DNA from: a virus
Virus record (IMG/VR): IMGVR_UViG_3300009164_000138
Span: 1 to 44,080 of that record
Length of the DNA stretch: 44,080 nt
Strand: one strand, 5' to 3'
Shown: one piece after another, positions 1 through 44,080 of the stretch
Position numbering within the stretch: position 1 is the first letter of the stretch
Layout of the letters: the number at the start of each line of letters is the position of its first letter
The notes under the pieces: model-generated
Database searches by the model: none
What the model saw: only the letters and a program-made list of their open reading frames with translations
What the model was told of the DNA's origin: nothing
Position numbers and translations under genes: made by a program

Positions 1-1153
1 CTGGGCGTGTGGAGATAACACCAAACACTGTGTCGCTGGCATCCAGTTGTACTCTGGTGATCTCTGCCGATCCACCTAATTCAACCACTGTTCCTGGTTC
101 ATAAATTTCATCCGACGCAAAGCGTTCTGCCACGTCCGCATAAAGTGCTGTGGTACTTTGTGCAAATATCTTGTTGAAATAACTAGAACTAGATCCAATA
201 TTACCATTGGCATTACCTGCACCATTGACGATTGCAGTTGCAAAATTGCCGGTGTTTACAGTAAGGCTATTAGGAATGCTGGTCATTGAGTTGGCACCAT
301 ACATCTGGATCAGGGTGGTTGTCACGCCGCCATCATTGATCTGAAGGGTTAAATTACCATCTTGTGTTTGATTACGCAGGAATACATCACTACCAGTTAC
401 TGACGCACGGAAATCAGAATTCAATCCTACTGATAATCCGGCGTTATTCAGAATACCCAAGGTACCTGTCATGGTCTGGTTGTTACTGGTTTGTACAAAT
501 CCTGAAGCAGCTATGTTGCCCACTGTGTTTGCATTGTTTGCAGTGCCTTGGAAATATTGACCCACGCCAGAGATGGTTGTGGCCAATGTGATGCCTGGGC
601 GCACATTAGATGCAAATCCTGGAATTGCAATTTGAGGATCAAATGACGCATCTTTGCTCACGATACCCACGATAGAATCGTTAACATACAATTCTACCAC
701 CACATGGCTTACAGCATCAGTATCTGTGATAGTTGCAGGAATGGCACCAGTAACTCCAGTGCCTGCTGTATATGCTGGACCTACCAAGATAAATGCTGAT
801 CCGCTGTAAACATTCAGCTGAGCGTTGACGCTGTCGTACCATAGATCGCCTGCTACATTAGAAGTTGGCGCACTGGCAGAAGCAGTGGCACCGGAAATCA
901 CTTTGAATGTGGTACCATTGTATACTTTCATGGTGTCTGTGGTCTGATCCCACCATAGTTGCCCCACCAAGGGTGCTCCGGGTGCTGTGGTATTGGAACC
1001 ATTTTCCAACAAACGAATGATGTCGTCGTTGATAAATTGCCCGTAACCAGCGTAGTTTTTACCCACTAGGGTCATGCTTGAACTGGTGTTGATGGTACCA
1101 TCAGGTATTACTGCGAAAATCTGGCCATCTGTGAGAGTGATTGTATATGACAT
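1..1153 (-). CDS. Tail fibre protein, C-terminus cut by window edge
   Basis: The first 384 residues are visible and the frame stays open to base 1. The start at 1153 has a GGAG Shine-Dalgarno 9-10 nt upstream. Two copies of a tail-fibre module, G-[QD]-L-W-[WY]-D followed by V-Y-x-G, lie at about residues 64-82 and 102-120. The sequence is Gly/Ser/Thr/Asn-rich, as in beta-structured fibres. Near the visible end (residues 338-345) is YADVAERF, followed by YEPGTVV and GG; I know this arrangement from C-terminal regions of T4-like phage tail fibres, near self-assembly domains. It is the last gene of the minus-strand virion block, preceded by a perfect TATAAATA late box about 50 nt upstream. The role is inferred to be host attachment; the receptor cannot be told. 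Confidence 0.75.
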   Translation of the reverse strand, partial: MSYTITLTDGQIFAVIPDGTINTSSSMTLVGKNYAGYGQFINDDIIRLLENGSNTTAPGAPLVGQLWWDQTTDTMKVYNGTTFKVISGATASASAPTSNVAGDLWYDSVNAQLNVYSGSAFILVGPAYTAGTGVTGAIPATITDTDAVSHVVVELYVNDSIVGIVSKDASFDPQIAIPGFASNVRPGITLATTISGVGQYFQGTANNANTVGNIAASGFVQTSNNQTMTGTLGILNNAGLSVGLNSDFRASVTGSDVFLRNQTQDGNLTLQINDGGVTTTLIQMYGANSMTSIPNSLTVNTGNFATAIVNGAGNANGNIGSSSSYFNKIFAQSTTALYADVAERFASDEIYEPGTVVELGGSAEITRVQLDASDTVFGVISTRP

Positions 1154-1178
1154 GTTTGCTTGCTCCGAATCTTATAGG

Positions 1179-1186
1179 TATTTATT
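1179..1186 (-). promoter_or_regulatory. Second late-box-like AATAAATA in the tail-fibre leader
   Basis: AATAAATA on the minus strand, flanked by AGGTA and TACCT arms (1177-1190) that could pair. It lies 25 nt upstream of the tail fibre start, and 18-32 nt from the perfect TATAAATA box. It may be a weak second promoter or only A+T-rich leader; I cannot tell which. Confidence 0.25.
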
Positions 1187-1203
1187 ACCTGTTAATCTAC
1201 ACA

Positions 1204-1211
1204 TATTTATA
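1204..1211 (-). promoter_or_regulatory. T4-type late promoter box TATAAATA
   Basis: This is an exact match to the T4 late consensus TATAAATA on the minus strand, 50 nt before the tail fibre ATG. The stop codon of the upstream 204-residue gene (TAA, 1209-1207) occupies bases 3-5 of the box. The window encodes a gp55-type sigma factor able to use such boxes. Confidence 0.6.
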
Positions 1212-1821
1212 CCGTACTTAGGTTAGTTAAAGTCTGTATCCGTACAGTATAATCAATCTGAATCTGACGATTCAGACTCTTTTGCACTGGGTGGAAGATC
1301 ACATGCGTCAACAATCGTAGTTGCGTCAGATCTTCTCCTGTGACTGCTTTGAGTCCTAGTTCATCAAACACATATTCACCATTGAAATTTGTGCTGTTGT
1401 CGAATGCTTGCTGCCCAGGAACTGCTCCATAATCCAACAAACAACTAACCAGGATATCTGTATAAACTTGCCCTGAGGTGTGCAGGACCTGCATGTAATT
1501 ATTGGTCACATCAGTGTCTGCTGCGGAATTATCGTCCACTACTTTGGCATAGGTTTCATTGTAAAGATCAGCATTAGCACCAGTGGTGTTAGGTGGCAGA
1601 TAGGTAATCACGCCAGTGGGATCCACCGAACTACCACCATTTCCAAATGCCATGAGGTAAATCCACCCGCCACCTTGTGCAAGTGTGCGGTTGCTGAGAG
1701 TTTCAGCAAGACTGATACTCATGTTTTCGTAGTGGATAGCGTTCTTTTTATCCACAAAAACTTCACCACTAACTGGATCAAAGATCTTTACAAATCCTTG
1801 TACTTGAACAGGTATCATCAT
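1207..1821 (-). CDS. Virion-associated protein of unknown function (204 aa)
   Basis: This is a 204-residue acidic protein with no motif I can assign. The start at 1821 overlaps the stop of the 48-residue gene upstream as ATGA, so translation is probably coupled. The N-terminal segment (about residues 4-27: GF-V-K-I-F-D-P then V-F-V-D) resembles the C-terminal half of that small upstream protein. A Gly-rich GGGWIYLMAFGNGG stretch lies near residue 50. Its position between the giant tail protein and the tail fibre suggests a baseplate or fibre-attachment component; this is context only. Confidence 0.6.
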   Translation of the reverse strand: MMIPVQVQGFVKIFDPVSGEVFVDKKNAIHYENMSISLAETLSNRTLAQGGGWIYLMAFGNGGSSVDPTGVITYLPPNTTGANADLYNETYAKVVDDNSAADTDVTNNYMQVLHTSGQVYTDILVSCLLDYGAVPGQQAFDNSTNFNGEYVFDELGLKAVTGEDLTQLRLLTHVIFHPVQKSLNRQIQIDYTVRIQTLTNLSTV

Positions 1822-1964
1822 GCTCGTGTCTCCACAAATACTTGCTTGGTTTTTGGATCCGAAATCTTCAAAAAGCCTGAAACTGCAATAGTACCACGCT
1901 CGTTTGGTCGAGCAACGGGCTGTGGTTTTGGCGTCTGTGGTTGAGTCTGCTGATTTTGCTGCAT
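1818..1964 (-). CDS. Small 48-residue virion-region protein
   Basis: This reading frame runs from ATG at 1964 to TGA at 1818. It is compact, Gln/Pro-rich at the N-terminus (Q-Q-N-Q-Q-T-Q-P), and ends in VSGFLKISDPKTKQVFVETRA with the terminal A before the stop. It is followed by an ATGA overlap with the 204-residue gene. The GFLKI-DP-VFVE segment is clearly similar to GFVKI-DP-VFVD at the start of the downstream protein. The gene lies 12 nt after the giant gene stop, whose TAAGG could serve as Shine-Dalgarno. Its tight packing between real genes and its matching motif support it as a genuine small gene. Function unknown. Confidence 0.6.
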   Translation of the reverse strand: MQQNQQTQPQTPKPQPVARPNERGTIAVSGFLKISDPKTKQVFVETRA

Positions 1965-1968
1965 GATT

Positions 1969-1976
1969 TATTTACC
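1969..1976 (-). promoter_or_regulatory. Candidate late box GGTAAATA
   Basis: GGTAAATA on the minus strand, part of a 10-mer GGTAAATAAA that also occurs upstream of gp6 (19500-19509) and of the 28017 gene (28033-28042). Here it lies only 4 nt from the small gene start. If it is used, the transcript would begin inside that gene and serve the 204-residue gene. Confidence 0.3.
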
Positions 1977-4900
1977 TTAGTTTTGTCCTCTGAAGAACCT
2001 TGCGGCATCAGTTTGGGTGACTTGCAATGCTTGACCATCCGAAGGGTTGCCGTTGGCTGGTTGATACCATCCAAATCCTTGTCTTACACGGATAGAAACT
2101 TCATACCCTGCTGTGGGCGCAGTAGCAAAAGTTACGGTAGCAGGTGCTACAGAATTCAAAGTGTATCCTGTGGTCACTCGTAATCCAGCAACATACACCA
2201 ATATAGCTTGTTCTGCAAAACTAAAGGTCAGCTCACCAAGGTCGATGTTGTCGGCTGTGAATGTCTTGGTAGTACCATCTGCTAATGTATTGGTATACAC
2301 AATTTGATCTTGATAGATCGCAGGTGCCAAGTTGCCTTGACCAAGATTGTACACTATACTATCCACAGCATGATCAGCCACTGCTGTACCCGCTGTACCA
2401 CGCATCAAACTGCTGACTGTGTTAGTGCCTAAATCAATTACACGATACATGATACGCTCACCATTGACTGTGATGATACCCCAGATGTTGGCGTCTAAAT
2501 TAGGCTGTGTTAATGCACCAGCATCGTTCACATAGATTATGTCTTGGTCTTTACGCAATGGTTGTGCTAAAGTGGTTGTAGTCGCCGGAGTCATACGATA
2601 GGTTGCCTGCACTCCGCGCATGTCTTGGAATATGCGGAATTCCATGGCTTCAGGTACCACTGAATCAGTAAACAACTGAGCCACTACCACATCGGTTACA
2701 CCAATTGCTGAACCGTGTAACACTAGCTCTTGCCCAACAACTAGATAATCATCACCGTAGAAGATACGATCACCGTTCTTTGTGACCCACATTCTAGTAG
2801 GATCAAGAACAGTTCTACCAAGTTGGAAGTCGTTAACAATAACTTGTATACCTAGAGTGTAGTCAAAACTTCCCGAATCACCAGTCACGGTTCCTACATC
2901 GAATGGTAATGAATCAAAAGGCTCAGTTATTACAGCACCTTCAGTTACAGGACCTTGCCACAGCAATGTTTCAATACTTTGCTGTGCTGTGTCATTCCAC
3001 GATGTCACACTTACGATATCACCGTATTGTGGATAGAATCCACCGGATGTGCGGAACACCAGGGTATAATTATCTATGCTGCTGCCATCGTCCACGATCA
3101 CATAGTCTGATTTGGTTGTGACACTGATCAATACTTCAGACCCAATAACAGGAGTAGTAAAGATATCTACATATCTTGTGTCGCTGCCAGTGAATGGTTC
3201 AACAATGTAATCGCTACCTAATGTAAGTTTTTCATTGTTTATCCATACATTGACATCATTGTCGGACACCAGTCCAAGACTATATCCACCACGATTGGGC
3301 AATGCGTATCCTGAGCTGCCATCGGCGATATACAAAGCTCCTTCGGGAGGCCTTGCACGAATACCGTTTACTTCCACGATCAAGTTAGCAATATTGGTGC
3401 CTGACATAGAATTGTCTAGCATGTAATCCAACTGCCCATAACTCACATAGGTCTGTGTCTGTGGCGTAGACCAAGTGTAAGGCAACGATCCATCGGTGCT
3501 GCCAATGGCAGTCACATTGATCTCATCTGAGTAAATGTATGTGTCTGAAAACAAGATGTCTGTGCTATTGTTTGCACCGGCTACATACACATAATTGTTG
3601 ATCAACGCACCATTTACAAAGATGGCCATGTCAAATATTTCTGCATCTGCTACTGGAATATTCAAGAAGTTACCAACATCCCCACCATTGAAACTGTTTT
3701 TGTACAGTTGATTGCCACCACCGATACCAAATACACTGAGTACCAGAGTATCGCCATTGGCTGCCGGTGGTGCGCTTATGCTAGGAATTATGCTTACAAA
3801 ATTACCAACCCAGTCTACTGAATACGCAATATCAGCAGTGAGGTCTCGACGCTGTGTTTGATTGGTCACACGAATTTGCACAGGATTTGGCACGATGCCA
3901 GCAAAACTCTGTGTGTACGCCTCTGTGCTGTTGTATACCCATTTCACAATTTTCCAAGCGAATCCATGACCATTCAAGTCCCAATCAGATCCTGGGCGAG
4001 TATAAACACGGAAATCCATGGTATCAAATTCTGAGCCAGGTACTAGTTCTTCAGGTGCATGACTTTCGTAAGGTCCCACAAACTCGCCACCTACCACATT
4101 GATATCTGTAGGGCGTAGTCCTAGATAGATATCTAAGAATCTGCTTTCGTAAATGGCATCTAATATGCCTGGATCGTATGTGGGCAAGCCCTCAGGACCG
4201 TATGCAATATTATCCCAGGGATTTATATCCCAATTGCCCACATCCCATCCAGTATTCTGGTTGAATGTTGGAGCACTAACTTGTACTCCGGGATAACTTA
4301 CGCCATCGATCAACAAACTCAAATCCAACCCTGGTTCGTTCACTGTGGGCACATACAATCCCATGGTACGATCTACACCACTGAGAGTAGCTGCATTTAC
4401 CAGCAACCAGTATGCAGGATCAAATGTGGCGGTCTCAACTCCGGTAGAATCAGAACTATTGGCTTCCCATACGCGGTTGTCATATCGTACTTGGGTACCA
4501 TTGTCATAGTTGACATTGGGTTGCCAATCCAGGATGGTGCTGACATATTGATATCTGTCATACTTCATCGTGACATCAAAACTACGCACTAGATTGTATG
4601 CTGTATCATCAACCAAGGCATTGGCCATTAAAGCAACCAATTGTCCGCCGGTGCCATTGCCGCCGTCTAGTGTGATGATAGCAGTTGTGGTATATCCAGA
4701 TCCTGTGCTGATAACATCAACACCAGTGATACGACCAGCACTGTTAATATTCACTGTGAGTACAGCAGGTACAGTACAATCTCCAGTTACCACTGCGGTA
4801 GGTGCTATTGTGTAACCCGACCCAGCATCAGCCACAGTCACTCCAACTACACCTAATTTATAATTGTCGTACCAGAAATTCCAAGGTTCAGTCTGCCAAA

Positions 4901-7900
4901 TTGCACTATCGGGCGCAGCATCACTGGCATCACTGGCAGTTCCTGTACCCACCGCGGTGCTCACTGTGTAAGGAGTAAGGATTGGACTCACAAACTGATT
5001 AGGAATCACATTGGTATCATAGTACGCAGGCACATCAAAATCTGTGAGTGTTCCTTGATAGTCATCTAATCCGTTGTAGATGAGATTTAGTTCACGAATC
5101 TGTACATGGTACGGTTTGACTTCCTTGATATAATCAATCACAAAATCTTGATTGTCTTTGCGGTAGGTCTGGTATGGCAACAATTCACGGATGGTGTGAT
5201 CCACATCAATCAGCGAGGTCTTGCTCAACCAATCGGGTGCTTCAAACTCACTCAACACAAAGTTGAACATCAAGATCAATGCACGATTGCGTTCTATCAA
5301 CAATTCATCAACCAACAATTCCTGATTGATGGCCTGGATTATTTTACGGGTTTCGATCACGGGTTCCTGATCAAAGTATTGTGCATCAAACACTTCAACA
5401 TCAAATCCAAATCTACCCAATTCGTAATCCCACAATACAGCAGAAAGTTCTATAGTACCATCTTGTACTGCAACTCTTTTCCAGGTACTAGTGGCTGCAC
5501 GAAGATAGATTTCCCATTTACCTTGGGCATTAGAAGTTACTCGTACACTAGATCCCACCGGGGCCTGATACACGCTTAACTTGCTGAGATCGCTGTATAC
5601 TGCTACCGTGGCAATGATCTGTTTGCTACGATTGTAGCCGGGCAGATACCAATCAACATGACTCCAATATCTACGAGTGTCATAGTTCTGTACTCGAACT
5701 AGATCTAATGTAGCAAAAGTCTTTGTTGATGTCACGCTGTAGATAGTCCATAGACCATTCTGAGATGCATCATTGACCACTAGATATAGATATCCCACAG
5801 GTACTGTGGCAAAGTCTTGATAACCAAGTTCTTCAAGATTCAGCACTCGCTTGTTCCATGCGCCAGACCCTGCAGGTGGTTCCGGTTCTCTGCTGTACAG
5901 CAATGGAAAACTGCGTATCTCAGTGATAGGATATTGTAACAGCACTGAGTTTACTCTAGTGAAATAATTCTTCAATGCCAGGAATCTGTCAGCAAACATG
6001 CTCTGGCGTGGTCTGAACTGCACACCATAACGATTGGCTATGCTGAGACCAGGATCAGGTACCTTGGCACCAGTCGAATTCACACCGCACAAACTGTCCT
6101 GTAATTTGAGATACAAGTTATCAGGCAAGAATCCATCAGCACGGTCTTGTGGAATTAAACTGTATTGCACATGAACATTGGCATCTGTCAGTTCTCTATC
6201 AAACTCAATACTGAGTATGGTGTCTTGTGCAGAGATATCATTCACAGCATTGTAGATACCTGTAGCACTGGGGCTCAGGAATGCCACATAAGGAATACCC
6301 GAACTGCGAGGATCTTCAATGTATCTTGCAATACCAGTAGTGCTGAGTGTTTTTCCTGAGCTGGTGTTAATGGTAGTTACACCCTGGACCCAGAAATAAT
6401 AAGTGGTAGCAAAAATGTTATCGGGATTTAATCCAGTGATTACATTGTAACTCACAACATCACGAGGAATGCCAGGGCCGGTATAGTTTGCTGGTGCTAC
6501 ACTACTGCTGACCCATTGATAAATTGATACCACAGATCCTGGAAATACTTGTCCCCAACGGCGTGCGGCATAGGTAACGTTATCCTGATTAGGGTCAATA
6601 AATCTCACTGTGCTGGTATCCCACCAGATTTCTCCCACATGTGTAGCAGCCCAGATCCTACCATAGTTATTCACTGCACCCACATTGTAGGCTGCAGGAT
6701 CTATAGCACCAATGTAATTGATATTTTCTGCTGCTGCTCCTAGAATCTTGCCTTGCAATGGGTCAAAGAAATCAAAGAATGCAGTCTTGGCCCCAGTCAT
6801 TGCACTATAACTGTACACTGAATTGATCAATGCAATGTCAACCACCGGTAACTGTTCATGTATCACAGCCCATGCTGGAGATTGATTGGCGTTTCTAAAT
6901 ACCGCCACACGGCCATAATTTAGCTCACTTAAAGTGCTGTCATCAACATCACTGCCCGGGCTACCTACTATCAGCACACCATTGGTGTAACTTACTGCGG
7001 TTCCAAACTGATCTAATTCTCTCACTCGTTTATCGTATATCTGCTGTCCGAACACAAACTTGCCTGGATTACTGACCGAGTCACCAATGCTGCGTAGATA
7101 ATCATATGTGTATACCACACCGCTTTGATACAATGGTCCATTGAAAGTGGTGGTGCGGCTATCAAAGTATGTTGTGCCTGCATCAAATGTGTTTGGACGA
7201 TACAGGTTACCGCTTGGTGCACCAACAGTGAGAGTCAGTGCCGAAGTATCAATATTTACAGCAGTTCCAAATCCGGCATTTATCACCGGTGCTGGGCTGG
7301 TGATGGTCTGAGTATACACAAATGTATTGAATCCAAGACTTTGGAACACAGTTCCAATCAAGCCGGGCAATACCGTGAGTCGGTTACCTTCTTCAGAAGC
7401 CAGGAGATTCTTAACACTGATAGTCAATAAACTGTAGTTACTGGTACCCGATGCACCCACTGTGGCGATAACATTAGCGATACCTGAAGCGTTAATATCT
7501 TGTGCCAGCACAGCTGGCCAGCTGCTGAGTTGCCAATATGTAGTGTTGGCAAGTGCTGTGCCTGCTGGTACGGTGCGTATAGCAATGTACAAGATCTGTG
7601 CATATTCCACGATATCGTCTTTTGCGTAGGTACTGGCATTGCTCCAATAGTCGGGTGTGCTCACCGCGACTTCTTGATCATTGATCCTGAGAGTTTGCCC
7701 GGGCACCAACAATGTACTAACATTGGTACTTGTGATTGTACCATATACTCTGCTTTGATTTACATTGCGTTGTACCGATCCTGCACTATCTAATACAGAA
7801 CTATCCTGTGGAGCTCCTGTGTATAAGCTGCAACTGTATCTGCAGATGTCAACTGCTGCACCAAAGTTTGATCCAGAGTTTGGAACATTGGCACCAATGA

Positions 7901-10900
7901 TTTGCAATAGATTAAATGTGTTGGCTTGTATCTGTAATATGTCTCCCACTGCTAAAGTTGAGGTGACTGTGACAGTGGGGCCGCTTACAGAGAAAGTTCC
8001 AGTTATGTTTCCGTCTGTGTTGGTTAGGAATGCATTGTTCAATATCACAGAAGTGGGTGTTACCAGTAGATTTCCATCCACTGTGTAAGAAGTTTGTGCC
8101 GTATCAGTTATGACAAAGTTCTGTACTGAACGATCGTAAACATACACAGTACCGGCGTTCTCAGTGCCATCACGATAGTCATTGGGTGTTCCAATCATGA
8201 CCTGCCTGCCATCTATAGTGCAGGCTACACTTTCGCCAAATCTAGCATTGTCAGGCAATCTAGCAGTGATGTTGGCTGCTATGATTTGTCCCGGAGTCAC
8301 TTGATATGTACCAGTACCACCAGTTCCAGTGAGCAATGCTGTGATTCTGGTACCTTTGGCCACCCCAGTACCACTCAGGATCATACCTTCAGTGAGAGAT
8401 GGTGCACCAACTGGTACTGCCGATACAGTCATTACACTACCAGATATTGATGCGGTAAATGTTGTAGTAAATTCAATAGTGTCAACAAAAGTGTAATAAC
8501 TGTTTGTGGTCACAGTGATAGCTGCGGTAATCACAGGTGCTGTGACAAATATCAGATCTCTACCTACGCTGCTGTTATCAGCATTGAATGTGTAATCAAT
8601 GTTAGGTCGTTGCAGAACACCATTTACTATTACTTTGAAACTGTAGATGTTAATTGCACTGTACAATTTTTCGTTTAAAGAGAATGTTCTAGTTGTGCCA
8701 TCGCCAACATAAGATGCAGTGGTTCTACGGATAATCTGTAATACAAGATCACTTACAGGTGCTGTACTGAATACAATACTAGTGCTGGTTTGTGTATAAT
8801 CGACTCCATATGTCAACAACTGATTATTCAACACCACTGTGATTTGTTCAGGCTCTTGGAAGTCAATCACTATGCTGTCACTGTAGTTGAAGATCGTTGT
8901 TGTACCGTCGGTGGTATATTTCACACTTTGTGATTGGACTTCGACTAATCCGTAAGCAAATACTCTGTTGATACCAGGCGCACCAATGTACATCCATCGT
9001 TCATCGCGACTTACTGCCACGCTGTAGCCAAACTCTGCTGAATATTGTAAATCTCTAGGATCAGGAACTGTGAGTATAGCTGAATTGATAAAGCTGGCTG
9101 TGCCCGGAGTACGATATATTACACTGACATAACCTCGGTTGTTATAACTGGCAGGAGCTCCTGCTGCTTGCCATGTTTCGTTACCGATGCTGATTGCATG
9201 TCCAAATCCCACAGTGTCTACTGCATTACCCAACTGAAGAATAGAGTTTTCTACAAATGGATTGATTGATGTGCGGATAAAAGTATAAACTGCACCCACA
9301 TCTGAATCGTATCCCGGACTGCCCACTATGACATATAAATTGTTTTTGCTTTGTGCCACGCTGTGGCCAAATTGACTATCAGACTCTGGGGCTGTTGTTT
9401 TGATTTCTGCCGAGGATACAAACACATCCTGTTTTTCTAACACTTCCCAAAGTCCTAGTCCATTATTGTCCACCCATACTTTGTTGCCAGGAATCAAACT
9501 GTTGGCATAAGGTAGTGTGATAACATCACTGGCTTGGCTTACTCGTTGTGTTTGTAGCACAAATCCAACCCCGGCACCTGATGCAGTGATCTGATTGGCA
9601 TTGACAAAACTAAAAACAGCTACCAGTTGATTAGGATTTGGTACATTTAATACCTCGTATACACCGTTGACTTCATCTGAGAAGAATCTTACAATGAACA
9701 ATGTACCAGCTGTAATACCATGTGATTGTGTGAAAGTAAACACGCTAGTACCATCGAGATTTGTGGTCACTGAGCTCAAGTAACCTGGCAATTGACTGGT
9801 TCTATAAATTCCCCAGTCGTGATTGTTGATCTTGGCTACCCAGATCACTGTTCCTACACCAATGAGATCAATAGCGGCATTCAATGCCGCAGTGTTGGTG
9901 ATATCAAATATTGTAACATCGACATCGTCAAAGTTTACATATCCTGCACTGGGCAAAGCCGTGTCAGTCACAGGAATTGTAGTTGCGGTCAGGATGTTAG
10001 GGCTAGTAATCTTATAACTGGATTTCCATAGATTGCTTAACAATACTGTTTGGTCAGCTAGGCTAGATTCGCCTGGAATCACAACTTGTATTGTGCCAGG
10101 ATTAGATGTCAACAATGCTTCATTGAGTTGAAGTTCATAGAAACTACGATTTGCATTAGCACCATATGTGCCACGCAATACAGCCCAATTTTCGTAGATA
10201 TCATATTGTGTGACACCACGACCCAGGTCAGCAAATGAGAATATCTCAGCGGCACGCAATGTACCTTTGCTGCCCAGGAACTGTTGATACAGGCTGACCT
10301 GACTGGTTGAATCCAGATTCAAGTTCACCATGTATTGTCTAGGTTTCCATCCAATCAACGCATATGCAAACAAGTCTTGATTTAGTTCAAGGTTAGCTGT
10401 GTAGATGCTATAGGTGTTGGCCAATTGATCACTCTTGTTGGCCAAGTTAGGTAGTAATCCTTGTTGAACCAAAGTATAATCTGATATGGTCCAGTTGTTG
10501 ATGTCAAATTCAGCTGACGGTTGTACAATGTCAGTGGCACTGTAGTAAGTGTTTTTCCATTTTACAATCTCGCCACGGGCGTATTTCTTCAGTGGATCCC
10601 AAGGCTTGATGTTGTCTTGATTTAAGATAAAACCTTGTGCGTCCAATTGGCCGTTCCACTCAGTGGTAGTCCAACCTACTAATCTCACACGACTTTGTCT
10701 CGCACCTGTGACCGGGTCGTACAACAGGTCAGCAAAGATACTGGTGTTGTCCAACACAATCATGTTTTCGTAATTGGTAAATTTGATGTTAAGGAAGTTG
10801 ATGGTTTCAGGAGTCAGACTTCTGATGGTAAATGTGTTATCAAGTCGTTCAATCACAAGATCTCTAGCATTGAACGGAGTACGATCTGCATTGAGCACCA

Positions 10901-13900
10901 TGTTTTCCACGGTCTGCACAGCAATACTATCCACGATAGCACCTGGTCGTTCTACGATCAGTTCAGTGGCGCCTGGGTTGAGATTGATAATAGTTCCGGT
11001 ATCCCAGCCTTGATTGCTCCAATACAAGAATTCACTAACCATCTGGTTCCAATCAAGCACATAGCCATTTTCTAATGTTTTAAATATCAGGCCTTGGCTC
11101 TGTAGCAATGCACCATAACTCAATAAGAAATCTGCCACCAAAGTCTGATTTGTAAACACATAGCCATAAGGAATCTGTACCACATTGTTTGTGTAGGTAA
11201 CCGGAACTCGTACCGAAGTACCACCTGCAGAAATGGTGGCTAGGTTACCATTCACTTGACTCTGTAGGATATTAAAGTATGGTTGGCTCGTGTTGTAACC
11301 ATATACAGCCCAGCCGGTGCTGGTGCTTTGTACAATCACGCTGGAGTATGTGAGTTGTGCAAACGGTACATTCTTATAGAACAACAAATTATAACTGTTA
11401 TCAGGCAACAATAGGCTAGAATTTAAACTATTAGGGCTGGATTTTTCTGTGTATATGCCCAATAGATTCTTTCCTGAGAAAGACGCCATCCTGTAGCATA
11501 ATCTCACATCAAGATTCTTGAGATCTGCTGTGAGTGCTGTGGTAGAGTTGATACCGCTTTGGCGATTGAAATCCACGATCCAGTTGATGTAACTGGCTTT
11601 GCTTGTGCCATTGCCATATACTTCTATGCCGTTGGCATCCAATCTGTAACGACCATTGTACAAATATTGGTTGTAATCAGTTTCAAATTTGTACAAGTCT
11701 CGGTCAGCAAACAATGAGAAGAATTCAGCAGGACGAGTCAACGCCAACAGTCTCATGATCGCAAACGGATATGAGCTAGATGTGCGCCATGCATTTTCCA
11801 CAGGGCCGTCATCGCCGGCTACCCAACTACGGCGGAAATTGGTGCTGTTGAAATTTCCTACCATGACTTGCATAGGACTCAATAACGCACCTTCACTACC
11901 AGCAGGTATCACATCTAACAGTCCTGAACGAACATAGTTGGGTCGTACATAGGGAGCCACAGGATCTCTTACCAATCCCTCGGCAAGATCACTCCATAAC
12001 ACCAAGTTACCCGATGTGTAAGGAGCAGGACCATATTGATTTTCCCACCAGATTGGTTGTTCACTGAAGCCTAACATTTCCCAAGGTCTAGTATTAGGAT
12101 AGATTGTATCGTAGAAATAATTGTAAAGACCGCGCCAGGCACCGATTGTTAATGGTTCATTGGCAGTGAGTTTGTTCGACGCTGTTGAATAATTCCAAGT
12201 GAATTGATTGTTTGGCAAATACTCTTGTGTCTTGTAATCCAGTTTGTTCCATCCTACCCAGGTCAAGAAATCTTGATTCAATATATCTTGGATTTCTGTT
12301 ATAGTGTAGTCTGTGGTGCGGAACTCGCCGGGAATCACTTCGTCTGCTGTGAGTGGAATAGGATTGCCATCCAGTTTTAGGTTGTTGTAAATCCTGATTT
12401 CGTATTCCAACAACAATTCATCTCGGAAGTCTCCAAATGCCCTGGTGATACTACCGTCATGCCCTCGAATTACCAATGTAGGATTAACATAAGTTTCATC
12501 TAAGAAAATTTCCGGCACATAAGCAGGATACAATCCCAACTTGGTAGGAGTATTTGGTACATAACTGCCATAGGTTGTATCATATTCTTGTATGGCAACA
12601 ACATCACCCACAGCCAATGGTGATAGAATCGTGATAACTGGCGCATCGGTGCTGACCACATACCCAATATTTCTAGTCAATAATCTATCATTCACATACA
12701 CCAATAGACCTTGATAGTTGGCCGATGTATAATTGTAAACCTGTGTGAGATCAAACACCTGTCCGGTGATAGGAGTCACTGTGGTCTGTAGTTGTGTATA
12801 CACCGTGCCGGTAGGCAACATGTCACTCCAATAGAATGGATTAGAACTTGTACGACCTGTGTTAAGATCAGAAAATACTGCATCAAGTATTTCAGGAATT
12901 GTGAGATTTACATAATCCCCAGTAACTGCTTGATTCAAGAACTGTGCTTTGAATTTTTCATATAGTCTTGAATTGTATTCTAATGATGCAAATATATCAT
13001 ACTCTGGTTTACGCAGGAAATAACCTGCTAATGTCATCGGTGAGCTTTGTTGCAGAATGATCAGACCATAAGGAACAATGTTGCCCAGGTCTCTTGAATT
13101 ATTGGCACCGTTGATCTTACCAGTTAGATTTACAAGATTTTGTGCAATGCTGTCATAATGAGTGCGGATAGTTCCTAGCGTAAAACTAGAACTATTGCTA
13201 TTCAACGGATTGTTTTCCAAGTTGATAGGTACTTGATAGAATCCTACAGTACTGACCTGATCGCTGAGTGCCAATACTTCAATCACATCACCAGGCACTA
13301 TGATTGCATTTGGGCCAAATGTGATTGTGGTTGTGTTGCTAGTGGTAATATATGAGTAAGTACCAGGATCTTGAAAAACGCTGCCTACAAACACCTTGAC
13401 ACTGGGCACAACTCCAGTAGGAACCACAACTGCTACATCCAACACCAATGGGGTATTCACTGCATAAGTGAAGCTGAATTGTTGATAGATCTGACTCTTG
13501 ACTTCAGCTGTTTGCCAGCCAATTTCTTTCTGGTAAACAGTTCTATCGGCGTATTGCTTTACATATCCAATGCTGACATTTTCAGTTGTGCTGATATTGT
13601 CTTTGACATAGATAAATGTATCTGAATACAGGTTGTTGTCAAATACAATATCTCCCACATTGTTTAAACTTAGATATCTCAATGGGAATCCCAACACCGT
13701 GTCGGCTATGCCACTGGTGCCAAGAGCATAACTGAATAATGCGTTACCACCAACAATATCTCCAAGATTATTTTTGGTCGTTGAGAATGAAGAGCTAGGG
13801 TACACAGCAAGATTGCCCAAGCTGTATCCGTTTTGATCATATACATCAAACATAGGAGTTTGATTTATAGTGGTCTTTTGCTGTGCCTGAGTCCAGGCCA

Positions 13901-16031
13901 CTCCGTCATATCTAAAAGTGGTACCTTGCAATGTAACTCCACTCAAGCACACCACACATTGATCCACTAATGCCAGTGCATCATCAGCAGGCACTAGATC
14001 AATAACAGGTTCGGCAACCAATGTGCTGTCAGGCAATGGACCGGTAGCCGGGTTGATAAAGTTGACCACATATATTTTGTTGCGTACTTGTTCGTCAAGA
14101 TCTTTTGCAAAAATTACTCTGGTGCCTTGTTGGAAAATATATCCATCCACTGCGTATCCGATCTGGCCATTGATGTTTGACAATGCATCAGTTTCTCTTA
14201 GATCAATGATATTCACAGGCTGCTTGGCTTGTGTGCCCATGTTGTACAATCTAGTGCCGCCGCGGAATTCAATGATTGGTCGTTTGGCTCGTTGTGCATT
14301 GTCCAACACAGCCGTGGTATTATTGTAAGCAGCACTTGCTGTGATCACATCAATATGGAACCAACGATTTGATCGCGCCCATGCATTGAGATCAGGACTG
14401 TCCAATGCCATGGTGATGTAATCTAATTGTAAAGGTTGATTCAAACTGCCATCAAAGTTTCCTACATCAAATGGCAAAGAGTCAAATGGTATAGTGGAAC
14501 TCTCAGTATAAGGTTCGGGTGTGACATAATTGCCGACTGGTAATAGTTGTATCGCAGTTCCCACGCCGGCCACATAATAAGTTTGATTCTGATAACTGGT
14601 AGGGATCACACTACCACGGAATGTGATCTGCATGTTGTTGGTAAATGCCACACCATTGGGAGAGATATAAGTTTTCTTGCCCAGTATGTCTGTATCTATA
14701 TTGATAGTCTGTGCCTGTGTAGGATCAACTATTCTGATCTGTCCAAAGATTTCTGGGTTGGTTCCGTCCTGATACCACAATAGATCTTTCACTGCGGTCA
14801 ACAGAGGAATCTGTTGGAAATAACCTTCGGCATTGCGATACCATTGTGTGGTGCTCCATTCGGTACCAAACAACACAGTAAACTTGGTAAACTCTGCACA
14901 AGGTGTTACAGATGACAGTTTGAGGATTGGCTCGCCACCGGTGGTGTATTGATATTGTATCAACCATACGCTGTACCTAGTGTTGACATCTAATATAGGA
15001 GTGGTCTGGTCAAATGTGAGATAATCGTAACTGCCCGGCAATCCATTATTGCTAGGGATCTGAGCCAATGGATCAAATTGTGTGGTGATCAACCAGCCGC
15101 CAGATTCTGGATCGGCGATAGTATTGGTAAAAACTATAGTACGATTCTGCAGATTAGTGATGCCATCAATTCCATTGGGATATTGTTCTAAGAATGCACT
15201 CAAGAACACATTGTTGACTTGGTCAAATTTCAATGTAGTGGTCAACAAATCTACTTGCCCGGCAGTGGGCAAACTGGGTATAAGGTCTAGATCATAATAA
15301 AATTGCTGTGCATTTTTGTATGGAACATCAAAGGTTATTTTACCTGAGTCTTCACCGTTGTTAGTAACACCTAACACAGTTCTTGAACTGATGTTAGGGG
15401 CGTAAGGTAATACACCATTCACACCTGGCTCTGCTTGTATCCAGAATTGATTAGGTGCTTGGTTGACCACAAACTCGTAGTTGCCGCCGCGAACCAAAGT
15501 GATTGTGGGATTTTCTCCGGCCACGCCCGAAAACTCATAATAGTTGTCTGCTCTGGTTACATCAAATGTATCAGTGGTTGGAACAACTGTGGCGCTGACA
15601 TCCACAGCTAATGGACCTGCGGGCAACCAGTAGTATTGACTATAGTTAGAAAACTTGTCGAAACTTATAAAAGGATCCCAGCTGTAATATTCACTGGTGT
15701 ACAGTCTTGCAGCATCGTTGGTGAATCCACCTTGGCGTGCAATAGCATCTGTGATACCCGGATATGTGACGGCATCTGAGATCTCATTGGTGTCGGGCAC
15801 CAGGCTAATCACTCCTGGCTCAAGTTGATAATTGGCTCTAGAGGCAGTGGGTTCAACCACATAGTAGTCGTTAGGGTTCACACCCGGCCCTACATGGCGT
15901 CCTACAAATCCTTGTGTTTTCTTAAATTGAGGTTCTTGGACCAATTGATCCAGCGTGGCCGCTAGGAACTGCTTGTTGGTAGTAGTTTGGAAAATTGGTG
16001 GTAGAAAATCTACGGTTCTGGTTCTAGCCAT
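1977..16031 (-). CDS. Giant multidomain baseplate/tail structural protein (4684 aa)
   Basis: One uninterrupted frame of 4684 residues, about a third of the window. The start at 16031 overlaps the gp6 stop by one base (TAATG). It lies where T4 has gp7/gp8, and an N-terminal motif like [20 protein letters not shown] (about residues 115-135) resembles, from memory, large structural proteins of T4-like cyanophages. Seven FG-GAP-like repeats have FG phenylalanines at 2221, 2276, 2334, 2598, 2723, 2921 and 3009, suggesting one interrupted beta-propeller. Three W-x4-Y ... V-x-[YW] modules (tryptophans 1811, 2796, 3836) resemble small carbohydrate-binding domains. Repeated beta-modules with a DGTT-x-x-F start and NG ... 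DYT core occur at about 2350-2470. The last about 70 residues form a related module (DGTTKTF, FATAP). [10 protein letters not shown] occurs near 513 and 4369. Likely a large peripheral baseplate or fibre-like virion protein; the exact role is unknown. Confidence 0.75.
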
Positions 16032-19000
16032 TAGATAACTCCGCTGCCTGGTGCAGTTCTGATATTGGTTGAGGTCAAAGCAGTGATCACTTCTACAGAA
16101 CTCACTCCGGCTGCATTGACAAAGATTTCATTGGGTGCTGATCGGATTTCATATAAGTCACCAAAGTATTTCAATGGGTCCAATGGTACTAGTACCACCG
16201 AACTTACTATACCACCCATGTTACGATGTATATAGGCTGCTAGTTCAGAGAAGTAAAAGGTATCGCCAAAATCCCATTTATCAATGGTGAAGTATTCATT
16301 GAGGTTCGCTACCACTAGAGTTTTGATCTCACTTTCGCTGGCAGTTGAGTTGGCGGCACGGATCACTTTGATTGTGGCTCGCAGTTCTTGTGGTGCTTTG
16401 GGTCCAAACAATGGTTTGAATGTTACAGAATTCACTACCACATTGTCAGAGATCATCTTGTAATCATTGAGACCTTGATAGGCAGTACTGAGTTCATTGA
16501 TAGTAGGCACCGCAGGTTCAGGCACCGTACCTGTATTATCTCTAATCCAGTTTTGATATGCTGTGTAATAACTCTGTGTGACCACATACAAATCAATAAT
16601 GTTAGTGGTTCCTGGATCTATGCGATCTGTTAAAGGAGCGTTGTGCCGGTATTGGAAATATATGCTAGGACGGCCTACTCTTGCTAACCAGTCACCGGTG
16701 ACATCTACTAGAGTTCTAACATTCGTACCACTGAGCACCAGTTCGTAGAATGCACCGATCTGACCCGTGAGTGGTCCTGTGTAAATCTCTTGGCTGTAAG
16801 CATAGAAGATCTGCCCAAGGATATATTCAGTCTTGACCAATTCAATATCATTCAGAGTGGCATAGTTGCTGTTTACTCGAGCTGGCTCGACCAAGAGATA
16901 GCGTTGCAGATTATCAAAATCCACAGTCTTTTCAAAGAACACATATTTAGAAGTTGAGTTTACATCCGGGGCCACGATCTCATTGAAGAAGTCTGGATCA
17001 TCAGCAATACCATCACTATCACTGTCTTGATAGCTAACGATCACTTGATAATCATCCACAAAACCATCTGATTGCACAGGTTGACCAATGATCTTGAGAT
17101 AGATATCGCCGGGCAATGGACTATTTGAATCTGGAAGACTGTTGGTTCTCAGAACATTTATATAATCGCTGATGGTTTTGCCAGTTCTTGGATCGTAGAT
17201 TCGATTGCCAGTCTCAAAGAAAAATCTAGTCTGTAGTACTGAGCCAAAATTGTAAACCAATGCGCGGCTGGTCACTGTGTATTTCACACCATCTGTAACA
17301 GCTTCTATCAGCCATGATGCATCTTGATTGGTACCTGTGGTGCTTTGTGCGTTGGCAAGGCTGAAATCTGCATTCACAGCAAGATTGTTTGATGTGATCA
17401 GATACCAGGATTGTGTGAGATTGTCGTATCCTAATCCAAAATTCCTATACAGTAATACTTGATCAGCAATGGCTGATTCCAAACTACTAGGAATATCTGT
17501 TATCAACAAAGGAATCACTTGTACAGGAATAGCACCTGTGGGAATGAAATTATTTAGGACCACTGGACCTTGGCCGCTGAGCCTGCCACTGGTGAAATTG
17601 CCTTGTCCTTGGTTTGTTCCATCCAAATAGATACTGACTGGACTTGCCCAAAGACTCAATCGTTCCGACGCCTGTGTGGGTATTCCCAGTCGGAGTCGAT
17701 TGTTCATGTCAAAATAGTATCCAGCAGGAGCAGCAAACTTTACCAAGCTACCTACTTGTATGTATTGGGTATTGCTGCTGGAATAAGTGCTTATGGCCGC
17801 AGGAAATCCCAATGCATTTACGAAGTAGCCTGATGTCTCATTGGCCAGTGTGGTGCTTTGATGCCAAGTGAGATCATTGACCAATAGGTTAGGCCTAGGA
17901 AAATTAGCGTAATAGAATTGTGTAAATGCATTGGTGACCAACAATGGCTGTATCTGATTGGTGATCACACTGGCTATTTCGTTTCTTGTAAGCCAGGTAA
18001 ACAAAAATGTAGGCAGTTGATTTTCTTCCCAGATAGCACCGTCACTGGCAAAACTATTTGTGCTACTGTACTTTCCGGTGTTATCCACTAAGTCGAGATA
18101 TCGACTGGTGCCAATGCTGGCACGATTTAACGCCTTGCTCTTGATAATGCTGTTATATAAGGTGAATGGAAAGTTATTGTAGTCTTCTCCATTGACCATG
18201 CGATTTTGTGTGTAATATCTTGCCGGGGCTCGTTGCTTGATCTCATCTAGTGTTTCTCTAGCTTGAGCATTGCTTATAGGAGTGGTGATTCCGCAAGTGA
18301 ATGTGATGGTCTGTAACTGACCTGACCGACTCACATAACTGATGGGCAATACCACGCTTTGCATCTCTTCAGGATTGATGATATATTGTAATCCGTTTGA
18401 TGCACGAACATACGCACGGAATAGTCCTACCGGGATGGCCGAGAACACACCATCACCAAATGTCAAAGTGATCTGGTCATTGGCTCTGCTGGTTACAGAG
18501 AAAAGTTTCCTTTGATCCGGAGCCAACTGCTCTACCGCCGCAGCATACACTGATTCAACATATTGCCATTGGCTGGCCACTGTACCTGTGTTATCTAATT
18601 GAAACAACCAACGATCTTGATTGTTGATACCTTCAATGTTGATGTTTACAGTACGGTTAGGGATTCGTTCAGCTAGGTTGAAGTCTTGATTCTGCAATAC
18701 ACCTTGCTTGAAGTAGAAGAAGTATCCTGTGTTGGCAGCAGCAAATCCCAATTGATCATTTCGGAACAATAGATTAAAAATTCCATTGGGTTGCGGAGCA
18801 GGTTCGTAGATATAATCACGACCCACAGAAGTAGAATTCACTGCTTCAAATGGCATGTTCACACCATCTACTGTAGCAGTATAGGGCAACACAGGCAAGA
18901 AGCCCGGAACCAAGTTAATACTGTATTCAGAGGTGTCCACACCCACGATTGTTTGTCGATTGCCCGGTCGACCTACTCTTTGTGTATCAACCAATGCTGC

Positions 19001-19483
19001 ATTGACAATGGCTGTGAATTGCTCGGCCCAGTTAAAGTTTGTTGGATCATTCCAATTCACTGTGATGTTGGCAAGATCTATACCGTTGAAATCTGTGACA
19101 TTTTCTGTAGTCTGCACGGAAAATACTTTGAGATATCCTTGTGCTTCTGTATTGCGTTTTGGTGTGTAACCAACTAGATTAGCTAATCGAACCACACTAT
19201 CGCGTCGTTCCGCAGTGTCAATGTAATTTTCACGGGTGTTCAAGTCATTGCGGAAAGCCATAGCCTGGCCCATGAACGCAATCACATCTAACATGGCAAT
19301 AAACTCAGACGATTCAATGTAATCGTTGAATGATTCAGGGTAGTATTGTCGTAGATAGTCTACGAAGCTCTTGCGTAATGCTTCAAAGTCGTAGCTCTGA
19401 AAGTCTGCTTCTCTATAGGTCTGATAGATGCGCTTCCAATCTTCAACTCCGAATACAACTGTTTGTCTAGTAGTGCGTGCCAT
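16031..19483 (-). CDS. 6: Baseplate wedge protein gp6-like
   Basis: A protein of 1150 residues. The N-terminal 130 residues carry the gp6 hallmark: [20 protein letters not shown], an [19 protein letters not shown] segment, and TRENY followed by [15 protein letters not shown]4 gp6 (about 660 aa) forms the heterotrimeric baseplate wedge core with gp7 and binds gp25 and gp53. All of these except a classical gp7 are seen here. The protein is far longer than T4 gp6, so it carries extra beta-rich insertions. The C-terminus keeps a wedge-like region ([23 protein letters not shown]). The start at 19483 has no clear Shine-Dalgarno. A GGTAAATA box lies 18 nt upstream, and the stop overlaps the start of the giant gene. 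Confidence 0.85.
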
Positions 19484-19501
19484 GATAATATGTTATTGTT
19501 T

Positions 19502-19509
19502 TATTTACC
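19502..19509 (-). promoter_or_regulatory. Candidate late box GGTAAATA upstream of gp6
   Basis: GGTAAATA in the 46-nt gap between the gp25 stop and gp6 start, 18 nt before the gp6 ATG. It is part of the 10-mer GGTAAATAAA shared with 28033-28042 (17 nt before its ATG). The similar box-to-start spacing in both cases supports a promoter role. Confidence 0.4.
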
Positions 19510-19529
19510 GAAAAAATAAACGGCTGCTT

Positions 19530-19904
19530 TTATACAAAAGTGGCTCTTCGTTGTTGCTGATTAAAAAATACACTCAGCAATTGGGCATCGGTATTAGGAA
19601 CAAACTGAACTTCCAGTTCGATCAATACACCATTTTCCTGCGGATATACATTGACATCAGTGAGGTATACTCTAGGGTCGCCCCCGGCCACTCGCTGTAT
19701 TTCTCTCTGGATAGCAGCCATAGTGGCCTGATCTTGGCTTTCAAATAACAAATCCCACAAAGTAGTACCGTAAGCAGGGCGGCCGGGCAACTGTCCTTGT
19801 GTGATATTAAACGCATTAAGTAGATCGCGTTTGATCAATTCACCATCAACCAAGGTGAATTTTTTAAATTGATTTTGTGTGTTGAATCCGATGAATGTAG
19901 GCAT
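19530..19904 (-). CDS. 25: Baseplate wedge protein gp25-like
   Basis: This is a 124-residue protein of the gp25/GpW lysozyme-like-fold wedge family, close to T4 gp25 (132 aa). Features seen are LIKRDLLNAFNITQGQLPGRPAYGTTLWDLLFE, with the G-x-P/YGT-x-LWDLLFE core typical of gp25-type proteins, given here in two parts: LIKRDLLNAFNIT (about 24-36) and PAYGTTLWDLLFE (about 43-55). A QREI-Q-R motif and a C-terminal beta hairpin ending in RATFV follow. In T4 it bridges wedges to the sheath and nucleates contraction. It is separated from gp6 by 46 nt and starts a few bases after a box that contains the stop of the preceding gene. Confidence 0.9.
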   Translation of the reverse strand: MPTFIGFNTQNQFKKFTLVDGELIKRDLLNAFNITQGQLPGRPAYGTTLWDLLFESQDQATMAAIQREIQRVAGGDPRVYLTDVNVYPQENGVLIELEVQFVPNTDAQLLSVFFNQQQRRATFV

Positions 19905-19909
19905 ACGGA

Positions 19910-19917
19910 TATTTATC
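19910..19917 (-). promoter_or_regulatory. Late-box-like GATAAATA overlapping a stop codon
   Basis: GATAAATA on the minus strand, immediately upstream of gp25. The TAA stop of the preceding gene (19915-19913) is bases 3-5 of the box, the same register as at 1204-1211 and 43613-43620. CGGAT and ATCCG arms flank it (19908-19919) and could form a hairpin. It is too close to the gp25 ATG (6 nt) to give a normal leader for gp25. Confidence 0.3.
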
Positions 19918-21232
19918 CGGTGCCTTGGGGTGCGAAATCTGGAACAGTGATTTTAGGATTACCAATCAGTGCTGTCACTGCTTGATTGAGATTGGTTCGA
20001 TTTATTGTATTGTTGAATCCTTTTGCAGCCACAATACCTGCTTCCAATGGGTTACCGCCACCACCTAAGAAAGAATTTGCACCTGAAAATACACTGGCAA
20101 ATTGTGCAGATGACGCAAAACTAGTCATCGCGCTGGTTAACCCAGATGAAGAAAGCAGTGAACTAGCCAACGCTGATCCACCACCTCCGGATAACAAACT
20201 GCTTACCAATGCGCCCGAACCTGGTGCAAAGTAATTGGCAGCCAATGTGCCCAACGACCCAGCGTTGATCGATCCGCCAGACAGTAATGACCCAGCTAAT
20301 GCGGACCCTGAGCCGCCGGTTAACAATCCGGTTAATGCAGATCCAGCACCACCAGACAACAAACTGCCAGCACCACCGGATAACAAACTACCGGCACCAC
20401 CAGACAACAATCCACTTATATTGCCACCTATGCCCGAAGCTATTGCACTAGAAATACCTGATACTCCGGTTGCACTTGATAACCAAGCGGTAGCAGTACC
20501 TGATCCAAACTTTGTGGCTACATTTAATAATGGGCCTAGCTGTGCAGATGATTCTAATCCTGTAATGGTGCCAAGCTGTTTGAGTTGATCAAAATTCACA
20601 TTCATCAATCCCTGCTGGACCTGTGTTTGTAACCTGCTGCTGTCTAGCAATGAGTTTATGTTAGTGACTCCTAACTTACCAGTCCAACTAGTAGGACTAC
20701 TTAGAATTTCTGTGAATTTTGCAGGATTGAGATTGATCTGATCTGCTAATCCCGGTTTGATCAATCCTGACAACTGCAACTGATCAGCATTGAGCCCAAA
20801 CTGCCCAAGTCCTTTCACATTGGTTATAGCATTCGCTGCTTGATTCACCGACGCTGCTGTTTGTGCCACTAGTCCTTGAATTTGTGTTGATGCGATGGTG
20901 CCAATACTCCGAGCACTGATTTTTGTATTGACAAAATCACTCACAGTGATAGCATTTGGAATCACTGCTCCTATCTTGGTAGGAAGATTGATAATGTCAC
21001 CTATCTGTTGTGTAAGTGCTGTGGCTTGCGGGCCTAGTTGAGCTAACGCCGATGATAACCCACCAGTAGCTTGAGTAACTGCATTCACTAGGCCGCCCAC
21101 AGGAATACCAGTCAACCCACCTGTGCTGACTTGTTGAGTGAAAACAGCTTTGGCTTGTTCAGCAGTAGCGCCCGCAGGACCTTGTACCTCATATGTGGCA
21201 CCATCTGGTCCTGTGAAGGTAAAGTTGCTCAT
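19913..21232 (-). CDS. Gly/Ser/Leu-rich virion-region protein (439 aa)
   Basis: I choose the ATG at 21232, giving MSNFTFTGPDGATYEV, because it overlaps the gp5-like stop as ATGA; an earlier in-frame start would run back into that gene. The first 40 residues (GPDGATYEVQGPAGATAEQA...F) look like a small domain found at the N-terminus of various phage virion proteins; I recall it only generally. The middle has helical Ala/Asn-rich segments. Residues about 270-350 are a low-complexity Gly/Ser run that includes three exact-length LLSGGAGS repeats. No catalytic motif is seen. Its place between gp5 and gp25 suggests a baseplate or hub accessory, possibly an extended or disordered virion protein. Confidence 0.65.
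   Translation of the reverse strand: MSNFTFTGPDGATYEVQGPAGATAEQAKAVFTQQVSTGGLTGIPVGGLVNAVTQATGGLSSALAQLGPQATALTQQIGDIINLPTKIGAVIPNAITVSDFVNTKISARSIGTIASTQIQGLVAQTAASVNQAANAITNVKGLGQFGLNADQLQLSGLIKPGLADQINLNPAKFTEILSSPTSWTGKLGVTNINSLLDSSRLQTQVQQGLMNVNFDQLKQLGTITGLESSAQLGPLLNVATKFGSGTATAWLSSATGVSGISSAIASGIGGNISGLLSGGAGSLLSGGAGSLLSGGAGSALTGLLTGGSGSALAGSLLSGGSINAGSLGTLAANYFAPGSGALVSSLLSGGGGSALASSLLSSSGLTSAMTSFASSAQFASVFSGANSFLGGGGNPLEAGIVAAKGFNNTINRTNLNQAVTALIGNPKITVPDFAPQGTG
20343..20414 (-). repeat. Three tandem 24-nt repeats encoding LLSGGAGS
   Basis: Units 20343-20366, 20367-20390 and 20391-20414 differ at a few mostly third-codon positions and keep the frame. They lie in the Gly/Ser-rich region of the 439-residue gene. 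The synonymous differences indicate selection on the peptide rather than a very recent duplication. Confidence 0.85.
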
Positions 21233-22743
21233 GATTTTCTTATGATGCTCCAATTGGTAGGAACTGGCTCTGCGGCTGGCGGCGGAGTAGGATTACCTTC
21301 AGTAAGACTTACACTTGTTGCCACACCTTTGTTATGAAAAGGATAAGGTTCATGTGTAGGGGCACGAGTCACGATACTTTCTAATCCATTGGGTTTTACT
21401 TGCCACCCAGTTGAATTGTTAAATGTAGTATCATCCAATGTGGTCTTGGGATATAGTCTAGGGGTGGTAACTGTTGCTGCACCACTGCCATTGAGATCGA
21501 TCCTGTCTGATTTGAACTTCAAACTCGAGCCACCATTCCAGGATCCGCCACTTTGGCTTTGTAATGCCAGGGTGCCATCACTGAGAACCCCTATGGTTGT
21601 TTGACTGTAGATGGTCATATCGCCTTCACTGGCCATCTGTAAAGTTGTCACGGCACCAATATTGGTAGCAGCATTGGATTTCATATTGATATTGCCGCCG
21701 GAATACATATTGATGTCTTTGTCGGCATGCAAATTGATAGTGCCTTGTGTTCTCACATTTACTGAGTTGGTAGAATAGATGTCTACAGTACCTTCTTGCC
21801 CTAGTTCAATCCAAGTCTGCCCATTGGCGTGAACGATGTAGAAGAAGTTTTCACTGTCATTCATCATGATCTGATGGCCTTTGGCAGTTCTCAATCGGAA
21901 CAATGCATTGTTGTTTTCTAGATCGCCATCATCCATCACAAGAGTATGCCCGCCTTTTCTTCCGACCACGGTGACATCCTGTGGTCTTATCGCGCCGGAA
22001 CTGAGTTGTTTTCTGATGGTATTTGGATCTAATCCACCTTGATAGATAGGCTGGCCCGGAGTAGAGATTCCATACACGGTGCTGGGGCTCTCTCTTTGTG
22101 CGTTGGAGATAATAGGACCGCGTTCAGGATCATTTATAAGTCCTTGCTGAAAAAATATCGCAGCTTGGTAGCTATGCACTGGTTTTTGTTGATCAAAAAA
22201 TTTAGGATTCTGATCTAGTTCTTTATTGCCTGTGTTGATTTCGGTGACTGGTAACTGTGGGGCGTTGGTAAAATATTCGGCCTGAGTTTTATTCTGTGTG
22301 ACATATTCACTTTGTTTGGCTGCGCCGATGGCTGGCAACATGTGATTTAATCCATCATCAATCACACTACCGATGTAGTATCCTTGATCAGGATCTCCTT
22401 CCACAAAGAAACACATGACCGATGAGCCCATATCCGGCGGCGTGAACCACATGCCATAGCTTTGTTGATTTCCTGGATACCCACCCACACCTGCATTGGT
22501 ACTGGTTTTTTCAGTGACTCCATAGAATGGAGGTAGATATCTTACCCAGCGCCAGGTTTCCGGATTTGTGCTAGGTTGTCCGGTGGCAAACTGTTCGATA
22601 AAAACCTGCAGGCGGCCTGAACGAGTGGCATCTATATTGTTCACAATGCGGCCAATGAACGGCCCCATCTCCGCAGGGGTACCTCCACGGTCGAATTTAA
22701 AATTCTGTGTTCTGCCCGATGCCCGATTGATATTTTCTGCCAT
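21229..22743 (-). CDS. 5: Baseplate hub spike, gp5-like, without lysozyme domain
   Basis: 504 residues. The N-terminal OB-fold region (about residues 27-130) contains FIGRIVNNIDATRSGRLQVFI, then YLPPFYG and MWFTPPDMGSSVMCFFVEGD, the layout of gp5/VgrG N-terminal domains. The C-terminal part (about 300-440) has short repeating segments such as HADKDINMYSGGNINMKSN and GAVTTLQMASEGDMTIYSQT, typical of the triple-stranded beta-helix spike. T4 gp5 has a lysozyme domain between these parts. Here residues 130-290 show no lysozyme-like catalytic pattern and are too short for it. It would pierce the host outer membrane during contraction. AAGGAAC precedes the start by about 10 nt. Confidence 0.85.
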   Translation of the reverse strand: MAENINRASGRTQNFKFDRGGTPAEMGPFIGRIVNNIDATRSGRLQVFIEQFATGQPSTNPETWRWVRYLPPFYGVTEKTSTNAGVGGYPGNQQSYGMWFTPPDMGSSVMCFFVEGDPDQGYYIGSVIDDGLNHMLPAIGAAKQSEYVTQNKTQAEYFTNAPQLPVTEINTGNKELDQNPKFFDQQKPVHSYQAAIFFQQGLINDPERGPIISNAQRESPSTVYGISTPGQPIYQGGLDPNTIRKQLSSGAIRPQDVTVVGRKGGHTLVMDDGDLENNNALFRLRTAKGHQIMMNDSENFFYIVHANGQTWIELGQEGTVDIYSTNSVNVRTQGTINLHADKDINMYSGGNINMKSNAATNIGAVTTLQMASEGDMTIYSQTTIGVLSDGTLALQSQSGGSWNGGSSLKFKSDRIDLNGSGAATVTTPRLYPKTTLDDTTFNNSTGWQVKPNGLESIVTRAPTHEPYPFHNKGVATSVSLTEGNPTPPPAAEPVPTNWSIIRKS

Positions 22744-22758
22744 TGCGAATTTGTTCCT

Positions 22759-24444
22759 TTATGCCGGTCGGCCTTGATCGTCGTTTACTATACCTTGTGG
22801 TGCGGCTGCTGTGGCCACAGGTGTATCTCTATTTAATGATGGATTGTCTGCTCCACTGCCAAACCCACCTGATGGCAACTTAGGCGGAACAGCCACAGCA
22901 ACTGTGGGTTGCAATGCTAAATCTTGATCAGGAAAAGTTGCAGGTCTAAGTTCTGCTGTGTTGATTGAAGCGATTGAATTAGCCGGCAATGTACTGGAGG
23001 CCAGTCCTAGTGAGGCTGCTGGATTTGCTGCCAGAGCGTTGATTGCTGCGTCCGATCCAGCACCAAGACGAAATACAGGTCTACCCGATTCATCGGTCTC
23101 TATTCTAGGAGTCGGTACGATTATAGGTCTACCTGAGTCGTCAAATCCAGGGCCAACAGGTACAACCACTTTTGGATCAGTTTTTCTTCCGGAATCAGCA
23201 GCAGCTACAGCTTTCTTGGTAGGTGATTGTAACCAATTTCCAGTGAGCTCTTGAGTGAATCTCCCTCCACGGAATATACTTTTGACTGTGGTAGCGGTAT
23301 AACTCACTGCCTGCTGTGCAATCCCAGCGGCACCATTGTTACGAGCAGCACCAAAGTTATTTTTACCCGGATCCATGAGCCCAGTGTCAAGATCATAGTC
23401 AGTGGGTTTGTTCCAAGCAAATTCAAAATATGGTGCACTGGCACTGGTATTGATACTGCCGTCGGGGAAAAATGCCGATGTGGAAAATTGCCCGACCTGT
23501 ATGTTGGTAGGTGACGGAATCCAGGCTGGATCACCCAGTATCTTGAGATTTATAGTAGCTGTATCTGTTGAATACAGATAGTCGGCAGCATTAGCGCCTG
23601 CTTCGAAAGTCTTACCAGTTCCACCTTGCCCAGGCTGGCCACTGGCCGGCATATATCTTTTTTTCCATTGCTCTCTACTATTCACTAGGCTAGCTGTGGA
23701 TTCATTGCCTGCTCGAACACTTATGTCACTGGTCAATGCCTGTGTCCACGCATTATTATAAGCCTGTTCAAACTCCATAACCTGCGTATTTTGTCCAGTG
23801 AACCAATAGTTATAGGTCTTGTGTACACCCCTAAATCCGGTATTGTCAAAATATTCACTGAGCACCGGAATTTGATATGGTGCTATGATGTATGTGAGTC
23901 TATAAGCAAAATCATTTTGCTTGGGGTCATATTGTAATTGCTCGGCCTGGCAAGATATGTTAAACCATGCAAAGTTCTGTGCGGGTTTGCCATTGGCTTC
24001 CCACTCGTTGGTTTTACTATTCCAGATTACTTTTTGTTGGTCAGTGATGTAATTGCTGTTGCGTAGAACTGTGTCAATGAATTGAACTATCTGTTGTCCT
24101 GCTGTGGCAGATCGTTGCCGCACAGTAGGACTCAGGTTCTGTCTTTCCGACTGCAATTTGTCTGCGGCAGTCTGTTGTGGAGGGCCCCCGGCAAAACTTT
24201 TGTCCAGCGGCCCCGGTGGAGCCACCTTAGCATTCATCAACAGTGGATCAGCAAATTTGATCGCATACTCGTCAGGTATAAATCCTTTGGTTTTAGATAT
24301 ATTTCCCCAATAGGCATTAAGTGCCGCAATCAGTCCGGTGCCTTGATCCGTGGTACTGGGTTTAGGAGCAGCATCTGCTTTGGATGGAGCCGCAGAAGCA
24401 TCTTGATTGCTACTGCTTGCTCCTCCGGATCTACTATCTGCCAT
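22759..24444 (-). CDS. Putative baseplate hub/tail structural protein (561 aa)
   Basis: I do not recognise this protein confidently. The first 35 residues are Ser/Ala/Lys-rich and probably disordered. Residues about 40-330 form a globular part with aromatic-rich strands (for example FAWFNISCQAEQLQYDP and YNYWFTGQNTQVMEFEQ). The last about 180 residues are Pro/Ala-rich low complexity. It sits directly upstream of the gp5-like spike (15 nt gap) and 5 nt after the 523-residue gene. In T4, gp27 is the partner that holds gp5, and size and place would allow that role, but there is no motif proof. It shares the globular-plus-disordered build of the two neighbouring genes. Confidence 0.55.
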   Translation of the reverse strand: MADSRSGGASSSNQDASAAPSKADAAPKPSTTDQGTGLIAALNAYWGNISKTKGFIPDEYAIKFADPLLMNAKVAPPGPLDKSFAGGPPQQTAADKLQSERQNLSPTVRQRSATAGQQIVQFIDTVLRNSNYITDQQKVIWNSKTNEWEANGKPAQNFAWFNISCQAEQLQYDPKQNDFAYRLTYIIAPYQIPVLSEYFDNTGFRGVHKTYNYWFTGQNTQVMEFEQAYNNAWTQALTSDISVRAGNESTASLVNSREQWKKRYMPASGQPGQGGTGKTFEAGANAADYLYSTDTATINLKILGDPAWIPSPTNIQVGQFSTSAFFPDGSINTSASAPYFEFAWNKPTDYDLDTGLMDPGKNNFGAARNNGAAGIAQQAVSYTATTVKSIFRGGRFTQELTGNWLQSPTKKAVAAADSGRKTDPKVVVPVGPGFDDSGRPIIVPTPRIETDESGRPVFRLGAGSDAAINALAANPAASLGLASSTLPANSIASINTAELRPATFPDQDLALQPTVAVAVPPKLPSGGFGSGADNPSLNRDTPVATAAAPQGIVNDDQGRPA

Positions 24445-24449
24445 ACAAT

Positions 24450-26021
24450 TTATCCATAAAAATCATTTAAAGAATTTGTGTCTATGGCTGCGTCTAGCCC
24501 ACCAAATTCATCAGTCTGCCCTGCAAAACCCGACGCTGGCGGATTATTTGCGATAGGAACTCCGTTCCTGGTTTGATCTCCAGCAGCTTCACTGGCTGTT
24601 TGTTGTACCACACTCCTGACCAAGATGTCTTTCACCGTGGTGCCTTGGAATTGGAAATTCTGCGGGATGCTGCCGCGATTGGTACTGAACCCTGTAGCAG
24701 TACCCGGTGATGTTCCTTTGACTTGATATTCAACCAGTTTGTTGCTAACTTTAAAATCAATACTGCTGATGATAAAAGGAATAAATTTTTCCACAGCAGC
24801 TCGATTATCAGTGACTCCGGTTCTTCGTGCAATGGGCTGTACTAGATTGCCATCAATATCATATCCGTAAAATCTTATTGCCATCACATACATGGCTGCT
24901 GAATAGTTTGGTGCAGTACCTGGTTTAACAAGATTTTTCTTTGTGTAGAGATCTGACACTGCACTATAGAGATTATCTAGCAACGAGATACCATTGGGCT
25001 CAGTCACTGTGAAACTGAGATCACTGAATGTCGCGCTGCCGCCTGCCACTGGTGTTCCACCATACGCTAGATTGAATTCAAGATTGTCAATGTAATAATC
25101 CAATGGAAAAAACGGACTGCGGCCATATCCTATCGTGGCCGATGTTTGAGTAGTAGCAGTGGTGCTTATGTTGGTAGGAACTTGATTGTTTATAGGAGCA
25201 CCACCACTTTGAACCAACAAGTAATATCCTTCAAGATTTCGCTTGGGCGATTTGACCAGTCTGTTATAGGTCTCAGGATCCATGAGATACCAACTGAGAC
25301 TGTAGGTATAACTAGCATATTGATCTAAAATGTTACCCTGTGATAGTATGGCATTTGATGCACCACCATACAAATCATCTAACCTATTACGAACAGCATT
25401 TGTAGTGGCTTGTGCCGCATCATCACCCCTGGCACCCACTCCTGCTTGGGTTCCGCTGTTTGTAGGCACAGCACCTTCTACTGCGCCCGAGCTTTGGAGC
25501 TGATTGAATTGTGCTCTCTGCATTGGATCTCGGAATGGCGGCGAAGGTGGTGCTGCTATTGCGCCCGATGCAGGTGGACTAGCAATGGCCTGGCTGTTGG
25601 CCAAGGTCACAGTTTCTGAATTGGTTCCTGCATCCGCATTGCCCGAGGCTGTGGTAGCAGGAGGATCAGCATTGGTAGGTGCGGCGGCAGTTTTTGCAAC
25701 TATACGGCCATCTGGTGTTTCTACTTTTTGTTCTGGCAAACTGGCACCGGTAGTAGCACCATCATCTCTGGCTGCTTGGGCTAATGCAGTGGTATCAGCT
25801 GAACTAGCAACTGGTTGTGCGGCCACAGCCTGGGCTGCTGCTAATGCTGCTTCTACTTCTGCTATCTGAACCTTGGTAGCAGCGATACGCGACAATAACT
25901 GCTTTTGGTATCCTGGCAGGGCATATTCGGGTTTGAGAAGATCAGCTTCTAACTGTCTGAGATAATTGTTAAGAAACGCAAGTTCCTCCTGCTTATTTCT
26001 AGTCAGTCCATTGGTAGCCAT
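24450..26021 (-). CDS. Putative baseplate/tail structural protein with N-terminal coiled coil (523 aa)
   Basis: The start is placed at 26021 (MATNGLTRNKQEE), 2 nt after the gp53 stop; the longer frame to 26144 would run inside gp53. Residues 1-60 are heptad-like and likely a coiled coil. Residues about 65-180 are Ala/Thr/Pro-rich and probably disordered. The C-terminal globular part has YTYSLSWYLMDPETYN, FPLDYYIDNLEFNLAYGG and FTVTEPNGISLLDNL. I cannot match it to a named T4 subunit. Its tight coupling with gp53 and the spike suggests a hub or tube-end component. Confidence 0.55.
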   Translation of the reverse strand: MATNGLTRNKQEELAFLNNYLRQLEADLLKPEYALPGYQKQLLSRIAATKVQIAEVEAALAAAQAVAAQPVASSADTTALAQAARDDGATTGASLPEQKVETPDGRIVAKTAAAPTNADPPATTASGNADAGTNSETVTLANSQAIASPPASGAIAAPPSPPFRDPMQRAQFNQLQSSGAVEGAVPTNSGTQAGVGARGDDAAQATTNAVRNRLDDLYGGASNAILSQGNILDQYASYTYSLSWYLMDPETYNRLVKSPKRNLEGYYLLVQSGGAPINNQVPTNISTTATTQTSATIGYGRSPFFPLDYYIDNLEFNLAYGGTPVAGGSATFSDLSFTVTEPNGISLLDNLYSAVSDLYTKKNLVKPGTAPNYSAAMYVMAIRFYGYDIDGNLVQPIARRTGVTDNRAAVEKFIPFIISSIDFKVSNKLVEYQVKGTSPGTATGFSTNRGSIPQNFQFQGTTVKDILVRSVVQQTASEAAGDQTRNGVPIANNPPASGFAGQTDEFGGLDAAIDTNSLNDFYG

Positions 26022-26023
26022 GT

Positions 26024-26323
26024 TTAGAATCCTAACACGCCACGCAATGTGCTTATCTTGGGCAAATAGATCTGTACCCCGGCTTTGAAATCCAATGGTG
26101 GTTTTGTGAGTGTGTTGGGGTTGCGTTGATAGAACACCCACCACAGGGTAGGAGTATCATACAAGTCCAGGGCCAACAAGTCAGGTCTATATTGATAGGT
26201 CTGATTGATCTGCATCAGTCGATCATCACTCTGTTTAGGGATGGCACGATTGGTCATGGTGTCAAGATAAAATTGACTGTATCCTGTGGTATAATAAGCA
26301 CTGGTGCTGTCATAAGTGGCCAT
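26024..26323 (-). CDS. 53: Baseplate wedge protein gp53-like (LysM-like)
   Basis: This is a 99-residue protein. Its C-terminal part, YDTPTLWWVFYQRNPN, then DFKAGVQIYLP, is the pattern of gp53-type wedge proteins and of LysM-like modules in contractile systems: a WW...N..p...P....G..i.iP layout. T4 gp53 (196 aa) binds the gp6-gp7-gp25 wedge; this one is the short form common outside T4 itself. The start overlaps the stop of the upstream gene by one base (TAATG), and 2 nt separate it from the next gene. Confidence 0.8.
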   Translation of the reverse strand: MATYDSTSAYYTTGYSQFYLDTMTNRAIPKQSDDRLMQINQTYQYRPDLLALDLYDTPTLWWVFYQRNPNTLTKPPLDFKAGVQIYLPKISTLRGVLGF

Positions 26324-28017
26324 TACCAGAACCCTCCTTTGATTAGATCACCATTGGCAAAACTCTTGAGACTGAATACTTGACTGACTTGAGCACGAGT
26401 CTGTATAGGTAGCAAGCTCAATGAAATATCCATTTTAGTAGGCACATAGGTTGGAGAGTTTTTACCTAGGGTAGGTGGAGCAGGAGGATCCTGTTGTGCT
26501 CCTTTGTTGATACCCTGGCTGGTGAATAGATTGCTCAGGCGTTTCACAGCGCCTGATACTGGGTCAGTGGGCAAGTCTTGCCTGATCCTGCGTGTGAGTA
26601 AGTTAGTACCATTGATGTTAGGGCTCAGGGCCCGTATGTAATCTACATCAGTGGGTAGAGTATAATTGAAACTGGTTACCACACAAGGATGACCCGAGAA
26701 CTGATATAATCCTATACCAGTGAGAAATACCAATGGTGGTGGTGCTCCGCGTTGAGCATCTTGCCCATAAAACATCTTGGTCACTGACCGGAAGAAATGT
26801 ATCACTGCCAGTAGATATTGAGCTTCTACACTATCCTGTGCAGTGAATGTGCCGCTCACTTCTACTGCGCCAACGGAACTGCCTTTGTAGAAGTATCCTT
26901 TGTGATTGGAATGTGTGAGACTATATGGATCGTAAGTGGCTGTGTATGAGGTACTGATCTTGGGCATGTAAGGAAATATCACACCACCGGTTTTTGCCAA
27001 TGGCTGTAATATACCCGGATTGGATGCTTTGTACAAGTAGTCAGCACTCTCAGCAAGACTGAGACGAACACGCCAGTCACCGTTGTTGACCAGCTTGCGT
27101 TGAGCTTCCAGCACTGCCTGGCGTTGAGCAAGTTTTGTACCCACTGCGGCTTGTACTTCTTTGTCTAAAAGTCTATTGGTTTCGGCTGCTGATTCATTTG
27201 GAGTGGCTTCTAAATTTAATCTTGCCAGTCGGGCTGCTTCGGCATCATTCTGATCAACATCGGCTGGTGCATCAGTTGGGTTAGGGGCTGTTATGGTTTG
27301 TCCTGCTTCGTTTAGTCCAGCTGTAGCCGCATCAACACCAGGGGGTAAATTGTTGAGCCGTTGTTCAAGTGCTTGTTGTGGATCAACCGTGGCGTTGGGT
27401 AATATTTGTGTTGCTGGCTCTGCTCGAGGTTGGAATGCAGGGCCTGCACCTAGAGAAGCATATGGGCTATCAGCTGCGTCAGCTGCGGCAACCGGAGCCA
27501 CAGATGGATTGTTTATACCGGTGCCGTAGCCAAATCCTGATGATGCATTGGGCGTACTAGTGATTATGCGATCATCTATCGGTGATTCTTGAATAGGTGA
27601 CAATTCTACTGTAGCAGCAGAAGTGTTTGGTACAGACGGAACAACACCAGTTCCAAATCCATATCCAGTCAAACTCCCAGCAGCAGGTGCATTTGTTGTT
27701 ACAGATGGGACTACTCCAGTTCCAAATCCATATCCAGTCAAACTCCCAGCAGCGGGTGCGTTTGTTTGTGGGGGTTGTTGAGCCGGGTCTCCTGTGCCCG
27801 ATTGCGTATACGGTACAATAGCCAATCCAGTGACTGGATCAATGGTTCCGCCTGCACCCGGTATCACTGATCCTGCATTTGAGTTTGTTCCAAATCCGTA
27901 CTGACTGGCATTGGTGTTCACACCAGACTGAGCTGCTGCTTCTTCCGTAGTGAGGCCCGTTCTTACCAACTGATTGAATGTGGCTGCGTTACTTGAATTA
28001 TAACCGTATTGACCCAT
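26323..28017 (-). CDS. Putative baseplate tail-tube initiator (gp48/gp54-like), disordered N-terminus
   Basis: 564 residues. The first about 270 are Gly/Ala/Asn/Pro-rich low complexity with YGFGT motifs and a 2 x 23-residue tandem repeat. A helix of Glu/Ala/Arg follows (about 245-300). The C-terminal globular domain has GGVIFPYMPKIS, GYFYKGSSVGAVEVSGTF, YLLAVIHFFRSVTKMFYGQD and GHPCVVTSFNYTLP. That domain resembles tube-initiator/tube-like proteins at the baseplate end of contractile tails (gp48/gp54 and relatives); I place it by pattern only. It opens the minus-strand baseplate block, with a candidate late box 17 nt upstream of its ATG and AGGAAC as Shine-Dalgarno. Confidence 0.55.
   Translation of the reverse strand: MGQYGYNSSNAATFNQLVRTGLTTEEAAAQSGVNTNASQYGFGTNSNAGSVIPGAGGTIDPVTGLAIVPYTQSGTGDPAQQPPQTNAPAAGSLTGYGFGTGVVPSVTTNAPAAGSLTGYGFGTGVVPSVPNTSAATVELSPIQESPIDDRIITSTPNASSGFGYGTGINNPSVAPVAAADAADSPYASLGAGPAFQPRAEPATQILPNATVDPQQALEQRLNNLPPGVDAATAGLNEAGQTITAPNPTDAPADVDQNDAEAARLARLNLEATPNESAAETNRLLDKEVQAAVGTKLAQRQAVLEAQRKLVNNGDWRVRLSLAESADYLYKASNPGILQPLAKTGGVIFPYMPKISTSYTATYDPYSLTHSNHKGYFYKGSSVGAVEVSGTFTAQDSVEAQYLLAVIHFFRSVTKMFYGQDAQRGAPPPLVFLTGIGLYQFSGHPCVVTSFNYTLPTDVDYIRALSPNINGTNLLTRRIRQDLPTDPVSGAVKRLSNLFTSQGINKGAQQDPPAPPTLGKNSPTYVPTKMDISLSLLPIQTRAQVSQVFSLKSFANGDLIKGGFW
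27632..27769 (-). repeat. Tandem 2 x 69-nt in-frame repeat
   Basis: Copies at 27632-27700 and 27701-27769 are nearly identical, with a few base differences. They encode two 23-residue units (NAPAAGSLTGYGFGTGVVPS core). The near identity at DNA level suggests a recent duplication in the disordered N-terminal part. Confidence 0.85.
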
Positions 28018-28034
28018 AATAGTTCCTGTTGCTT

Positions 28035-28042
28035 TATTTACC
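28035..28042 (-). promoter_or_regulatory. Candidate late box GGTAAATA for the baseplate block
   Basis: GGTAAATA on the minus strand, 17 nt before the ATG at 28017. It shares the 10-mer GGTAAATAAA with 19500-19509 and 1967-1976. It sits in the 108-nt divergent region whose other side holds the host-type promoter for gp55. Confidence 0.45.
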
Positions 28043-28071
28043 CAAATAATAATCTGCCCAGTTTATAACCA

Positions 28072-28099
28072 TTGACAAGCCCGCAATCTGTGTTATAAT
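28072..28099 (+). promoter_or_regulatory. Host sigma-70-type promoter driving the gp55 operon
   Basis: TTGACA (28072-28077), a 16-nt spacer and TATAAT (28094-28099) match both consensus hexamers exactly, on the plus strand. The start codon of gp55 is 26 nt downstream of the -10 box. This fits transcription by the unmodified host polymerase before gp55 acts. The box runs on into AATAAATA, so a late box may overlap it. Confidence 0.7.
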
Positions 28100-28125
28100 A
28101 AATACTACTTTAAGGATCCGCCCTG

Positions 28126-29025
28126 ATGGCCACCATCGCAAGAGCAACACCAAAAACCAACTATCTCAACAACAGAGATATTCTCAAAGAAATACATCTC
28201 AGCAAGAAAAACTATTGTAGCTATATCAATCCTGATCTAGATCATCAATACGACATCATCTTGCCGTCGGTAAGCAAGATCAATCAAAAAAGCACAGCAG
28301 AAGCACGCCGAAATCGTGCAGATCGCATCAAGCGTGAAACTGGTGAGATCGTGGATCCCAAGAAAATTCCCAACACAGACATAGTTTTCCGCATCATGAC
28401 CTGGGAACACATACCCATGGCACCCAAAAAAATCACCAAGGCTGCGGCCAAAAAACGCAAGTTAGAAGAACTATTAGAACTAGATGATGCTGTAGAAGAT
28501 GATCCATTGGCAGGCCTGATTGACGAAGTTATCTTGGATCCCACACACATGCGAGTGAACTTTCCTCCGTTCTTCCACTATCGTGTGAATGACAAGAAAG
28601 AGCCCTTCCTAGTTGGCAAGAGCCATTGGCGCGGTGATCTTGATACCGGAGAGTTCTCCAAGGATCACGGTGAGATGACCCGCACCTTGGCAAAGATGTT
28701 TATGAAACTGTGCGAACGCTATGCCACAAGGAGTAATTGGCGTGGATACACCTACAATGAAGAAATGCGCGGACAAGCCCTGCTGCAACTCAGCCAGATC
28801 GGATTGCAATTCGACGAATCAAAATCGCAGAACCCTTTTGCGTATTATACTGCCGCTATCACTAATAGCTTTACTCGCATCTTGAACATCGAAAAGAAGA
28901 TGCAGAACATCAGAGACGACATCCTGGAGATGAACGGACTGAATCCTTCATGGACCCGACAGAATTCTGGCAAACATTCAATGGAAGCCATGTCCGGACC
29001 GGTTGTAAGCACCCTGGATGAGTAG
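28126..29025 (+). CDS. 55: Late transcription sigma factor gp55-like, with long insertion
   Basis: 299 residues, against 185 in T4 gp55. Two blocks match T4 gp55. Residues 11-26 (TNYLNNRDILKEI) match NYVNNKELLQAI. Residues 185-258 include RTLAKMFMKLCERY, RGYTYNEEMRGQALL and GLQFDESKSQNPFAYYTAAI, aligned with T4 SGYTQSWKQEMI and NFDETKYKNPHAYITQA. Between them, about residues 30-180 have no T4 counterpart: a basic stretch (AAAKKRKLEELLELDD) and VNFPPFFHYRVND. gp55 binds host RNA polymerase and recognises TATAAATA late boxes, several of which are seen here. AAGGAT lies about 9 nt upstream of the ATG. It is the first gene after a consensus host-type promoter and precedes gp47 by 12 nt. Confidence 0.8.
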   Translation: MATIARATPKTNYLNNRDILKEIHLSKKNYCSYINPDLDHQYDIILPSVSKINQKSTAEARRNRADRIKRETGEIVDPKKIPNTDIVFRIMTWEHIPMAPKKITKAAAKKRKLEELLELDDAVEDDPLAGLIDEVILDPTHMRVNFPPFFHYRVNDKKEPFLVGKSHWRGDLDTGEFSKDHGEMTRTLAKMFMKLCERYATRSNWRGYTYNEEMRGQALLQLSQIGLQFDESKSQNPFAYYTAAITNSFTRILNIEKKMQNIRDDILEMNGLNPSWTRQNSGKHSMEAMSGPVVSTLDE

Positions 29026-29037
29026 TATAATCTAAGG

Positions 29038-30054
29038 ATGACTAATCTATTCCGAAAAGCTGCGATCTTCACTGACATCCACTTTGGCTTAAAGTCAAAC
29101 AGTGTCACTCACAACGAGGACTGCCTAAACTTTGTGAAGTGGGCCACTGCCAAGGCCCGAGAGGAAGGTTGCGAGACTTGCATGTTCCTGGGTGACTGGC
29201 ACAACAACCGTGCCAGTCTCAACATCGTCACACTGAACTATAGCCTCAGGGCACTGGAGCACATGAATGATAACTTTGATCGAGTTTATTTTATTCCTGG
29301 AAATCACGATCTATACTATCGCGATAAGCGTGATATTCAAAGTGTTGAATGGGCAAAGCACCTCCCTAATGTTGAAATTTGTAACGATTGGTTTTCCAGT
29401 GGTGATGTGGTCATTGCTCCTTGGCTTGTAGGGGACGACCATAAACGCATCTCTAAACTAAAAGCCAAATACATGTTCGGGCACTTCGAACTGCCCGGAT
29501 ACTTGATGAACGCCATGGTAGAGATGCCGGATCATGGTGAAGTACGCAGAGAAGACTTCAATAACTTTGAACATGTGTTCACCGGGCACTTCCATAAACG
29601 GCAAACCAAGAAGAACATCACTTACATAGGCAATGCGTTTCCACACAACTACGCAGATGCTGGGGATGATGCTCGCGGTCTTACCATCTTGGAATGGGGC
29701 CGGGACCCTGTGTATCATGCTTGGCCGGATCAACCACGCTATCGTGTGTTGGGGCTGGCCAACATTATTGATAATGCTGCCTCATTGCTTGCACCTCGCA
29801 TGCATGTTCGTGTAAACTTGGACATTGAGATCAGTTACGAGGAAGCCAACTTCATCAAAGAAACATATATCAAGGACTACAGTCTCCGAGAGATGGCCCT
29901 GATACCCAACAAAAACTCCTCAGTGGACACAGACATGGCGCCCGGTGAGATCAAGTTTGAATCAGTGGATCAGATCGTCACTGACCAGATCACCAACATT
30001 GAATCAGAATTCTACGATAACCGACTGCTACTAAAGATCTACCAGAATCTATGA
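29038..30054 (+). CDS. 47: Recombination nuclease subunit gp47 (SbcD/Mre11-like)
   Basis: 338 residues, the size of T4 gp47 (339). All calcineurin-like metallophosphoesterase motifs are visible: DIH (13-15), GDWHNN (52-57), GNHD (88-91), GHF (148-150) and GHFHKR (183-188). With gp46 it forms the Mre11/Rad50-type complex that resects DNA ends for recombination-dependent replication. The start codon directly follows TAAGG, an unusually close Shine-Dalgarno. In T4, 47 lies directly beside 46; here three accessory genes separate them. Confidence 0.93.
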   Translation: MTNLFRKAAIFTDIHFGLKSNSVTHNEDCLNFVKWATAKAREEGCETCMFLGDWHNNRASLNIVTLNYSLRALEHMNDNFDRVYFIPGNHDLYYRDKRDIQSVEWAKHLPNVEICNDWFSSGDVVIAPWLVGDDHKRISKLKAKYMFGHFELPGYLMNAMVEMPDHGEVRREDFNNFEHVFTGHFHKRQTKKNITYIGNAFPHNYADAGDDARGLTILEWGRDPVYHAWPDQPRYRVLGLANIIDNAASLLAPRMHVRVNLDIEISYEEANFIKETYIKDYSLREMALIPNKNSSVDTDMAPGEIKFESVDQIVTDQITNIESEFYDNRLLLKIYQNL

Positions 30055-30060
30055 CACCGC

Positions 30061-30900
30061 ATGATCAATGCATTTAAATTGCAGCGTCTCGATTTCATGG
30101 TTGCATACAGTTGCAACATAAGTTGTGCTGGATGCATCAGTATAAGTGATATCAAAAGATCTGGAATTGAACCCGTTGATCAACTGGTTGACAGCATCAA
30201 CAAGTGGAAGTTGTTAGTGAATCCGGAGATTGTTTCAATCTTTGGTGGAGAACCGTGTTTGCATCCTAAACTCCAAGATATTTGCTCAGAGATTCGAACT
30301 GCTTGGCCAAATGCTATAATCAGACTTATCACCAATGGGTATCTCTTGGATCGGTTTGATTCATCAGTATGGTTCGAGTTTTCACCTTTTGAAATGCAAG
30401 TAAGTATCCATAGGAAAGACCACGAATTACTGGTGAACAACAGAATAAAAAATATTTTAAACCACCGACGGCCTTGGAAAGTCACAACACAGGGAGGCGC
30501 TGATTCTCATCGTCAGATCACCTGGACTCATGATAATTTTGTTGTTTATAAAAGTATATTCAGTGACTTTGTGCCACCTTATAAAAAAGTAGAAAATAAA
30601 TTTTTACCATGGTACAGCGATCCAGAAAAAGCACACAAGATATGCGGGTCACCGAATACTCCTATCTTGTACAAAGGAAAATTATACAAGTGCCCAGCAG
30701 TGGCTAATATTATTGATATCACCAATGAAAATTGGTTTGACTATATCGGTGTCGACTGTGCCGATGGCCTTGAGGAGTTTGTTAAAAATATCGGCGTTCC
30801 TGAATCTGTTTGTGGACAGTGCCCGGATTTCTCTCAAGCAATTATTGTAAATCATCTTGACAAGGAGAATGTCATTGTCAGACATAAAAATATTAGTTAG
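30061..30900 (+). CDS. Radical SAM protein with SPASM-like C-terminal cysteines
   Basis: 279 residues. The radical SAM cluster motif CNISCAGC (C18, C22, C25; CX3CX2C) and the SAM-binding GGEP (62-65) are both present, followed by RLITNGYLL (88-96). C-terminal cysteines C195, C211, C233, C251 and C254 lie in the arrangement CG-P ... Y-K-G-K-L-Y-K-CP ... CGQCPDF, typical of SPASM/twitch auxiliary iron-sulfur clusters. Such enzymes modify peptides or small molecules; the substrate here is unknown. It starts 6 nt after gp47 and its 3' end overlaps the next gene. The A+T content looks higher than in gp47/gp46, consistent with acquisition. No precursor peptide was recognised nearby. Confidence 0.85.
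   Translation: MINAFKLQRLDFMVAYSCNISCAGCISISDIKRSGIEPVDQLVDSINKWKLLVNPEIVSIFGGEPCLHPKLQDICSEIRTAWPNAIIRLITNGYLLDRFDSSVWFEFSPFEMQVSIHRKDHELLVNNRIKNILNHRRPWKVTTQGGADSHRQITWTHDNFVVYKSIFSDFVPPYKKVENKFLPWYSDPEKAHKICGSPNTPILYKGKLYKCPAVANIIDITNENWFDYIGVDCADGLEEFVKNIGVPESVCGQCPDFSQAIIVNHLDKENVIVRHKNIS
30862..30867 (+). promoter_or_regulatory. Shine-Dalgarno AAGGAG that bears on start choice
   Basis: AAGGAG lies inside the end of the radical SAM gene. It is 1 nt before the ATG at 30869 but 7 nt before an in-frame TTG at 30875. The spacing favours TTG 30875 as the true start of the next gene, or both may be used. Confidence 0.5.
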
Positions 30901-31615
30901 TGGTTGCGGAATAACTTATACCAAACAGCACTATAAAACTTGGGCTAAAATTTTGAAATTAGCAGGCTGTGAAGTTGTAGATGTGGGAGGTCCTGCTGTA
31001 TCCAATCAGTGGATCATAAACAAGACATTTCTAGAACTACAAAAAAATACCGACATTAGCATGGCATTTGTGCAATTAACTGCGTTGGGTAAATTGGATG
31101 TTGAAGTAGAGATTGATCGAATCAACGATCTCGTCAAGACCGATCCGTTACGCAATTTTGTCATTGACCGAGATTTCCAGGTTTTGTCTAACAGTCAAAT
31201 CGGTGATTGGGGAATATGGCCTAGCAGCGTCAGTGATTGTCATGAATCAAAAAAACAATGGCAAAAATGGTTGTTTAGCCCTACATTGGAAAAAGAAGAT
31301 GTGTATTGCAAACTGTTACTACTTGAACATTTTTGCCAGGAACGAAACATCAAGCTATTGGTATATCACGGATACTGTATAGACTGGAACAGTGAACAGA
31401 GGACCAGATTACAACATCTGATTCAGAACATCAATGAAGATTTTTATTCTGTGTATCTAAAATCTTCGCACTATCGAAATCACAACCATCACGAGCAAAA
31501 CTCAGTGCCATGTCTGGGATATCAGCTTGAATTGGCGCAAACTGTCGGCAAGGAATTGCCAATGTATTTGCAACAAAAACTATCAAAATTTAAATCAGCA
31601 TATGATCGAACTTGA
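30869..31615 (+). CDS. Unknown, possibly SGNH-hydrolase-like protein
   Basis: About 248 residues. I give the ATG 30869; TTG 30875 has better Shine-Dalgarno spacing, and only two residues differ. The N-terminus KILVSGCGITY followed by KTWAKILK and DVGGPAVSNQWIINK looks like a Rossmann-type first strand and loop. The C-terminus (NSVPCLGYQLELAQTVGKEL) resembles the last helix of SGNH hydrolases, but the Ser of block I is not evident, so activity is doubtful. It overlaps the radical SAM gene at its 5' end and the next gene by 14 nt, so it belongs to the same coupled cassette. Function unknown. Confidence 0.6.
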   Translation: MSLSDIKILVSGCGITYTKQHYKTWAKILKLAGCEVVDVGGPAVSNQWIINKTFLELQKNTDISMAFVQLTALGKLDVEVEIDRINDLVKTDPLRNFVIDRDFQVLSNSQIGDWGIWPSSVSDCHESKKQWQKWLFSPTLEKEDVYCKLLLLEHFCQERNIKLLVYHGYCIDWNSEQRTRLQHLIQNINEDFYSVYLKSSHYRNHNHHEQNSVPCLGYQLELAQTVGKELPMYLQQKLSKFKSAYDRT

Positions 31616-32489
31616 CAAATCAAAGAAAAATTTACTGTTGATAAATTATCCCAGTGGCGGTTACGGCTATTATCTCACTCGGTTGATCAATGCATTTATA
31701 ACAAATGTTGTAAAAACCCCCGACGACTTCTTGTTTGATTCTGTTGGAACCAGTCATCTGTTGCCCTTGGTTGCTGGGCAGTTTGATCAAACTAAAAATC
31801 TGATTGGTGTCAGTGAAGAATATCAGCATGATATCAATCAGCAAAACTATATATTGATCCCATACTGCACAGGTATCCAATCCGACGATGTAACTTCTCT
31901 GACCAATACTTTTACAAATGCCAAGATCATAAGGCTATACTACGAAGATGACACCTGGCCCTTAGTATTTCAAAATTGTATCACCAAAGCGGCCTTGAAA
32001 ACTTTGGAAACAGGAGTAGATTTTGATCATGCGGCTTTTGGCAGCTCTGATGATTGGGCCAAAAGAGAAAATTATTTTTTGTTATTGAAAAATCATCATT
32101 GCAGACATATCTGGAATGAATATCACTCATCTCAATTTCTAAATATCAACATATTTGACTTGCTAACCAGTACGGAAAATTGTTTGAGATCCATTGCAAA
32201 TTTCATCCATGGGACGGTGATAGATTTAGATACATTGCCCACAAGGCATCAACAATTCCTAGATTCTAACTTGAACACAGTAAGACATCTAGAGATATTA
32301 CACATAGTCAAGAATCTGAAACTTGCCCAAAATCTCAAACACATAGATCATCTGTATCAGCAAGCAGTATTGAATTTTTATCTTCAACTCAGATACAAGT
32401 TCGAAGTTCCAACTAACGATTATTCAGACTGGTTTACAAATACCACGGATATTGTTAAAATGTTAGAAGACCATAATATACCTATATGA
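31602..32489 (+). CDS. Unknown, possibly sulfotransferase-like P-loop protein
   Basis: 295 residues from ATG 31602 (MIELDKSKKNLLLINYPSGGYGYYL). That start overlaps the upstream stop by 14 nt; the longer in-frame start would lie deep inside the previous gene. The sequence LLINYPSGGYGYYLTRLIN recalls the 5'-phosphosulfate loop and following helix of sulfotransferases, but a canonical K-[ST]-G-T is missing, so this is a weak lead. The rest is A+T-rich coding with many aromatic and His residues. It ends in an ATGA overlap with gp46. Confidence 0.5.
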   Translation: MIELDKSKKNLLLINYPSGGYGYYLTRLINAFITNVVKTPDDFLFDSVGTSHLLPLVAGQFDQTKNLIGVSEEYQHDINQQNYILIPYCTGIQSDDVTSLTNTFTNAKIIRLYYEDDTWPLVFQNCITKAALKTLETGVDFDHAAFGSSDDWAKRENYFLLLKNHHCRHIWNEYHSSQFLNINIFDLLTSTENCLRSIANFIHGTVIDLDTLPTRHQQFLDSNLNTVRHLEILHIVKNLKLAQNLKHIDHLYQQAVLNFYLQLRYKFEVPTNDYSDWFTNTTDIVKMLEDHNIPI

Positions 32490-34249
32490 TTCACTTACGC
32501 GATCTCACAGTAAAAAACTTCATGAGCGTGGGCAATACCACGCAGGCCATTGACTTTGACCGCAGTGACCTTACCTTGGTACTGGGCGAAAACCTAGACA
32601 TGGGCGGTGATGGATCACGCAATGGTACTGGCAAGACCACAATCATCAATGCACTGAGTTATGCCCTGTATGGCCAAGCCCTATCAAACATCCGCAAAGA
32701 CAATCTTGTGAACAAGACCAATGCCAAGCACATGCTGGTCAGCTTAGACTTTAGTGTAGGCGGACAGAACTATAGGATTGAGCGTGGACGCAAACCCAAT
32801 GTGCTCAAGTTCTATGTAAACGACGAACATCAAGCAGCACAAGATGAGGCACAAGGTGATTCGAGAGAAACACAAGAAGCTATCGAGCGTGTGTTGGGTA
32901 TGAGCCACGACATGTTTCAACACATTGTTGCGCTGAACACATACACAGCACCGTTCTTGAGTTTGAAGGCCAATGAACAACGAACCATCATTGAACAACT
33001 GTTGGGTATCACATTACTGAGTGAGCGTGCTGATCGTATCAAAGAACTCAACAGACAGACCAAAGACTCCATCCAGACCGAGGAACTGCGTATCCGTGCT
33101 GTGCAAGAAGCTAACAAGCGTATCGAAGAACAGATTCAAAGTCTAGAGAAACGCAGAACATTGTGGCTACGCAAACAAACAGAAGATACAGAAGGTCTAG
33201 CACAAGGTATTGCCGATCTTGAACACATCGATATTGCAGCAGAGGTACAATCACACAGAGATCTCGAAGCATATCATGTTCGCAAGAAAGCCGCAGACGA
33301 AGCCAATCGCTGGATCCGGCAGATTGATGCTGACGATGCAAAACTACAAAAACAAAAAGTTCAGATTGATAAGGATCTCAATCAGATTGCCAGCCACAAG
33401 TGCTTTGCTTGCGGTACAGAGATACACGATAATAGTCTGGATACTGTAAAAACACAGCGTGAAAAGACTCTACAAGAACTTGCATTGCAACTGCTGACCA
33501 ACGATTCGCAACGAATAGAACATCAAGATCGATTGAAAGAACTTGGTACACTGGGTACAGCACCCACGGTGTTCTATGACAGCCTTGAACAAGCACTGAA
33601 TCACAAAAACACAGTGGATACCTTGAACAAGGATCTTGTCACAAGATCAGCAGAGACTGATCCCTACAGCGAACAGATCGCAGACATGCAGAATCAAGCC
33701 CTGCAGGTAGTTTCTTATGACACACTAAACGAATTCACCAGAGTACAGGAACATCAAGAGTTCCTATTGAAACTGCTTACCAGCAAAGATAGCTTTGTGC
33801 GTAAGAAGATCATTGATCAAAATTTGAGTTATCTCAACAGCAGACTCACACACTATCTTGATCGTATCGGATTGCCACACACAGTGAAGTTTCAGAACGA
33901 TCTTACTGTGAGCATTGAAGAACTGGGTCGTGAACTGGACTTTGATAATTTATCTCGTGGTGAACGCAATCGATTGATACTCAGCATGAGTTGGGCATTC
34001 CGCGATGTGTGGGAAAGTCTATATCAACCCATCAACATCTTGTTCATTGACGAGATGATTGATTCTGGGCTGGATACACAGGGTGTGGAAAACGCATTAG
34101 CATTGTTGAAGAAGATGAGCCGAGAACGACACAAATCAATCTGGTTGGTCAGTCACAGAGACGAGCTGACCAGCAGGGTAGAGAACATTCTCAAGGTCGT
34201 GAAGGAAAATGGTTTCACCAGCTACAGCACAGATATTGAACTTGCGTAG
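32486..34249 (+). CDS. 46: Recombination nuclease subunit gp46 (SbcC/Rad50-like ATPase)
   Basis: 587 residues, close to T4 gp46 (560). Visible motifs are Walker A GSRNGTGKTT (43-52), the zinc hook CFAC (306-309), the ABC signature LSRGERNRL (about 488-496) and Walker B ILFIDEM (about 518-524). Two coiled-coil arms flank the hook. With gp47 it resects double-strand breaks for recombination-dependent replication. The start overlaps the preceding stop as ATGA, and the next gene starts immediately after its stop. Confidence 0.95.
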   Translation: MIHLRDLTVKNFMSVGNTTQAIDFDRSDLTLVLGENLDMGGDGSRNGTGKTTIINALSYALYGQALSNIRKDNLVNKTNAKHMLVSLDFSVGGQNYRIERGRKPNVLKFYVNDEHQAAQDEAQGDSRETQEAIERVLGMSHDMFQHIVALNTYTAPFLSLKANEQRTIIEQLLGITLLSERADRIKELNRQTKDSIQTEELRIRAVQEANKRIEEQIQSLEKRRTLWLRKQTEDTEGLAQGIADLEHIDIAAEVQSHRDLEAYHVRKKAADEANRWIRQIDADDAKLQKQKVQIDKDLNQIASHKCFACGTEIHDNSLDTVKTQREKTLQELALQLLTNDSQRIEHQDRLKELGTLGTAPTVFYDSLEQALNHKNTVDTLNKDLVTRSAETDPYSEQIADMQNQALQVVSYDTLNEFTRVQEHQEFLLKLLTSKDSFVRKKIIDQNLSYLNSRLTHYLDRIGLPHTVKFQNDLTVSIEELGRELDFDNLSRGERNRLILSMSWAFRDVWESLYQPINILFIDEMIDSGLDTQGVENALALLKKMSRERHKSIWLVSHRDELTSRVENILKVVKENGFTSYSTDIELA

Positions 34250-35257
34250 ATGTACACCAACAATAATTTCTATGATCGATTGCGGGTTTGCTTGGTAGGC
34301 AGAAGTTGGCCTGCTGAGTTTTACTACTGGATAAAGAATTCTCAAGTAAGAGAAACCATGAAACGCATCGCCGTTGAAACTGAAGAGGATTATGCACAAC
34401 TGGTATCAGTTTTAGAAAAATTACAAATACAAGTATTAAGGCCCACAGTTGATCTAGATTTTGATGCCATAGCCGGATCAGATATGCCACCACCATTACC
34501 TCCAATGTGCCCCGGTGACCATATGATATTTTTTGATGATCAATTGCTCGAATCTGTATCTGCTGGCAAGAATTCCACAGTTTATCAACAAACTTATCAA
34601 TCGTTTTTCTCTCATGTGATTGATCAAGGCAATCAAATAGTAACTGTTGATAATCCGTCAATCTGTGCTGCACAATGTTTTCAGTTTGACGACCGGCTGA
34701 TCTACGGTAAAAGCAAACATCAATCTCATTCAGAAATTACACAGGCTTGGAAAAATTTAACAGACAAATCTATTATTGGATTTCATCTTGACGGGCACAT
34801 CGATGGATGGTTTTGCCCAGTGACCCCGGGACTGATAATCACCTCTTCGGACCCTGATAGATCTTCCTTGCTGTCTCTATTCTATAAAACGCATTTTAAA
34901 AACTGGAAAGTTGTTCATAGTGATCCAAGTGTTTGCTATGATACTAGTTTTCGACAATGGAAAAAAGAAAACACTGGATCTTGGTGGATACCAGGCGAAG
35001 AGAAGAATCAAGAATTCATTGATTTTGTTAATAGATATTTCAAAAATTGGATAGGAAATGTATCCGAAACTGTGTTTGAAGTAAACATGATTGTGGTCGA
35101 TGAAAAAACAGTTATTGTTAGAAAAACAAACAATCTTGAAGTATTACAGCAGCTGGAAGATCACGGAATAACAGTGTATCAAGTGCCGTTTAGGCACAGC
35201 ACATTCTGGGATGCTGGACTGAATTGTGTGACAATGGCAGTTCATCGTTCCAAATAA
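34250..35257 (+). CDS. Amidinotransferase-fold protein, short paralogue
   Basis: 335 residues, of the guanidino-group-modifying (amidinotransferase/ADI) superfamily. N-terminal DRLRVCLVGRSWPAEFYYWI and GH-I-D-G-W-F-CPVTPGL (H183, D185) match the 36924-38153 paralogue, as does FWDAGLNCVTM with the expected catalytic Cys326. It lacks about 75 residues present in the paralogue after residue about 105, and has Asn where the paralogue has His beside the cysteine (LNC versus IHC). This could change or abolish activity. Members of this fold transfer or hydrolyse amidino groups (for example arginine to glycine). The start directly abuts the gp46 stop with no clear Shine-Dalgarno, so translation is probably coupled. 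Confidence 0.8.
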   Translation: MYTNNNFYDRLRVCLVGRSWPAEFYYWIKNSQVRETMKRIAVETEEDYAQLVSVLEKLQIQVLRPTVDLDFDAIAGSDMPPPLPPMCPGDHMIFFDDQLLESVSAGKNSTVYQQTYQSFFSHVIDQGNQIVTVDNPSICAAQCFQFDDRLIYGKSKHQSHSEITQAWKNLTDKSIIGFHLDGHIDGWFCPVTPGLIITSSDPDRSSLLSLFYKTHFKNWKVVHSDPSVCYDTSFRQWKKENTGSWWIPGEEKNQEFIDFVNRYFKNWIGNVSETVFEVNMIVVDEKTVIVRKTNNLEVLQQLEDHGITVYQVPFRHSTFWDAGLNCVTMAVHRSK

Positions 35258-35317
35258 AATTATATATCAGGCACAACAAAAGGCATAACTATAGCACCCA
35301 AGTAATCAACCTGCAAC

Positions 35318-35746
35318 ATGACATGGCTATATCAAAACAACCCAGTAGAGACATTGCCCGAGTCATGCGTAGGATTTGTTTACTTGATCACAAATAATCT
35401 CACTGGACGCAAATACATAGGCAAAAAACTGGCAAAGTTCTCAAAGACAACTTACAAAACAGTCAAACAAAAGAACGGCATCAAGAGAAAAAAGAAGATA
35501 CGAAGCAAAATTGATTCAGATTGGCAACAATATTATGGATCAAGTGCAGAACTATCCGCAGACATCGAACAACTAGGCACCGACAATTTCACCAGAGAGA
35601 TACTTTTCTACTGTGCAAGCAAGAGTGAATGCTCATACATTGAGGCACGCGAGCAGTTCAGTAGACAGGTATTGGAATCACTAGATTATTACAATGGCCA
35701 TATACAGGTAAGGGTACATGGCCGCCAAATCCTAAACAAAATTTAA
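35318..35746 (+). CDS. GIY-YIG-like nuclease (142 aa)
   Basis: The motif GFVYLITNNLTGRKYIGKK (about residues 19-37) is the variant GIY-YIG core (VYLI ... KYIG). It is followed by a lysine-rich segment (about 52-64) and YYGSS (about 74-78), an element shared by a compact GIY-YIG-like family of T4-like phages. The end, YYNGHIQVRVHG, also fits that family, so the gene looks complete. It may be a homing-type or DNA-processing nuclease; which is unknown. It is the last gene of the plus-strand operon, 60 nt after the amidinotransferase, and lies beside a candidate structured RNA. Confidence 0.75.
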   Translation: MTWLYQNNPVETLPESCVGFVYLITNNLTGRKYIGKKLAKFSKTTYKTVKQKNGIKRKKKIRSKIDSDWQQYYGSSAELSADIEQLGTDNFTREILFYCASKSECSYIEAREQFSRQVLESLDYYNGHIQVRVHGRQILNKI

Positions 35747-36016
35747 TCACGACTGTGTGTTGAGTGTTTGACTCAACCCCATTGAGGAACGGTGCGATAC
35801 CCGGTCCGGACTTGGGCGTCAAAGGCAAATTGCTAACTTAAGGCAACAAATGGTTGGGGCTCTGTGAAACAGATACAACCCCTGCTTATAGGACTTGGAT
35901 CTTGATCGGGTTACTAGGGTTCCGTTGATATGTGAAGCTTGAGTAGGGGGTACCGGTCAACCACCTCCGCGTGGGAAACCACAATCTCATTAAACAAGAT
36001 GACTGCTGTCACTCAG
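35747..36016 (+). ncRNA. Candidate structured non-coding RNA (unassigned)
   Basis: About 270 nt without a plausible gene, noticeably more G/C-rich and structured than its surroundings. Local stems include GTTGAGT/ACTCAAC (35759-35777), GGGG/CCCC enclosing TCTGT/ACAGA with a GAA loop (35856-35882), GGGGGT/ACCTCC (35946-35968) and a GAAA tetraloop hairpin GTGG-GAAA-CCAC (35971-35982). Nested longer-range pairs are AACGG (35788-35792) with CCGTT (35922-35926), ACCCG (35799-35803) with CGGGT (35907-35911), and GTCC (35804-35807) with GGAC (35891-35894). I compared it by memory with group I introns, tmRNA and RNase P and found no convincing match. Strand is assumed from the upstream operon. Confidence 0.35.
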
Positions 36017-36138
36017 ATGATGCATCATTCACCGTGCATACGGTGAATTATGACCACAGTATCTAGATGATACTAAGTCAAGCAAGCAAAGAAAACATTG
36101 ATGAGCATAGCGAATCAATAGACTTGCGTAGCAAGTCT
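36017..36138. repeat. Row of inverted repeats between convergent operons
   Basis: Stem-loops follow each other: ATGATGCATCAT (36017-36028, perfect palindrome); ATTCACCGT/ACGGTGAAT with a GCAT loop (36027-36048, 9 bp); AGTATC/GATACT (36058-36074); ATTGAT/ATCAAT with an inner GC/GC stem (36097-36119); and AGACTTGC/GCAAGTCT with a 3-nt loop (36120-36138, 8 bp). None has a clear U tract. They lie where the plus and minus operons converge and may act as bidirectional transcript ends or 3' protection. Confidence 0.6.
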
Positions 36139-36480
36139 CTAATCATCTAAGTTAGTATCTGGCCAATCTCTAAACAATGCATGTTGTATATTGCCCGATA
36201 CAAACTGATTGAAACTCTTATGCTTTTCTTCAAGTTCGCCTTTGAGTGGTGCTACTCGTTTGAATGCTGAGTCCATCTGAGCCATATCTCTGAACTCCAT
36301 GATAATCATCCATTCTGGCATGTCTGAGATACTACGGAATCCCATCTTGCATCTTGTGATACGATATGTTACCATGCGATCCTCGCTGACTAGGTGATCA
36401 AAAAAACTTTTCATTCCTGTGACCCAGTCAAGATCAGAGATGTCGCCCTGTTTGTCTGCCCAAATTGTGTATAAATCCAT
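36139..36480 (-). CDS. Small unknown protein, possible dimeric ferredoxin-like barrel
   Basis: 113 residues beginning MDLYTIWADKQGDISDLDWV. A central segment, EWMIIMEFRDMAQMDSAFKRVAPLKGE, resembles, from memory, a small bacterial DUF (DUF6614-type) with a dimeric alpha-beta barrel look. It ends FRDWPD-TNLDD. No active site was identified. It is the last gene of the minus-strand operon, 3 nt after the GNAT-like gene stop, and its TAG stop touches an 8-bp hairpin. Confidence 0.6.
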   Translation of the reverse strand: MDLYTIWADKQGDISDLDWVTGMKSFFDHLVSEDRMVTYRITRCKMGFRSISDMPEWMIIMEFRDMAQMDSAFKRVAPLKGELEEKHKSFNQFVSGNIQHALFRDWPDTNLDD

Positions 36481-36483
36481 TGG

Positions 36484-36927
36484 TTACTCCAGTGGTCCTA
36501 GTATTTCAAATCCATCAATCTCTGACTTGTAGAGATGTGCTTGTTCCAAGTACAGGTATTGAAAGCCTTGTTCTTTGTAGATGGCACATTCTGTTTTCAT
36601 AGTTTCTATGCCCATGCGTAGTCGAGGTCGATGATAAGTCCATGCAAACTGATCGCATTGTGCATTGTGCTGATCAAATCTGCGTATCAGACTCCACGCT
36701 ACCAGTCGACCAGCATCATAGTATCCAATCAAGTCAGCCATGGGATCTAAGTATCTAGAATGGAACATAGGCATTACACTTGCAAAGTGTTTGTAGATGC
36801 AGTAGGTGCGATAGATGTCATCTAGCTGGGCCAATACATCGGGTCCACGGTCGTTGATGTACCGCCATTCCACTGTGGGTTTATAGTTAGTCCGGGCAAG
36901 GTCGATTCTAGCAAATTGATATGTCAT
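36484..36927 (-). CDS. Putative GNAT-like acetyltransferase
   Basis: 147 residues. Segments such as DLIGYYDAGRLVAWSLIRRFD (strand-turn-strand) followed by QFAWTYHRPRLRMGIETMK and FQYLYLEQ fit the general fold order of GNAT N-acyltransferases. The Q/R-x-x-G-x-G/A acetyl-CoA loop is not clear, so I call it GNAT-like only. The start overlaps the amidinotransferase stop as ATGA, which suggests coordinated production and perhaps a shared pathway. Confidence 0.5.
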   Translation of the reverse strand: MTYQFARIDLARTNYKPTVEWRYINDRGPDVLAQLDDIYRTYCIYKHFASVMPMFHSRYLDPMADLIGYYDAGRLVAWSLIRRFDQHNAQCDQFAWTYHRPRLRMGIETMKTECAIYKEQGFQYLYLEQAHLYKSEIDGFEILGPLE

Positions 36928-38153
36928 GCTCTGCCCGGAAAAAAATCTTGCTGAGTTCCTGCTCGATCAAGATCTAGTGTAACACAATGTATTCCACCAT
37001 CCCAAAAGTATCTGTGTCGCAAAGGACAGATATGCGGAGTTATACCATGGCGTTCAAATGCGTCAAACGCCTGTTTGTTGTAACCGTTCACAATGACATT
37101 TTGTTGATCAATTGAAAGAATGTTTACATCAAACACACTTTCTTCAACATATCCTACCCAATCTTGTAACCATGTTTCTACATATTCAATCAGTTCAGTG
37201 TCGTATTCGCTGCCTTTGATCCACCACTTGCCTTGATTTTTTTCCTTGAGATCTAGAAAAGATTGTACTTTGCTCCAACTCTCACCGGGCAAATACACAA
37301 CTTCCCAGCCAGGGAATGTATCTGCATAGGTAGGCATGTCTTCTATGCTGACGATAAGGCCAGGTTTAACAGGAGCGAAACAACCGTCGATATGCCCACC
37401 AGTGGTTACTATATGATTTCTATAGTCCGGAAAAAAATGCTCGGTTAGCTTTTTAATGTTGTCAATGTCGGAATCTGCCGATATTCCAAAAAACAAATCT
37501 TGGCCAATGCGAGTGACTCCATTGGCCGGAATCTGATTCAAAATGTCATGATACTGATTTTCAACCATGTGATTACCTGCAGACCTCACAAGGTCAGTAA
37601 CCGGACTCCACCATTCAAACTCACTGGTTTTAGATATGATTTCCTCGGCATCATCACCGGGCTTGAACTCAAACTGAAACAGGCTTTTACATTCGGCCTG
37701 AATCCAGGTTGGTAATTGATCAAACGGAGTAAACTCTTGTGGCCAATCAGGACCTCGGAGATTTTTGTAATTTTTTGTGGTCCAATTTGTTGGAGCCATG
37801 AGATTTCGACCAGAAGATTTTATGGTGATATTGTTGTATGGAAATACAAAAAATTTTGATCCAATCATGATCATCTGATCTCTTGGAATCATGCTCACAG
37901 GCCCGGGTATGCGACGATTTTGTGTTAGCAATCGGTCTAACTGTACTGTGGGTACATTTGGCCTTACTACCTGCACATTGAACTTTTCAAGCAATGCCAC
38001 AAGATTTAAAAAATCTTCTTCTGTTTCTGTAGCGATGCGTTCAAACAAACTGCGTAGTCTTGGATTTTTTATGAAACTGTAAAACTCAGGAGGATAACTT
38101 TTTCCTACTACACAAACTCTCAAAGGATCCCAAGGTTGATGTACACTATACAT
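36924..38153 (-). CDS. Amidinotransferase-fold enzyme, full-length paralogue
   Basis: 409 residues from ATG 38153, which has AAGGA at a good distance; an upstream TTG frame extends into the previous gene and aligns less well with the paralogue. Visible are WDPLRVCVVGKSYPPEFYSFI (8-28), GGHIDGCFAPVKPGL (H254, D256) and FWDGGIHCVTLDLDR with catalytic-type Cys390 preceded by His389. This is the expected pattern of glycine/arginine amidinotransferase-like enzymes, a superfamily that also includes deiminases and hydrolases. Substrate unknown. It overlaps the 170-residue gene by 8 nt and the GNAT-like gene by 4 nt. Confidence 0.85.
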   Translation of the reverse strand: MYSVHQPWDPLRVCVVGKSYPPEFYSFIKNPRLRSLFERIATETEEDFLNLVALLEKFNVQVVRPNVPTVQLDRLLTQNRRIPGPVSMIPRDQMIMIGSKFFVFPYNNITIKSSGRNLMAPTNWTTKNYKNLRGPDWPQEFTPFDQLPTWIQAECKSLFQFEFKPGDDAEEIISKTSEFEWWSPVTDLVRSAGNHMVENQYHDILNQIPANGVTRIGQDLFFGISADSDIDNIKKLTEHFFPDYRNHIVTTGGHIDGCFAPVKPGLIVSIEDMPTYADTFPGWEVVYLPGESWSKVQSFLDLKEKNQGKWWIKGSEYDTELIEYVETWLQDWVGYVEESVFDVNILSIDQQNVIVNGYNKQAFDAFERHGITPHICPLRHRYFWDGGIHCVTLDLDRAGTQQDFFPGRA

Positions 38154-38658
38154 TTGTTTTCCTTGGATCAAGTCGATTTTCAAACAGGCCCTGTAAGTAA
38201 TCTTCAGGCCATGAATGATAGAAGTCTTTGGCTGCTAACTGCTGTGCTCGTTGATCGAGATCGCTTAGACTCTGCACCAGGCTCAATGCGTATTTGCCTT
38301 GATTCATGATCACGCCATTGACATCTTCAACAGCAGCTGGATGGTCTTCCAGCACAATCAAATCAGCTGCAAGTAAAAAATCTCGATTGGCTGATTTCAA
38401 TCTAGGTGAAAAATATTCCAGTGTCCACTCTCCTGGATCATATGCGTAGATGATAACTTGATATTGTTGCATACCTTGGGCAGCACGAGATTCAAGATCA
38501 AAGTATGGTTCTTTGCCGATGAATATGCCCACAGAGCCTTGAAGCCGTGCTTGCCGTGCAAACGGACAAGGAGCCCAGTTACCCAGTGCCGGATGCGGAA
38601 CTTCAACAAAATTCTCCGACCAGGTTAATATATCTTGTGTGACTGTTTTAATATCCAT
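38146..38658 (-). CDS. Unknown 170-residue protein with CPFA motif
   Basis: Starts at ATG 38658, overlapping the stop of the chaperone extension by one base (TAATG). HPALGNWAPCPFARQARLQG (about 22-41) contains a CPFA motif of a type seen in small unknown families; I do not recognise a function. The C-terminal half is helical with DLIVLEDHPAAVEDVNG. It sits between a tail assembly chaperone and an amidinotransferase and is translationally coupled to both. Being in one operon with accessory enzymes suggests it may belong to the enzyme group. Confidence 0.6.
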   Translation of the reverse strand: MDIKTVTQDILTWSENFVEVPHPALGNWAPCPFARQARLQGSVGIFIGKEPYFDLESRAAQGMQQYQVIIYAYDPGEWTLEYFSPRLKSANRDFLLAADLIVLEDHPAAVEDVNGVIMNQGKYALSLVQSLSDLDQRAQQLAAKDFYHSWPEDYLQGLFENRLDPRKTNV

Positions 38659-38891
38659 TAGAAGAATGGCAATCCAGATTTCTTAGTTGTTTCTAAGTTG
38701 TCTTTGATAATCTCGTTGATTATCTCTCGTTCCTGTATACTCAGAGCCATGGCTTGATCATAAGTTAATCCACCTCTCATGAACCAACTCATTTTCATAG
38801 CCTCCTGGCGTATGCTTTGACAATCTTTTTCCATGCGATCAACTAGCTTGTCGATCTCCTCAGGATTAGAGCTCAGGAGGCGTTGTCGAAA
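38658..38891 (-). CDS. C-terminal extension of the tail chaperone, read by -1 frameshift
   Basis: The reading frame continues from the slippery site 38894-38888 to the stop at 38658, encoding about 76 residues (FF-RQRLLSSNPEEIDKL ... ending TTKKSGLPFF). It is in the -1 frame relative to the upstream chaperone. Upstream frame continuation to 38948 gives no sensible start and lies inside the chaperone gene; the first internal ATG (38834) has no strong Shine-Dalgarno. MSWFMRGGLTYDQAM and EREIINEIIKDN are family-like, as in tail chaperone C-terminal parts. The fusion product would be about 350 residues against 278 for the zero-frame product. Confidence 0.7.
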   Translation of the reverse strand, partial: FRQRLLSSNPEEIDKLVDRMEKDCQSIRQEAMKMSWFMRGGLTYDQAMALSIQEREIINEIIKDNLETTKKSGLPFF

Positions 38892-39709
38892 AAACTTGAT
38901 AGATCCAATGTGAAAGGTTGTGTGTAAGCATGAGTACAATGTTTGCAAGTCAGTGCCAGCGGTTGGATATCACTTTGTTGTTTGATCTTGATCACATGAT
39001 CTCTCAATTGATTGAAAATCTTGCTGTCACAGTTTTTTAGAAAATCAATGATGTATTCGGTTTCCTGCACCATGGCTTGAGGAGTTTTGATCACTGCGAT
39101 ACTCTGTGCTATGGTTTTGGTAGTGGTCTCTGTGATCAACATCATGCTGCGATTCAGTTGTTCTGCTTTGATTGTGTCCTCAACATCAGTTTCTAGTACA
39201 CGCATGGCCTGTTGTTGTGCCAACTGCACCTGGCTATTTTCGTTTACGGATTTGTAATTTATGGGTTGGAACCAAAATTCAAGATCACCAATGATCAAAC
39301 TTTGATCGTAGTCACCTATTTTTAATCTATCATTTACTATTCGTAGGTCCACTGAAATTTCATCTTCTGTGTCGCAAGCAGGACACTGAACATTAAGATC
39401 CATGGCATGCCCGTAGCTGGCAATACGGATACCCACTAGCACAGCGTCCATGTCAGCTGATGGCATGATCCAAGGATCCCTAATAGCAGGAACACAGCTC
39501 TTGATCACATTCACCGTGGCTGTGCCGTTGAACAAAGCATCCGGTGTACGATAAGTAATTTCATCCACGGAAGTCATGGGTAAAATTGGTATTTCACCAT
39601 TGGGCGGCATGTTGAGTGTGCCCGGTGGATAAAATTTGCCTTGGCTAGGCAACCGGATGTAGATTGCCGGTTGGCGGAAATATTGGGTTAAGGGGTTGTT
39701 TGGTAGCAT
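38873..39709 (-). CDS. T4_baseplate-family protein (gp26/gp51-like tail assembly chaperone)
   Basis: 278 residues in the zero frame. YIRLPSQGKFYPPGTLNMPPNGEIPILPM, given as YIRLPSQGKFYP (about 17-28), opens the family pattern. EITYRTPDALFNG, SCVP and the IASYGHAMDLNVQCPACDT region with a CPAC zinc-ribbon half follow. Another CKHC pair (LTCKHC, near 255) completes a possible zinc site. T4 gp26/gp51 are baseplate hub assembly proteins; their genomic place near the tape measure resembles lambda G/GT. The start has GAGGAAAATC before ATG. The end holds T_TTT_TTC, so a longer fusion is expected. It is divergent from the tape-measure-like gene. Confidence 0.75.
   Translation of the reverse strand: MLPNNPLTQYFRQPAIYIRLPSQGKFYPPGTLNMPPNGEIPILPMTSVDEITYRTPDALFNGTATVNVIKSCVPAIRDPWIMPSADMDAVLVGIRIASYGHAMDLNVQCPACDTEDEISVDLRIVNDRLKIGDYDQSLIIGDLEFWFQPINYKSVNENSQVQLAQQQAMRVLETDVEDTIKAEQLNRSMMLITETTTKTIAQSIAVIKTPQAMVQETEYIIDFLKNCDSKIFNQLRDHVIKIKQQSDIQPLALTCKHCTHAYTQPFTLDLSSFFDNAS
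38888..38894 (-). other. Programmed -1 ribosomal frameshift site T_TTT_TTC
   Basis: In the chaperone zero frame the codons are AGT TTT TTC GAC, that is X_XXY_YYZ with T TTT TTC, an ideal -1 slippery heptamer. It lies 12 nt before the zero-frame stop. A CTCCT/AGGAG stem (38879-38875 with 38860-38856) begins 8 nt downstream, a suitable spacer for a stimulatory hairpin. After slipping, the frame stays open to 38658. Confidence 0.75.
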
Positions 39710-39719
39710 GATTTTCCTC

Positions 39720-39731
39720 GCTAAATATAAT
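39720..39731 (+). promoter_or_regulatory. Candidate promoter (GCTAAATA/TATAAT) for the tape-measure gene
   Basis: GCTAAATA (39720-39727) overlaps TATAAT (39726-39731) in the 63-nt divergent gap, 41 nt before the start of the plus-strand gene. It could serve as a late box or a sigma-70 -10 element; no matching -35 was seen. Confidence 0.3.
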
Positions 39732-39772
39732 TATGACAAACTCAACCCAGAGAAAAATTACAAGGACACACC

Positions 39773-41797
39773 ATGAGTGAAGCAGAACTACAAGCACTAA
39801 TAGACGATGGTTTAGCAAAGGTGCGTGCCGGTTCTCTGACTCTAGAAGAACATACCAAACGGGTAGCTGATGCGTCTAAAAATCTAGAAGGCTCATTGGG
39901 CAAACTGGGTACTACAGTTTCGACTGCGGGAACTCAGATCTATGGTGGAGTTGAAAATTTCACAAAATCCATGGCCAATGGTGCCCAAGGAGCATCAGCT
40001 TTTTCAGGGCTTATAACAGGGGCCACTGACGGCCTGGGCACTTTTGCAAAATCACTTGACAAGTTAGGTCCTGCTGGTGCAGCCCTAGGAGCATCCTTAA
40101 AAGGTATAGCAGATTTTGGTGCAGAATATGTGGTGCGTGCTCTCAAGCAAAGTGACGATTTATTCACTAGTTTCCAAGGTCTTAGCAAGGTAGGTGGTGC
40201 TGGCTCAGAAGGCATGAAGGGCGTGTTTGATAACATGCAGAAGCTGGGCATGACAATGAACGAACTACCTCAGTTCACTGCATTGATTGCAAAAAACAGC
40301 GAAGCATTGGCAGTGATGGGTGGTACAGTAGCCGAAGGAACTAAAAAGTTTGCCAATGTAGCCAGCGGTATAGAACAATCTGGGCTGCAGACTCAGTTTG
40401 AACGCATGGGTATTTCAGTACAAGCACAGAATGAAGGTATAGCCAACTATTTAAAACTGCAAACTTTGACCAGTGCCGGTGCTGTTAAATCAACAGAAGC
40501 ACTCACCGCCGGTGCCGCAGCATATTTAGAACAACAAGACAGACTTAGCCGACTCACAGGAAAATCAGCAGATGCCTTGGCTAAAGAAGCAGAAACACGA
40601 CAAGCCAATGAACGATATGCTGCTGTAACATTAGAGTTGCAGATGAAAGCTGATGCTTTACGGGCAGCCGGTGATGAAGCAGGTGCTAAAGCAGCTGAAG
40701 ATCAGATGAAACAAAATGAGGAACTATTATCAAGAACACCTGCTGCTTTAAAACAAGGAGTTCAAGATCTAATGAGCGGGATTGTAAACAGTCCAGAAGC
40801 TCAGAAAATGTATATTGCTATGCCTGAGATGTCTCAGAAAATCATGAGCCAACAATTCAAAGCGTCAGACACGCTGGCTGCTGGTGCTAAGGAAGCTGAT
40901 GCATATACTAAGAGAAATATAGGATTAGCCAAAGCAGGACTCAGTGACAAATCACAAGCGAATTTTGGAGGTGCTAGAGCCCTGGCACAACTAAAAGTAG
41001 AGGAAGGTGACAAAACAGCCAAGACAGAAATTACCACCCTCAAAGAAGGTGGTGACAAAGACATCAATAATCAAGTGGCCTTGCGTGATGCACAACGACA
41101 AACCACTACTGCCATGGACAACTTGATAAACAAAGGTGTGGGCCCGTTAAACACGGCTATGGCAACTTTGGCTACAAAAATATCTGACACTGTCACTTCG
41201 TTGCCACCTAAACTTGTTGGGGAAAAAACTGCTCTCAAACGAGAACCTACCAAAAAAGAAGCAGAACAAGGGCTTGATGTACGCCGAGGAAAATATGCAC
41301 CTGCCACTGCCGGCTACGACAACTCTAAAATTCCTGAACTGTCAACAGAAGATATAGCAAAAACTTGGAAAAAATTCACGGACAATGTTCTCATAAAAAC
41401 ACCAGAAGACCCAGACAAGAAGAAAAAAGAAGAAGAAAAAAAGAAAACTGAAAACACCCCAGACAACAGGCCAGTTATTGTACCTGGACCTGCTCCGGCA
41501 CCTAGCCCAGATAATAGACGACGGCCACCGGACAACAGACCAAGTTTTGATCTAAGCCGAGGTGCCGGTCCTGCATATCGTGCCCCGGGTGTATTAGAAG
41601 ATAATCGCCCAGAAAATCAAACCAGTACCAAATCAGCAACCGAAGAGTCTACTACAGAACTAGCAACAGTATTTAGAGACGGCGTTGAAAGGCTATCTCG
41701 TGGTCAAGACGAGCAACAACAAACACTAGATGAACTAGTTGATCTCATGCGTAGAAGTGTAGGAGTGCAGGGCAAGATACTTCAGACATCTAGATAA
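39773..41797 (+). CDS. Tape-measure-like protein (gp29-like)
   Basis: 674 residues, compared with 590 in T4 gp29. AAGGA lies 8 nt before the ATG. The protein is Ala/Gly/Lys/Glu-rich, mostly helical, with hydrophobic Gly/Ala segments (SGLITGATDGLGTFAKSL, about 80-97, and GPAGAALGASLKGIADF, about 99-115). The region of about 545-620 is Pro/Asn/Lys-rich and disordered. This profile and its place directly beside a frameshifting tail chaperone fit a tape measure or length-determining protein, which the chaperones coat before tube assembly. No lytic domain was recognised. Confidence 0.65.
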   Translation: MSEAELQALIDDGLAKVRAGSLTLEEHTKRVADASKNLEGSLGKLGTTVSTAGTQIYGGVENFTKSMANGAQGASAFSGLITGATDGLGTFAKSLDKLGPAGAALGASLKGIADFGAEYVVRALKQSDDLFTSFQGLSKVGGAGSEGMKGVFDNMQKLGMTMNELPQFTALIAKNSEALAVMGGTVAEGTKKFANVASGIEQSGLQTQFERMGISVQAQNEGIANYLKLQTLTSAGAVKSTEALTAGAAAYLEQQDRLSRLTGKSADALAKEAETRQANERYAAVTLELQMKADALRAAGDEAGAKAAEDQMKQNEELLSRTPAALKQGVQDLMSGIVNSPEAQKMYIAMPEMSQKIMSQQFKASDTLAAGAKEADAYTKRNIGLAKAGLSDKSQANFGGARALAQLKVEEGDKTAKTEITTLKEGGDKDINNQVALRDAQRQTTTAMDNLINKGVGPLNTAMATLATKISDTVTSLPPKLVGEKTALKREPTKKEAEQGLDVRRGKYAPATAGYDNSKIPELSTEDIAKTWKKFTDNVLIKTPEDPDKKKKEEEKKKTENTPDNRPVIVPGPAPAPSPDNRRRPPDNRPSFDLSRGAGPAYRAPGVLEDNRPENQTSTKSATEESTTELATVFRDGVERLSRGQDEQQQTLDELVDLMRRSVGVQGKILQTSR

Positions 41798-41802
41798 CAA
41801 GC

Positions 41803-41810
41803 AATAAATA
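41803..41810 (+). promoter_or_regulatory. Late-box-like AATAAATA upstream of portal gene
   Basis: AATAAATA in the 20-nt gap before gp20, 7 nt upstream of the ATG. T4 late promoters start transcription about 7 nt after the box, which would place the start at or near the A of the ATG. gp20 has no Shine-Dalgarno here, so a leaderless or cotranscribed message is possible. Confidence 0.3.
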
Positions 41811-41817
41811 ACACACT

Positions 41818-43617
41818 ATGGCAGAACCAAAACAAGGCTGGAAGAAGTATTTCAAAGTCGCAGATTTATCTGGACAGATGAGCCCAATCGCGGGCGGCAG
41901 AGATCAGGGCTTGCCCGGATATCCAAAAAACGACGGCCGACGAACCAATCAAGCGGACACTGATTTCAGTTTCAGAAACTATGCCAGCCGATTACCAGAA
42001 GTGTATTCCGGTCATCCAAATCGTATTGAACGCTATAACCAATACGAAAACATGGACGCTGACTCTGAAGTCAATGCATGTTTGGACATTATTGCTGAGT
42101 TCTCCACACAATTAAACGAACAAAACGACACACCTTTTGACATAACCTACAACGATGATCCTACAGATCACGAGATTGAAATCATCCGTAAGCAGATGCA
42201 GCAATGGGTCAAGCTGAACAAACTGGATCAACGCATCTTCAAACTGTTCCGCAATACCATCAAATACGGTGATCAAGTATTTGTGCGTGATCCAGAAACA
42301 TTTGAAATGTTCTGGGTGGACATGAGCAAAGTAGTGCGTGTGATCGTGAATGAAAACGAAGGCAAACGCCCGGAACAATACATCATCCGTGACATCAACC
42401 CTAACTTCCAGAACTTGACTGTGGCAGCCAAAACCACAACTGACTTCATGGTCAACCCAAGTTCAGGTGGAGCAGGTGGTATTGGCGGCAGTATGCAAGG
42501 CGGCGGCTACACAGCACCTAGTTCAGCCATGAGTGGTGTAAGTAGATTCAACCGTGCTGTGAATGAAACATGTATCGATGCCAAGCATGTGGTGCATATG
42601 AGCCTGAACGAAGGCTTAGACACATTCTGGCCATTTGGTAAATCAATCTTGGAAAACATCTTCAAGGTATTCAAGCAGAAAGAACTGTTGGAAGATGCTA
42701 TGTTGATCTACAGGGTGCAGCGTGCCCCTGAGCGTAGATTGTTCAAGATCGATGTGGGAAACATGCCCAGCCATATGGCCATGGCGTTTGTGGAGCGTGT
42801 GAAGAATGAAATGCATCAACGCCGAATCCCCACATATGGTGGCGGCGGACAGAACATCATGGATTCAAGTTACAATCCATTGAGCATCAATGAAGACTTC
42901 TTCTTTCCAGTAGGTGCAGACGGTCGTGGTAGCTCAGTAGAGATGCTGCAAGGCGGTCAAAACCTTGGCGAAATTGACGATTTAAAGTATTTTAACAACA
43001 AAATGGCTCGTGGTCTGCGTGTGCCATCAAGCTATTTGCCCACTGGCCCGGACGACTCAGACCGTGCGTTGACTGACGGAAAAGTAGGCACAGCCTTGAT
43101 ACAAGAGTATAGATTCAATCAGTATTGTGAGCGTTTACAAGCTCTAATCGTGCAGAAATTAGATGACGAATTCAAGATGTTCATGCGTTGGAGAGGATTC
43201 AATATTGATGCTGGCCTGTTCCAGATCAAGTTTAATCCACCGCAAAACTTTGCAAGTTATCGTCAAGCAGAGTTGGATACCACTCGTATCACAGCATTTA
43301 CATCATTGGAACCACTGCCTTACTTGAGCAAGAGATTCTTGTTGGAGCGTTTCTTGGGTCTAACAGAAGACGAAATCCAACAAAACTCCAAGCTGTGGAA
43401 AGAAGAACGCTCAAAGCCAGAAATGGAAAGTTCGCAAGGGCAAGATCTGCGTTCAGTAGGTATCACACCTGCTGGATTAGAAAGCGATGTAGCCATGGGT
43501 CAAGAGATGGGCAATCTTGCACCTCCTGGTGCAGCACCCGGAGCAGCACCTGGCGGCACCATAGGATCAACTCCACCGGCCCAACCACCGGCCGCTCCTG
43601 CCGCACCTGGGGCATAA
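41818..43617 (+). CDS. 20: Portal vertex protein gp20
   Basis: 599 residues, against 524 in T4 gp20. Clear gp20 hallmarks include VYSGHPNRIERYNQYENMDADSEV-N (about 62-85), FRNTIKYGDQVFVRDP, RAPERRLFKIDVGNMP, and the segment LKYFNNKMARGLRVPSSYLP (about 387-406). The portal forms the dodecameric ring at the capsid vertex through which DNA is packaged and to which the tail joins. A Gly/Ser-rich insert (about 215-245) and a Pro/Ala-rich tail (about 565-599) are extra to T4. It starts 20 nt after the tape-measure-like gene; its stop lies within a CATAAATA box. Confidence 0.95.
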   Translation: MAEPKQGWKKYFKVADLSGQMSPIAGGRDQGLPGYPKNDGRRTNQADTDFSFRNYASRLPEVYSGHPNRIERYNQYENMDADSEVNACLDIIAEFSTQLNEQNDTPFDITYNDDPTDHEIEIIRKQMQQWVKLNKLDQRIFKLFRNTIKYGDQVFVRDPETFEMFWVDMSKVVRVIVNENEGKRPEQYIIRDINPNFQNLTVAAKTTTDFMVNPSSGGAGGIGGSMQGGGYTAPSSAMSGVSRFNRAVNETCIDAKHVVHMSLNEGLDTFWPFGKSILENIFKVFKQKELLEDAMLIYRVQRAPERRLFKIDVGNMPSHMAMAFVERVKNEMHQRRIPTYGGGGQNIMDSSYNPLSINEDFFFPVGADGRGSSVEMLQGGQNLGEIDDLKYFNNKMARGLRVPSSYLPTGPDDSDRALTDGKVGTALIQEYRFNQYCERLQALIVQKLDDEFKMFMRWRGFNIDAGLFQIKFNPPQNFASYRQAELDTTRITAFTSLEPLPYLSKRFLLERFLGLTEDEIQQNSKLWKEERSKPEMESSQGQDLRSVGITPAGLESDVAMGQEMGNLAPPGAAPGAAPGGTIGSTPPAQPPAAPAAPGA

Positions 43618-43620
43618 ATA
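43613..43620 (+). promoter_or_regulatory. Late-box-like CATAAATA holding the gp20 stop codon
   Basis: CATAAATA at the end of gp20; the TAA stop (43615-43617) is bases 3-5 of the box, as at 1204-1211 and 19910-19917. The next ATG is only 4 nt downstream, so a transcript from here would serve the further downstream prohead genes or be leaderless. Confidence 0.3.
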
Positions 43621-43624
43621 TCTC

Positions 43625-43843
43625 ATGATCCTCAATGAGCTTTACGAACGTAGTCCCAATGGATATCAGGATGTTGCTGCTGATAACACACAGCCTCAAC
43701 TTGGGCAATTACGCAAGACCAAGCTCACATTGATGCAATTGAATAAATTGCGGAAAATGAATGATACCAGAACTTTTGAATACAACGAAAAGTTAAAAGA
43801 TATCAGAACTCAATACGCACCTGCTGCTGCACCACCGGGCTAA
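43625..43843 (+). CDS. Small prohead-region protein (72 aa)
   Basis: 72 residues: MILNELYERSPNGYQDVAADN, then PQLGQLRKTKLTLMQLNKLRKMND, and a Pro/Ala-rich end (QYAPAAAPPG). I recall a similar small protein after gp20 in several T4-like marine phages. T4 has gp67 (80 aa, prohead core) in this place, and size and place are compatible, but motif proof is lacking. The basic central helix may bind scaffold or nucleic acid. It starts 7 nt after the gp20 stop. Confidence 0.7.
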   Translation: MILNELYERSPNGYQDVAADNTQPQLGQLRKTKLTLMQLNKLRKMNDTRTFEYNEKLKDIRTQYAPAAAPPG

Positions 43844-43860
43844 TATAGCTGCCTAAATTG

Positions 43861-43891
43861 GCAAAAAAACTGTCATAAACAGTAGGTTTTT
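43861..43891 (+). terminator. Weak hairpin with U tract after the small prohead gene
   Basis: ACTGT (43869-43873) and ACAGT (43879-43883) form a 5-bp stem with a loop of 5; it is followed by AGG and five T (43887-43891). This may be a weak intrinsic terminator 20-50 nt after the small gene stop. Stem strength is low. Confidence 0.3.
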
Positions 43892-43900
43892 CCATTAAAT

Positions 43901-43908
43901 TGTAAATA
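43901..43908 (+). promoter_or_regulatory. Candidate late box TGTAAATA for prohead core gene
   Basis: TGTAAATA, followed by TA, lies 57 nt upstream of the ATG at 43965 in the 121-nt gap. It matches the T4 consensus at six of eight positions and gives a normal leader length. Confidence 0.4.
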
Positions 43909-43917
43909 TAGATATAG

Positions 43918-43937
43918 ATTTTGCCGGGTGGCAAAAT
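43918..43937 (+). promoter_or_regulatory. Leader hairpin upstream of the prohead core gene
   Basis: ATTTTGCC/GGCAAAAT form an 8-bp stem with a GGGT loop, between the candidate late box and the Shine-Dalgarno. The Shine-Dalgarno itself (TAGGAG, 43951-43956) overlaps the palindrome CCTATAGG (43947-43954). Both could affect translation or message stability. Confidence 0.5.
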
Positions 43938-43964
43938 TAAAGAATACCTATAGGAGCCATTTAA

Positions 43965-44080
43965 ATGAGCAAAAACCAGTTTGAACAGTTGATTGAATAT
44001 GTGATCAACGACGAAGACGCAAAAGCCAAAGAACTTTTCCATCAGATCGTGGTATCAAAAAGCCGTCAGATCTATGAAAA
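43965..44080 (+). CDS. Prohead-core-like protein, cut by window edge
   Basis: Frame open from ATG 43965 to the end of the window: MSKNQFEQLIEYVINDEDAK, then ELFHQIVVSKSRQIYE (38 residues). TAGGAG lies 8 nt before the start. I recall a similar N-terminus in prohead core (gp68-type) proteins of T4-like phages, which help form the scaffold before protease gp21 acts. The T4 gene order (20, 67, 68, 21) supports this, but only the first part is visible. Confidence 0.6.
   Translation, partial: MSKNQFEQLIEYVINDEDAKAKELFHQIVVSKSRQIYE

Follow-up and report, generated by a model that had tools for sequence, protein, structure and literature searches.

Organization of the Locus

The window, that is, the whole stretch of 44,080 nucleotides analyzed here (IMG/VR record IMGVR_UViG_3300009164_000138), carries on its minus strand a gene for a protein of the T4 gp26/gp51 type, TAC-N, the end of which is overlapped by a second open frame displaced by -1 (Table 1). 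The 3′ end of the gene reads AGT TTT TTC GAC AAC GCC TCC TGA, and the T_TTT_TTC heptamer of the original prediction is found by direct reading at 38894-38888, in the register and at the distance from the stop codon that had been reported. In the -1 frame the same sequence reads TTT TTT CGA CAA CGC CTC CTG AGC and continues without a stop to the TAA at 38660-38658, so that the frame is open to 38658 as predicted; a fusion of about 350 residues had been anticipated, translation gives exactly that number, and all of the coordinates given at that time were correct. A single heptamer near a stop codon is nevertheless weak evidence by itself, because about 50 in-register X_XXY_YYZ heptamers occur among the 13,729 codon positions of the genes of the window.

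The TAA of the -1 frame and the ATG that starts the next gene (38146-38658, with a weak match to DUF6875) share a base in the sequence TAATG, and termination of the fusion may therefore be coupled to translation of that gene; in two of the homologous loci (L009 and L011) the sequence past the -1 stop differs and the start of a next gene is not seen there. Rfam and tRNA scans of the whole window gave no matches.

Table 1. Features of the chaperone locus and its neighbors, with the loci of distant relatives in which the downstream frame stands in another relation (positions preceded by the locus).
Feature	Position	Strand	Basis or remark
Zero-frame ORF, 278 aa, TAC-N (T4 gp26/gp51-type)	38873..39709	minus	PF12322 T4_baseplate, Pfam 1.8e-12; PHROG 150 baseplate hub 3.6e-12
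Slippery heptamer T_TTT_TTC	38888..38894	minus	Direct reading; in register (XXY YYZ = TTT TTC), 12 nt upstream of zero-frame TGA
-1 frame extension, putative TAC-C, all-helical, 78 codons from heptamer plus TAA	38658..38894	minus	tblastn, dN/dS and AF2
Predicted 350-aa frameshift fusion, TAC-NC	38658..39709	minus	274 residues of the zero frame, ending in ...SFF, and 76 of the -1 frame
674-aa protein, divergent neighbor, probable tape measure protein	39773..41797	plus	Between portal and TAC
Portal protein (T4 gp20 family), marker of the syntenic block	41818..43617	plus	PF07230, 6.6e-100
+1/-2 relation of the downstream frame, distant PF12322 loci	L141:2294-2353, L142:3197-3256, L149:2161-2226, L150:2200-2265, L152:2164-2229, L154:2110-2175		

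Conservation of the Slippery Heptamer

When used as a tblastn query, the 278-residue protein matched 63 phage records, nearly all of them from jumbo phages, at 22-39% identity. The loci compared comprised representatives of the phages matched in this way and more than 100 IMG/VR loci, which were located with protein patterns that leave out the heptamer. T_TTT_TTC stands in register near the gene end in 122 of the 130 loci with readable gene ends; it is replaced by T_TTT_TTT in one (XacN1), and the 7 loci without the heptamer are all distant relatives, whose matches are partial or at 22-25%. The jumbo-phage branch was defined as the 120 loci with the site that remain when two distant site-bearing loci are left out, which form 74 clusters below 90% identity, 40 below 70% and 12 below 50%. 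All 74 clusters of this branch have T_TTT_TTC, with a run of exactly six T followed by C, and in 73 of the 74 the base after the heptamer is G.

Elsewhere in the same genes, Phe is encoded by TTT in 61% and by TTC in 39% of cases, and the codons of the preceding residue end in T in 50%. With the amino acids given, this codon use predicts NNT TTT TTC with a probability of about 0.12 per gene. For its presence in every cluster, the naive probability is about 10^-11 when the 12 clusters below 50% identity are counted and 10^-37 when the 40 below 70% are counted. No full-length relative of the jumbo branch in which Phe-Phe is coded otherwise was found among the collected loci. Sequence comparison thus argues strongly that the heptamer is more than a chance occurrence, and it is the conservation that decides this.

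Conservation of the -1 Frame

The -1 frame contains no stop codon in any of the 48 gap-free homologues, and the other frames have about five stops per sequence each. For 51 moderately distant pairs, the -1 frame has a dN/dS of 0.10, and the two remaining frames have values of 0.93 and 2.9; within -1 codons 8-19, which lie between the zero-frame stop and the commonest internal ATG, the value is 0.21. These substitution ratios show purifying selection on the -1 frame. Alignment of homologues, which the original prediction had suggested as a check, has shown that both the heptamer (122/130 loci) and the overlapping -1 frame (48/48 open) are kept.

The extent of the conserved protein also agrees with the position of the heptamer. 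In the jumbo branch the -1 stop lies at a nearly constant 71-79 codons past the heptamer, and the position of the zero-frame stop varies (13, 19, 22, 28 or 43 nt past it). When tblastn was queried with only the -1 peptide, the alignments start at residue 1, which corresponds to the heptamer, in 23 of the 23 matches listed, which are from jumbo phages. The -1 protein is conserved, beginning exactly at the heptamer, even where the zero-frame proteins share only 22-30% identity. An AF2 model of the -1 domain is confident and all-helical (pLDDT 90), and comparison of this domain with the PDB by VIA-align gave no clear match.

In none of the annotated jumbo-phage records examined (L001-L006, L016-L023, L025 and L026) are the two frames joined; the -1 domain is either uncalled in them or deposited as a hypothetical protein with its own, often too late, start. 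The heptamer can serve as a clean marker for annotating the long chaperone in jumbo phages.

Alternative Explanations for the Downstream Frame

The downstream ORF might be a separate small gene with its own start, at the ATG at 38834-38832 or at the one at 38792-38790 after AGGAGG, or might be reached by coupled restart at the zero-frame stop. In the window an AGGAGG lies 8 nt ahead of an in-frame ATG (codon 34); CBB_249, SCTP2_87, XacN1 ORF316 and others have been deposited as hypothetical genes from internal starts; and an ATGA overlap at the stop, as would suit restart, is present in Atu_ph07 and Phosso. These starts are, however, not conserved, the first ATG being found anywhere from codon 3 to codon 38. 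Past the heptamer, neither PAC2 nor Cassandra contains a single ATG, GTG or TTG, and RaK2 has none for 32 codons. The protein is moreover conserved from the heptamer on, upstream of the proposed starts, as the low dN/dS of codons 8-19 indicates, and a separate gene leaves both this stretch and the invariant T6C unexplained. Restart is opposed by codon 7, the site of the zero-frame stop in most loci, which is CTA, TTA, CTC or CTT in 40 of the 74 clusters. A separate gene or a restart is therefore very improbable. One candidate of this type, a gene of its own from the ATG at 38792-38790 with AGGAGG, was rejected, codons 32 and 34 not being ATG in L008-L012.

Slippage of RNA polymerase on the T run would yield the identical fusion protein, since one added U gives ...SFFR... 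exactly; a homopolymer is a typical substrate for this process, and a T7 run is present in XacN1 and RAS14. A six-base run is short for efficient polymerase slippage. Such slippage would be expected to favor longer in-frame runs, for example T_TTT_TTT, yet the run is held at six and closed by C throughout the 74 clusters, and the reading register never departs from the one expected for slippage of two adjacent tRNAs. The exact run of six and the fixed register therefore favor tandem tRNA slippage, and polymerase slippage appears quite improbable. It could also be supposed that the heptamer is coincidental and is fixed only by a requirement of the zero-frame protein for Phe-Phe, which is indeed invariant in the jumbo-branch protein. 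The mixed use of the two Phe codons and the resulting naive probability over the 12 most distinct clusters stand against this explanation, which also leaves the conserved -1 protein unaccounted for, and its likelihood is negligible.

Proposed Expression of Two Chaperone Forms

On the sequence evidence it is very likely that two chaperone forms, the short TAC-N and a rarer frameshifted TAC-NC, are produced from this one locus. Most ribosomes would translate the PF12322 frame to the TGA and release the 278-residue TAC-N. A minority would slip at the heptamer, tRNA-Phe on TTT in the P site and on TTC in the A site moving back by one base and re-pairing on TTT TTT; these ribosomes would then pass the zero-frame stop and complete the 350-residue TAC-NC, to which the 76-residue helical TAC-C has been added. 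By analogy with gpG and gpGT of lambda, the role of TAC-N would be to coat the tape measure protein and that of TAC-C to recruit subunits of the tail tube, and both TAC-N and TAC-NC would leave before maturity of the tail.

The conservation of the heptamer, of the frame and of the protein is established by the comparison of homologues. From it we infer the slippage itself, its ribosomal nature, its efficiency and the roles of both proteins. Both the -1 frameshift and the resemblance to lambda G/GT in the original prediction are well supported, the heptamer and the -1 protein both being conserved. The findings that it had named as counting against a frameshift (homologues with two separate, non-overlapping genes, loss of the heptamer, or unfused products only) were not seen in the jumbo branch; distant relatives, however, include loci without the heptamer, and T4 has separate genes.

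A possible stem downstream of the heptamer had also been proposed. A hairpin located 8 nt 3′ of the heptamer does fold in the sequence of the window (-13.8 kcal/mol and z -2.0 when 46 nt are folded, but only z -0.85 for 80 nt), but it is not conserved, and no consensus base pair downstream of the heptamer was predicted by RNAalifold from 29 homologues. A Shine-Dalgarno-like element upstream of the heptamer was found in 0 of the 74 clusters.

Neighboring Genes and the Probable Tape Measure Protein

The order portal gene, gene for a large protein, and divergent PF12322 gene is common to CBB, GAP32, RaK2, 121Q, Phosso and PAC2. The 674-residue neighbor in the window has no family match in Pfam or PHROGs and no tblastn match; its counterpart in RaK2 was deposited as similar to tape measure protein. 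By mass spectrometry of CBB virions, CBB_251, the counterpart of this neighbor, was represented by 29 peptides, and CBB_250 and CBB_249 are not listed, a non-detection that is weak evidence (PMC5259590, Table 4). This result is as expected, if weakly so, for a chaperone encoded beside a virion protein. CBB_250, the PF12322 protein, is labelled "structural protein" in its record. Flavobacterium phage immuto and Bacillus phage SP-15 show the arrangement of lambda, with sheath, tube or tail completion protein followed by the PF12322 gene, then a small ORF, then tape measure or large tail protein. By analogy, the 674-residue neighbor is probably the tape measure protein. The original placement of the chaperone beside the tape measure is likely by analogy with more remote relatives, in which the genes for the tail tube and the tape measure flank that of the chaperone, but in the window it concerns a neighbor without a database match.

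Several other genes of the window may be mentioned. The ORFs at 34250-35257 (+) and 36924-38183 (-) are divergently oriented and encode paralogous proteins, 40-45% identical in two blocks; the protein of 34250-35257 has no Pfam match, and the pattern of GHIDG and C-terminal Cys is reminiscent of amidinotransferase-type enzymes. A radical SAM protein (30061-30900, +; PF04055, 5.9e-7) is encoded amid T4-like replication and structural genes, a SegE-like GIY-YIG endonuclease is encoded at 35318-35746 (+; PF19835, 2.4e-32), and a single ORF of 4684 residues (1977-16031, -) lies in the tail/baseplate region.

Distant Relatives

In distant PF12322 relatives, a downstream helical frame is found in the +1 (equivalent to -2) relation, near T-rich codons for FF or FFW, often TTT TTT TGG or TTT CTT TGG. 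It is about as likely as not that the PF12322 family is widely recoded, with -1 frameshifting at T_TTT_TTC in the jumbo branch and +1 (or -2) frameshifting at TTT-rich FF/FFW codons in Flavobacterium immuto, Microcystis Mel-JY01, Bacillus SP-15, Rhodothermus RM378, L141 and L142. The fusion would then have persisted through a change in frameshift direction, and in T4 two genes would have replaced it.

Comparison with Known Systems

T4 gp26 (8.8e-64) and gp51 (3.9e-52), which are given as hub assembly chaperones (PMC3004832), match PF12322, the same model as the protein of the window. The locus can therefore be assigned to the TAC-N/TAC-NC pair of T4-like phages, because gp26 and gp51 both belong to this family. 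The C-terminal extension of gp51 aligns in register with the profile of the -1 domain by hhalign (E 6e-4, 32 columns), a weak match with a probability of only 28%. An AF2 model of TAC-N (pLDDT 85) matches models of T4-like hub-assembly proteins and of Aeromonas phage gp26. The HK97 chaperone 2ob9 was aligned with TAC-N by VIA-align over 102 of 107 residues with a Z of 6.0, which is within background, an rmsd of 4.7 and 3% identity; a Foldseek search of the PDB with TAC-N gave nothing better than E 1.3, no solved structure clearly matching.

According to the abstract of the 2022 study by Vladimirov and colleagues, frameshifting is reportedly retained in several T4-like groups, and T4 uses genes 26 and 51. 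The original prediction knew of no described frameshift in a gene of the T4_baseplate type; this part is superseded. The T4-like tail assembly chaperones were identified in that study (Vladimirov, Gautam and Davidson, 2022, Virology 566:9-15, doi 10.1016/j.virol.2021.11.003), which PMC12846349 cites for poly-T signals of -1 frameshifting in the TAC-N genes of this phage group. In the scheme of these authors, as given in PMC10885494, some T4-like phages do without frameshifting and have one gene for the short form and another for the long, fused form; an older review still named T4 as an exception (PMC5009743). The T4-like chaperones of that scheme, as far as they are described in the citing papers, resemble the present ones in belonging to the gp26/gp51 family PF12322, in having TAC-N and TAC-NC forms and, in the frameshifting groups, in the poly-T site close to the TAC-N terminus. 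This type of system has thus been described before, and the locus, as a further member of it, is of low novelty. The branch studied here, which extends from lake-water contigs to jumbo phages of the RaK2/CBB/121Q/Atu_ph07/PA5oct type, may or may not fall within the groups of Vladimirov et al.

As with G/GT of lambda, the locus is predicted to give a short protein and a rarer -1 extension from a heptamer just before the stop, with the C-terminal domain made only as a fusion. The slippery heptamer of lambda is a different one, and to our knowledge there is no detectable sequence similarity between lambda G/GT and this chaperone. The lambda genes precede the tape measure gene on the same strand, whereas the gene in the window is divergent from its large neighbor. 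Among other phage families, Vandenendeviridae and Andersonviridae (phage Adele; PMC12846349) can be likened to the present branch by frame and motif, since in them, too, a -1 frame is conserved and a T-rich slippery motif, GTTTTT, closes TAC-N. T4 shares with the window a chaperone gene, gene 26, that is divergent from the cluster with the tape measure gene 29, and the extension of gp51 that weakly resembles the -1 domain; unlike the jumbo branch, it dispenses with frameshifting and has two separate genes, a short one and a long one that is read in one frame throughout. The branch therefore offers a natural comparison of -1 recoding, possible +1/-2 recoding and the two-gene solution of T4 as answers to the same problem of protein ratio.
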